56,569 bases of DNA, taken from the NCBI GenBank assembly GCA_006503475.1, contig RSEH01000287.1, positions 1 to 56,569 of the forward strand, read 5' to 3'. Within the stretch, counting starts at the first letter, position 1. The number at the start of each line of letters is the position of its first letter. This DNA is from Stentor roeselii. Lineage: Eukaryota; Ciliophora; Heterotrichea; Heterotrichida; Stentoridae. The notes under the pieces were generated by a model, which searched no databases, was not told the DNA's origin, and worked only from the letters and a program-made list of their open reading frames with translations. The translations under genes were made by a program, and so were the position numbers. Shown here in pieces: positions 1-56,569 of this stretch.

Positions 1-129
1 CACCCTTACGCCCTAACACCCTCCCTCCCTCACTCCCTTACACCCTAACTCCCTAACACCCTAACACCCTCACTCCCTCACTCCCTAACACCCTAACTCC
101 CTAACACCCTAACACCCTAACACCCTAAG
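1..129. repeat. Telomere, 8-bp C-strand repeats at the chromosome's left end
   Basis: From base 3 the sequence reads as 15 consecutive 8-base units and then a partial unit ending near base 129, where unique sequence begins. Seven units are CCCTAACA. The others are variants: CCCTCACT three times, CCCTAACT twice, and CCCTTACG, CCCTCCCT and CCCTTACA once each. The C-rich strand reads inward from the left, as expected for the left end of a chromosome. CCCTAACA permutations are, to my knowledge, the telomere repeat of heterotrich ciliates such as Stentor and Blepharisma. The variation falls at unit positions 5, 6 and 8, while the CCCT core is kept. Confidence 0.93.
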
Positions 130-591
130 TAAATCTTCGATAATTGATTTTTTTTCCTCATTAAATATTATGGAAGGCCTTTGACGCTTAAGTTGTGTCA
201 TAAAGTAAGAAAAATCATTGAGGGAGAAAGTTGATGGTCAAGGGCGTTTGAAAGTTGAAAAAAATTTTAAGAGACTTAATTTTTAAAGTAACTTCAAATT
301 TCTATTTTTTCTTGATTTAGAATTTGCTTATTCTTTTTTTCGTTTTTATGTCTAGAAGAATGAAACCACTTCGTGTCTGAAAATCGAAGTATCTTGAGTT
401 TTTGAGAAGCACATCGATATAAAATTAAAACTTTTGCATGATAGATGAAGACCTCAGCTCTTGACTCTTTCTCGAAAACCTTGATGTAATGATATTCTAA
501 TAGAATTGAAATGTATTTTCAGTCCCAGATACTTCAATTATCTCTACTTTTTAGTCTTTAATTAGTAGCATCGAAGCTTCTGACCAAATAT
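130..591. other. Subtelomeric spacer, no gene seen
   Basis: This is AT-rich sequence between the telomere and the end of the WD40 pseudogene. I see no open frame of useful length, no repeat array and no RNA-like element. It probably holds the 3' flank of the decayed minus-strand gene. Confidence 0.6.
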
Positions 592-1559
592 TTAAACTTG
601 GATTGAAATGTCTGTTAAGCTGTAAATATTTGAATCATTTGTTTGAGTGAATCTTATACTTGTCTGAGGGTGTCGCCCAAGATCGAGGATTTTCACATCG
701 TCTAAATTATCCATGTTCCAGATAGCCACTTTGTACTTAAGCGAACCACTGGCCATCCTGGAGAATACTTGGAAATTGTATAAAAATTATCCCTGCTTCA
801 TTTCCTGTTAAAGTCCTCGAAGATTTTCCTTAATCAAAAGAATATAAATTTTTTCGGTTTGTCTACTGCAGAGAGCTAAAAACGAACCACTTTTAGAAAA
901 GACAATATTTTTTCTGAGCTATTGAATTCATTCACTGCTGAAATCATTTTATTATTAACTAGATTCCAAATTTCGGTCAAATTCTCTCAAACTACTAAGG
1001 CTGCATGAGTTAGTCTTGGAGATAGAATCAATTTTATTCAGGGTAATGCTCAATAAATTTTCGTAATTTTTTTTAGTTGCCAGAATATTTCTGTGTAATC
1101 TTTGAAAGAACTCACTAATTTCTTACCGTCAGGAGTTAAAATAACACATTATACCTATTTTTCATATCCTTTAACTATTTATTCTTCTTATTTTGTTTTA
1201 CATTACAAATTTTGATTCATCCTTTTCCACAGCCTGTAACTAGGAAATTTTCATCATTTGAGTAAGTTAATGAATTGATTTACTATCAACTAGCTTAAAT
1301 AAATCACAAGTGATTGACTTGATACCATCTAAATGTTCATAAGATTAAGAATCAATATTCTTTCAGGAATGTTTTCATTGAATTACTTTGTGTTTATAAA
1401 TTGGAATTGTGATTTTTTTGTTTATTATAAGTTTTGATATATTATTTGAAAATAAGAAGTTATTTTGGATAAAATTTTATTTTGTAAGTGTTTGAATTTT
1501 TATTGTTAAAAGATTTTCTAATATTCGTTTAGTGATCTAGGCGACTGATATTCGAACAT
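592..1559 (-). pseudogene. Decayed WD40-repeat protein gene, paralog of the neighbouring intact WD40 gene
   Basis: No single frame is open, but the minus strand translates into a chain of WD40 blades spread over all three frames. Recognisable pieces, 5' to 3', are an ATG at 1559 followed by YQSPRSL, then EHLDGIKSITC near 1330, SNDENFLVTGCGKG near 1260, a blade beginning TPDGKKLVSSFKDYTEIFWQL near 1135, then TEIWNLVNNKMISAV near 980, FSKSGSFLALCSRQTEKIYI near 900, and SGSLKYKVAIWNMDNLDD near 760 running to a TAA at 592-594. In-frame stops lie between and inside the blades, for example TAG soon after the start and TGA in place of the residue after GKG. The start matches the N-terminus of the intact gene at 2232 (YQLPRSL at the same position). 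At roughly 970 bp it is under half the length of that gene, so deletions are likely as well as point lesions. WD40 identity is clear; the exact limits are approximate. Confidence 0.72.
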
Positions 1560-2231
1560 TATTTATTGGATGGATTTACGATGATAAAGTTGTATAATCA
1601 ATAAAGTTAGAAATAATTGTCAAAAAGAACAAAAAACAAGGAGGTGAAGTAGATTAATTATGATAAATGAAAAAAGGCTAAGACGCACCCAGGTTTATCT
1701 AAAGCCATCTAAGCTAGCAAATCCAACAACGCTTTTCAAGTGGAATTACTGCAGGGATTTTTAATAAGGGACAGAAAAATCTAAATCAAGATTATTTCAT
1801 GAAAATGTTTGATTTGATTTTGCAGCAAATAAAAACGAACCAAATGAATCTAAAGCTTTCAGCATAAAGATAAAACCAATTATTCCAATAAAGACATTTT
1901 CTTAGACACCTATGTAGAAAACTAAATTTACTCTGAGACAGCCGCCAAAAAATATCACAAATTATAATAATATTCAATTCATTTTAGAAATAATCTTGAC
2001 AATTAAGGTTAGAGATTCATAAATAATAATTCTTTAAGTAAATCAAACATTTAAACCAGGTAAAATAAGATTATGCTGAGTTTGCATCAATATTCGAATT
2101 TAAGCCAAATTCAGAAATTAAGCACATCAGACTAAAGCTTAATGCTTTATTTTCTGATAATTTTCTTTCATTCTATTCAAATATCATCCAAACCAAAAAA
2201 TCCTAAAAATCTGGTAAACTAATATAAATAA
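1560..2231. promoter_or_regulatory. Spacer between head-to-head WD40 gene and WD40 pseudogene
   Basis: This 672-bp AT-rich stretch separates the start codons of two divergent WD40 paralogs, so it must hold the promoter of the intact gene at 2232 and the relic promoter of the decayed one. I cannot point to a convincing promoter element. It contains a 34-codon ORF (1660-1764, plus strand, rich in Lys and Arg) and a stretch at 1825-1960 that reads through with a few stops. Neither resembles anything I know, and both may be remnants or chance. Confidence 0.5.
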
Positions 2232-4571
2232 ATGTACCAATATCAGTTACCTAGATCACTAACCGCCTGTGATTCAAGACTGAAGATATCAGATACGCAA
2301 GTTCATCAAAATAATGCCCAACAAAGTTTATATCAAAAAATAAAAAACTCTCATAAAGAGCAACACGCATCAGACAGGACAATACTTAGACATATTCTTG
2401 TCAATCGTATCCTTTCAATGGCTGTATCGCCTTGTGGAGTATTCGTTGTATTTGGAGAGAAACAATCAATGCAAATCCTAAACATTCCCAAAAATAATTT
2501 AGAACCCTATCTAGAAACATCGAGTAATCTAAAGTCTCTGTATTTTTCACCAAATGGGCTCTATCTTCTATGTGGATATCAAAAATTTATAGAAATTATG
2601 AACTTTAAACAGAAAACTTTAAACTCAACAATACCGATGTCATTCGAAAAGTCTTATACAGCCATTTTCACTACAGATGGAAACTTTGTAGCATACCCAG
2701 AAAGGAAATCAATAATTTTCTGGAGTTTCTTGAATAAAAAAGAAGAATTCAGGCTAAACGAACATGAAAGTGCTGTGATGTCTATTGCTTGCTCTGCTGA
2801 TGGGAGGTTTATCATCAGTGGGTCGTCAGATGGTTCAATAATTTTATGGAATTATGAAACAAGAAGAAAAGAATTCAAATTATTCAGTAAACAAAAACAG
2901 ATATCACATGTGAAAATTTCAAATAACGGCATGTATGCTGCAAGTGTTTTTAAATTAACCGTAACAGTTTGGAACCTTGATTTAAGAAGCGAAGTGTTTT
3001 CTTTGAAGTTTGAAGAAAAAATTTATTCTTTCCCATTTTCACCTGATAATCAAACCCTAGCGATTGCAAGTAGAGATAATATAAAAATTTTAAACATCAA
3101 GAATAAAAATATAGAAAAAATACTTAATGATAATAGATTTGGATCTCAAATAAATTTCACTCCTGATGGAAAGATTTTGATTGGAAGTGAAATATGTCTT
3201 TGGAAAATATGTAGTGTACCTAAACAAATTATTTATTTTCATAATTTAGATGATGAAGATATTAAAAATGTTTTAGTTACAGACAATCGAAAATATGTTG
3301 GACTGACCAGTTATTCTCAAGGTTTGAAAATTTTTAACATTGAAAAAGAAAAAATAGAGTTTTTTTTTCGTGAAATTAAACAAATAATTCATTATGTTCA
3401 GGTTTCTGTAGATGGTAATCATTTGCTTACTGTTGGAGAAGGAAAATTAAGGATTTTTAACTTGAAAACAAATGAACTTATTTTTAGAATTTATTGCATT
3501 CGAACACCATTTAATAAATTTTATAATATATCAAAGGATTTCTCTCTTCTTGTTGTTTTTAGCAGTTTCAATCGTTTAACTGTCTGGAATATAATGAAAA
3601 ATTACAAAATTTTTGAATTTGAAACAGAAAATCGCTTGAATTCAGTTGCTTCATTTTCTAATGATTGCGGGTATGTCGCGTTCGGATTTGAAGATGGACA
3701 TATTGGAGTCTGGAATATTGATGGTAAACGTGAAGAGTATAGTTTGATTGGAGTGTTTCGAAATATTAGAGGCATATATTTTACAAAGGACGATCAGTCA
3801 ATAATTACTGTTGGACATAATGGTTTCCAATTTATGACCAGCGTATGTAATATTTTTTCTCTAATAATAGAATCTACTATTATTGGATATAGAAATATAT
3901 GGATTAATGAATATTATATAATTACTGATGGACTCAACATGTTAAATTTTTGGAATATCAAAGGAAAATTTAACGAATTCAGCATTTATTGTGAATCTAT
4001 ACCTAATAAAATTTTATATGATGGCAAGCGTTTGTCACTATTTTATAGAAACAATTGTGATATCTTTAAAATACAGGAATATAATAAAATAAAATGCAAT
4101 TATAACTCGAAATTATATGTTCCTATAAGTTTTTCGAAGAATAAAAAATATGCTGTTAGTGGAAATGAAAAGGTTTTAAATTTGTGGGATGTTGATAAAG
4201 AAAAAGAAATTTTAAGTTTCAAGGCTCATAAGAATTGGATAAGAACTCTTTGTTTTTCTCATGATAATAAAAATATTCTTAGTGGAGATGATGATGGTTG
4301 TTTAAAAATTTGGGATTTGAATGGAAAAGAAATTCAATGTTTTAAAGGCCATTCGAGCTGGGTTGTCACTGCAGCTTTTTCTAAAGATGATAGATTCGTT
4401 GTGAGTGGGTCAAATGATAGAATTGTTTTATTGTGGGAAGTAGAAAGTAATGGAAAATTGAAAACTTTTGAAGTATTTGAGCAAGCGATACAATTATTGT
4501 CTTTCACAAGTAGTGGAAAATTTATTGTAGTTCAGCCAGTTGAAGGAGATTTAAGAGTTTTAAAGGTTTAG
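2232..4571 (+). CDS. WD40-repeat protein, 779 aa, intact
   Basis: This single uninterrupted ORF runs from ATG to TAG and is made almost entirely of WD40 blades, so it should fold into one or two beta-propellers that serve as a protein-binding scaffold. The clearest blades are near residues 178-215 (HESAVMSIACSADGRF, then SGSSDGSIILWN), 663-700 (HKNWIRTLCFSHDNKN, then GDDDGCLKIWDLNG) and 703-745 (GHSSWVVTAAFSKDDRF, then SGSNDRIVLLWEVES). Many middle blades are degenerate and keep only a terminal WN or similar dipeptide. About 60 N-terminal residues are polar and have no recognisable domain. There is no signal peptide or membrane segment, so the protein is probably cytoplasmic or nuclear. No catalytic or WD40-associated partner domain is visible, so the partner cannot be named. 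Its decayed paralog lies head-to-head upstream. Confidence 0.88.
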   Translation: MYQYQLPRSLTACDSRLKISDTQVHQNNAQQSLYQKIKNSHKEQHASDRTILRHILVNRILSMAVSPCGVFVVFGEKQSMQILNIPKNNLEPYLETSSNLKSLYFSPNGLYLLCGYQKFIEIMNFKQKTLNSTIPMSFEKSYTAIFTTDGNFVAYPERKSIIFWSFLNKKEEFRLNEHESAVMSIACSADGRFIISGSSDGSIILWNYETRRKEFKLFSKQKQISHVKISNNGMYAASVFKLTVTVWNLDLRSEVFSLKFEEKIYSFPFSPDNQTLAIASRDNIKILNIKNKNIEKILNDNRFGSQINFTPDGKILIGSEICLWKICSVPKQIIYFHNLDDEDIKNVLVTDNRKYVGLTSYSQGLKIFNIEKEKIEFFFREIKQIIHYVQVSVDGNHLLTVGEGKLRIFNLKTNELIFRIYCIRTPFNKFYNISKDFSLLVVFSSFNRLTVWNIMKNYKIFEFETENRLNSVASFSNDCGYVAFGFEDGHIGVWNIDGKREEYSLIGVFRNIRGIYFTKDDQSIITVGHNGFQFMTSVCNIFSLIIESTIIGYRNIWINEYYIITDGLNMLNFWNIKGKFNEFSIYCESIPNKILYDGKRLSLFYRNNCDIFKIQEYNKIKCNYNSKLYVPISFSKNKKYAVSGNEKVLNLWDVDKEKEILSFKAHKNWIRTLCFSHDNKNILSGDDDGCLKIWDLNGKEIQCFKGHSSWVVTAAFSKDDRFVVSGSNDRIVLLWEVESNGKLKTFEVFEQAIQLLSFTSSGKFIVVQPVEGDLRVLKV

Positions 4572-4880
4572 AATAATTAAATTTTATTTACTTGATAAGA
4601 AAATTTCTTTGGAAGGGTTAAGAACTTTTTATAACAAGATAGCACTATTCTATTATTTAGCTTATGGATAAACTTTAATAAAATTTATTGTAAATGATAT
4701 CTGTTTAGTTAGTTGCATTCGTTAAATTGCAGATTTTCGGGAAATATTGGCACATTTAAAATAAATTTTAAAAAATTAACTCTTTAAATGAATAAGATAT
4801 AGTCATTTGATTTATTATAATTAAAAAGACTGATTAATCTTTGGGTTATAATTTCCAAACACTACAGAATATATAAGTGA
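4572..4880. other. AT-rich 3' spacer of the WD40 gene
   Basis: This 309-bp AT-rich stretch follows the TAG of the WD40 gene. I see no ORF, repeat or RNA-like structure in it. It should contain the 3' end of the WD40 transcript. Confidence 0.55.
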
Positions 4881-5156
4881 TTATTTGGTTAAAGTTATTA
4901 GATCTTCGTCTTCAAAATCGCGAAAAGTAATTGATAGGGTCCTTAGACCGATATGAGCCATTTCTATTTGTGAATTTAAGAACTGGCTTCTATTCACATT
5001 ATTGGATGGGTGAAGATTCAATTCAAGATCCAGAAGTTGAACACAAAACTTTTCAATGAAATCAGGGACGCAGATGATATTCACTCTAAACCCTTCATCT
5101 TTTTTTATCACAATGCTTGACTTTTTCCTGACTGATCTTAAAGGATTGATTTTCAC
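4881..5156 (-). CDS. Unassigned small ORF or gene fragment
   Basis: This is a 91-codon open frame on the minus strand. The frame is open a few codons further upstream but has no ATG: the first usable codon is GTG, and a stop lies about six codons before it. The translation is of ordinary composition, with a basic start (RSVRKK) and an acidic stretch near the end (FRDFEDEDL), and looks more protein-like than chance ORFs in this AT-rich DNA. I do not recognise it. Because it lacks a start and sits among pseudogenes, it is most likely an exon-sized relic of a decayed gene, but a real gene with an upstream exon is not excluded. Confidence 0.25.
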   Translation of the reverse strand: MKINPLRSVRKKSSIVIKKDEGFRVNIICVPDFIEKFCVQLLDLELNLHPSNNVNRSQFLNSQIEMAHIGLRTLSITFRDFEDEDLITLTK

Positions 5157-5663
5157 GATTCGAGCACCTTTTTCTTAGAGTTTCAAATACTCTTCATGTT
5201 ATAGTCAATATTCATTGATTGAAAAATAAAGTTTCCAAAAAAACCCCATTAGCATTTTGGGCTCTATTTAAATATTTAATTATTTTCAAGTTCTTTGAAA
5301 ATTTGAAGCAGAATCGTTTCTACCTTCAAACTTAAAGTTTATCTACTAGACTTTTATAATTATGCTAAGAATCAGAAAAAGTTAAAAAAATGTTTATAAT
5401 CAGTGCTCAAAGTAATAAGATCTGTAGTTTTGAATGTGTTTTTTAACCGAAGTATCCCTAAAAGATTTGAACCTCTTTATAAACATGAGGCATTGAAATG
5501 GACTTAAGTTCCTCTGATTTGATACTAGTTGATATTTTAAATGATAAATTAATAGATATTCAATCAGGCAAATGCTAAAATAAATTTGTATAACTATTAC
5601 AATTCTTTACTAGGAAAAATATTTAACCTTATTATTCTTTCATAATCAACATTCAACTAGATA
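5157..5663. other. AT-rich spacer, no gene seen
   Basis: This 507-bp low-complexity AT-rich region lies between the small minus-strand ORF and the lysozyme pseudogene. I found no open frame, repeat or RNA-like element. The rightmost part would hold the relic promoter of the lysozyme gene. Confidence 0.5.
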
Positions 5664-6279
5664 ATGATCGGTTTATTTTATCTTCTTTAATCACTAAAAG
5701 AATCTGAATCAACTCTAAGAGTCGACGTCTCTCAACTAACAACTGTTTTTCATGCATTTATTCTTCAGGATATATACTTGCCTCAGTCCGAGGCCATCAA
5801 AGCTCAGGCCGAGTTGACCCAAATGTAGTGGCAAACATTCAAGAGGCTAGATCAGGCGGAATATCTAATGTAGATGTTTATTTATTTCCCTATATTTCCT
5901 GCGGCAATCCATCTGTGCAGGCTTCTAATCTAGTAACTGCAATTAAAGGACAGAACTACGGAATTATTAGAGTTAATGTTGAAGTTTATACCTGGAGCAC
6001 ATCTTTGACTTCCAATCAAGCTTTTATCTTGAGTATTATTAATCAGCTCAAGGCCTTGTGGCAAACTGTGGAAATTTACACTAGTTATTATAACTGGCAA
6101 GCTATTGTGGGGATTAATTGGACAGGACGCTCTGGGTTGTCTTTGTGGTATGCTCATTAGATAGCAATCTATCTTTTAGTGACTTTTTGCTATTTGGAGG
6201 GTGGAAAACACTGAATATCAAACAGTATGCTGGGGATTAATTGGTTTGTGGAGCTAGTGTTGACCTAAATTACTATTAG
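5664..6279 (+). pseudogene. GH25-type lysozyme pseudogene
   Basis: Read across frames, this is an almost full-length glycoside hydrolase family 25 lysozyme of the type found in animals and protists, which cleaves peptidoglycan and is normally secreted or phagosomal. Pieces in order are a hydrophobic start (ATG at 5664), VDVSQLTTV at 5721, GYILASVRGHQSSGRVDPN at 5768, NIQEARSGGISNVDVYLFP at 5834, YTSYYNWQ near 6090, LWYAH near 6145, FGGW near 6195, and CGASVDLNYY ending at a TAG at 6277-6279. Four lesions break it: TAA at 5688-5690, a one-base loss in the T run at 5746-5750, a one-base loss just after the LWYAH codons (6155-6160), and TAA at 6238-6240. The usual catalytic Asp-x-Glu pair is changed to Asn-x-Glu (VNVE). 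The longest open piece (5828-6160) begins only at GTG. No 15- or 16-nt intron repairs the frame, so I call this a pseudogene. Confidence 0.85.
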
Positions 6280-6901
6280 CTAGACTAATGATTAATCTTC
6301 TTAAGATTTAAAAAGATTCATCTTCAAATTAGTATGAAAGTAATTCACTAAGCATAAGTAATTATCGTTCAAGTTTGAGGATTATTTTATACTTAAATAT
6401 TACGAAAACTTAAAGTTATGAAAAAATTTTATAAGATGACTGATTGATCCTAAAAAATAATTGCTCGTAGAAATGATGAAGCTCACAATGATTAGTTTAT
6501 TGATCAAATTGTGTATATGGAATAATTACAATTTTTTTATGTTTTAAAAATTATCTTACTATGCTAATTTTGATTCTTAAATTCTGTATAAAATTGAATA
6601 CCTTTATCTCAAAATTTGTAAAATCATCATATTATAGGATCAGTATTGTAAAATAAAATTGAATAAAATGGTAAATTATTTATAAGCTAAGAATAAATCA
6701 TTTTTGAATCCAAAATTTAGAAAATGTACAATTTCTTTCGAAAAATCTCAAGATAAAAGTTACTTAAACCTCCAGGATATCTAAACTAATAACAGCAGAG
6801 GTATGCCTTAACATCCTTTCATCAAAATTTCAGAAAATCTAAAAATCTAAAAGTCGAAAATTTAAATTTCCTAATCAATTAATTAATTTCGACCGTAAAT
6901 A
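6280..6901. other. AT-rich spacer, no gene seen
   Basis: This is 622 bp of AT-rich DNA between two plus-strand pseudogenes. No ORF, repeat or RNA-like element is recognisable. The right end is presumably the former promoter of the receptor-like gene. Confidence 0.5.
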
Positions 6902-9900
6902 ATGAAGAGATTTTTTATGCTGATCGCTATGTCTTTGGCTTTCGATGCAGACAAAATACTAGTGATTTACAGTGATGAGACATCTGAGATACTCTTATCT
7001 AAATTCGATGATTTCAGCTCAAAACAAAATGTCCAAGAAGCTGATAATTTCCCTGAATTAGACTTAGCTCTGATAATTGACATCACTGAAAACTCAATGT
7101 TTTTACCGATTTTGGAATCAATTTCAGAGCGATATAAGGTACTTTACATTAAGATTTCCAAGGATTGTGAATCATGCTATTCAAGCCGCAGATTCTTAAC
7201 CCTTTCTCCAATTCAAATCGAAATAAAAAAATGAATTCATTAGTAAGCTATTTTGGGTGGAACTCAGTTATATTGATATCAAGTAGCGACCCAGAATCCA
7301 TTTCTTACTCAAAAACTCTAAAAAAATCACTTCACTTAGATTCAAATCATTACATCGTGAAAGAAACTTCAAATCCTCAGTATTTATCGAAAATAGAGGA
7401 AAAAATTGTTAAATCTCAGGAATTCGAAATTTTATAATTCTGGGACTGCAGAATTTGCGAAACTCTTTCAAGAAACATAAAAAAATACTAAAGCAAATAA
7501 AACGAATTTCAGCTTTTTGTACTCAAGTAAGTTAACAAGTGAAGTCTATTTCAAAATTCTTTGATCTTCTCTCAGAGAGGAACAATTGAAGCAGCAAGTT
7601 TAGATGACTTGAAGTTTATAGCTTCGAATTTGACGGCCCAGGAGTTTTTTAATAGTTCAAGAGAAGATTTTTTGAAGAGATGCAGATTTCATTCTTGCTC
7701 TAGTCATTTTGAATTGCTACTCATCACTGATTCAGGAAAAAAGAAGGTCGCTTTGTTGGAGAAAATATTGAAATAATAGACTCTGAATTTTTAAAGAACT
7801 TTCAACAAAAAGAATCTACTCAAATTTTGTTGTTTATGGCAAATCGAACTAGTGAAGGGGCTGATTCGTATATTCCTGCAGCTACTTGGTATTATAATGG
7901 AGCTTCTCTGGCTATAAATGAGATTAACCAGGGCCATAGCATTCAAGAGTTCAAATACGCAGTGAAAGAAACAGATTGCGGAAATTTAATCATGAATTTG
8001 ACTTTCTCATATGAGTGTTTGAAAAACCTCTCAGCTTTAGCTCACTTGCTTATATGACAAGTGTCAATTATATCGGAGCCCATTCAAATTTAATAACTTT
8101 GAGAAAATTGAACACATCTGTAGTCCAAATATCACCATTGGCTTCAGATTCAATTCTCAATGAACAGAAATTAAACCAAGAATATCTCACTCTTGCAGCA
8201 AGTTATCAAGAGTATCATCTTAGTGGCCCTTCACTTCTCGTTAAAAACTTCAATTGGAAGAAGATCATTGTTTTCAGTAGTGAAAATTACTTAGTGGTGT
8301 ACGACGGTATCACTAATTTGATAAAAACAAGTGGGGAACAAATAGTAAATCCTAAAGAACTTGCAATATTCCCAACAAATTATTCAAAGAATGACTTCGA
8401 GAAGTACAAAGAGTTCTTCTTATTTGCTCGTAGAAGTAAATGTAAGATATTTATAATTGCTTCAAATAACAATGGCCTAATCCTCGAAGGACTTTATGAT
8501 GTTGGTTACCGTAAAGGTGAATTTGTTTCAATTTGGTTTCATTTTACCTACAGTTTATTGCTGACAACGAAGGTCGAGGATTCAGTGCTGAAGAAATATA
8601 AAGAACTACTGCCTGGGAATTTAGTAGGAAGTTATTTGGAATGGAACGGAAAAAAAGGTAAAACAATAAAAAAAACATTAGAAAAGTCGAATAGTGACCC
8701 AACTTTCATGTGCATTTCTTATGATACGTTTTCGGCAATTCATAATTCAGTCAAACACTTGATGAGTATTGGAGAGGACTATGAAGATCAAGATATTCTC
8801 AATAAGGAAATCAGGAAGCAAAGGTTTGAAGGCTGCCTTGGGTCTGTTTATTTCACGCCTGGCGATAATCACAGGTCAGGAGTTCTTTACATGTTCAAAC
8901 AAGTTGTGTTGAATGAAACAACGAATGAACTTGAACTTATGGACCTTGTCATTACTAATAGATATGCCCTTAGAACTACAATATTTGTGAATCAACCTCG
9001 TTGGAGTGAAACTTCTTCAACTCCTTCGAACTTCTTTGATTATGGGGTCTGTGGATTCTACCCCAAAGAAATTAAAGCTTCTAAAGGAGGGAGATTAGTG
9101 ATTTACACCCTAGGCTGTTTACTTCTGCTGAATTCTTTAATTTTTTCTTTTATTTCTTGGAGACAATTCAGGTTTGATCAGTCAGATTTCAAAGAGAATG
9201 AATACATCGCTTTGCCAGATATTATTGTGTTTGTGTTTTTATTACTTGAGTTTTTTCAGTTTATTAGTCTTGAACCTTAACACGGCATCTTCAGCGAAAC
9301 TTTGAATAAGTTCAACCTCCTCATCGGCTTCAGAATCCAGGATTATTTCAATATTGAATTCGAGAACTTCTGGAAGTTTTACAATTTTTTTAATTACTTT
9401 CACAGCTTTTTACATTCTCTGCACATTTTCACTGTTTTTAAAATCCTACAAGAAAGTAAAAATCAATGATCAACTTGTAGATGCTATTAAAATTGTTGGA
9501 GTTGTTTATGGAAATTTGCTTTATATGCCTGTGATTTACTTGCTCTTCGACATAATAAACTGTCCAAACGGGATTAATAACTCTCTGACCACTTCATTTC
9601 TAGAAAGAGACTGCACCAGTTTTTGTTACCAGGAGAAACACATGATTTATGCGATATTGGGAGTAATTTTTTTATTTTTATTCAATTCAGTCTCAACTTT
9701 TGCCAGGCCTTATTGGGAGATAATATTTGATGAAAGCAACTTAAGAACTACTGTAGCTTATTCTTCATCTCTTAGTTTCTTTCAGGTGGCTTTAGTTGTG
9801 CTAAAGAAAACTGTGCAAATTCAGGACTCATTTTCTTTTGGGTTCGTCATGAGTGCTTCTATTGCTGGGTTTTCAGTATTTACTACTTTTAGACCTGCTT

Positions 9901-10226
9901 ATAATCTTAAAAAGGTAAAAATTTTTCAAGTCACTGTTCTTGCAATTAGCAGCTGGAGTACTTTTATGTCTACTCTTTATGCTTGGGTCGGAAGTGGTGA
10001 AGAGTTTTTCTTGATTTGTTATTTGGGAATGGGAATTTTAGCTGTGATTGGAGTTTTTTGTTCTTCGAAAGTCAATCAGAAAGGATTTAAAGATGATAAA
10101 GGTCTTTCTATTAGCACATTAATTAAGTTTCAGTTACATAAGGATAGCAATATTTTGTTCATGGATTCTGTCTTTGAAAATCGGAAAATCTTTGAGTTTC
10201 ACTTTGAGAGTGAGAAAAAAAAATAG
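6902..10226 (+). pseudogene. Receptor-like pseudogene: type I PBP-like ligand-binding domains plus polytopic membrane region
   Basis: The gene opens with an ATG and a signal peptide (MKRFFMLIAMSLAF), followed by weak type I periplasmic-binding-protein-like sequence with a typical YFGWNSVILIS strand (about 7240). A second, clearer ligand-binding module starts near 7820 (NRTSEGADSYIPAATWYYNG, then AINEIN) and runs through QISPLASDS and NWKKIIVFSS to about 9000. From about 9095 several membrane helices follow, giving the layout of a class C GPCR-like or related ciliate receptor. The open pieces lie in different frames. Breaks include a one-base loss in the A run 7225-7231, stops and shifts at 7435-7570, another near 7737-7742, a shift near 8017-8033, TAA at 9278-9280, and an extra base in the T run 9385-9391. 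The last two open pieces (8015-9280 and 9354-10226) are long, so decay is recent. Some homopolymer lesions could be assembly errors, but not all. The ligand is unknown. Confidence 0.75.
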
Positions 10227-10687
10227 TTAGAATAAAAATTTAGTTTAAAGAGATTTTAATCAAAGTACTTAATTACTTTTGCTCATAATAAAAATTTTTA
10301 TTCCTTATAATTGTTTCATGACAATATGTAAAATCTTTTCACTCACCCTAAAATTCTTGATTGATTCTATTATATGAAAGCTCTTCAAAAGCAACATTTC
10401 TCATATAAGATATTATTAGAACACCCTCGGAAATTAAAATTCAAACCTAAAGTGATATCTTGAATATATGATCTTAAAATTGTTTTTAATAATATATATT
10501 CAATGAATTTGAGTTAAGTTAATTCAAATAAACCCCTGCACAGTAACAAAGGCCAATAAGAATATAGGACGAAAAACAGAAACTGATAATAAATTCAGAT
10601 TATATGCACCTATAAGGAATTTATAGGATGCCTTTTTCTGTCTTTCTTAATTCTCCATCCTTCATCTATTTAATCTTTAATTCTAAC
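10227..10687. other. AT-rich spacer between convergent units
   Basis: These 461 bp separate the end of the receptor-like pseudogene from the convergent end of giant surface-protein gene 1. It should hold the 3' end of gene 1's transcript. I see no ORF, repeat or RNA structure in it. Confidence 0.5.
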
Positions 10688-13600
10688 TTAAAAAACTAAA
10701 AGTCCTAATCCAACAGCGACTAAACTAGCGAAAGAACTACTCTGAACCGTTGAATACTCCCAACTTGATACATTAGAGCATTGAGGAGTGAGTGGGTAAT
10801 CATTGCACACAATACAGCTAATAACATAGACATTTTCATAATACCCAGTAAGGTTAAACACAAAGCTTGATTCAGTCAAAGCATAAACATCATCTGAATA
10901 GTCAGTATCATTATTTTCCGCTCCTGTCCTGTCAAGTCCATAGTAAACCTGAGTCGTGGTGATAGTCAGATTTTCAGTGTCTGGATTAGTTTCAATCTCG
11001 CAGACCAAGCTTCCATCAACACTCGGAGTAAAAGTCATATTAACGATTTCTCCTTCAAGAACCCAATCCGGCAGTATTTCCCAGCTACCATCAGAGTAAG
11101 AGTCAGTATCAATCTTTGAAACTCCAGTCACAGTGACCCCCAGTTGGGTTGAAAGTTCATCATCTGAGTACTGAGAAACCTCATCATAAGCTGAATCAGA
11201 AGAAGTCATTGAAGAATACACCATATATGACTGAGTCGTCGCCAGATGACGGCCTTCAGGGCCTGGACCGTTTCCTCCTTTTTTCGGATTCCTTTTACCC
11301 ATACGGTTTGAGTCGATCTTAAACAGAGATACCATTGCTTGAGTGAAGTTGTCCTCATCTGTCACGTCTTCAACTTGGATCTCGGCATGAGGAGGAAGAG
11401 GGTTCGTTTCAATAGTGATGTTTTTGAAGGTACTTTCATTTCCACAGAAGTTGTTCACGTAAATGTAGAAGAAGTAAGTAGAGCCAGGAACGAGTTGTGA
11501 AAATGAGGCAATTGTTTTGGACTCTCCCTCTAAAACATAGTCTTGCTGGATCAGGTAGATGCTTCTGCCCCTGTTCATTGCTTGACGGGCGAATTCTTGA
11601 TAACTGGCAGAGTTGTTCATCATATCAAAGAGCTCTTCTGAGTATTCATCGAATCTGTCCTCAAAACTGGTCAGGTTAGAATCAGTAGTACCGAACCCTG
11701 GAACATTCTCGATAATGTAATTTTCAGTCATTTTCGCTTCATCGAAATTGTTTTCTCCCGAAAGAGCCCAACTCACAACTGCAAGACTATCAGAATACAA
11801 ACTGATCTCTATATTGTTCGAAGTTTGGCTCACTATATCAACCTTAATTATTGCAGGGTATTCATAAGGTTTCTTAAAGACGAAGCTGAACGGTTCTTCA
11901 ACTTTGAAAGAATCTGAACTAGGTCCTGAAAGAATCGCTTTAAATTGATACTCCTCGTCAATATTGCAGTTTTCACAGCTAATGCTGAGACCTGCGAAAT
12001 GATGCTTTTCATCCATGAAAAGCACTTGAGGGTAAAACTTAATATCTGAAGTGGTGTAGTTATGCTCAAATCGAACTTCAAGCATTTCAAAAGGCGAAAT
12101 AATCAAGCCACTTCCATCAATCACAATCGGGTAAGGGAAGCCCCTATACCCAGGAGGCACGAGAATTTCAAGAGGACTGGTTAAAGGAAACTGGATATCG
12201 CTGTTGATCTCCACAATTGTCGGAGTAGGTGGAGCATAGAACCCTTCTTTGCCGAAAGGGTCTTCTCTGATTTTCCAGTCAATATAATAAAACCCAGGAT
12301 CTGAAGTCGAAGGGGCTCCGACCATGAACTCAGCCACTGGAGCCTCTGGGCGAATGCGGTAAACCCCGTGCCTATCGAGAATTAACGGCGCGTCTCCTCG
12401 AGGATGTCCTTCAATTTCCATTTCTCTTGCAAAGAGCTTGTCGTTGGTGGATTTTATTTCGAACATACCAGTGAAACATCCAGCTGCAATGGTGAGTTTT
12501 TCCCCATTGTTTATCTGAAGTTCTTGATAATTTGACGACTCAAAGTGAGCAAACGCTGCATTTAAGTTGTTCATTGTAAATGAGTCAACATCTTCTATTG
12601 TGAAGTCGTCATCATCTTTTGAAAAAGAAACAAAAGCAGCCATAAAAGGAGCTGAGTATCTTGCTGTCTCCTCGTAAGGGAAATCATAAAAGAACGGCTT
12701 GCCTTCATATCCATCTTTCGGACTCACAATGCCTGATAAAAAGAATCTTGTGATAAATTCAGAGCTGAGTTTGAAGTTCGCTTCAAGGTTGCCGTCAACT
12801 TCGAAATTGACGACGTTTCCTTCAATCGAGCAGATATTTTCATCTGATATGATTTGCCCTTGCTGACTTGACCCGTCATCGTAAATCATCTGGCATCTGG
12901 TCTTCTCAGGGTCAGTGAGCCCGAGGTTGTAAGGATAGGGAAAAACAATCGCGAAGGCTCCCTGGTCCGGTAGTTCCAAGTCGATTCTGCTGTCTATAAT
13001 CAGTGAATGTCTCATTCCTTTTTCAGATCCTGATGGCTCAGGAAATGCGGAGAGCAAGTCGATGGTCCCTGAAAAGCTTTGAGTCATTTCAAAAGCATTT
13101 GATTCGCTGATATAGAAAGGCTGGACTGTTATTTCCCCATCCCAATTTCTTAAGTAAACCGAGCAGTAGGACTTAGAAACAGGGTTTGAAAGATGAAGCA
13201 CAATTCCCAGTTCTTGATTCGATTTAACTGAATCTGGCAACATGCAGCTGACTAGCCAGTGATCAACTCTACAAAGAATGAATTCAAAGTTGTCATTTTC
13301 TTTTACGATGTAAGACTCGATATACAAAAGTCCTGGAAGATACTCTAAACTAAAAGTGTTTCCAGGAATAGCGTTGAAGTCTTTATTCACCTGAATTTCA
13401 ATGAAATCTGAGTTTTCAAGTGTTTCTGTAAATGAAAGCGATATTGAGTACCAACTGTCGAACGCTGCATTATATTTAGTCGTTTTGATTGAATCGTCTT
13501 GAATTTCATTTGAGGGCTTGTCTTTAACAGTAAAACCTTGTGACCCGTCATCGCTGGTATCAGCGGTGTCATCAATCAAGTACTCGCCATCAACTTCTAC

Positions 13601-16600
13601 TTTAATAAGCACTTTCCTGAATCCAGTGCTGCTTAAGTCAAAAGCGCTGTCCTTGACTATTTCGATTGTTTTGCCTTTATCCACATCCTGAAGCAGGGTA
13701 ACTTTCAAGACTCCATCAGATATCTCTGCCAAAGAGTGTCCATAGTTGCACCAAGTGTTCTCTTGAACTGCAGAGTCATCTAAAAACTGACTGCTTATTT
13801 CAATGACCGACCCCTTACCGATCTTATAATCTGCTTCAAATGAGGTTCCAAAGAACACTTTTTTGCTTCCGTTCACATCAGGATAGGCCCAGCTTTCAGC
13901 AGATGATTTCGAAGGAGTTGTACTTCCTGCTGTGAACTTTGTTATTACTTTAGAGTTGGTGTCATCTGATGACTGAGTCCATGAAAATGAAAGTGCTTCA
14001 CTGGCAAGCCCGTTGTAGTAAACTTTTACTGACTTGAATCCGATGTAAGAAGTTGAAGAGGAATCTGATGAAATTTTAGGAAGACGCACCAAGGCATGAA
14101 TTTCTATTGAGCCTGTGAATTTTTTGGTTGTTTCTGTTGATTTCCAGCTTCCGCTTGAAACATATTCTCCTCCGAGAAACTCATCAGGTAAAACGATATA
14201 TACCCACGAATCTACATATGAATCGACCCAACTGTCACCGATTTCAAATGTGATGTATGATGAGGGCATAACGTTTTTACTTACGGAAAGAGTTAGTACC
14301 AGTTCTATGTATTCCGAACCCCAGGAATAACCTTTTTGGTTTTGAGGCTTGAAGTCTTTAAATGTCATACTCAGAGCTGATCCTACTGTCAATGTCACTT
14401 TTTCTGCATATATGCATGCATCACTACCGAATTCCGCTCCTGAAGCAACAGCAACATACATGTATTGAGTACCCGCTTCAAACCATGGCCCAGTTATTGT
14501 TGCAGTTAAGCTATTTGCTACTGATTCAGTGAAAGTTCCCGAAGTATATCCTGACTTATAATTATAGTACTGATTACTCATTCCTAAAGTACTTAGCGTG
14601 GTACCTGATAAAGAAAAGCCTTCAGGAACAACAAAAGCATATCTGAGAATTGATTGAGCTGTAGCTACATCACCATCATAATTCGCAGCTGCAATTGTAA
14701 AAGTATGTGAAAGGTCTCCTTGCAAAGAAATCGAAGCTGATGCTGCCGAATATGAAAACTCAGAATCTGGAGTAAAAGAATCGGTGCTTGTGAATACAGT
14801 CTCTTCAGCTGAATCAACTATTAACTTAACGGTCAATGTTGCTGACACATCTACAGAAGCTTCAAAAGCTGGGTAAGCTATAGTGAAACTAACAGGCTCA
14901 TTTTTCTTCAAAGATGAAATAATCAGCATGAAGTCCCCATTCGAGTCCAAATAGACCTTCGAGCCAACTGTTGGGTATTGGTCTCCAGTGACCATGTCTG
15001 TCAGACTGGTAAAGTTCTGTGAGAACGAAACATACGCCCTAAGTTCACCTAAAGAGTAGTCGAATGGACTAGTGAATGACACCTCCATTGGCAGTCCTGA
15101 AGCATAAACATTGCTACAAAATTGCTTTATCTCAAATGTTAGGTCTTGGTTATTCGAGTCGATGAAAAAAGGCTTTGAGTAAAGGTAAGTTGTGGATGAC
15201 TTCGACAATACAACTATTGACTCCGACAAGTAACTCATCAATGATGGTCTTAAAGGAAGGTAGATATCTTTAGGATCAGATTTAGATCCGGCTCCAATGT
15301 AAAAAATGACTCCTTGCCCAGAAGTTACTGATGCTTCTAAGGTAAATTTAATTGAATTAGTTGTTATCTCTACTTTGTTATTGGTTATAGCAGAACTGGA
15401 ATCAAGAGAGGTTGTCCCTGAAAATGTTAAAGAATCTCCAATTTTATAAATACCAAAGAAATCTGATGACATAGCTACATATTCATTATTTCTGGAGTTT
15501 GCAGATGACACTGGCATATATAGCTTGATGGAATCCCCGGCTACTAAATCGACAGGAGCATTAAAGGCCAAAACGATTCCATAAGTACCCATCTGTCCAA
15601 GTAAGTTCTTTCCATCAATATCATTAAAAGACTCAGTGATATAAAGTTGATTTACTGTCAAAAGTGTAGCAGTAGTAGCAGAAGTTGAAAAAGTGTCCTT
15701 CAGTGAATTCATTGTTCTTCCATCGCCATCCCGAGTCAATATTGAGGTGATTGAAAGAGTAGCTGCGGTGGTCAAAGTAAGAGCCGTGAAGTAAATCTTA
15801 GACTTTTCTTTTATCGTAACATCAGGCGAGCAGGTCACCACAGACCCATCTCCTGAGTCAGCAACAGAGCAAGGAATATAATTTGAATCTTCATCTCTTG
15901 CTGAAATACTGCATTCGCTTGCATCTCCAGAGCCAGGTCCATCATTAGTGACCTGCTTATTAGTCGCTGTATGAATTTTGCTGCAAAACTTCGCCTTGGA
16001 CACTGTGATAACAATTGACCCGTCATCAGGCACGAGATCATCTGCATGAAAGACGATTTTTGTGTAAGTTAGTTGTCCATTCGCGAAAAAGTCCTTGATT
16101 TTATCATTATCAGCCTTCCAAGAGTCCACAGTGACATTTTTCGAAATCACTTCTTCTTCAGGTCCAGTTCCAGCGAAACTGTAAAGAGTCGTTGAAGTTC
16201 CGAACCTCAAAACATCGATACTCCAATCATAGTTATTTCCTGAGTTCTCATACCAAGGGTTCATCAGTCCTTTGATGATGATCGTGACAGTATTTCCTTG
16301 ATCATGCCCTTCAATTCCTTCAAAGAACCCGTAAATGTAAAGTTTTTGATTATCATCGTCATATTCGACATCGATTCCTTTAAATTCTTGGTGGTCATCC
16401 ATGACCCAGATCTTAAACTCTTCCTCATTAACAAGGAAATTCTCGTCTTTCGTCAAACAAAGAAGATCGCCAGGGTTGAGTCTTTGTCCCGCTCCTAAAA
16501 CGAAAGAAAAGTTCAGAACGACTTGATCGAGAATGAAGAGATCCGTTTTTCCTTCAGGGAATAAGTAAGACACTGACAAACTGTCCTCTTCTGCTGTGGG

Positions 16601-17023
16601 CTCGTCGTCGAGGACTGCAAAGTACCCAAAAGCCCGGGCTTCTGCGAAGACCTGGCCCGTTTCTCCAAATTTGATTCTCAATGAAATAGGACCGTATGTC
16701 CCAGCTTCATCGACGCTGTAACTGCAAACTGCTGCCCAGTCGTTTATCACTTCAACCACTGGATAAAGTTCGCACACTGTTGCTGCTTCATCTCCTGGTA
16801 CCTCAATCTCTGCATAGAAGTCTTTCATGTCGATTTGAACAGGAAATTTGAGATTGAAGAAAACGTACATCGTTGAAAAAGAGTCCTTGTGGTTTGAGTC
16901 TAGTTTGATCTGGCTCACTTGCCAGCTTAGTGATGACCCAAGTGCCAAAGGCCCATTGAAGTCACCGTAAACTATATCCCAAAACTTGGCCTGAGCCAAG
17001 GCTAGTAGGTATACCAACAACAT
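10688..17023 (-). CDS. Giant secreted surface protein, paralog 1 (2,111 aa)
   Basis: This uninterrupted ORF from ATG to TAA is one of five paralogs in the window; I do not recognise the family. A signal peptide (MLLVYLLALAQA) is followed by the family's N-terminal signature (SWQVSQIKLDSNHKDSFS, about residues 34-51). Long Ser/Thr-rich, beta-type sequence follows. Landmarks shared with the paralogs are LYMPVS near 505, NNGEKLTIAAGCFTG near 1503, GFYYIDW near 1579, SCENC near 1686 and SCIVCNDYPLTPQC near 2069. The last residues (SSFASLVAVGLGLLVF) form a short hydrophobic tail with nothing after it, as in GPI-anchor signals. Peculiar to this copy are a Lys/Gly/Pro-rich insert near residue 1908 (GKRNPKKGGNGPGPEG) and the loss of the cysteine that the others have in TWCL (here SWAL). 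It diverges from paralog 2 and appears closest to paralog 5. I infer it is a large glycosylated cell-surface or matrix protein. Confidence 0.85.
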   Translation of the reverse strand: MLLVYLLALAQAKFWDIVYGDFNGPLALGSSLSWQVSQIKLDSNHKDSFSTMYVFFNLKFPVQIDMKDFYAEIEVPGDEAATVCELYPVVEVINDWAAVCSYSVDEAGTYGPISLRIKFGETGQVFAEARAFGYFAVLDDEPTAEEDSLSVSYLFPEGKTDLFILDQVVLNFSFVLGAGQRLNPGDLLCLTKDENFLVNEEEFKIWVMDDHQEFKGIDVEYDDDNQKLYIYGFFEGIEGHDQGNTVTIIIKGLMNPWYENSGNNYDWSIDVLRFGTSTTLYSFAGTGPEEEVISKNVTVDSWKADNDKIKDFFANGQLTYTKIVFHADDLVPDDGSIVITVSKAKFCSKIHTATNKQVTNDGPGSGDASECSISARDEDSNYIPCSVADSGDGSVVTCSPDVTIKEKSKIYFTALTLTTAATLSITSILTRDGDGRTMNSLKDTFSTSATTATLLTVNQLYITESFNDIDGKNLLGQMGTYGIVLAFNAPVDLVAGDSIKLYMPVSSANSRNNEYVAMSSDFFGIYKIGDSLTFSGTTSLDSSSAITNNKVEITTNSIKFTLEASVTSGQGVIFYIGAGSKSDPKDIYLPLRPSLMSYLSESIVVLSKSSTTYLYSKPFFIDSNNQDLTFEIKQFCSNVYASGLPMEVSFTSPFDYSLGELRAYVSFSQNFTSLTDMVTGDQYPTVGSKVYLDSNGDFMLIISSLKKNEPVSFTIAYPAFEASVDVSATLTVKLIVDSAEETVFTSTDSFTPDSEFSYSAASASISLQGDLSHTFTIAAANYDGDVATAQSILRYAFVVPEGFSLSGTTLSTLGMSNQYYNYKSGYTSGTFTESVANSLTATITGPWFEAGTQYMYVAVASGAEFGSDACIYAEKVTLTVGSALSMTFKDFKPQNQKGYSWGSEYIELVLTLSVSKNVMPSSYITFEIGDSWVDSYVDSWVYIVLPDEFLGGEYVSSGSWKSTETTKKFTGSIEIHALVRLPKISSDSSSTSYIGFKSVKVYYNGLASEALSFSWTQSSDDTNSKVITKFTAGSTTPSKSSAESWAYPDVNGSKKVFFGTSFEADYKIGKGSVIEISSQFLDDSAVQENTWCNYGHSLAEISDGVLKVTLLQDVDKGKTIEIVKDSAFDLSSTGFRKVLIKVEVDGEYLIDDTADTSDDGSQGFTVKDKPSNEIQDDSIKTTKYNAAFDSWYSISLSFTETLENSDFIEIQVNKDFNAIPGNTFSLEYLPGLLYIESYIVKENDNFEFILCRVDHWLVSCMLPDSVKSNQELGIVLHLSNPVSKSYCSVYLRNWDGEITVQPFYISESNAFEMTQSFSGTIDLLSAFPEPSGSEKGMRHSLIIDSRIDLELPDQGAFAIVFPYPYNLGLTDPEKTRCQMIYDDGSSQQGQIISDENICSIEGNVVNFEVDGNLEANFKLSSEFITRFFLSGIVSPKDGYEGKPFFYDFPYEETARYSAPFMAAFVSFSKDDDDFTIEDVDSFTMNNLNAAFAHFESSNYQELQINNGEKLTIAAGCFTGMFEIKSTNDKLFAREMEIEGHPRGDAPLILDRHGVYRIRPEAPVAEFMVGAPSTSDPGFYYIDWKIREDPFGKEGFYAPPTPTIVEINSDIQFPLTSPLEILVPPGYRGFPYPIVIDGSGLIISPFEMLEVRFEHNYTTSDIKFYPQVLFMDEKHHFAGLSISCENCNIDEEYQFKAILSGPSSDSFKVEEPFSFVFKKPYEYPAIIKVDIVSQTSNNIEISLYSDSLAVVSWALSGENNFDEAKMTENYIIENVPGFGTTDSNLTSFEDRFDEYSEELFDMMNNSASYQEFARQAMNRGRSIYLIQQDYVLEGESKTIASFSQLVPGSTYFFYIYVNNFCGNESTFKNITIETNPLPPHAEIQVEDVTDEDNFTQAMVSLFKIDSNRMGKRNPKKGGNGPGPEGRHLATTQSYMVYSSMTSSDSAYDEVSQYSDDELSTQLGVTVTGVSKIDTDSYSDGSWEILPDWVLEGEIVNMTFTPSVDGSLVCEIETNPDTENLTITTTQVYYGLDRTGAENNDTDYSDDVYALTESSFVFNLTGYYENVYVISCIVCNDYPLTPQCSNVSSWEYSTVQSSSFASLVAVGLGLLVF

Positions 17024-17464
17024 TTATAATCCATTCATTTTAAATACTAAAAGGCCTTTAAAATAAGCTTAATTTTATAGGAAGTTAGAATAAACTAAGC
17101 TTCATTTTGAGAACTCTAGCTTCATTCCTATTAGGATTCATATCCTCATTTTTCATATAAAATATTTCAATCAATTATTTCAACTTGAAATCATTTGAAA
17201 GTGAATCATTTCATTAGAAAAGTATAAAGAATCCATAATCAAGTTCAACAAACGATTTTCTTCGGATTAATCAACTTCCTTGAATTTATTCGCCACTCTC
17301 CAGTGATCTAAAAAATCTCAGCATTTTCGCATTCTAATAAAATAATCTAATGGTATATTCTCCTACTTTGAGCAAAAAAAATTATAATGAAATTGAAATA
17401 TTTAAGGTAAGTTTAAATCAAAAAACCTAAATACAAGTAATTATCTTCTACATATTCATAAAAA
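17024..17464. promoter_or_regulatory. Divergent promoter region of giant paralogs 1 and 2
   Basis: These 441 bp lie between the start codons of two divergently transcribed giant genes, so both promoters and both 5' UTRs must be here. The sequence is AT-rich with A-runs just before each ATG. I see no clear shared motif or inverted repeat that would mark a bidirectional element. Confidence 0.6.
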
Positions 17465-20400
17465 ATGCTTGCTTACCTAATTTTAGCCGCCGAAGCAACT
17501 TTTCAAAGCTTCAAAAAAAGTGACCACATAAGCCAGTCACTCATATCGTGGCCAAACACTTGGGTGAACAGCAGATTCGAGGCAGACTCCAACTACCTCG
17601 ATTCCTGCTCAAAATTCGAATTTTTCTTCAAAATCGAAGAAAAAACTCTAAATCCATTCGACTATCACGCGCTTTTTCGCTTCAAACAATCATCAGAAGG
17701 TGTGAAATGTCTTCTTTCATCCTTAAGTCCTTCAGAGCCTGACTGGAAAGCGACATGCGAATATTCATTCCGCGGTCCAAGCCTCATTTACGGTCCATTT
17801 GAAATCACGATTTTGCACTCAAGCTCGAAAAACATCATCGCGAAGGACCCAGTAGCAGGTTTTTTAGCTTTTAAAAACGGATCCGAGCCTTCTGGAGGGA
17901 CTTTTTCAGTTTCGTATCAAGACACATCCAGTTCTCGAACAGTTGAAAGCCGGACAAGCCTGGTCTTTCAAGTGACTCTTCCAAAAGAAAGCCTTTTCCC
18001 AGGAGACTTCTTTGAACTGATCCCTGACCCGATGTTTCCAATCAAAAATCTTGAACTGTCCTGGGAGGAGTCATTTTCATCGTCGAAGCTTTTCAAAAAC
18101 ACAGAAGTTTCCGTGATTTCTGAGTCAAGTCAATTATTTTCAGCTTCTGTTCTTATCTTTGGACTGGAAAACGAGGTCCTCAGAGGAACAAACGTGTCGT
18201 TCAGTCTTTCTGGATTTTACAACCCGTCAACTGTGCAGAAGGGAGGAGCCTATGGCTGGACTTTGAAGATCTGGAGATTCGGGGTGAAAACTTTGATTCA
18301 GTCTTATGCGAGTAAAGGGCCGAGCCTTGGGACATTGCCAGGCAAAGTCAATATAAAAGACTTCAGACCCAGTGTTTCTTCTGCATTCATCCCCGAAGAC
18401 ATCATCAATGGCCTCAACGTTTACTGGACCCTCGTGTTTAATTGTCAGCATTTCATCCCATTAGGAGGAAGGTTTCTTGTTGAGTTTCAAGGAGTGACTC
18501 TTAACGACTACTCCATTAAAACCACCACGCATCAGACCAGGTCTTCTTCAAGTGGCCCTGACCCTTTATTCGCCTACAATCACTCAGGCTTTGCATTAAA
18601 AAGTTACTTTGAAGCTTCGAATAAGGTTTTTATTGAACTGTCTCCAGAACAAGCACTTCCTGTCAGTTTAACCATCAAACTTGAGGCTTATCTTAAAGTT
18701 CTAGATTATAAAGAATTCGGCGTTAGTCGAATTATCGCTCAAGACTCGAATGGAGCTGTGATTGATGAACTTGAGAAACCGGAAAAAGTTTATTTATGGA
18801 AAGATCGAACTAGTTTTGATAAGGACGCTGGCGTTTTTCTTATGGAAGCTGTTGATGATACGAATGAAGTTAAGGAATTTAATAAGGTTGGGTATTTTGG
18901 AATCGTTGCTTGGATTAACCCGAAATTTGAAATGATTGCAGGAACAAGCATACTGATTTATATGCCTGTCAGCACTGGCAATGCAGCCAAAGCGGATGAC
19001 TTGGTGTTCAATGAAAATTATTATGCACTCGTGGTGAGTGATGTGGACTCTTCAGGTTTAACTTCATCCACATTTTCTTCTTCAATCGAAGCAAATGTTT
19101 CAATATCCCAAGGACTTATAAACGTAACCCTAAACTCTTCTCATCCCTCTACAACTCTTTTCATCTTTATAGGCTCAGGAGTATCTTCAGAGCCTAACTT
19201 GACCTACACCCAACTGATTCCAACGAAGTCTTCCTCAGAAATCATTCTGAAATACAGTAACTCAACAAACACTTACATATATACATCCCTCTTGTACTTC
19301 TCTTCTAGTTCACTGGAAGTGTCCTTCATGATGCTCTGCAGCAATGTTTACAAAGCAGGAAGTCCAGGAAAAGTGAATTATTCTACAGTTTTCTGGCCAG
19401 TCCCCGGAAACTATTCACTCCAGGTCTTTTTTGAGTTTCAAGAAAAACAACAGTCGAGAATCAGCAATTTTGATGTGTTTTCGCCTTCGAATCTTAATCA
19501 TGGAGACCCTTACCCGAGTTCTGATGATAAAAAAATAATTAGAGTGTCGTCGACGAAGGAACTTTACTATTTACAGACTTCTAATTTGGAAACATCTGAT
19601 GAAAAAATAGTTTTTCCTCTGCCGTTGACTACGAATGGGAATAATTATCGGGTGGAGGTAAAGATTTTTGCAGTTTCTACACTTTTTAAGGAGAGATTTT
19701 TGTTGTATTCAGGGGTTTCTAACTTTTTTGAGACTACTGATGAAGATGTTACTAGTGGAAAGCCGACCTCTCATGAACAGCTGATTAAGAAGATACTCAC
19801 TCCGGTGACAGTTATGCTGGCGATTCGAAACGAGCCAGTTGATTCGGACGGTAACGGAGAAGTGGAGCTGGATCCATCCTGGTATTCATTCATGCTGATA
19901 ACTCCAAGCGGCTGGCGCAGTACCGACTCAGTCCTAACATCAGGGACCTCTCTAACCTCAGAGAACTACCTTTTTCCATTTTCAGTCTACTACAAGAACA
20001 GCGTAAACATCCTATACGAGACAGTGCCATACGCGACTCATTACCTGCGGTTCACAACGGGCTGGATGACGAGCACTTCTTTGGACTACACTTTCGTCAT
20101 AGGCTACACAGTCTCCAACCTGGAGTTCTCAGGTTTAAGCTGCGTGTCAATAAAAGGCTCAGTCAACATAAAGCCAGAAAAGCTGCAAGTTTACAACTAC
20201 GGGCCAAACGTGATCAGTTCCTATTCTTACAACGCCCGGACAACCTCCACCAGTCTTTCCTTCATGTCGAGCACAAGCCGAATCCAGAAAGGCTCAGTCA
20301 TCCGAATCATGATAAATCAATGGAAGCCGAGTTTCGACGTTGTCTGGACTGTTCTCAACGGGTCTAAAGCAATAAACGGGACTTTTCAAGATTTGGTCTG

Positions 20401-23400
20401 GGTTTCACAGGAAATCGACGAAGAAATTCAAGCGAATTCTGAAGTCACTGTTCAGGTAGACCATGTTTTTCTTCCGAAATTCGAGGAAAAAACGATTCTT
20501 GGATTCAGTTCTATTCAGGTCTTGCATCGTGATGCGATTTACTTGTACTGGGATGAAGAGGGCTCGACAACTGTCACTGATCTTATTGAATTCGTTTCTC
20601 CTGTTCAGGCCTTTTCGAACGCGAGTGTCTGGGTCTATCCAGACGTGAAAGGTTCCAAAGACGTGACTTTTGGCCTTGCTTTTCACTCTGAATACAAAAT
20701 TCCAGCTCAGAGTATGATTTCTATCAATGCCAACTTCAAAAATCACTTTGTTCTTGATCAAGACCTGTCAACTTCTCACTTTCGCACCTCGGCCTGGGTG
20801 AAAGCAGGTCGTCTTTTCATAGTAACTGCGGAGGACATCTTGAAAAATCAAGAGTTTAGCTTGATTCTTGATAAGGCTTTCGACATCAGCCCTGATGCGA
20901 ACTTTTCAAGTGACTTAGTCCTTTTGAACGTGACTTGCGATGACCTGGACAAGACGAAAGCAATAACAGATGTTCCCAGCAAGTCTTCAAGCCAGTTCTT
21001 CGAAATTAAGCCAAAACTTTCTTGTTCAGTTTTGAAATTTTTATATTCAGCTAGTTCTTTAACTCCAGGTGAAAATAACTGGTATTCGTTTCAAGTGAAG
21101 CTGGACTGCAACATCTCTGAGGCTTTTTTCATCCAGGTTCAAGCCTTGGGAGACTTCGAAGTGGTTCCTGGGCCTTTCTTTGAACGAAGTGAGTTCACAG
21201 GTTTGAAGCTGATAAAAGGGCAGAAGTCAAAAGGAAGTAGCTTGCTTTGTTATTCCTTCCATTGGATTGTTTCTTGCCTTTTCGAAGAATTTCACCCTGT
21301 CGACAAGACGATTGAATTTAAACTATTTCTCAAGAACGGGCAAAGTTCAGCAAAATTTAATCTATTCGTGATTAACGAGGAGCAAAACTTGTTAGTTCAA
21401 CCTTTTTATGGACAAGAAGAGCTGATTTTCAATCATTTTTTAAAGAATTCAATCGATCTTTACTTTGCTATTGCAAATTACTCAGATACTTCCAAAGCTT
21501 ATCATGATCTCATCTTGTACGCCAAGGCAAATTTCACTGTCGATGTCAGAGAGCAGGTCTGGGTCACTCTTCCTCGACCGTATGACTTGGAATTCACTAA
21601 CTCAGGCTCAGTTCTCTGCTCACTTGTTTATTACAACCAAGAGACATCTACTCAACAAGAAATCAAGAGAAATACTTGCAGAGTTAATGGAAATTCTGTC
21701 ATTTTTTCCTTATTTGAAAAAACAAGCTTCTTGAATCAAGAATGGGTTCGTTTTATACTTCATGACTTGGAATCACCTGAAAACGGATTCAGAAGGAATC
21801 GATGGCCTTTTGAAAAAAATCAGAATTTTAAAATTTTTACTAGAAAATTCCAAATTTCGCATTTTCGACCTCTTGAAAATATTACTGATTCTGTTTTCAG
21901 TAATCTTAACTCTGCTTTTCTTGGATTCTACCCCAACAAGGATTTTGTTCGATTAATGGTAAATGATGGAAAAAGTATTGACTTGGCTCCTGGGACTTAT
22001 TCAGGGCCTTATGTGATTAAGTCTAAAGATGGAGATATTGTGTCGGAGAATATTCAGATCACTGGCTTTGAAATTATTGGAAATGATAAAATTAAGAGGT
22101 TTGATATGAGTGAGCAGGGAAGTTACAGTTTGAATTATTTAAAGACAAATACATCTTTTTTTATTGGGACAAATGCTACTACTCCTCAAGGGTTTTACTT
22201 TATTGACTGGATTATCAACGAAACTACATATCCAGGTCATCAGGCCAGATACATCAAGCCCCGTCCAACCCTTGTTCAAGTATCCAACAAGAAAAAGTAC
22301 GAAATTCAACTCACTCCAGAAAATCCTTGCGTTCCAGTCCAGAAGTCAAGTTTCCCCATCTCAATTTCCTCAAACCCCGAAAAACTAACAGTCCTTCCAT
22401 TTTCTGAAGTTTCTTTAAACCTATCCTCTTCAGATGCATCAATAATTCTAACAATATCTCCAAATCCAGTTCCCCTTCAAAGAAAACTTCAATCAAATCA
22501 ATTCACAATATCCTGCGAAAACTGCGACCCTTACTCTGAATACAACGTGACTATTCAAGTGACTGGAAACGACTCAGCGGCTTATTATTCATCTAGCTAC
22601 TTTACATTCAACTATCAATTTGAATATGAAGTCGCCGCAAATGCCTCCATTTTGATTGAAAATATTTCATCAACAGGCTTTGAATTCAGCATTCGAAGTG
22701 ACTCGAGGTCAGTCGTGACTTGGTGTCTTGTAAGCAGTCAGATCTTTGACTCAGATATCGTTGATTACCAATATTTACTTACAAGGGTTAATGTCTTAGG
22801 CTCGGGCAGTCATCTTTACCCCTCGGTCGCTGAACAAATTAAGGAAGTGCAGGAAAAATATGAGAAAATATACTCGGAGTATTCAGAACTCAATGATATC
22901 GCAAGGGAAATTCAGAAAATCGGAAGTCAAATTTATATTGCTGGGCAAAGTCTTGCTAATGAAGGAGTTACAAAAATTAGCTCTTTTTCGATACTCTTTC
23001 CTGGAAATTATTATAAAATTTACGCATATATTGATAACTTTTCGCCTGATAGTCCGACTACTGATTTCATCACTCAACAGACAGCTGGTTTGGCTAATCA
23101 TGTTTTAATATCATTAGAATCTGAAGTAACAGACGTAGAAAGCCTAAAGTTTCAGTTGGTTTCAATTCTAAAATGGAGACCAAAGCTGATACAAATTACA
23201 TCCGAGCGCTTCAGGTCATTATCAGGTTGGAGAGTCTACATGTATGCTGACCCGCTATCAAGTATATCCCCATCAAGCGTGCTGAAAACAAACCAAAAAT
23301 CGATTTCTACAGCCACAGGAGAATCTCTGAAGTACGATGAAATCTACGCAGATGACTTCGAAGACAACATCACATTTTCAGGCACCTGGGTAAAGATGCC

Positions 23401-23746
23401 CCAATACCTTCAACTGAACTATTTTACAAATACTGACGGTGAACTAATCTGCATCGTTCAAAACGGGTCAGTATCAATTTCTTCACTAGAAAACGTTTAT
23501 CTCGGAGTTGACAGTTCGGGTGAACCAGTTGAACAACACAGAAAAGTGACAACCTCAATGAAATCAGATTCTTGGAACAAATCTTCACAAGATATAAAAA
23601 GATTCTTCGTTAACTGCATCGTATGCAACAATTATCCAATAACGCCAAACTGCTCAGAAGTAATATCAGCAAGTTACAACTACTACGATCTCGATGGACA
23701 AAAACTGCTTTCCTCAATCTTTTGGCTTGTTTTCAGCTTTTTCTAG
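17465..23746 (+). CDS. Giant secreted surface protein, paralog 2 (2,093 aa), inverted copy
   Basis: This single ORF from ATG to TAG is the only family member on the plus strand. The N-terminus is a hydrophobic signal (MLAYLILAAEATF), then the family signature in diverged form (WVNSRFEADSNYLDSCS, near residue 33). Shared landmarks are LIYMPVS near 500, VNDGKSIDLAPGTYSG near 1500, GFYFIDW near 1576, SCENC near 1683, VTWCL near 1755, and NCIVCNNYPITPNC near 2052. It ends in a hydrophobic tail (LLSSIFWLVFSFF) typical of a GPI-anchor signal. It lacks the RRLQ-type segment seen before the C-terminal domain in paralogs 4 and 5, and appears the most diverged of the five. Its stop is 11 bp from that of paralog 3, which converges on it. 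Function is unknown; surface display is inferred from the signal peptide and tail. Confidence 0.85.
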   Translation: MLAYLILAAEATFQSFKKSDHISQSLISWPNTWVNSRFEADSNYLDSCSKFEFFFKIEEKTLNPFDYHALFRFKQSSEGVKCLLSSLSPSEPDWKATCEYSFRGPSLIYGPFEITILHSSSKNIIAKDPVAGFLAFKNGSEPSGGTFSVSYQDTSSSRTVESRTSLVFQVTLPKESLFPGDFFELIPDPMFPIKNLELSWEESFSSSKLFKNTEVSVISESSQLFSASVLIFGLENEVLRGTNVSFSLSGFYNPSTVQKGGAYGWTLKIWRFGVKTLIQSYASKGPSLGTLPGKVNIKDFRPSVSSAFIPEDIINGLNVYWTLVFNCQHFIPLGGRFLVEFQGVTLNDYSIKTTTHQTRSSSSGPDPLFAYNHSGFALKSYFEASNKVFIELSPEQALPVSLTIKLEAYLKVLDYKEFGVSRIIAQDSNGAVIDELEKPEKVYLWKDRTSFDKDAGVFLMEAVDDTNEVKEFNKVGYFGIVAWINPKFEMIAGTSILIYMPVSTGNAAKADDLVFNENYYALVVSDVDSSGLTSSTFSSSIEANVSISQGLINVTLNSSHPSTTLFIFIGSGVSSEPNLTYTQLIPTKSSSEIILKYSNSTNTYIYTSLLYFSSSSLEVSFMMLCSNVYKAGSPGKVNYSTVFWPVPGNYSLQVFFEFQEKQQSRISNFDVFSPSNLNHGDPYPSSDDKKIIRVSSTKELYYLQTSNLETSDEKIVFPLPLTTNGNNYRVEVKIFAVSTLFKERFLLYSGVSNFFETTDEDVTSGKPTSHEQLIKKILTPVTVMLAIRNEPVDSDGNGEVELDPSWYSFMLITPSGWRSTDSVLTSGTSLTSENYLFPFSVYYKNSVNILYETVPYATHYLRFTTGWMTSTSLDYTFVIGYTVSNLEFSGLSCVSIKGSVNIKPEKLQVYNYGPNVISSYSYNARTTSTSLSFMSSTSRIQKGSVIRIMINQWKPSFDVVWTVLNGSKAINGTFQDLVWVSQEIDEEIQANSEVTVQVDHVFLPKFEEKTILGFSSIQVLHRDAIYLYWDEEGSTTVTDLIEFVSPVQAFSNASVWVYPDVKGSKDVTFGLAFHSEYKIPAQSMISINANFKNHFVLDQDLSTSHFRTSAWVKAGRLFIVTAEDILKNQEFSLILDKAFDISPDANFSSDLVLLNVTCDDLDKTKAITDVPSKSSSQFFEIKPKLSCSVLKFLYSASSLTPGENNWYSFQVKLDCNISEAFFIQVQALGDFEVVPGPFFERSEFTGLKLIKGQKSKGSSLLCYSFHWIVSCLFEEFHPVDKTIEFKLFLKNGQSSAKFNLFVINEEQNLLVQPFYGQEELIFNHFLKNSIDLYFAIANYSDTSKAYHDLILYAKANFTVDVREQVWVTLPRPYDLEFTNSGSVLCSLVYYNQETSTQQEIKRNTCRVNGNSVIFSLFEKTSFLNQEWVRFILHDLESPENGFRRNRWPFEKNQNFKIFTRKFQISHFRPLENITDSVFSNLNSAFLGFYPNKDFVRLMVNDGKSIDLAPGTYSGPYVIKSKDGDIVSENIQITGFEIIGNDKIKRFDMSEQGSYSLNYLKTNTSFFIGTNATTPQGFYFIDWIINETTYPGHQARYIKPRPTLVQVSNKKKYEIQLTPENPCVPVQKSSFPISISSNPEKLTVLPFSEVSLNLSSSDASIILTISPNPVPLQRKLQSNQFTISCENCDPYSEYNVTIQVTGNDSAAYYSSSYFTFNYQFEYEVAANASILIENISSTGFEFSIRSDSRSVVTWCLVSSQIFDSDIVDYQYLLTRVNVLGSGSHLYPSVAEQIKEVQEKYEKIYSEYSELNDIAREIQKIGSQIYIAGQSLANEGVTKISSFSILFPGNYYKIYAYIDNFSPDSPTTDFITQQTAGLANHVLISLESEVTDVESLKFQLVSILKWRPKLIQITSERFRSLSGWRVYMYADPLSSISPSSVLKTNQKSISTATGESLKYDEIYADDFEDNITFSGTWVKMPQYLQLNYFTNTDGELICIVQNGSVSISSLENVYLGVDSSGEPVEQHRKVTTSMKSDSWNKSSQDIKRFFVNCIVCNNYPITPNCSEVISASYNYYDLDGQKLLSSIFWLVFSFF

Positions 23747-23757
23747 ATTAATTTAGT

Positions 23758-26700
23758 TTAAACTAAAAATACCGTAAAAAATATCATGGTCCATGTGGCT
23801 GAATCATTAAAAAACTCGTTTTTATAAAAGATTTCGCTTTTTACTTCTGAACATTCTGGATGCACAGGATACGAGGTGCATAAAACGCAGCTTATTTCAT
23901 AGACTTCAAGTGGGTACCCACTCAAGTTCAAAGCAAAACTCGATGATAAGTCTTGCTCGACGTTCATTACAAAAGTATTATCTTGATTTTCTTCTCCGTT
24001 CAAGCCAATCCCGTTAAGCACATCTTGCGAGTCAAGAGTTTCATTCAAGTCCGCGTCGTAAATATTCACTTGACACGAGATAAGCCCGAAAACGTTAGAA
24101 GAAAAGTTGACGGTAATTGAATCTTGATCGATAAGCCACAAAGGGCCTTCTTGCCATTCAGGATCTTGAAACATGTCTTGAGTCAATTTCTGAACTGCTT
24201 CTATTTTGCTTTCAAGTACTTGAGAAAGGACTGTAGTTTTCAATGAAGTAATCAGATCGTATCCTGAGATCTTCGAAGTTACTGATGAAATAATCATCAA
24301 GGATAAAGAAATTTGAAGATTTTTAACGTCCGACTTCAGGACTTGCACACGGTCTGGCTCGATGTTAAGCAATGAACTTAAACTGGAAATTAAAAAATCT
24401 TCGGTTTTTGATGAGGTTAAAGTGACAAGTCCATGCGAAGGGTATTCTCCAGTTTTCACTGAGCGGGTCAGAGACTGGCTTGAGTTGAGACCATTCAAAA
24501 AAACAATAAAATTGAAAGTCGTGTTTGGAACAAGTAGGTCGAAAGTACCAATATTCTTCTCATTATTCTGAAAAATCAGATCTTTTCCATAAAAAATCAG
24601 TTTCTTTCCCAAACTTTCAAAATTTCTTGAAAAAATTCCATAATCAGAAGATTTTTGCCTAACTTCGCTGATGTTTTTTCTGTATTGTTCATACTGCTCC
24701 GTCAGTGGTAGACCTGTCTGAACCATTTTTAAAATAAAGCTTTCTTCTACCTCTTCATTATTCCAGCTTTCTCCTAAAAGACACCAAGTCGCACTCACTA
24801 AAGAATCAGAAAAAACAGTGACTTTAAAAGAATTTGATGTAATTTCGCTGAAGTTTACAGAAACATTCGCTGAGGCAAGTTCAGCAGGCCTATAAGTAAA
24901 ATAAAACTTATCTTCAACAGCAAAAGAACTTGAATACCCTGAAAGTTGAGCTCGAAACTCGTATTTTTCGTTAATTTTACAAGATTCACATGAAAATCTT
25001 ACAAAATTCACAGAAATATTATCAGAATAAATAAGAAAATCTGGGTAAAAAGTTATATTTACATCTTGATAGTCATGTAAAAATTTAACTTTGAGGTATT
25101 TGAAAGGTTTTATTTGTTTTTCAGATGAAATCTGAAAAGGGTACTCAAAACTAGTCATGTTTTCAGGGACTTCCAGTTCATAAATAAATTTCAAGTCGTA
25201 AACCTTTTTGTTAACATTGACCAAACTCCTTCCAGGTTTTCGATAAGTTCTTTCCCCTTCTTTAAAAGGAATTTCTGTGATTTCCCAGTCAATAATGTAA
25301 AAACCAGTTAACATTTGAGTGCCGATTGAAAAGTACCCAACTGGAAAATCTACAGTAAGAAGAATCTCTGAAGGTTTGATCAAAAACGAACTAATTCCCT
25401 TAATTTTAACACTTTTAGCCTTTAAGACTCTATCTTTTGTGGTAACTGAAAACATTCCAGTAAAAGTCCCTGAAGTGACTTCAATCATAACTCCATCATT
25501 TATTATCAACTCTTCCAAATCATTTGATTCAAAACTGATAAAAACAGGGTGCAAGTTGCTAAATGAAGAATAATCAATCGTTGATACTAAAAGATTTGAA
25601 TATTTCTCAGTCTCTGCCTTAGAAAGCATAAATGATTCTGAAAATCTTTCATTTAAGACACTTTCGTATTTGAAAGGCTTTCGAGTATAACCATTTAAGG
25701 TCTGTAGTCCTTTGATTTCTATTTGAGTTAAAAAATTTGAACTAATATTAAAACCTTTGGTTTTCGCAAGACTGAGAATGACTTGGTTGTGGTCTAAGCT
25801 GCAGGAATTCTCTACAAGAACTTTTAATTCGTTTGAAAGGGAACAAAATTCTAGTTTTTGCTCGGTAAGGGCCAGGTTGTAAGGTGAAGGGAATTGCACT
25901 ATTAAGACTGAAGTATTTGGTAAAAATAAGTCGAAGGAACCTGATAGAGTTATTGAATGCTTCGGTTGGGATTGTTCTGATTCAATGTTACTTGCTTTGG
26001 CTGAAAGAAGATTTATTGTACCGTTTAAATATGTTTTGAAGGAATCTGGAATGTATCTTGTCTGGCGATAAGGAGAGACTAAATGGAATCCTGATGAATT
26101 TGTTAAATAAACTGATAAATAATAGAGACTTTTAGAGTTTTTTAAGTAAATGTAGAAATACGTGCTTGTTTTATGAAAAAATTCATATCCAAGTTCGCAA
26201 GACACGATCCAATGTTCAGCAAGACAGTGAATAAATCTCTTCTCTTTACCATTCTCCAGAAAAGCTTCAAGAAACCCAACATTTCCAAACTCATTCGAAA
26301 AAACAACAGGTCCAGGAAAAGAGTTAAACTCCTTATTCATCTTCAAATGAACAGTAACTTCCTCCCTGATTTCACTAGAAATTTCCAGAAAAAATCTGCA
26401 CCAATTCAAAAACCCAGCATTTTTTATCATCGGAACCATTTCAAAATTGATTATTTTTTTATCAGGCTTTTGAATAACTTGAAATCCAGGCAAATTTTCA
26501 TCAAATTCTCTGTCATCAACAACGAAAAATCCATCAACATTCAAAACAAGTCTAACTTCATTAAACCCAAAAGAATTCAAAGAGATTGCTGAATCTTTGA
26601 TGATCTCAACAATTTGTCCTTTCTGGATCTCTTCTCCAATGAAAATCGTGAGATTTCCGTCGTTAAGTTGAAAAGACTCTACTTTAAAGCTACTCCAGGT

Positions 26701-29700
26701 GTTTAACTCAACTTCTTTATCATATAGAAAATCAGCGATAATACAAAGTACCGAATTTTTTGGAATTTTTATCGGCGACTTGAATTGAACTGCGAGAAAA
26801 GCGTAGTTCGACATGTGAAGATTTGGAAAGACTTCTACTTTTGCTTTAGAAGGTAAGACTTGAAGATTTCCAGCTGTTAGTCTAGTGACTGCTTTGATTG
26901 TGTTTTGATTTCCTGCCCATTTATGACTTGTATAAGAACTAAGTCGCGTTTTGTATAAAACTTCAACTGATTCGAAAGATTTTACTTTTATGTAAAGACT
27001 TTCTTGACTCTTAGTGATTTTTGGAAGGGTCACTTGAACCTCCAGTTGAATTTCACTGGAATCGTATGAATTTTCAGTTAATGAAGAAGTCCAAGTCCCG
27101 TCTTGCATGATGCCTTGAATGAGTTCATTTTTAATGAACCCTGAAAATTGAACAACTTGAGTTTTCCAGGTTTTTCCAACCTCTACCTTTAAAAAAGACC
27201 CTTTTTCAATTATTCCTTTGAAGTCTAAAGTCAATGAAAGAGTTGTAGTGGTTTCTCCAAAACTATAACCAAGGTGTTCTTTTGGACTGAAACTATTAAA
27301 ATATAAGTTTTTACTCAAGATTTCAAAAGGCTGATATTGGGCAGAAAAACAATTTTGACTACTGTCAAAATCCTTTCCTGATGCGAAGGCGAAGGTAATA
27401 TTTGCATCATTCGGAGAGAACCAAGGAATTCGGACAGAGACTTGAAATTTGTTGGTTTTGGACTCAGATACTTGCTTATTTGAATGAAAGACTTGGAATG
27501 TTTGACTTGGTTCTTTGGAAATCGCATTTTCAAGAGAGTCACTTAGCATGGAAAAACCTGCTGGAAGGATGTAAAGGAATCTTATTATTGGTTGAGTTTC
27601 AGAAGTTCCATCGTAATTCCCTGGCTCAAGTTGAAAAGAGATAAGTTGAGTACTGTTAGTTTGAACTGTTTTACTCTCCAGTGAAACATATTCAACTTCC
27701 TTATTAGAATATTGAAATGAAGAGCTTCCGAAAAACATATCAGCTTCTGTTTCTTTAAGGTCTAGTTTAATTTTAACTGTTACCTGGATAGATTTACTCG
27801 GATTCTGTCGTGGAAAAGGAATAATAATCCTCTTAGCCCTGTGCGACACAAAACTAGACAACCCTGCTCTTAACCCTCCTCCATCAATCAAGAAAGTATC
27901 AATACTCTGCGAAGGGTACTGTTCCCCGACCTGAAGTCCAGTCCCCAAAGCCAAGTCGACCTCCTCAAACATGAAATACCCAACAAAACTTTCAATTCCT
28001 ACATCATAAGGTAATCCAAACTGCACCATTAAAGGATGTCCATCACTCATCAAATTTCCGCAAAAAGGTTCAATTTTAACCTCCAAGTCATTTTCATTGT
28101 GATTAAAATAAACAGGCTTTGAAAACCAGTAAGTCTTGAAAAATTTCTTGACAATCACAGAAGCTTCTCTGAAATCTCGCCAGTCAAAAGGCTTGAGAGG
28201 TAAAAAAACATTTTCTTCAGCACCTTTTTTCCCTGCTCCAATAAAAATGACGAGACTTTCACCCTCTTCCAAGTCATTTGGCAAAGTGATTTCAAGAATC
28301 CCTTGGCCGATCATCAGTTTGTTATTATCCAGTTTTTCAGCAGAGTCTAAAAAAGTTGAGTCGAAAAATACTCCTTGGGCTAAAAGACCGTAATATTTTG
28401 AGGTAAAACTTATGAATTTCTCTGACCTGATGGAATATTTGGAACAGAGACCATGGATTGAAATTGCATCGCCTTTTGAAAGGTCTTCTGGAGATATTAG
28501 CTCGATTACCAGGCCGTAAGATCCAGAGTCTCCTAAGATATTCTTTCCTGTGGTTGACGAAGAACTCTCAGCAATATACAACTTGTTAACAGTAAGCAAC
28601 TCACAATTTTTAAATACACTGAAAAATGATGAAAAGAGTTTACTAACAGTATTTCCCTTTTCATCTTTCACAAAAATATCAGTAATCGAAACACTAAAAT
28701 CCTTGAAACTAGTCAAAGTATATAAAAAAACTTTACTTCCCGATTTAACATCTTTTAAAGCCAAGCAAGTGACATTCGAACTTTCATCTTTATCTTCTAT
28801 CTCACATTGAAAATTCTGTCCATCATCACCTTCCATCCTAACAAAGCATTCATCTTGACTTCCTTTTCCAGGTCCCTGATAATCTTCAAACATTTCATCA
28901 GTTTTCGGTATTTTTTCACAAAGTTGCACTTTAAAAGCATATATCTCAACAGTCATACCTTTCAAAATACGATTCTCACTAATAAAAGCCAATTCAGTGT
29001 ACAAGTCAAGGCCAACAGCAACCGAGTCTTTAACACCCTGATTAACAGAATCCCAATAAACAACTCTGATCCTTCCAGGTAGAATCTCTTTATCAGGTCC
29101 TATTCCTTTGGCATGTTTCACTACAGTCGGCGTGGCATATTTCAAAACTTTCAACCTCCAATCAAAACTATTCCCTTCCTTATAAAACCGAGGACAAACA
29201 ACACCTTTCACCACAAAATCAAGATCAATTCTTTGATCATTAATTTGAATTCCAGACCCAAACTGAAAAATCATGATTTTTTTCTGATCCAAGTCAAAAA
29301 AACTTTCACTTTTTTTCAGTTCAGGGCGATTTTCAGTCCATTCAAGGTGAAATTCTTTTTCATCAACTTGAAAATTCTCATCAAGAGTCAACTCGAAGTA
29401 GTCTCCAGGGTCAAGTCCTTGCCCAGGGTGTAAACTGAATGAAAAGTTCATCTGAACGACCTGCTCCACCTGGACCTGATCCTCTTGAAACTCGAGAAGA
29501 ATCTCAACAGAGAGGTCTTCAACTTCATGTTCATTTGAAAGGACAGAAAAATACCCAAAAGCTGAGTCTTCTGCTAAGACCTGCCCATTTTCTGAAGATC
29601 TTATTCGAAAATGAACAGGTCCATAAATCCCTGCAGTTGAAACTGAATAAGGACAGATGGCCTTTAAGTCAATGTCTTGAAAAAGAAAGCAATTTTTGAC

Positions 29701-29937
29701 ATTCTCGTCTTGACCGATGATGATCTCTGGGAAAAGAGCTTCTAGTGAAGAAGGAAAAGGCTCGAGGGTGAAGTGAAGGAAAATCTTTGAAAAAGAGTTC
29801 ACGTGGTTTGAGTCTAGTTCAATTGCACTTACTTGCCAAGATTTTGACTTGGAAATCATGGAAGGGCTTAGAAGGGACTTGGAATTCAACTCGTCGAAAA
29901 AGGAAAAAACTTGGAAAAAAAAGAGGAAAATCAGCAT
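23758..29937 (-). CDS. Giant secreted surface protein, paralog 3 (2,059 aa)
   Basis: This uninterrupted ORF from ATG to TAA has a strongly hydrophobic signal peptide (MLIFLFFFQVFSFF), then the family signature SWQVSAIELDSNHVNSFS near residue 33. Further landmarks are INDGVMIEVTSGTFTG near 1470, GFYIIDWEI near 1546, SCESC near 1649, ATWCLLG near 1718 and SCVLCTSYPVHPEC near 2017. The C-terminus is a hydrophobic stretch (WTMIFFTVFLV) without a cytoplasmic tail. It is the last gene of a head-to-tail trio (5, 4, 3): its ATG lies only 13 bp after the stop of paralog 4, so there is essentially no room for an independent promoter outside coding sequence. By shared motifs it looks closest to paralog 4. 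It converges with paralog 2. The family is unrecognised. Confidence 0.85.
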   Translation of the reverse strand: MLIFLFFFQVFSFFDELNSKSLLSPSMISKSKSWQVSAIELDSNHVNSFSKIFLHFTLEPFPSSLEALFPEIIIGQDENVKNCFLFQDIDLKAICPYSVSTAGIYGPVHFRIRSSENGQVLAEDSAFGYFSVLSNEHEVEDLSVEILLEFQEDQVQVEQVVQMNFSFSLHPGQGLDPGDYFELTLDENFQVDEKEFHLEWTENRPELKKSESFFDLDQKKIMIFQFGSGIQINDQRIDLDFVVKGVVCPRFYKEGNSFDWRLKVLKYATPTVVKHAKGIGPDKEILPGRIRVVYWDSVNQGVKDSVAVGLDLYTELAFISENRILKGMTVEIYAFKVQLCEKIPKTDEMFEDYQGPGKGSQDECFVRMEGDDGQNFQCEIEDKDESSNVTCLALKDVKSGSKVFLYTLTSFKDFSVSITDIFVKDEKGNTVSKLFSSFFSVFKNCELLTVNKLYIAESSSSTTGKNILGDSGSYGLVIELISPEDLSKGDAISIHGLCSKYSIRSEKFISFTSKYYGLLAQGVFFDSTFLDSAEKLDNNKLMIGQGILEITLPNDLEEGESLVIFIGAGKKGAEENVFLPLKPFDWRDFREASVIVKKFFKTYWFSKPVYFNHNENDLEVKIEPFCGNLMSDGHPLMVQFGLPYDVGIESFVGYFMFEEVDLALGTGLQVGEQYPSQSIDTFLIDGGGLRAGLSSFVSHRAKRIIIPFPRQNPSKSIQVTVKIKLDLKETEADMFFGSSSFQYSNKEVEYVSLESKTVQTNSTQLISFQLEPGNYDGTSETQPIIRFLYILPAGFSMLSDSLENAISKEPSQTFQVFHSNKQVSESKTNKFQVSVRIPWFSPNDANITFAFASGKDFDSSQNCFSAQYQPFEILSKNLYFNSFSPKEHLGYSFGETTTTLSLTLDFKGIIEKGSFLKVEVGKTWKTQVVQFSGFIKNELIQGIMQDGTWTSSLTENSYDSSEIQLEVQVTLPKITKSQESLYIKVKSFESVEVLYKTRLSSYTSHKWAGNQNTIKAVTRLTAGNLQVLPSKAKVEVFPNLHMSNYAFLAVQFKSPIKIPKNSVLCIIADFLYDKEVELNTWSSFKVESFQLNDGNLTIFIGEEIQKGQIVEIIKDSAISLNSFGFNEVRLVLNVDGFFVVDDREFDENLPGFQVIQKPDKKIINFEMVPMIKNAGFLNWCRFFLEISSEIREEVTVHLKMNKEFNSFPGPVVFSNEFGNVGFLEAFLENGKEKRFIHCLAEHWIVSCELGYEFFHKTSTYFYIYLKNSKSLYYLSVYLTNSSGFHLVSPYRQTRYIPDSFKTYLNGTINLLSAKASNIESEQSQPKHSITLSGSFDLFLPNTSVLIVQFPSPYNLALTEQKLEFCSLSNELKVLVENSCSLDHNQVILSLAKTKGFNISSNFLTQIEIKGLQTLNGYTRKPFKYESVLNERFSESFMLSKAETEKYSNLLVSTIDYSSFSNLHPVFISFESNDLEELIINDGVMIEVTSGTFTGMFSVTTKDRVLKAKSVKIKGISSFLIKPSEILLTVDFPVGYFSIGTQMLTGFYIIDWEITEIPFKEGERTYRKPGRSLVNVNKKVYDLKFIYELEVPENMTSFEYPFQISSEKQIKPFKYLKVKFLHDYQDVNITFYPDFLIYSDNISVNFVRFSCESCKINEKYEFRAQLSGYSSSFAVEDKFYFTYRPAELASANVSVNFSEITSNSFKVTVFSDSLVSATWCLLGESWNNEEVEESFILKMVQTGLPLTEQYEQYRKNISEVRQKSSDYGIFSRNFESLGKKLIFYGKDLIFQNNEKNIGTFDLLVPNTTFNFIVFLNGLNSSQSLTRSVKTGEYPSHGLVTLTSSKTEDFLISSLSSLLNIEPDRVQVLKSDVKNLQISLSLMIISSVTSKISGYDLITSLKTTVLSQVLESKIEAVQKLTQDMFQDPEWQEGPLWLIDQDSITVNFSSNVFGLISCQVNIYDADLNETLDSQDVLNGIGLNGEENQDNTFVMNVEQDLSSSFALNLSGYPLEVYEISCVLCTSYPVHPECSEVKSEIFYKNEFFNDSATWTMIFFTVFLV

Positions 29938-29950
29938 TTATTAGAATTTT
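29938..29950 (-). other. 13-bp junction between paralogs 4 and 3
   Basis: On the minus strand the TAA of paralog 4 is followed by 13 bases of only A, T and C, then the ATG of paralog 3. This is far shorter than a normal eukaryotic 3' UTR plus promoter plus 5' UTR. Confidence 0.9.
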
Positions 29951-32900
29951 TTAGATTAGATAATAAATCAAAGATAAACACAGAAATATGCTTTTTGAAC
30001 TTGTTGAGTGGGTATCGATTGAGGAGCTACTCACGTTTGAGCAGTTCGGGGTAAATGGAAAGGAATTGCAAAGTATGCAGCTTGTTTCATAAAAATCTTC
30101 AGGATAATCAGAAAAGTTGAAAAAATACTCATAAGCTTCATTTTCTGATACTTGAAAAGAATATGAGTTATTTGAATTATCTTCCCAATTTCTATCTTTA
30201 GAGAAATAAACCTGCTCTTTTGTGATGTTCTTGGAAAGGTCTGGAGATTTTTCTATCTGGCAAAAAACGGTTCCTTCTACGTTTGAGGTGAAGTTGATGA
30301 TTAAACTTTCTTCTTTAATCTTCCAAATTGGTTCATTTATCCATTTTCCTCCATTCATAGATTCCAAGTTTAATTTCGAAATGCTATTCACAACTGCCCC
30401 AATCGCTTCTGACAGTTCTTCATTTGAAAATTCAGAAATATAGTCAAACCCTGACTTTTCATCAGTAATTGACGATAAAATCTTGAAAGACTGATAATTT
30501 TGCAGTCTTCTTCTATCAAAATTAACGAAACTCAAACGTTTAGGGTCAATTTTCAACAAGTTAACCAAAACTTTCTTCATCTTTTCCTTCGACTTCGACC
30601 CTGTAAGTATTACTTGCGCATGAGAAGGAACAGGTTCAGTCATCACAGAAGCCGTTAATTCAGAAGATTTTCCTGAAAAGTTATCAAAATAAATAAAAAA
30701 CTTGAAAAAACTGGCAGGAACTAGTTTCAAAAACTGAATTTCAATTGTTTCATTTGAATCAATTCTCACCTGACTTGAAAAAAATACCCTTCTGCCTCTT
30801 TGAAGTCCTTCAAAAGCGAATTTTTCGTAATCCTCTGAACTTTCAAGTAAATCACTCATTTCTTTTGAGTATCTCAAAAATTGTTCAGAAAATGATCCAA
30901 AAGTTGAATTTTCGTCACTTAATTGAAAAACATGACTAAAAAGGTAAGACTGTGAAAAGTTCTCTGCCAAGTCTTGCAAAAATAAATCACCTGCCAAGCA
31001 CCAAGTAGCAAGGCCTAAATTATTTGAATGAAATTCGAATTTTAACGAGTTTGAAGTGATTTCAGTGACTTTTAGTTGAATAATTGCAGAGTTTTCTGGA
31101 AGTTTCTGAAGAGTGAAGAAGCCTGACACGTTTTTTTCGAAGTTTAAAGAGTTGGGGCCTGAAACTTCTGCATTGAAATGATAGGATTGAAAAAGTGAAC
31201 AATTTAAACATTTTATGGAAAAAAGTTGAGAAATTGTCTGATTAGTGAAAATGAAACTTTTGGGGAAAAAGAGTATTTCTTGGTCTTGATAGTTGTGAGA
31301 CAGGTCGATTTGAATTGATAGAAAAGGAGAATAAAGTGGATTGCTTAAAGTCACTTCATAAGGAAGACTTGTTTCATTCTCAGGCACAAAGATTTCTTCA
31401 GGCAGACGAATTCGGAAAATCGAATTTTCATTAATTTCAACTAAAGTAGCGAGAGGCTGAAGATAAATCAAATCATCTCCAAAGTCAATCTCATGCAACA
31501 CCCAGTCAATATAAAATACTCCAACCTGTGCATCAAAACTCGCTCCAATCCAGAATTCAGTTTCTTTTTCTTTAATGAAAATCTCGCCAGATCCACTTAA
31601 AACCACTTCAGAATTTCTAGGTCTTCCTTCAAGTTTCAAAGATTTCGCCTTAATCATCCCATTTTCAAGTCTTACCTTGAAAGGTCCAGCAGTAGTTCCT
31701 TTATTAACCACGATTTTTTCCCCTTCATTAATAATGATTTTTTCCAATTCACTATTCTGAAAATGCAAAAAGGCGGGTGTTAAATTTGGCATTGAAATCG
31801 CTTCAAAAGTAAAGACTTCAAATTCGCCAATTTTTTCAGTTCGACTCTGGGCAAGTAAAAAATTGCTTGAATAGAACCCATTTATTTTTTTTTCATATAA
31901 AAACTGAGACCTGTTGTAACCTTTCTGCGGAATGACCAAATCTTTAACTAGAAAAGTTGTCCAGTGATTTGTTTCAAATAAAGAAAAATCTACTTCAAGG
32001 CGGTTTTGGTCGAAGTCACAAGAAGTTACTTCGCGAATAATAACTTCTTCCTGAGTGATTCCACAAGAAAGGCCCTGGGTGTTTAAAATAAGTTGAAAAG
32101 GCGGAGGAAAAATAATGAAAAAACTTGAAGCGAAGGGCAAGTCCAAAAAGGCAGAAAAGGTCAAATCTTGTAGGAAGTTGTTCGGTTTACTTGAAATTGA
32201 GAAGTTGTAAACCTCGATTTCTTTCTTTATTTTCGTTGTGAAAAAATCACTTGAAAGGCTTAAGGGCTGAACTGTCACATCTCCTTGCTCGTTTGTGAAA
32301 AAAACATAAGAATCTCCTGTTGGAAGAGGGCTTTTCAGAAGTACTGAAAGGGAAACTCGCTTGTTTTTAGATAAAGAGTTTCCGAGATAACAGGATATTT
32401 GCCAATGTCTTGTCCTGCAGTGAAGATGACTGTTGTTTTTTAAGCTTGCTTCGAGGAAAGTCTCGCCTGGAAGGTCTTCGAATGAATATGTCGGACCTGG
32501 GAATGAGTTGAAACCTGCACCTGCCATGAAATTTAAGAAAATTTCTCCGGTTAACTCATTGTTGAGAATAAAATTGAAATGATGCCAATTTTCAAAACCT
32601 GAATTACGTATAAAGGGCACCATCTCAAAACTTTTAATCTGGACTTCAGGCTCCGGCTTCACCTTAAACCCTTTAATCCTACCATGACTTCCATCCACCA
32701 CAACAGAATCATCCACAAAAACCATTCCATCAAGTTCAACCCTGACCAAAACCTCAAAAATTCCTCTTTTTTTCAAATCAAAAGCAAAATTTTTCACAAT
32801 TTTAACTTCAAACCCATCAGGTAAAGGTCTAAAAGTCCTAAACCTAATTTTTTTCTCCACAAGTTTGACAGAGTCAAACTCAAAGTTAGTCCAAACATTA

Positions 32901-35900
32901 TCAATAAAATTTCTATCCTGCAAAAAATCCGCCTTGACCTGAATAAAAGCTCCAGATTGAATTTGATTAACTTTAAATCGAGTAGCAAAAATCGCTCCAT
33001 AAGTCCCTTCAACATCAGGAAAAGCGAAAGACTCTGCCTGTGAATTCAAAGGTTGAGGATCAGCCGGTATTAAAAAAGTAAAAACCAAATTTTCCTTATC
33101 ATTTTTACCCTGTTCCCATTGAAAACTGATAATTTCTTTAATTTTCATCTGAAACAAGACCTGAACCCATTTAAACCCAAGGACTTCTTTTCCACTTTCT
33201 TCACATATCGGCTTTCGAACCTTCACAATCAGGCGAAGAGGAAAGGAAAAAACTTGCTTCAAGACTTCTGAAGTCCAAATTGAGTCCTTATCAAAACTAC
33301 CTGAAATTCTAGTTTTTTCTATTTCCGCCCAAGCCTCCTCGACCAGGCCTTTCCAGTCGTCGCCGACTTGGAACTTGATGACTGAAGAAGGTCTTAAAGT
33401 CCCGAAATAATTCATTTGAATATAAATCTCGCTTCGAGGCTCGTAGACGGTGAAGGCTTTCATGATTCTTGGGGAAAAGTTCATTATTTTTAAAAGACCT
33501 GGCGAAATCGGGTTGATTTTCTGTTTATAACAAGATAAACACCCTGAGTTTTCAAAGTCTTCACCTGTTGACAGGGCGAGAAGAAGGGTTTGAGACTCTT
33601 GCACTTCGAACCAAGGGGTTGAAACTTCTTCGATGAAAAAATTTGAAAGTTTTTTTGAGACTTTTCGTGAACCGAAAGCGATTTTAAAGGGAAAGTCGAA
33701 GGGAGTCAAACCCAGATGCTTTAAGTTTGAGTTGAGTAAAGAGTAACCTGGAGGTAAAATGTAGACTGCTCGGAGAATGGCTGATGAAGAGTCACTTGAG
33801 TCGTAGTTGTTTTTTTCTAATTTGAAAGAAAGGGTTTTAGGTTCTTGGAAGTTGATTGAAATAGGATCTTGTTGTTCGTATTCGATTTCCTTGCTGTTAA
33901 ATTCTAATGAACTTGAACCTTTAAACAAAATCATCTCTTTATTGTTTACAGTTCTTTTCACTTGCACTTGTAAAGTCTCGCTTTTGGTTAGTTTTGGAAA
34001 AGGAAGAATCATTTTGATAGGATTTTCATTTGAAATTTCATTTCTTATCAGAAAAAGTTCTCCATACTCCGAAAACTTTAGACCTGAAAGGTCAGAAGGA
34101 TACTCGTCTCCTCTATTCAAGGCAGTTTCACTCATCAAATCAAATGAAAACAAGAAAAAAACCTTTAACCCTTCCAATTTCAAATCAAAATCTAAAGAAA
34201 CTTGAATTTCAACAGGTAAGCCATCAAAATGCACATCATTGCAAAAAGGTTCGAACTGAACTTTTAGCTCTTTTTCATTTGTTTGAAAGAAAAAAGGCTT
34301 GGAAAACATAAAAATTGCAGAATTTTTTAACACCCTGACCACAGCTTCTGAGAAGTCCTCAAGTCGAGTTGGGTGCAAAGGAAGACTCAGGTTTTCATTT
34401 GTTTCATTTGACCCTGCTCCAATAAAGAAAACCAAAGTTTTTCCTGCATTTTCAAAAGTTTTTAAAACAATTCTCATCTCTCCAGTGGTCACTTGAAGAT
34501 AATCAGGATGAATTTTCTTGGAATTCTGTGAAAAGTCATCTTTAAACTCAATTCCATCTCCTGAAGAAAATAATCCATAGTAACTCGAGGTTAAAGCCAG
34601 AAAACTCTCAGTTCTTAAAGAAGATGTTGAAACTGGCAAAGACAGAAAAATCGTATCTCCAGGTTCAAGGTCAACTGGGCACTTAAAACTCAAAACAAGT
34701 CCAAAAAGCCCTGAAGAGCCAGCCGTGAACTTTCCTTCTGAGTCACTAGAAGACTGAGCAATATAAAGCTGTTGAACTTCCAAGTACTGAGCAATTTCAA
34801 AAGTCGCATTAAAGATTTCATTACTTTGATCAACAACGTTAAATAAAAAGTCCCTGGTGATTGAAGAGTTGATCATTATTTCAGTTGTCAGAACTGAAGT
34901 CAAAGCGTAAAGATGGACAATTGAAGAAATCTCTTCTTCTGTTGTGCAATTCACAATAGAATAAGTCTCTGCATCAGACACTAAACAGTCCATCATTTTT
35001 CCATCATCAGTCCTCGCCAAAAAACTACAGATTTCAGAAGACCCGGAGCCGTCCTCTGTTAAAATCTCTTGTTTTTCACTTGTTTTATAAGAAGCTGTGC
35101 AAAGTAAAACATTTTGAAACACCAGGGAAAGTGACCCACCTGCAGGAATCAAATGCTGCGCTTTTAAAGACACGACAGTAAAACCGAGATAGTCTTGGAA
35201 GATAAAATTTTTCATTGATTGATCGACTGTCTTCCATGATATTATCTGAATGTCCCCAGCGACCATTTGTGCGAAAGGCCCGAATCCAATGATTCGTTTT
35301 ATCAGGGTGTTAACTCCGAATCTCCAAAACTCTAAAATCCATTCAAAATCTTGATGAGTCACTTTGCTAGGTGCTTGAATTCCATGGACTTGAAAGGTAA
35401 AAGTCGAGTTTTGATTATTTGAATTTAGACCTTTTTCGAAGTTGAAAACTAGAAGAGTTGTTTTGGATAATAAAATTAGTTCGGTGGCTTTTTCGGTCTC
35501 GTCGGTCTGGGTCACCCAGGAGACTTCGGAGGTTTTGGAAAAGTGGAAGTTGGGATCTGAGATTAGTTTCAGGTAATCCCCTGGTCTGAGATGGTCTGAT
35601 TCATTTAGAGAAAAGGTGAAGGTTACTGTTGTTGATTGCTCGACTATCACATGGGTAGTGTTGGCTTCATGGACGTATTCAATGATCAGGCCATCTTGAG
35701 TCTCAGGCTCATCTCCAATAACTGCGAAGTATCCAAAAGTCCTATCTTCAGCAAGAACCTGCCCGCCAGGGACACGACTGATGCGAATATGCACAGGTCC
35801 AAAGACTCCTGACCGACTAGCCGAGTACTTACAACTCGCTTGCCAATCATTGACCTGCTCAGACATGAGAGTTCCAAAGCACATACAAAAATCATTATCT

Positions 35901-36121
35901 CCAAAAACCTTCATTTCTATCATCACCTTCGAAGGGTCCTTCAAGGCCCGCCCTGGGTTGAACTTCAACATCAAAGAACTGAAATTTCCCAAATGATTCG
36001 AATTCAGCTCAATAGGACTCACAGTCCAAGAAACAGGTTCAAAGATCTTCCCTGGACTCAGTCCTTCGAACTCCGTATCTAAAAAACTCATCACCAACTG
36101 AAAAAAAACGAATAAAATCAT
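29951..36121 (-). CDS. Giant secreted surface protein, paralog 4 (2,056 aa)
   Basis: This is an uninterrupted ORF. The start is the ATG at 36119-36121, which alone gives a signal peptide (MILFVFFQLVMSFLD) in register with the paralogs. Using the next methionine (residue 11) would destroy it. The family signature SWTVSPIELNSNHLGNFS lies near residue 31. Landmarks are LSLPVSTS near 485, INEGEKIVVNKGTTAG near 1460, VFYIDWVL near 1534, KCLNC near 1637, ATWCLAG near 1705, an RRRLQ segment near 1865 and SCILCNSFPFTPNC near 2012. It ends in a hydrophobic tail (SIFLCLSLIYYLI). The A of its ATG is the last base of the TAA stop of paralog 5 (TAATG). Its own 3' end is 13 bp from paralog 3. Translation by reinitiation, a shared transcript, or transcription signals inside the neighbour's coding sequence are the possible explanations. 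Confidence 0.85.
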   Translation of the reverse strand: MILFVFFQLVMSFLDTEFEGLSPGKIFEPVSWTVSPIELNSNHLGNFSSLMLKFNPGRALKDPSKVMIEMKVFGDNDFCMCFGTLMSEQVNDWQASCKYSASRSGVFGPVHIRISRVPGGQVLAEDRTFGYFAVIGDEPETQDGLIIEYVHEANTTHVIVEQSTTVTFTFSLNESDHLRPGDYLKLISDPNFHFSKTSEVSWVTQTDETEKATELILLSKTTLLVFNFEKGLNSNNQNSTFTFQVHGIQAPSKVTHQDFEWILEFWRFGVNTLIKRIIGFGPFAQMVAGDIQIISWKTVDQSMKNFIFQDYLGFTVVSLKAQHLIPAGGSLSLVFQNVLLCTASYKTSEKQEILTEDGSGSSEICSFLARTDDGKMMDCLVSDAETYSIVNCTTEEEISSIVHLYALTSVLTTEIMINSSITRDFLFNVVDQSNEIFNATFEIAQYLEVQQLYIAQSSSDSEGKFTAGSSGLFGLVLSFKCPVDLEPGDTIFLSLPVSTSSLRTESFLALTSSYYGLFSSGDGIEFKDDFSQNSKKIHPDYLQVTTGEMRIVLKTFENAGKTLVFFIGAGSNETNENLSLPLHPTRLEDFSEAVVRVLKNSAIFMFSKPFFFQTNEKELKVQFEPFCNDVHFDGLPVEIQVSLDFDLKLEGLKVFFLFSFDLMSETALNRGDEYPSDLSGLKFSEYGELFLIRNEISNENPIKMILPFPKLTKSETLQVQVKRTVNNKEMILFKGSSSLEFNSKEIEYEQQDPISINFQEPKTLSFKLEKNNYDSSDSSSAILRAVYILPPGYSLLNSNLKHLGLTPFDFPFKIAFGSRKVSKKLSNFFIEEVSTPWFEVQESQTLLLALSTGEDFENSGCLSCYKQKINPISPGLLKIMNFSPRIMKAFTVYEPRSEIYIQMNYFGTLRPSSVIKFQVGDDWKGLVEEAWAEIEKTRISGSFDKDSIWTSEVLKQVFSFPLRLIVKVRKPICEESGKEVLGFKWVQVLFQMKIKEIISFQWEQGKNDKENLVFTFLIPADPQPLNSQAESFAFPDVEGTYGAIFATRFKVNQIQSGAFIQVKADFLQDRNFIDNVWTNFEFDSVKLVEKKIRFRTFRPLPDGFEVKIVKNFAFDLKKRGIFEVLVRVELDGMVFVDDSVVVDGSHGRIKGFKVKPEPEVQIKSFEMVPFIRNSGFENWHHFNFILNNELTGEIFLNFMAGAGFNSFPGPTYSFEDLPGETFLEASLKNNSHLHCRTRHWQISCYLGNSLSKNKRVSLSVLLKSPLPTGDSYVFFTNEQGDVTVQPLSLSSDFFTTKIKKEIEVYNFSISSKPNNFLQDLTFSAFLDLPFASSFFIIFPPPFQLILNTQGLSCGITQEEVIIREVTSCDFDQNRLEVDFSLFETNHWTTFLVKDLVIPQKGYNRSQFLYEKKINGFYSSNFLLAQSRTEKIGEFEVFTFEAISMPNLTPAFLHFQNSELEKIIINEGEKIVVNKGTTAGPFKVRLENGMIKAKSLKLEGRPRNSEVVLSGSGEIFIKEKETEFWIGASFDAQVGVFYIDWVLHEIDFGDDLIYLQPLATLVEINENSIFRIRLPEEIFVPENETSLPYEVTLSNPLYSPFLSIQIDLSHNYQDQEILFFPKSFIFTNQTISQLFSIKCLNCSLFQSYHFNAEVSGPNSLNFEKNVSGFFTLQKLPENSAIIQLKVTEITSNSLKFEFHSNNLGLATWCLAGDLFLQDLAENFSQSYLFSHVFQLSDENSTFGSFSEQFLRYSKEMSDLLESSEDYEKFAFEGLQRGRRVFFSSQVRIDSNETIEIQFLKLVPASFFKFFIYFDNFSGKSSELTASVMTEPVPSHAQVILTGSKSKEKMKKVLVNLLKIDPKRLSFVNFDRRRLQNYQSFKILSSITDEKSGFDYISEFSNEELSEAIGAVVNSISKLNLESMNGGKWINEPIWKIKEESLIINFTSNVEGTVFCQIEKSPDLSKNITKEQVYFSKDRNWEDNSNNSYSFQVSENEAYEYFFNFSDYPEDFYETSCILCNSFPFTPNCSNVSSSSIDTHSTSSKSIFLCLSLIYYLI

Positions 36122-36123
36122 TA
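36119..36123 (-). other. TAATG stop-start overlap between paralogs 5 and 4
   Basis: Read on the minus strand, the stop codon TAA of paralog 5 and the start codon ATG of paralog 4 share one A. The downstream signal peptide confirms that this ATG is the real start, and the upstream C-terminal hydrophobic tail confirms that the stop is the real end. Confidence 0.88.
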
Positions 36124-39100
36124 TAAGAAGTTAACTAAAGTCAAGAAATAACTCATCATCAGAACCTCTTGAAATGAACTCTGTTCTTCTTCTTCATAAG
36201 TAAAATTCTTCACTTCTGAACAGTCCGGGGTCATTGGGTAATCATTGCAAATAACACAGCTGACAACAGCCTCTTGAAACCCGCTGACATTAAACCAAAT
36301 AGAAGAATTTTCATAAGCTTCAACATTCAAGCCGAAATAATTCTCATAATTTGCAGCTCCTGTTCTATCAAGTTTAAACCGAATCTGATCAGCTGTAATC
36401 TGCGAGTAGTTCGCATTAGGACTGACTTCAACTTCACAATGAACTTTTCCATCAACAGTCGATGTGAAATTAAGCCACAAGGTCTCATCTTCTACATTCC
36501 AAACAGGTTCATAAGCCCAGTCACCAGGACTTAAGTCATCAGGGGTCAAAGGCGAGACTGTTAAAATTTCAGTTCCTAAAGCATCTCCCAGTTTTTCATT
36601 AGTGAACTGACTGATCAACTCATAACCTGAAGTTTCACTTGTCATTGACGATAAGACTGTAAAACTCTGAGAGACTTCAAGTCTTCTTCTTGTTGAACTA
36701 CTTGTTAAAATCCTGAAAGGATCAACATGAAGTAATTCAGACATTTTTGATATTATTTCTGAAGTTTCTATAAAGTCAGTCATTTGGACCTTCCCGTGAC
36801 TTGAAAGTCCTTCAGTGGTGATGACTTCACTGTAAGAGACTGAAGAGTACCCTGAGTAGTTATCGACGAACAAGTAAAAATAATAAGTCGAGTCTGGAGT
36901 TAATTGCTCAAAACTTGCGATAGTCTTCGTTTCACTTTCAACCACCTGGTCTTGATTAATCAGGTAAATTTTTCGACTACTAGTCCAAGCCTCTAAAGCG
37001 AAGTCCTCATAATTCTCAGCATTTTCAAGCAACTCGTAAAGTTTCGCGTAGTAGTCCTCGACTTGTTGCTCTAAACTGCCGAAAACGCCTTCATCTGCAC
37101 CTAGACCTTTGACATTACTGAGTAAATATTCTTCTGAAACTAAATAAGGGTCGAAAATGTCTTCACCTGCCAAGCACCAGGTGACCAAAGCGAAACTATC
37201 AGAAAAAAGTTCGACTTTAAAGGAATTAGAAGTCAATTCTTTTATATTTCCTTGAATCTCTGCAGGGTCTGAATATGGATAATCAAATTCGAACTGTTGT
37301 ATTTCTTCCATTTGAAAAGAAGAAGAAGAAAGACTTGCTTTAAATTGATAAACAGTCCCAATTGAACAATTTGCACAAAAGATCTGAAGAGACGCGAAGG
37401 TCTCTTCTGCACTGATGATAAGAGTAGAAGGGGAAAATTCGATTTGCACGTCAAGGTCATGAGAAAAAACAACTTCTAGGTCTTCAAAAGGTGAAATTTT
37501 CCTTGTTTCTGAGACTATTGAAAGAGGATAAGGCATGCTGAAGTAATCAGGAGGTACTATTAAAGAATAAGAAAATTCAAGAACATATGAAAGACTTTCA
37601 TCAACTTCTATCAATGTCGGCTTTGGAGACATGTAAAGACTTTCCCCGTAAGCTTCTTCTTCGATTTCCCAGTCAATGTAATAAAACCCACTCACAGTTC
37701 CTGAAGCTACTCCGACCCAGAACTCACCTGAGGGCAAGTCACTTGTCAACGTCAGGTCTCCAATGATCTGAATTGATTCATCACGTGGAGTTCCTTTTAA
37801 AGTCACTTTTTTCGACTTTAACTCAGAATTTTCAGTTGAAACTTTAAAAACTCCAGAGTAAGTCCCAGGTGCAATTACGATTTTTTCTCCGTCATTCACA
37901 AGAATTTTTTCATTTGTGTTCAACTCGAACCCTGCGAAAGTTCCATGAATATTGCCGAATGACACAAAACCAATTGTTAATTGTGAGAAAGTCTCTTTTC
38001 TTGAAATACTTGCAAGAGCCACTCTGAAGTTCCTTGAATAAAACCAGACCCCTTCTTCACCTAAGTCAAAAAGATTATCTGTTTCTTCAGTAGGTGTGAA
38101 AAGTCCTTCAATGACTAAAATCGTCCAATTAAGCCAACTTACTTGAAAGTCAGAAAGACCTGGCGCCATCATCACTGAGTTATCTTGAATCGAACAGGGA
38201 CTAGAGGAAAAAAGTTGAGTTTCTTCTAAGGTGGTGCTGTTTTGATAGAGAATCGAGCACGAAGTGCTCGATAGGAAAGTAGAGCTCAAGTCGTAGGGCA
38301 AGGGAAAGTCGATGATAAAGACTGAAGTCAGGTTTAACAGGAAGTCAGAAGAAATGTAAAGAAAGACTGAATGAGTCAGTCCTTTATTTGAGGAATTTTC
38401 TTCAATGTGAACATGGTAAATGTCGACATTGTTGAAATAAGAAGTGTTAAATGAAAAAATGTCAGATTGGGACTGGTAGTAAGGTTGGACTAAGAATTCA
38501 TTTGAAGGACTTGTGAAGAATACGTTTAAAGTACTTGATGATGAAGGGTTTAAAAGTCGGAGTCTGAAGATAATGGAAGAAGATGAGGGAGTTCCTAAGT
38601 AACATGATAAACTCCAGTGGAACACCTCGCAAAGAAGAAGGGAACCTGATGAGGAATAAGCCTCGATGAAGTAAGTCTCTGGAAGGTCTTCAAATGAATA
38701 GGTGGGCCCGAGAAGTGAGTTGTAGCCTTTGTTGAACTGCAGGTGGATAAATGAGTCGTTTTGGAGAGAATCGTTTAAGGTTATGTTCACTGTGTACCAA
38801 CTGTCTGTTCCTGCGTTTGTCACTTCAGGGACTATTGAAAATTTTGATACTTTCATGTATGGTGAACTTTCTACGGTAAAGCCTTGAGTTGTTACCGCAT
38901 CTGTGAAGTCATCGATCACAGTTTTCCCATCGACCTCAACCGAAACCTTAACATCCCAAAGTCCTTCAGTATCCAAATCAAAAGCAAAGTCCTTAACAAT
39001 AACAACATCAGATCCCGCTTCAATATCATTCAAAGTAGTTAAAATCAAAGCACCATTACTAATCAAAACACTTTCAAACAAAAAGTTACACCAAGTATTC

Positions 39101-42100
39101 TTACTCAAATCACTATCAACTTCAAACCCAGCATCAACAGTAATAAAAGACCCAGCAAGTACCAATTGATTCACTTTAAAACTAACTTCAAAAAACACTG
39201 ACTGAGACCCTTTCACATTTGGAAAAGCCAAACTCTGTGCCTTTGATTTCACAGAAGTCATTGAACCCGCTGAAAACTTGGTCTTAACCTTTCCTTCACT
39301 ATCATGATTAACCTGCACCCACTGAAAAGATTCAGGAGTACTATCCATAAGTCCATCATAAAAAACATAAATACTGTTGAACCCGACAAAAGACTCAAAA
39401 CTACTGACTTCATCTTTTGTAACTTCAGGTAACTTCACCAAAACATTCACTTCTAAAGTCGTTGTACTTCCTGAAGTCTGAGTTAAAATAATCTCTGAAG
39501 TCCAAATTGAATTTTCAGAGGTTCCTTCATATCTAGTCCCTGCAAGACTAACCCACATTGACATGTCATCTACAAAAAGACTACTCCAATGATCTGACAA
39601 AGTAACTTGAATATAAGAGTTCGAAGCGACATACCCTGGAACAGTAAGTTTCAAGTTCAAATAAGTAAAGATGCTGCCATAGGTGTAAGCTTTTTGACTT
39701 GTTGGCGAAAAACTCTTGTAAGTCATTGTAAGTGAATCAGATACTGAGTAAGCTTGTTTAAAGCCATATACGCAATCACTTGAAGTGAAAGAAGACCCAA
39801 CGACGAGTACAAGTGTCACGTATTGAAGTCCTTCAACTGTGTACCACGGCGCTGTTAAGGTCTGGGTGTAAGTCGTTGAAACTAATTCATTCACAGTTGA
39901 GCTGCCGTAGGCAGCTCGGGATTCATGGTATTGACTGTCATGGCCAAGAAGAGTCGTCGTTCCTTTCGTCAAGGCGAAGCCTCGAGGGATCAAATAAGCG
40001 AAACTCATTGTAAAAGAAGTCGCTGATGTACCATCATGATTATCTTCTTCTAAAGTAAAAGAAACTTGGTCACTTCCCTGAACATTTATGCTTTTTTGAG
40101 TATTTTGTTCGTAAAGAACTTCTGAAGATGGACTTGATATTGTAAAGGTATTGGAAAAAACTTCTACTTCTTGTGAACCTCGAATGAGGGTCACTGATAT
40201 TGATGCTGATAAGTCTTCTATATCGTCAGGATAAGCGAAAATAAGCCATTCTTCTGTGTTTTTTGTAAGTTTTGTTAAGTTTAACTGTAGTCCTCCTTGT
40301 TCAGTCAACTGTGCTTTTAAGTTTTGAGTTGGGTAAAAGTCTCCTTGTTCTAAACTGGTGCCTGAACTGAGGTCATGGTCGAAGGTGAGGTAAACTATTA
40401 AAGAACCGACGTTGTATTCGAAGGGAAGAGTGATGGAAACTTTCAGTGGAACTGAAAGTTCGAAGACATTGTTGCAGAAAGGAAGCAAATTGAATTCAAG
40501 GTCTTCTTCGTTCACGTCGAAGGAAAAGGGTTGGGCTGAGATGTAGGTCACGCTTGACTTCTTTAGGACTAAGACACTTTCAGACATGTCTGATACTAAG
40601 GTTTTTAATAGTGGCATGAAGATATCGTTTGGAGAGGATTTACTACCTGCTCCGAGGTAGAATACTATTCCTTTACCACTCGATGCTGCGGATTCAAGGG
40701 TAAAGCTGATTACGTTTGAACCTACCACCACTTTATTTGAAGTTGCTTCTGATGCAATATCTGGATCGAAGGTGTTAAAATCGAGCCCTGTATTAATTTG
40801 GTATAATGAGAAGTAAGAAGAAGTCACCGCAACATTCAAACTCGTTCTGCTCGCTGAAGTCGAAACTGGCATATAAAGTGAAAACGAGTCCCCTACTACC
40901 AGATTGGTAGGCGCATTAAAAGCCAAAACTATTCCATAAGTCCCTGAAGCAGCTAAAGAATTCACTCCGTTAGTATCATCGAAGCTTGTGGCAATGTAAT
41001 GTTGATTTATAGTCATTAAGATAGCTGGAGTCAAATTTGGAATGAAGGTATCTTTAAGGTCATCAATAAAGCTATCACCAGCAGTCTTACTGCTAATACT
41101 GATAACCGAAACCACAGTAGCCTTAAAAGTCGTTAAAGCAACTAAAGTAAAGCTAGTGCCACCCGGTATCGATTCCGATGCAAAGCACTCTACTTTCGAG
41201 CTCGAAGTTCCATCAGTAACAAGACAGTCCATAATTCCACTTCCATAACTCACCCTTAAACTACATTCTCCAGTATCATCAGGATCAGCAGGTACTTGTT
41301 TCAAGTCCGTTTGAAAGTTTTTCTCACAGAAAACCGCTCCAGAGACATCAACAGTCAAAGTGCCATCATAAGGGAATTCATTTTCAGTCTTAAAAGAAAG
41401 GACAGTAAAAGTCGTTAATCCTGAAGCAATGAATCCTTTAATTGCAGAGTTTTTCGGAAGCCAAGAACTGACAGTGATGACTCCTGAAGAAATATCTTCG
41501 TTAGGCCCTGTGCCTCTTACAAATCGATAAACAGTGGAAGTTGAGTATCGGTAAATTCTTAGTCGCCAGTTGTAATCGCCGCCAGTCTTCGCGTGGCTTG
41601 GGTTGGTGAAGCCGGAAAGTTCGAATGAAATGTTGAAACCGTTTGAACCTTCGAGTTCGTCTTCAATGCCGTAGATGTAAAGAACTTTTTCGTCGTCTTG
41701 GTCAGGGACTAGAGTCGCTTTTGACATTCCTGAAGAGGCTTGGTCTCCAAGCCAGGTAAATTCTAAAGTTTCGTAGGAAAAGTCATCGGCTATGTAGAGA
41801 ACGAAGTAATCATCTGGAAGGATCCATTGCAGGTCAGAAAGTTCAAAAGTAAAGTTCAAAGAAATCGTCTGACTAATCACCTGAGTCGATTCCTCAGAAT
41901 ACCTAACAGTCAAAGTCCCATCCTCCTCTTCAATCATATTATCAAATACATAAAAGTACCCAAAGCTCTTATCTTCAGCAATAACTTGTCCAGTCTCAGC
42001 GGCACGGATGATAATTCCTAAAGGTCCATAAATTCCTGAAGTTTCAACAAAATAACTGCAAATCGCCATCCAATCCTGAAAGTTTTCATCAAGTTCTTCA

Positions 42101-42354
42101 ACAGTACAGACAGTCGAGGTCAAGTCTTCAGGAAGAGAAATCTCAGTGATCAACGAAGACACATTCAATTCTAAGTCGTTAACTGAAAAGTAAAGGTAAA
42201 GCGTGTCAAAGTAGTCCAAATGATTCGAGTTCAACTCGATCGAACGGATCTGCCATGATTGAGTGGTACTTATAGTGAAGGGGCTTAAATAGTCACCGTA
42301 AGTCGACTCTAAAAAGTTCCCAAAGGCGCTTAAGAGCAAGCTGAGGATAAGCAT
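36121..42354 (-). CDS. Giant secreted surface protein, paralog 5 (about 2,077 aa)
   Basis: The frame is open from 42390, but that codon is TTG. In-frame ATGs occur at 42384, 42366 and 42354. I chose 42354 because it places a normal signal peptide (MLILSLLLSAFGNFLE) exactly where the paralogs have theirs; the longer forms add a polar leader. The signature SWQIRSIELNSNHLDYFD follows. Other landmarks are LYMPVSTSASR near 495, VNDGEKIVIAPGTYSG near 1480, GFYYIDWEI near 1558, FCANC near 1660, VTWCLAGEDIFD near 1735, RRRLE near 1895 and SCVICNDYPMTPDC near 2036. The C-terminus (VLMMSYFLTLVNFL) is hydrophobic and ends without a tail. It appears closest to paralog 1. It is the first gene of the head-to-tail trio, so sequence upstream of it is the only free promoter for all three. 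The family is unrecognised. Confidence 0.84.
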   Translation of the reverse strand: MLILSLLLSAFGNFLESTYGDYLSPFTISTTQSWQIRSIELNSNHLDYFDTLYLYFSVNDLELNVSSLITEISLPEDLTSTVCTVEELDENFQDWMAICSYFVETSGIYGPLGIIIRAAETGQVIAEDKSFGYFYVFDNMIEEEDGTLTVRYSEESTQVISQTISLNFTFELSDLQWILPDDYFVLYIADDFSYETLEFTWLGDQASSGMSKATLVPDQDDEKVLYIYGIEDELEGSNGFNISFELSGFTNPSHAKTGGDYNWRLRIYRYSTSTVYRFVRGTGPNEDISSGVITVSSWLPKNSAIKGFIASGLTTFTVLSFKTENEFPYDGTLTVDVSGAVFCEKNFQTDLKQVPADPDDTGECSLRVSYGSGIMDCLVTDGTSSSKVECFASESIPGGTSFTLVALTTFKATVVSVISISSKTAGDSFIDDLKDTFIPNLTPAILMTINQHYIATSFDDTNGVNSLAASGTYGIVLAFNAPTNLVVGDSFSLYMPVSTSASRTSLNVAVTSSYFSLYQINTGLDFNTFDPDIASEATSNKVVVGSNVISFTLESAASSGKGIVFYLGAGSKSSPNDIFMPLLKTLVSDMSESVLVLKKSSVTYISAQPFSFDVNEEDLEFNLLPFCNNVFELSVPLKVSITLPFEYNVGSLIVYLTFDHDLSSGTSLEQGDFYPTQNLKAQLTEQGGLQLNLTKLTKNTEEWLIFAYPDDIEDLSASISVTLIRGSQEVEVFSNTFTISSPSSEVLYEQNTQKSINVQGSDQVSFTLEEDNHDGTSATSFTMSFAYLIPRGFALTKGTTTLLGHDSQYHESRAAYGSSTVNELVSTTYTQTLTAPWYTVEGLQYVTLVLVVGSSFTSSDCVYGFKQAYSVSDSLTMTYKSFSPTSQKAYTYGSIFTYLNLKLTVPGYVASNSYIQVTLSDHWSSLFVDDMSMWVSLAGTRYEGTSENSIWTSEIILTQTSGSTTTLEVNVLVKLPEVTKDEVSSFESFVGFNSIYVFYDGLMDSTPESFQWVQVNHDSEGKVKTKFSAGSMTSVKSKAQSLAFPNVKGSQSVFFEVSFKVNQLVLAGSFITVDAGFEVDSDLSKNTWCNFLFESVLISNGALILTTLNDIEAGSDVVIVKDFAFDLDTEGLWDVKVSVEVDGKTVIDDFTDAVTTQGFTVESSPYMKVSKFSIVPEVTNAGTDSWYTVNITLNDSLQNDSFIHLQFNKGYNSLLGPTYSFEDLPETYFIEAYSSSGSLLLCEVFHWSLSCYLGTPSSSSIIFRLRLLNPSSSSTLNVFFTSPSNEFLVQPYYQSQSDIFSFNTSYFNNVDIYHVHIEENSSNKGLTHSVFLYISSDFLLNLTSVFIIDFPLPYDLSSTFLSSTSCSILYQNSTTLEETQLFSSSPCSIQDNSVMMAPGLSDFQVSWLNWTILVIEGLFTPTEETDNLFDLGEEGVWFYSRNFRVALASISRKETFSQLTIGFVSFGNIHGTFAGFELNTNEKILVNDGEKIVIAPGTYSGVFKVSTENSELKSKKVTLKGTPRDESIQIIGDLTLTSDLPSGEFWVGVASGTVSGFYYIDWEIEEEAYGESLYMSPKPTLIEVDESLSYVLEFSYSLIVPPDYFSMPYPLSIVSETRKISPFEDLEVVFSHDLDVQIEFSPSTLIISAEETFASLQIFCANCSIGTVYQFKASLSSSSFQMEEIQQFEFDYPYSDPAEIQGNIKELTSNSFKVELFSDSFALVTWCLAGEDIFDPYLVSEEYLLSNVKGLGADEGVFGSLEQQVEDYYAKLYELLENAENYEDFALEAWTSSRKIYLINQDQVVESETKTIASFEQLTPDSTYYFYLFVDNYSGYSSVSYSEVITTEGLSSHGKVQMTDFIETSEIISKMSELLHVDPFRILTSSSTRRRLEVSQSFTVLSSMTSETSGYELISQFTNEKLGDALGTEILTVSPLTPDDLSPGDWAYEPVWNVEDETLWLNFTSTVDGKVHCEVEVSPNANYSQITADQIRFKLDRTGAANYENYFGLNVEAYENSSIWFNVSGFQEAVVSCVICNDYPMTPDCSEVKNFTYEEEEQSSFQEVLMMSYFLTLVNFL

Positions 42355-42390
42355 TTTATATGCCATTAAAAAATTGTGAACCATGGTCAA

Positions 42391-42700
42391 CCTTTTAACG
42401 TTTGGACTGTCAAGGAAGGGATTTGGTTGTGGATGGAAGGAAGGAAAATTTGATGAATTTGGATTTTTTAGATATTTTGGAAAGGGTGAGGAAAAGATTT
42501 AGAGGAGTTAGAAGTTTGGATTAGATGATTTTGATTTTTTATGATGGGTTGAAGGGATGGTTTGGAGAATCGGGTAGGGTTTAGGGGTTTTCGGGGATTT
42601 GGTTAGGATTGAGATGATTGTTGAATATGGAAGTTAGAGTGATTTGAAATTTAAGAAAGATTTAATTTTGGTTTAGTAATGGTTTAAGAAGTTTAGTAGT
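42391..42700. promoter_or_regulatory. G-rich, C-depleted tract upstream of giant paralog 5, with a G-quadruplex-type motif
   Basis: For about 300 bp the plus strand is rich in G and T and has almost no C, unlike the AT-rich spacers elsewhere. At 42572-42596 there are four runs of three or four G separated by two to five bases, which fits the usual quadruplex pattern. Because paralog 5 is on the minus strand, the G-rich strand is the template strand and a transcript starting here would be C-rich. It is the natural place for the promoter of the 5-4-3 trio. Whether the tract has a function is inference. Confidence 0.45.
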
Positions 42701-43671
42701 TGATGGAATTTCATAGAAGATTTTACTATAATCTCTTTTTTCTAAGTTGCTTTGAGATTTGATTAAAAATATGATTATGACCTCTTCAATTCTAACTTAA
42801 CTTTCGATTTGAAGAGGAAATATTAAATATAGGAATTTTTAAACAAAATGATTAGAAAAGTGAATTAAGGAATCATAATGAAAGGTATTCCTTAAATACC
42901 AGTTTAAAATCAACTTAGTTATAATATATTTCAAGTCTTAATCATAAAACAGTTCAAAAGTTTAGAATAGATCTGAAAACTATTTAAAAATGATCAAACT
43001 TCTGATTATTTATAAGTTCTTTCGAGATAAACAATAAAAATCATAGAAGGTACTTTAGATTGTTCAGTTATTTAAATAAAACTTGATTATAGATGAAAGT
43101 AAAAAATTTACAGGAATAAAACCCTCAAAAATACAACTTTTTCTAATCTAATATGAATTTGAAGAAATCCAGAAAGTCTTTAAAGAAATATTCGAAAAAG
43201 ATTATGAATGACAATTTTGTAAAATAAAAAATTTTCTTCGTGATGTTTTCTAACTTTTCTTCTAGATGGGTTATTCTAATACTCTTCCTCTTTTTCAAAT
43301 CCAGGTATGTCAGGTATCATTAAAATAAATATAAGGCTGGAAAACTAAGTTTTGGTTAATTGATAAGTAAGTGATAATTGTTAAGGATTTCCTTGTGAAG
43401 AGATTTTAGAGTAAAACTATCACTCATTAATCAGCTTTCATTTAATCAAGTTAAAATTTTTTATTTGCTCATGCCTTTCAAGTAGTTCAGTCGAAGCATA
43501 GACTATTATCTTTGCAAATAAACACAATTGTTCAATGCAAAACCATTTAAATGATCCTTAAGAAAAAATCATTAATTCTAAAAAAATATAAGCATTATTT
43601 TAACTTCTACATGAAATCTATTCTATATAATAAAAAAACAATTAATCTCTAAATAATCACTAATCTATTAT
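42701..43671. other. AT-rich spacer between the two surface-protein families
   Basis: I see no gene here. The last part (about 43430-43671) is clearly similar to 54180-54421, the 3' flank of copy 3 of the LamG/Cys-rich family, so it belongs to the duplicated unit and should hold the 3' end of copy 1's transcript. Confidence 0.6.
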
Positions 43672-46600
43672 TTAACTATATGATTTATTTCTAATATTTA
43701 TCTCAATAATCTCCACTACTGGTTTGATCTGATCTGGAATCAGTCTATTCCTCAAATTCTCAAGTTTAATATAAAATTCCTTCAATTTGAAAAGTAAAAC
43801 AATCAAAGAAATGATATATTGTATACTAATACATGAAATAACAATGAAAACTACGAGATTTTGATAAATTTTCTCTGATATCAATTTTTTACTAGTTGAA
43901 AAAATCGAGAAACAAATAAAAATCAATGAAAAAGTAATTTCAGTAACCAAATTCGTTATCTGACTATAAACATCTTTAAAAGGTCTGTACTTCAACATAT
44001 AAAATATCATTAATATTCCAGAGCTCGTATTAAAAATAATCTGCGCTAAACCTGATACATTCATAAAAAATTGAGTTAAAACAAACTGCAATCTCCTTAA
44101 AAAGTAAAAAACATAAAAATAGACACTTATAATTCCCTTATCATTCTTGAACTCTGAAAACAATCCTCCATATTTCAAAACAACTACCTCTTCAGATATG
44201 TTATCATAAATACAAAACAACAAGAAAGCAAAGAATCCAGGTGTAAAAGCGACAAAGAACTAAATAATCATTACTATTGTCAAGCCAGCTGATAGTTGAT
44301 TAAAGTAAAACTCCACTGCTGAATGGTTCAAAGACTAAATAAAAATTACAGCTTTCAATGCAATTATTGAAAAAACTGCTAGGTCTATATATGCCTGAAT
44401 CCAAAACTTGATAAAAACGGTATATCTGTAGTTTTCTAATAACTTTTCAAACTTCAAACTGAACTTACCTAGTTTAAACTTGCTTAGAAGCAAGATGAAA
44501 GGCCATAAAATCATCAGAATGATTAAAGGTAGGACTATTTTCCCGATATTGACCCAAAAAACTGAAGTTTTTATTCCTGCTGACTTTATTTCTTCACTTG
44601 GTTCAGTTGTAGAGTCTTCATTGAAAAAGTGGATTAAAAAGTTAGGAAGAACATTAAACGCCCCAACTGAAGTAAAAAATAATCTCGTAACATTTTCATC
44701 ATAGTTGCTACTCAAAGGAATGTAAGGAAGGAGCTGCAAAGTTCCAATCAATGCCCAGGAAGCAGCAGGATTCGATATAAAAATAAATCCAATTGAAGTA
44801 GTTGCCATTATCTTTATTGCACCTGAAGATTTTTCAATTAAATTTTTGATTTTTGGGTCGATGTATAAGTATTTAGATAAACTCACTGAATACTTGTATT
44901 TTTGTAGTGATGCATTGAATATAGAGTAAATTGTTTTTTGTAATTTTAAAGTGATTATTGTGTTATTTGATATAGATTCAGTGAATTGAAGATTAATGAT
45001 ATACTCAGAAGATGATCTGGAATATAACTGGAACTTTTGGTTTCTGCCTTTTTGGAAGGTGATTGAAATTTGATTAGCACTGAGAGACTTTAACGGTTCA
45101 CTGAATACCAGTAAAATTTTATTAGATTTGCTGATATTTAATGTTAAGTAAAAGAAATACTCAACACATAAACTGTTTTTTTCTTTTAATCCTTTTTGAC
45201 AGATGCACTCCTCATCAACTCTGATCATATCATCAGGACATTTTTTTAAGCATTTTTGACTGTCAAGTAAGTCAAAGGTTTTATTTGCACAGTTTATACA
45301 CTGGTCCTTTGAACTGCAATTTGCACAAGTTTCATTGCAGCTGATACAGTCTCCGTTTTTATCCATGAAATACTTGTCAATGCAAACACAGTTATTTTGA
45401 TCATCTAATATTTTCTTGGTATCATTACAATCTAGACACTCATTTAATGATTTGCATTTCTTACAAGGTGGGATACACGCTTCACATTGAAAATCTTTTG
45501 ATGAGTTGTTTTGGTAAAAACCATCAACACACTTACAAGTTCCATTAAAACTAAGATAATAATTTTCAGTGCAACTTAAACAGTATGTTGAGTTTTTACA
45601 AGTTTCGCAAGGCATGTTGCACTGCTTACATAATTCATCATTTTCAAAAAATCCTTCTGAACACAAGCACTTTCCATTCATTGCCTTATAGTTTTCCTTT
45701 TTGCAAGTAAGACAATATTCAAGATTTTTACAAGTTTTGCAAGGAGCTTGACAGGCTTTGCATGAATCAAAAGAATTAATTTCTCCAATAGCCCAATATC
45801 CTTCTTTACAAACACAGACTCCATTCACAATCTCAGTGTTAAGTGAAGTACATACTGAACATTTTCCAATACCTGAACAGGTTAAACACGAATTCTCACA
45901 TTTCATACACTCTTTCGACTCTTCTAAAATATAATAGCCTTCCTTACATATACATCTGCCAGCATTTAAAATAGCATTGACATCTCTGCATTCTAAACAT
46001 TTTGAAGAATTCTCACAAGATCGACATTCTGGAAGACAACTTAAGCATATAGAGTTATTTTTGAAGATACTTGAAAAGTACCCATATATGCAAGAGCATG
46101 TTCCGTTGATTATTTCTGCATTATTATCTATGCATGATGTACAAAATGATTCAGTTGAGCATGTATTACATTCAGGTAAACATTTTAAGCAGTTTAATGA
46201 TGAAGTTGAAGAGTTTTTGTAGTAGCCACCTTTACATGAGCAGACTCCGTTTATTACAGTTGAGAAGTTTGATTTGCAAGTCAAGCATTTATTTTCTACA
46301 GAGCAACTATCACAATCATCTCTACAGCACCCTTGTCCACCTGATATGCAACTGCATGAAGACTGGTATGTGCTACCAGAACTTGAATCAATACAAGAAC
46401 AAACCTCTTCAGAACTGAATTCACAGCTTTTACTCGGACAATTGCATTTTATTATCGATGATCCTTTACATCCATACCCTGAAGAACACACATTTCCATT
46501 TGAATCCGTCGAAGTACTCACTGAGTTCGAAGCGCATCCAGTCCCAAGAGAAGGAATCACAAAACTTGGATTGCAATCACTGCAGTTTCCTACAAAACAA

Positions 46601-47274
46601 GTGCTACTTGAAGTACTTAAAAACTGACTTTCGATATTAACTTCCTTAAAAATAGCAAAATACCAAACAAATCCTCCTATTCCAGGAATATTTAAGTTGT
46701 CTGTTCCAATATGAATGTGGCGAACTTCTTCTGAACTATCATCGAAGTTTGATGAATCAGAATGTTTGAGAATAACTGCATCATTATTCTTGATTTTGAT
46801 GATGTTTTGATTGATTTCAAAAATGATCAAAACCCATTTATCTATATAAAATTTACTTGTTTTCCATGAGTCGTTTGGGCTCGTAGCATAATATTGAAAA
46901 TTATATTCCAGTGTCGCACTTGAGGTTGGTTTGTAGTGAGAGATGAAAATAACTTTCTTCGGACTCCATCGGCAAAAAATTAATCCTGGAAATATGCCAT
47001 TTGTGTAGAATATGTCATCTGAAAGAACCCAAAAAACTAAAGAAACTGGATTGGGTATTCCAAAATTTGGTAGTTTGATCATACAATATTTGCTTAAGTA
47101 AACTCCTCGATCGGTAAAAAGACAATCTAAGTTACCCGAAGTAGTATCTTGTCCATTACTTCCATTGCGGTTATTTCCAGAGTAGTCGTAAATGACCTGA
47201 CCATAGTTCTTCCAAAGTCGGTATTCGAGAATCTGAGGTTGAACCACATAGAGCAAAGCGAATATGAGAGACAT
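43672..47274 (-). CDS. LamG-like, Cys-rich, multi-pass membrane protein, copy 1 (1,190 aa after removing two introns)
   Basis: Three exons (47274-44350, 44334-44275, 44259-43672) join in one frame once two 15-nt introns are removed. A signal peptide (MSLIFALLYVVQ) precedes a LamG/concanavalin-like beta domain (about residues 15-220). From about 225 to 700 come many furin- or EGF-like cysteine repeats of the type CxxC(x)nCxxC with NGxCxCxxGY cores. A short beta segment follows, and from about residue 815 there are some nine membrane helices, including FLRRLQFVL and KYRPFKD, which recall the membrane part of fungal and ciliate TRP-like (Pkd2/Flc-type) proteins. That last link is tentative. The architecture fits a surface receptor or channel that senses an extracellular ligand or mechanical input. 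It is the first of three tandem copies, all on the minus strand. Confidence 0.82.
44260..44274 (-). other. 15-nt intron 2 of copy 1
   Basis: On the minus strand it reads GTAATGATTATTTAG: GTAA at the 5' end and TAG at the 3' end, phase 0. Without its removal the reading frame meets TAG. The same intron, identical in sequence and position, is in copy 3. Confidence 0.85.
44335..44349 (-). other. 15-nt intron 1 of copy 1
   Basis: On the minus strand it reads GTAATTTTTATTTAG, phase 0, with its final TAG in frame. It joins ALKA to SLNHSA. The same sequence is at the same place in copy 3 and absent from copy 2. Confidence 0.85.
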
Positions 47275-49397
47275 GTTGTAAAAATACTTTATAATATAAA
47301 ACTCTCTCGGAATTTTTATTTGTTTAAAGTAGGAATTTAAGTTTGGAAGATATTTCGATTTTTACAAAGAATTCAGGTTTGAAGATGGTTTAAGCGAATG
47401 AATTAGGCTTTGCTATTCTTAATAAAAGCGAAAACTACTTTGCTTAGATTTGATAAGCCAATCTTCGATTATATATGAATTTGATAGATATATTTCTGAT
47501 ACTTAAACTCTAGTATGATATTATATGAGAGAAGTTTATTGAAGAACTTAATTCATTTCTCATCAAGGAATTTGATTAGTAAAGGATTTGATTAATCATC
47601 TTTGAAGAAAGCTTATTCTTCATACAGTTTTTAGGGTATAACAAGAGATATACAAAAAATTTCTAAAGAACTTGTGCATGGAGTTTTATGTATTAATAAT
47701 GATTAGTTAGTATTTAAATAACCTATCTAAAATTTTAATATTTATCTTGTTTTAATATTTTATATTAATCCTCATTTCTTTTCAATAATAATTCCTGAAA
47801 TTCGGTCTCTCCTTGTGAAATCTAAGAAAGGATTAAAAATAGGGATTGATAGAAGATGCTATATATAACTATATACTAAACTTTGTTGGTATTAATAAAA
47901 CACTAACTTAATTAATGAGTCTGTTTTTGGGTCTCAAATAACTCCCTTCCATAAAAAAGTAATAAAAAATTTGAATTGATCTTACAAAAATGCAGATGAA
48001 GCATCAATCATCGTCTAGATCTTCTTGAAGCATTCCGAAAAATCTTCAGAAGTTTGTTGTAGTTTAAAGCATTTGGTATTTTACGTTGTCTAATATCTGA
48101 AGTGAATTTTATTTTAAAATACTTTTAAATTTACCTCTTTATATCTATGCTTTAAGTGTATTATGACTCACTTGAACTTTATTAATCAAGGATAATATGA
48201 AGTTTCTTCTTGATAGCACAAATTATGAATAACGTAAGGTGGGAGTTGATTGGGTTTAACTCGAAATTTTATCAGATAATTATTTATGAGTTTCCTCATA
48301 TTTTTATGATATTAACTAATTATACTCATTATTTCCCACTATTTCTGGGTACTTTCTATGATTTCTTATGGTGATCATCTGTAAATAACTTGATTAGCGA
48401 TACTTTTCCATGCACTAAATGTAGCATCTATGAATTCCTTCGTAGATTTTATAGCTTTTGTTCAATTAGGAGATTCAAAAAATTTATATCTTTCTATAAG
48501 GCTAAGATCAGAGACTTTTGAGACGATCGCTTGACTTTATTTTCTTTTATTGCAGTGTAATTTGCTTATTCTTACTTATCTCGGATTGCTTGGCTATCAT
48601 ATGATTCTCTCTTGTATAAAGCTTTCAATTTGCAATAGACTGCCACTCTGCTGATTCCAGATTCATGATAAATGATTTGCTTTGATATCTCTTTTATTAT
48701 AATTCATACCTATTAAAAAAGAAATCTTAGAAGATTTTAAAATTCTAATGATCTAGAGTTGTTGAAATCTTTAGTTACTTTTTTGTAGCCATTATAGGTT
48801 TCAGAGATTGCTCAAGAAAAATGATTTTAAAACAGATCTCCAAAGTAACTTAATGATGTGATAATTATAATTGGTTATTAAAATAATTAATATGAAAGCT
48901 ATTTTCACATGAGGCAAGACTTTTAATCAAGTAACAATCGTTATCATTCAAAAAGTAACCTTAAAATCGACCACGGCTCAAGTCTTGCTAGATTGTTAGA
49001 AGCTAAAATTTTCATATTTCCAACTCGAATGTGAAAATTTCAACAAGAGTTATATGGTATGTAAGCTTTTGTAAATTTTAAGAAGAGTTTTATCACTATC
49101 AGATCAAATTTAATTCCTTTCTTAGCCATTGATAAAATAATTATCAGTATAATATTATTCAAGTACTTATAGTTAATAATTTATAGAATATTTAATATTT
49201 TCAGCTATTACCACTAAAAAAACAATTTTTAAAAGATCAGAAACCATTTGAGGAAAAATAATTTTGGATTTAAATTAAGTTTTTGTATATTGATTTGTTT
49301 ACTAAACTTGCATTCGAGCTATAATTATTATTACTAAGAAGCAGAAGAAATAATGCATCTCAAATATTTATTCTTAACTATCATCAACTAAATCCTA
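47275..49397. other. Long AT-rich spacer between copies 1 and 2, partly duplicated
   Basis: This is 2.1 kb without a recognisable gene. The left part (47275 to about 48180) is similar to 52910 to about 53700, the corresponding upstream flank of copy 2. It therefore holds the promoter of copy 1 and was duplicated with the gene. The right part (about 48200-49397) is the 3' flank of copy 2 and matches nothing else I can see here. No RNA gene or open frame was found. Confidence 0.6.
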
Positions 49398-52300
49398 TTA
49401 AACTGGCTTCTTACACAACTTCAGTAATAACCCTTTCACCTTGATTATAAACCCAATGACACAAATCGCATATTGAAAAATCAGTCCAAAAATCAGAAAA
49501 CTTGTGAAGAACATGTCAAAAATATAATCGTCTTTTAAGAATTCAAACAAACTTCTTCCAAGAATCAAAGCAAAGACTAAAAATAACAAAAACTCAATGA
49601 AAATATTAGAGATCATCACGATTTTTTCTTTAAAAGGTCTAAATCTTGCAAGGTATATAAGAAGACAAAAACTTGACACAAGGTTCAAAGATCTTTGGAC
49701 TAATTCAAACTCACTTAAGTAGAGTTGGCTGAAAACAAAAACAACTCTTCTAATTCCTAGTAAAAAGTAAAATAAAGTAAAAATAAACCCTTTTTCGAAG
49801 TGAAATTCATAAAAAAGAGATCCGTACCTACTAGCAAAAGTTGAATCATTAGATGTGATGAGCTCCATGTCTACCCAAAGTGTGATAAAAATAATCACTG
49901 GTGTAGAAATAAACATTGCCTAAATATTATTTACAATAAAAATAAAAGAAAACGATTTATTGATAGATGACTCTAAACTAATATCACTTGTTTTGGTTTC
50001 AAAATTGATAAGTGAATAAGCTCCAAAAAACAAATGATTTTGAAGCCAAAACCTAATAAAAATCGAATACCTATAATTTTCAACTAGTTCTTTCATTTTT
50101 TGGTTAATACTAAAGAGGCTGATCTTTAAAAAAAAAAGAGAAATGGAAATAAAGCAATCATTAAACAAAATATTGTTAAATATGGACCTAGGTTTATCCA
50201 TACATTTGAAGTTACAATTCCAATTTTTGTTGCTTGGTCGAATGGAATATCTGAACTATTTGCGTTTAAAAATAATTTTGGAAGATTTAATGAGTCGAAT
50301 TTGTTTATCACCTTGCAAAACTTGTTCGCAACTGGAGTTAATGGTTTTTGGCTAAGAGGTAAAAAGTAAATCATTTGAAGAGTATTTACCAAAACCCATC
50401 CAGAAGAAGGATTAGAAAACATTGCAAAGAAAAAAGCGATAATATTGCAAATTTGTGCTCCATCCTCAGCTTTTTTTATAATTTCTTGAAATATTTCTTG
50501 AATTACTTCGAATTCATTGAACTTGAGAGAAAATTCATGATTTTCAAGAGTTTTATTTGAAACACTTTGAATACTTTTATCGAATATTAACGTAAAATTA
50601 GTGTCTTTAGGAACAGTAATTTTGAAATTAAATGAAATCTTATAAAAGCTGTTTGAATTTTGAGTAATTTTATATGAATAATGGTTTATATCAGTTCTTA
50701 TCAATACAAGTGAAGAATTTAAACTTTTTCTAAGATTTTCATTAAATTGCAATTCAAGACTGTTGTTTTGATGAATATTTATTGTAAGTTTTAAATATTC
50801 CATGATGCAAGCTTCTTTAATTGTAATGTACCCAGATGGGCACTCACAATTATACCGAATCTCCAAATTGCAAATAATTTTACAATTTCCAGTGACTAGC
50901 AAATACCCATCATAGCAATCAAGACAATCAACTATCCCTTCATTTTCATTAAATTTACAATTCAAGCAATTTTTTGGACAAGGAGTACAATATCCAGTAC
51001 TGTCTTGATAATATCCTTGTTTACATTTGCATCGATTATTATTATCTAAGAACATGTTATGATCTTTGCACTTAAGACATGAATCACTATCTTGACAGAT
51101 GGCACATTCATCAAGACACTTGAAACATTCTTCAAATTTTCTATAAAATCCTTGTTGACACAAACACCTTCCATTTTTCTGTGTAGTAAAAGCATAACTA
51201 CAAGTCAAACAATATGTGGAATTTACACAAGTTTCACAAGGTTTAATGCATCTGTCGCATGAATCTTCATTTTCATAAAATCCTACAGGGCATAAACAAA
51301 TCCCATTGATTGCCTTATAGTTTTCCTTTTGGCAAGTAAGACAATATTTAAGATTTTTACAAGTTTTACAAGGAGCTTGACAGGCTTTGCATGAATCAAA
51401 AGAATTTATTTCTCCGATTGCCCAATATTCTGCTTTACAAATACAGACTCCATTCACAATGTCAGTGTTTAGAGAAGTACATGCTGAACATTCGCCAATT
51501 CCTGAGCAAGTTAAACACGAATTCTCACATTTCATACATTCTTTCGACTCTCCTAACAAATAATAACCTTCCATACATATACACCTGCCAGTATTTAAAA
51601 TAGCATTGATATCTTTGCATTCTAAACATTCTGAAGAATTTTCACAAGTATGACATTCTGAAAGACAACTTAAGCATTTAAAGCTATTTTCGAAGATGCT
51701 TGAAAAGTACCCATGTTTGCAAGAACATCTTCCGTTGATTATTTCTGCATTATTATCTATGCATGATGTGCAAACTAGTGCACTTGAGCATGTATTGCAT
51801 TCAGGTAAACATTCTAAGCAGTTTAATAACGAAGTCGAAGGGTCTTTGTAGTAGCCACTTTTACATAAGCAGACTCCGTTTAATATAGATGCGAAGCTTG
51901 ATTTGCAACTCAAGCATTCATTTTCTACAGAGCAACTCGCACAATCATCTCCACAGCACCCTTGCCCAAGTGATTCACAATTGCATGAAGACTGGTATTT
52001 GTTACCAGAACTTGCATCAATACAAGAGCAAACGTCTTCAGAGCTGAATTCACAGCTTCCACTCGGGCAATTGCATTTTATTATCAAAGATCCTTTACAT
52101 CCATACCCCGAAGTACATATATTTCCATTTGAATCCGTCGAAGTACTCACTGAGTTCGAAGCGCATCCAGTCCCAAGAGAAGGAATCACAAAACTTGGAT
52201 TACAATCACTGCAACTTCCTACAAAACAAGTGGTACTTGAAGTACTTAAAAACTGAATTTCAATATTGACTTCAGGAAAAATAGCAAAATACCAAATAAA

Positions 52301-52909
52301 TCCTCCTATTCCAGGAATATCATAGTTGTCTGTTCCAATGTGATTGTGACGATTTTCCTCTAAGCTATCATCGAAGTTTGATGGATGAGTATGTTGGAGA
52401 ATAACTGCATTATTATTCTTGATTTTGATGATGTTTTGATTGATTTCAAAAATGATCAAAACCCATTCATCTATATAAAATTTACTTGTTTTCCATGAGC
52501 CATTTGAGCTCATAAGAAAATATTCAATTCCAAAATAATATCTCAGTTTCACACTTGAGGTTGGCTTGTAGTGGGAAATAAAAATAACTTTTGTGAGACT
52601 CCATCGACAAAAAAAGATTCCTTGATCTTGGCCATTTGTGTAGAATATGTCATCTGAAAGAACCCAAAGAACTAAAGAAACTGGGTTGGGTAAACCGAAA
52701 TTGGGTAGTCTGATCATACAATCTTTGCTTAAGTAAACTCCTCGATCGGTAAAAAGACAATCGAAGCTATCTGAAGTAGTATTTTGTCCATTATTTCCAT
52801 CGCGGCTATTTCCAGAGTAGTCGTAAATGACCTGACCATAGTTCTTCCAAAGTCGGTACTCGAGAATCTGTGCTTGAACCAAATAAAGCAAAGCTACAAT
52901 CAGAGACAT
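49398..52909 (-). pseudogene. LamG-like, Cys-rich, multi-pass membrane protein, copy 2, with a one-base frameshift
   Basis: It has the same layout as copy 1: signal peptide (MSLIVALLYLVQ), LamG-like domain to about residue 225, furin/EGF-like cysteine repeats, then a membrane region. The first half is very close to copy 1, while the last cysteine repeats, beta segment and membrane part are strongly diverged, as if from another subfamily. The frame breaks in a run of ten T on the coding strand (50128-50137). One more T would restore reading into FLKISLF and the rest of the membrane domain, which is otherwise fully open and ends at a TAA at 49398. One 15-nt intron is present (49920-49934) at the position of intron 2. 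The total would be about 1,165 aa. Since there is only one lesion, at a homopolymer, a sequencing or assembly slip, allelic variation or true recent inactivation are all possible. I label it a pseudogene only because of the break. Confidence 0.6.
49920..49934 (-). other. 15-nt intron of copy 2
   Basis: On the minus strand it reads GTAAATAATATTTAG, phase 0, ending in an in-frame TAG. It joins FIFI to AMFIST. It lies where copies 1 and 3 have intron 2, but the sequence has diverged apart from the GTAA start and the ATTTAG end. Copy 2 has no counterpart of intron 1. Confidence 0.78.
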
Positions 52910-54421
52910 GTTATAAAATACTTTATAATATAAAACTTTCTCAGAATTTCTATTTGATTAAAATAGCAATATAATTTGAAAGACATCTCGGTTTTTACAA
53001 ACGAATTCAGGGTTGACGATGAATTTAAGCGAAACTACTTAGCTTATATCGATAAGCAACTCTTTGATAAAATAAATAAATTTTACTTGATATATTTTTG
53101 ATATTTAAACTCTAATATGATTAGTATTTGAGAGATAGTTATTGAAAAACTTTTATCATTACTTAAAACAAGTCATTAATAAAGAGATGTAGCTTATTCT
53201 TCCTTGCAATTATTAAATTACAACATGAGATACAGAAATTTTTTAAAGGGAACTCTCGCATCGGGTTTTATCTGTAATATATAATTAGATAGTTTAAACA
53301 TAAATCTAAAAAATTATCATTTCTCTTCTATCATATTTCTTGCTAGTTGGACTCTCATCTTGCGAATCTTAGAAAGGATAAAATTAGGACTTCATAGCAG
53401 ATGCAATTTGAAGAATCATTTATTAAACTTTGTTGATATCATTAAAACACTATTTTGATCAATAAGTCTGTTATCAAATCTCAACAAAAAAAATATTATA
53501 ATTTGAATTCTCAATAAATCCAACTAAATATTGCACACTTGAGTATAAATTTAGATTAAATCTTTTTTTTAAAGCATTTTGGAGAATCTTAAGAAATTGG
53601 AGTAGTTTAAAAGGGTTGGTATTTAATATTGTTTAGGTCTTAAGTCAATTATTAGTTATAACTACTTTTCTCAATTTTCCTTTATTTCTATGCATGAAGT
53701 GCATTCTAATCACTAAGGATTATAATCAAAATAAATATCCTAATCTAAAATGATGTTGTGAGAATCACTATTAATCCCATTATAAATGTGAAGGTTTTAA
53801 TTCACCATAATCAAAACCTTTAATCAAGCAAGAAAATATTTATGTTAAAATAAGCCTAGTATTGGTCATAGCATCAATTTATCATGTATTTAAAAAAAAA
53901 ATAATACTGATTGACCTGCTTTAACAAAACTCATTTCTCAATAATTTCAGAGACAGATGAGATATTCATTCTTCAAAGAAAAAATTACTTTATTAAAAAT
54001 ATCAGAAAATATTTTCCTTTGAACCCTTAAAAACAATAAAAAATTAATAAAGGATACTTTTATATCAATCAATATGATTGACTAAATTTCTTTAGCAGAA
54101 TTATTCAAATTAAAAGAAGGTTTAGTGGTTCGCTGTAGGGAAAAATGCTTCATATGTTGCACATATGTTTTGATTATTCAGCCTTCATGAAATGAAGTTA
54201 AAATTTTCTGATTACTCAGGCTTTTCAAGCAGTTAAGTTGAAGCATAGACTATTATCTTCCTCAAAATAAAATCTAATTTTCAATGCAAATACATTTAAA
54301 TTATAATCCATGAAGGAAAAATCTTTATTTCCAATATAAGCTTTATCTAAACTTTGAAATATAAATTATCATCAGACAACATTAATCTCTTAATAATAAC
54401 TAATCTATTATTTAACTAGAT
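52910..54421. other. AT-rich spacer between copies 2 and 3, made of duplicated flanks
   Basis: The left part (52910 to about 53700) is the upstream region of copy 2 and is similar to the upstream region of copy 1. The right part (about 54180-54421) is the 3' flank of copy 3 and is similar to the 3' flank of copy 1. No gene is seen between them. Confidence 0.6.
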
Positions 54422-56569
54422 TTATTTATTTCTAATGTTTGTCTCAATATTCTCCTCTACTGGCTTGATCTTATCTGGAATCAGTTTATTCCTCAACTCC
54501 TCAAGTTTAAAATAAAATTCCTTTAATTTTAAAAGTAAAACAATCAAAGAAATTATAAATTGTATACTGATGCATGATATAACAATGAAAATTACGAGAT
54601 TTTGGTAAATTTTATCTGACATTAGACTTTTACTAGTTGAAAAAATCAAAAAACAAATAAATATCAATGAAAACGTAATTTCGGTAATCAAATTTGATAT
54701 CTGAGTATAAATATCTTTAAAAGGTCTGTACTTTAACATATAAAATATCATAAATATTCCAGAGCTCATATTCAAAATAACCTGTACTAAACCCGATACA
54801 TTCAAAAACAATTGAGTTAAAACAAACTGCAATCTCCTTGCAAAGTAAAAAACATAAAAATAAACACTTAAAATTCCCTTATCATTCTTGAACTCTGAAA
54901 ACAATGTTCCATATCTCAAAACAACTGCCTCTTCAGAAATCTCATGATAAATACAAAACAACAAAAACGCAAAGAATCCAGGAGTAAAAGCGACTAAGAA
55001 CTAAATAATCATTACTATTGTCAGGCCAGCTGATAGTTGATTAAAGTAAAACTCCGCTGCTGAATGGTTCAATGACTAAATAAAAATTACAGCTTTCAAT
55101 GCAATTATTGAAAAAACTGCCAGATCTATATTTGCCTGAATCCAAAACTTGATAAAAACGCTATATCTGTAGTTTTCTGATAACTTTTCAAACTTCAAAC
55201 TGAGCTTACCTAGTTTAAACTTGCTTAGGACTAAGATGAAAGGCCATAAAATAATCAAAATGATAAAAGGCAGGACTATTTTTCCGACATTGATCCAAAA
55301 AACTGAAGTTTTTATTCCAGTCGACTTTATTTCTTCACTCGGTTCACTCGTAGAGTCTTCACTGAAAAAGTTGATTAAAAAGTTAGGAAGTACATTAAAC
55401 GCCCCAACTGAAGTAAAAAACAATCTCGTAACATTTTCATCATAGTTGCTACTCAAAGGAATATAAGGAAGGAGTTGTAAAGTTCCAATCAATGCCCAGG
55501 AAGCAGCAGGATTTGATATAAAAATAAATCCGATTGAAGTAGTTGCCATTATCTTTATTGCACCTGCAGATTTTTCAATCAAATTTTTCATTTTTGGGTC
55601 GATGTATAAGTATTCAGATAAACTCACTGTATACTTGTATTTTTTTAGTGATGCATTGAATATAGAGTAAATCGATTTTTGTAATTTTAAAGTGATTTTT
55701 GTGTTATTTGATATAGATTCAGTGAATTGAAAATTAATGATATACTCAGAAGATGATCTGGAATATAACTGGAACTTTTGGTTTCTGCCGTTTTGAAAGT
55801 TGATTGAAATTTGATTAGCACTGAGAGACTTTAACGGTTCACTGAATACCAATAAAATTTTATTTGATTTGCTGATATTTAATGTTAAGTAAAAGAAATA
55901 CTCAACACATAAATTGTTTTTTTCTTTGAATCCTTTTTGACAGATGCACTTCTCATCAACTCTGATCATATCATCAGGACATTTTTTTAAGCATTTTTTA
56001 CTATCAAGTAATTCAAAGGTTTCATTTACACAGTTTATACACTGGTCCTTTGAACTGCAATTTCCACAAGTTTCATTGCAGTTGATACAGTCTCCGTTTT
56101 TATCCATGAAATACTTATCAATGCAAACACAGTTATTTTGATCATTTAATATTTTATTGGTATCATTACAATCTAGACACTCATGAATTGATTTGCATTT
56201 CTTACAAGGTGGAATACACGCTTCACATTGAAAATCTTTTGATGAGTTGTTTTGGTAAAAACCATCAACACACTCGCAGGTTCCATTAGAACTAAGATAA
56301 TAATTGTCAGTGCAACTCAAACAGGATGTGGAATTTACACAAATTTCACAAGGTTTAATGCATCTTTCGCATGAATCTCCATTTTCATAAAATCCTACAG
56401 GGCATAAACAAATCCCATTAATTGCCTTATAGTTTTCCTTTTGGCAAGTAAGACAATATTCAACATTTTTACAAGTTTTGCAAGGAGCTTGGCAGGCTTT
56501 GCATGAATCAAAAGAATTAATTTCTCCGATTGCCCAATATTCTGCTTTACAAACACAGACTCCATTCAC
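54422..56569 (-). CDS. LamG-like, Cys-rich, multi-pass membrane protein, copy 3, 5' end beyond the window
   Basis: Only the 3' part is present: about 705 residues in three exon segments (56569-55091, 55075-55016, 55000-54422), ending in TAA. The visible part starts within the cysteine repeats, so the signal peptide, LamG-like domain and early repeats lie to the right of the window. From about 56350 leftward it is nearly identical to copy 1, including the last repeats, the beta segment, all the membrane helices and both 15-nt introns. To the right of that point it follows copy 2 instead (for example NGICLCPVGFYEN and RCIKPCE). The switch between templates within one exon points to gene conversion or unequal recombination. 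Nothing visible breaks this copy. Confidence 0.8.
55001..55015 (-). other. 15-nt intron 2 of copy 3
   Basis: Identical to intron 2 of copy 1 (GTAATGATTATTTAG on the minus strand), phase 0, in-frame TAG if retained. Confidence 0.85.
55076..55090 (-). other. 15-nt intron 1 of copy 3
   Basis: Identical to intron 1 of copy 1 (GTAATTTTTATTTAG on the minus strand), phase 0, in-frame TAG if retained. Confidence 0.85.

Follow-up and report, generated by a model that had tools for sequence, protein, structure and literature searches.

How three giant genes can be transcribed when almost nothing lies between them is the question raised by the paralogs P5, P4 and P3, which are arranged head to tail on the minus strand of a Stentor roeselii contig (RSEH01000287.1; the window, that is, the whole stretch of DNA analysed, is 56,569 nucleotides long). 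The original prediction offered either an operon-like polycistronic transcript or transcription signals lying inside the coding DNA of the neighbour, and considered both unusual for a nuclear eukaryotic gene set.

Geometry of the trio and its genomic setting

The packing of the trio was confirmed. Both the predicted TAATG overlap of P5 and P4 and the 13-bp gap between P4 and P3 are exact as read from the window sequence: the 3′ coding end of P5 is TTC TTA TAA, and the last A of this stop codon (36123-36121), base 36121, is also the A of the P4 ATG; P4 ends with ATC TAA, which is followed by 13 bases and then by the ATG of P3 at 29937 (Table 1). About 1.3 kb of space lies upstream of P5. The convergent P3/P2 junction, absent from the original prediction, is as tight as the junctions of the trio.

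Table 1. Coordinates of the paralogs, their junctions and the telomere in the window
Feature	Position	Strand	Description
Telomere	1..128	+	Degenerate CCCTAACA-type repeats, left contig end
Paralog P1	10688..17023	-	2,111 aa
P1/P2 divergent spacer	17024..17464		441 bp
Paralog P2	17465..23746	+	2,093 aa; opposite orientation
P3/P2 convergent junction	23747..23757		11 bp, stop to stop
Paralog P3	23758..29937	-	2,059 aa
P4/P3 junction	29938..29950	-	13 bp (AAAATTCTAATAA); carries ATAA start element of P3
Paralog P4	29951..36121	-	2,056 aa; signal-peptide-like start, hydrophobic C-tail
P5 stop/P4 start overlap	36119..36123	-	TAATG, 1-base overlap inside TTATAATG start element
Paralog P5	36121..42354	-	~2,077 aa from Met codon 13; TAA at 36123-36121

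The contig carries two features of heterotrich macronuclear DNA, namely a telomere whose CCCTAACA-type unit is as reported for a heterotrich genome (PMC9942806), and spliceosomal introns of 15 nt. Of 24 in-frame stops that separate open stretches, 7 carry a 15-nt GT..AG stretch, while every other in-frame length (9-39 nt) was found at five or fewer, and two identical 15-nt introns are present in each of two neighbour paralogs. At 15 nt, 21 GTAA..TTAG stretches were counted, versus 5-16 at each of the 29 remaining lengths between 11 and 40 nt; the looser GTA..TAG pattern gave no clear length peak, and counts in the reversed-sequence control were higher throughout and thus uninformative. Two neighbour genes (43672-47274 and 54422-56569) seemed to read through TAG, and were the code variant, such readthrough would make the TAA and TAG stops of P1-P5 doubtful. 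A variant or context-dependent code was rejected, as each apparent readthrough TAG is the 3′-terminal triplet of a 15-nt intron. Among 17 HSP70 matches, one contained an in-frame stop (a TAG). The genetic code here looks standard; together with the telomere and the introns, it makes the organism look like a heterotrich ciliate.

In an end-to-end alignment of P1-P5, the initiator Met of each falls within one column and all five proteins finish with hydrophobic tails. Elsewhere in the genome, eleven more full-length copies of the family were found, all of them single-ORF and of the same size. Ten of these were checked by eye at their ends: the hydrophobic C-tail was present in all ten, and nine open with a signal-peptide-like stretch when read from the first in-frame ATG; copy C170 does so only when read from a Met further downstream in the frame. 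The claim that the starts and stops of the trio are the true ones is thus supported by the signal-peptide-like starts and hydrophobic tails shared among family copies, except at the start of P5, whose ORF (36121..42390, minus strand, 2,089 codons) offers codons 3, 9 and 13 as candidates, codon 13 (42354) being the one that aligns with the paralogs. A decayed copy is present on C386.

It is highly improbable that the ORFs are instead exons of one giant gene, or that the joins are assembly errors. GT..AG stretches whose loss would join the frames do exist, the shortest being 38 nt (P5-P4) and 70 nt (P4-P3), but the introns identified here are of 15 nt and fusion of the trio by splicing was rejected; moreover, every unit opens with a signal-peptide-like stretch and closes with a hydrophobic tail, and the other family copies stand as genes of their own at the same size. 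A 201-bp probe across the P4/P3 junction (that junction only) matched a single genomic place, and repeat collapse is unlikely because identity among P3, P4 and P5 is only 31-32%.

No Pfam family was found above its curated cut-off in P1-P5 (sub-cut-off matches only), and a profile search of PDB sequences returned a single match at E = 0.46. For P1, the N and C thirds were modelled with AlphaFold at low confidence (mean pLDDT of 65.8 and 65.1, respectively); Foldseek matches to these models, which reached E values down to 1e-10 with TM-scores of ~0.1-0.3 and included many multi-domain beta proteins, are taken as generic.

Junctions, start elements and 3′ ends across the genome

A background of 28 pieces of 10 kb (280 kb) was sampled from the same genome, in which junctions of ≤25 bp were called tight. 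With gaps measured from the first in-frame ATG, so that many starts of tight pairs are unproven and homology proves starts only in part, tight junctions made up 17 of the 67 tandem, 11 of the 26 convergent and 8 of the 31 divergent cases; short spacing was thus neither limited to nor enriched among same-strand neighbours (P value=0.43; Fisher test). Tightness is therefore no operon signature, as convergent and divergent neighbours are equally tight. One tandem gap of 67 was ≤-1 bp and eight were ≤13 bp, and relative to this background the P5/P4 and P4/P3 gaps are ordinary. One background tandem junction is of 0 bp, its TAA abutting the ATG, and four further tight trios were found in the 280 kb.

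Genes joined in this manner include ODAD1-like and MON1 (0 bp; unrelated conserved genes), RCC1 and an actin-related gene (9 bp; unrelated), and a coiled-coil-like ORF (sub-cut-off match) and SDR (6 bp; unrelated), as well as a run at L014 in which a DUF382/PSP protein is followed after 15 bp by an EF-hand kinase and after 22 bp by another. Shared function was seen in the trio, which consists of paralogs, and in the two EF-hand kinases of L014; in the other tight pairs with a domain on both sides, the domains are unrelated. A Pfam scan of 13 downstream proteins found five in which a domain starts ≤11 residues from the ATG. The best-supported closely divergent pair is pantothenate kinase and NIP7, the ATGs of which are 21 bp apart, with the NIP7 profile matching from residue 1; the divergent pairs at 1 and 8 bp have no Pfam match on either side and their starts are unproven, as is the start at the other 1-base overlap (L003), where the domain begins only at residue 114.

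Few-bp junctions in all orientations and a motif directly before the ATG (ATAA/TATAA) are both expected of an ultra-compact genome with signals in coding DNA, and both were found here. Near the ATG, ATAA occurs in 61% of the 76 spaced, 71% of the 17 tight tandem and 88% of the 16 tight divergent starts, versus 9% of 2,848 internal ATGs, and TATAA is concentrated in the final 10 nt before the ATG at tight and spaced starts alike. Scored with a 14-nt start matrix, the share of starts above the 95th percentile of internal ATGs was only 53% for the spaced, 41% for the tight tandem and 31% for the tight divergent class, and P4 (92nd percentile) and P1 (91st) fell below that mark.

Downstream of stop codons, the first 20 nt are ~76% AT at tight ends, where at tandem junctions they are partly the gap itself, and 77-78% AT at spaced ends, versus 62.5% in coding DNA; over 45 nt past the stop, AT content at tight ends (0.67-0.69) is lower than at spaced ends (0.73-0.76). 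The AT-rich first 20 nt would be compatible with a 3′UTR of about that length. Heterotrich 3′UTRs are reported to be shorter than any others known (median 21-23 nt), with some genes having none and poly(A) able to come directly after the stop (PMC4967479); compared with heterotrichs so described, the predicted unusualness does not hold on the 3′ side.

P5 and P4 each have a T8 run shortly past the stop. These runs were rejected as candidates for a U-rich 3′ signal: in the background, even T6 was absent from all 17 tight tandem ends and all 22 tight convergent ends, against frequencies of 7.5% at the 40 spaced tandem and 25% at the 20 spaced convergent ends. They are left as a curiosity arising from Phe-rich signal peptides.

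Transcription of the trio

The trio is very likely to be three separately transcribed genes in the ultra-compact macronuclear genome of a heterotrich ciliate, and its tight packing looks like ordinary extreme compaction of that genome, with no special operon. This explanation draws on the junctions, family-consistent ends, background and start element observed here, and on the short heterotrich 3′UTRs known from print. Each gene would produce its own mRNA, starting no more than a few nt from the ATG, on or beside the AT-rich element (~[T]ATAA[A]ATG), and polyadenylated ~0-25 nt from the stop codon. The poly(A) site of P5 would lie at its own stop or among the first P4 codons and the P4 promoter inside the 3′ coding end of P5, with a similar arrangement at P4/P3. 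The TAA within the start element would be used as the stop of the upstream gene, and the predicted TAATG overlap would arise because the element itself includes TAA. The element may mark the transcription start, beyond the translation start; it could also be translation context only.

Between the two options originally put forward, signals inside neighbouring coding DNA are favoured, because tight junctions occur in all three orientations without tandem excess and genes that diverge from closely spaced starts cannot form an operon; the polycistron gained no positive support. Judged against most eukaryotes, the arrangement is indeed unusual, but within this genome, given its junction background, it is not. 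An operon, in which a ~19 kb primary transcript over P5-P4-P3 is translated by termination-reinitiation or cut to single mRNAs (with or without trans-splicing), is unlikely. The shared strand, the paralogous products and the -1 and 13 bp junctions would suit it, the space upstream of P5 could house a common promoter, and co-expression would be sensible for so tight a paralog group; yet convergent and divergent pairs are as often tight, several other tight groups link unrelated genes, and P5, P4 and P3 carry 109, 97 and 104 ATGs, respectively. The ATGs of P5 and P4 make leaky scanning implausible, and a bicistron of the green-algal type, which uses leaky scanning and needs a short AUG-poor first ORF, was rejected, P5 being 6,234 nt long. 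Efficient reinitiation after 6.2 kb ORFs is not expected, which counts against the operon. Reinitiation is also reported to drop as ORF length grows (PMC11892635), a further point against it.

Overrun of the microsporidian kind, with own starts near each ATG, sloppy termination, and some bicistronic mRNAs of which the first ORF alone is translated, is improbable as well. It is known in another compact eukaryotic genome with near-zero 5′UTRs (PMC2803860) and the geometry of the trio would allow it, but heterotrich 3′ ends are reported to be short (PMC4967479), and the AT-rich 20 nt past stops, seen even at tight junctions, argue weakly against it.

For separately transcribed genes, we tentatively propose, as a possibility that we consider rather doubtful, that [T]TATAATG/ATAAATG acts as dual punctuation, being the initiator of a near-leaderless mRNA and the stop of a preceding gene that has no 3′UTR. 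If true, ORFs would be stacked one on another as in bacteria, in any orientation and each as its own transcription unit, with the TAATG of the giant trio as the limit case.

Should separate transcription be correct, then in a free-living eukaryote whose somatic DNA amounts to 44 Mb, roughly one in four of the same-strand neighbour pairs measured would lie within 25 bp, and the ATGs of some divergent genes would be ~20 bp apart or less; promoters and 3′-end signals must therefore share DNA with protein-coding constraint. The lower size limit of non-coding punctuation in a eukaryotic transcription unit would then become testable, and the giant trio would be a convenient system for this, given its long and unmistakable ORFs.

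Comparison with other compact genomes

Among ciliates, the macronuclear genome of Stentor coeruleus is a similar heterotrich case, and Paramecium tetraurelia has a genetic code that differs from that here. The compact P. tetraurelia genome has overlapping UTRs with medians of 19 nt (5′UTR) and 44 nt (3′UTR), lengths that would exceed the junctions here (PMC5485702). The heterotrich macronuclear genomes of Blepharisma stoltei (41 Mb, versus 44 Mb here; PMC9942806) and Condylostoma magnum (PMC4967479) have, as here, CCCTAACA-type telomeres, dense genes and tiny introns. Unlike the standard code here, UGA encodes Trp in Blepharisma (PMC9942806) and stops are context-dependent in Condylostoma (PMC4967479). 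Very short 3′UTRs are reported for heterotrichs (PMC4967479); gene-junction statistics for heterotrichs were not found in the available parts of PMC9942806 and PMC4967479.

In Encephalitozoon cuniculi and other microsporidia (PMC2803860), 5′UTRs are under 7 nt, a motif lies immediately before the start codon as it does here, although CCC-like instead of ATAA, and control elements are displaced into neighbouring genes, as is proposed here. Their overlapping transcripts were found by RACE and RT-PCR, whereas the present genes are read from genomic sequence, and E. cuniculi, unlike S. roeselii, is a parasite with a 2.9 Mb genome (PMC2803860). Green-algal bicistronic loci (PMC11892635) are nuclear and show short one-strand inter-ORF spacing, as here; their ORF1, however, is passed by leaky scanning and is both AUG-poor and short, with a median of 291 nt in Auxenochlorella, in contrast with 6.2 kb and ~100 AUGs in the trio.

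Ends and stops of the giant genes

The contig, one of 522 in a 44.39-Mb genome, opens with degenerate CCCTAACA-type telomere repeats, the type given for the heterotrich Blepharisma in the available text of PMC9942806. From 10.7 to 42.4 kb it carries five ORFs of 2,056–2,111 codons each, the giant paralogs P1–P5, with P5, P4 and P3 following one another on the minus strand. The spacing originally described for this trio is correct: base 36121 is common to the TAA of P5 and the ATG of P4, and 13 bp (29938–29950) separate the P4 stop from the P3 start. The convergent P3/P2 junction measures 11 bp. The five proteins can be aligned from first to last residue (pairwise identity 22–38%), and the claim that their starts and stops are the true ones is supported by an initiator Met falling within one column across P1–P5 and by hydrophobic tails at all C-termini.

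A genome search with P1 returned 22 matches: the five in the window, 11 full-length single-ORF copies elsewhere and six partial or degenerate ones. Flanks were inspected for ten of the 11 (all except the copy on contig C126), with ends judged by eye. All ten have a hydrophobic C-tail, and in nine the first in-frame ATG opens a signal-peptide-like N-terminus, which in the C170 copy appears only from a later in-frame Met. A 148-codon same-strand ORF stops 19 bp 5′ of the first ATG of the C516 copy, and another starts 29 bp 3′ of the C83 stop. The other eight copies have no same-strand ORF of at least 100 codons within 30 bp (approximately 0.4–0.6 kb inspected per side), thus the crowding of the trio is not a family rule; on C58, a same-strand ATG lies 80 bp 3′ of the copy's stop. 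One match to the C-terminal region of P1, at C386:5389–6897 (43–48% identity, 31 in-frame stops), is either a relative that has decayed although the somatic genome is otherwise compact, or DNA that uses another code.

TAG readthrough in neighbouring genes had suggested a variant code; this was rejected, as those TAGs are ends of 15-nt introns of GTAA.....ATTTAG type. A 15-nt GT..AG accompanies 7 of the 24 in-frame stops that separate open stretches, and GTAA..TTAG pairs are commonest when 15 nt long overall (21 pairs, compared with 5–16 for each of the remaining 29 lengths between 11 and 40), with no clear length peak for the looser GTA..TAG pattern; a reversed-sequence control gave higher counts at every length and is hence uninformative. 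The sample therefore contains few introns, and 15 nt need not be their sole length. Among 140 trusted ORF ends of the background sample (pieces L002–L021 and L042–L049), 78 are TAA, 49 TAG and merely 13 TGA. We conclude that the code is standard and the stops of the trio genuine. Splicing of the trio into one frame was also rejected: it requires a GT..AG intron no shorter than 38 nt for P5–P4 and 70 nt for P4–P3.

Gaps between neighbouring genes

The background sample comprises 28 contigs with one 10-kb piece from each, in which gaps were measured between unspliced, non-overlapping ORFs of at least 120 codons. An intron or missing ATG left an end uncertain for 24 same-strand neighbours (the window's among them), which were skipped, and convergent and divergent pairs were dropped on similar grounds, with no tally kept. 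With gaps taken from the first in-frame ATG, and some hence underestimated, the median was 206 bp for 67 tandem pairs (17 tight, that is, at ≤25 bp, and 8 at ≤13 bp) and 128 bp for 31 divergent pairs (8 tight); convergent gaps, which are independent of starts, had a median of 44.5 bp (n=26; 11 tight, two 4-bp overlaps). The tight share did not differ by orientation (chi-square P value=0.24; tandem versus rest, 0.43). At least one tight tandem pair occurs in 11 of the 28 pieces, with four further tight trios in L004 (9, 13 bp), L014 (15, 22), L015 (22, 6) and L019 (16, 12). L010 holds a 0-bp TAA–ATG junction and L003 a −1 TGATG overlap, whose start is unproven because the downstream domain begins only at residue 114. 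First ATGs of the tight divergent pairs lie 1, 5, 8, 12, 15, 16 and 21 bp apart; the eighth pair overlaps by 60 bp, which may reflect a false start.

Pfam scanning of 20 proteins encoded in tight tandem groups (covering 13 of the 17 downstream proteins) identified, among other groups, ODAD1-like/MON1 longins (0 bp), RCC1/actin-related (9 bp), a coiled-coil-like ORF below cut-off/short-chain dehydrogenase (SDR; 6 bp), an ORF lacking a Pfam match/Lon N-domain (25 bp), and a DUF382/PSP protein followed by two EF-hand kinases (15 and 22 bp); four proteins gave no match at 1e-3. In 5 of the 13 downstream proteins (MON1, SDR, actin, RING and Lon) the domain starts ≤11 residues from the ATG. A second scan took in 12 proteins of tight divergent pairs (six pairs of the eight) and 8 of tight convergent pairs (four pairs of the 11); ten of these 20 proteins had no match at 1e-5. 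The 5-bp divergent pair joins a La-domain and a MORN protein. Only one partner carries a domain in the 12-bp pair and in the 16-bp pair, and neither partner does in the 1- and 8-bp pairs at 1e-5. Close divergent ATGs (1–21 bp) were seen in L017, L046, L048, L020 and L003, L020 being best proven by homology: its pantothenate kinase and NIP7 ATGs are 21 bp apart, and the NIP7 profile matches from residue 1.

Start motifs and the reading of the trio

ATAA directly precedes 61% of spaced (not tight) starts (n=76), 71% of those in tight tandem pairs (n=17) and 88% of those in tight divergent pairs (n=16; gaps to 30 bp; counts not all independent, since genes of a divergent pair can share sites), versus 9% of ATGs inside coding DNA (n=2,848). 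TATAA is concentrated in the 10 nt immediately 5′ of the ATG, at 0.26 per gene among spaced (n=62) and 0.39 among tight genes (n=33), compared with 0.00–0.09 further upstream, and shows no peak near −30. The P4 start, CTTATAATG, belongs to this type and includes the TAA of P5; its nine final letters recur in 3 of 76 spaced starts. A 14-nt start matrix gives incomplete separation of starts from internal ATGs. Scores above the 95th percentile of the internal ATGs were reached by 53% of spaced starts (left-one-out), 41% of starts in tight tandem pairs and 31% in tight divergent pairs; P3 ranks above practically all internal ATGs, P2 above 99.7%, P4 above 92% and P1 above 91%.

The first 20 nt after the stop are approximately 76% AT at tight ends (there partly the gap itself), 77–78% at spaced ends and 62.5% in coding DNA; when 45 nt are counted, the AT content is lower at tight than at spaced ends. 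T8 runs, scarce in coding DNA (0.4% of 45-mers, n=3,421), lie on the minus strand at 36101–36108 and 29915–29922, within signal-peptide codons of P4 and P3 and a short way 3′ of the neighbour's stop.

The trio had been read either as an operon or as genes whose transcription signals lie in their neighbours' coding DNA. Signals that overlap neighbouring coding DNA, or fit into a few bp, must exist in this genome in orientations where an operon is impossible, so the trio needs none; the second option is favoured, as tight junctions occur in all orientations. In algal bicistrons, leaky scanning bypasses a first ORF that is short and AUG-poor (PMC11892635), whereas P5 spans 6.2 kb with 109 ATGs. 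Each gene would probably make its own mRNA, and the start element may itself initiate transcription. In the available text of the cited papers, heterotrich 3′-UTRs (median 21–23 nt) are shorter than any others those authors found, and some mRNAs have poly(A) directly after the stop (PMC4967479), which supports the 3′ side of compact signals; the Paramecium median 5′-UTR is 19 nt (PMC5485702), and in Encephalitozoon 5′-UTRs measure <7 nt and a motif sits at the start codon (PMC2803860). Taken together with papers on Loxodes (PMC11441545) and the Blepharisma germline genome (PMC9942856), the available text describes compactness and short UTRs but gives no heterotrich junction statistics; such junctions may have been published earlier. 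The junction is ordinary and the genome extraordinary, and close divergent neighbours pose a more striking promoter problem than the tandem trio.

Giant proteins and other genes of the window

No Pfam family reaches its cut-off in P1–P5, and the only match in a PDB sequence search had E=0.46. Structures predicted for the N-terminal and C-terminal thirds of P1 consist mainly of beta elements and are of low confidence; Foldseek paired them with integrin ectodomains, mastigoneme, complement and central-apparatus proteins at low E-values but TM-scores of only 0.1–0.3. Together with the signal peptide and hydrophobic tail, the models suggest a secreted giant surface protein of Ig-like domains, possibly GPI-anchored.

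Other genes in the window
Feature	Coordinates	Strand
ORF, presumably resembling protist GH25-type lysozymes	5828–6160	+
Gene taken to be a receptor-like 7TM, several frames broken by TAA and TGA	6902–10226	+
Cys-rich membrane-protein-like paralog	43672–47274	-
Cys-rich membrane-protein-like paralog (middle)	49398–52909	-
Cys-rich membrane-protein-like paralog	54422–56569	-

Two of the three Cys-rich paralogs share the same two 15-nt introns in the C-terminal part; the middle paralog carries a single intron of this kind, and a T run near 50130 seems to break its frame. The 7TM-like gene either has more introns or is a decayed copy.
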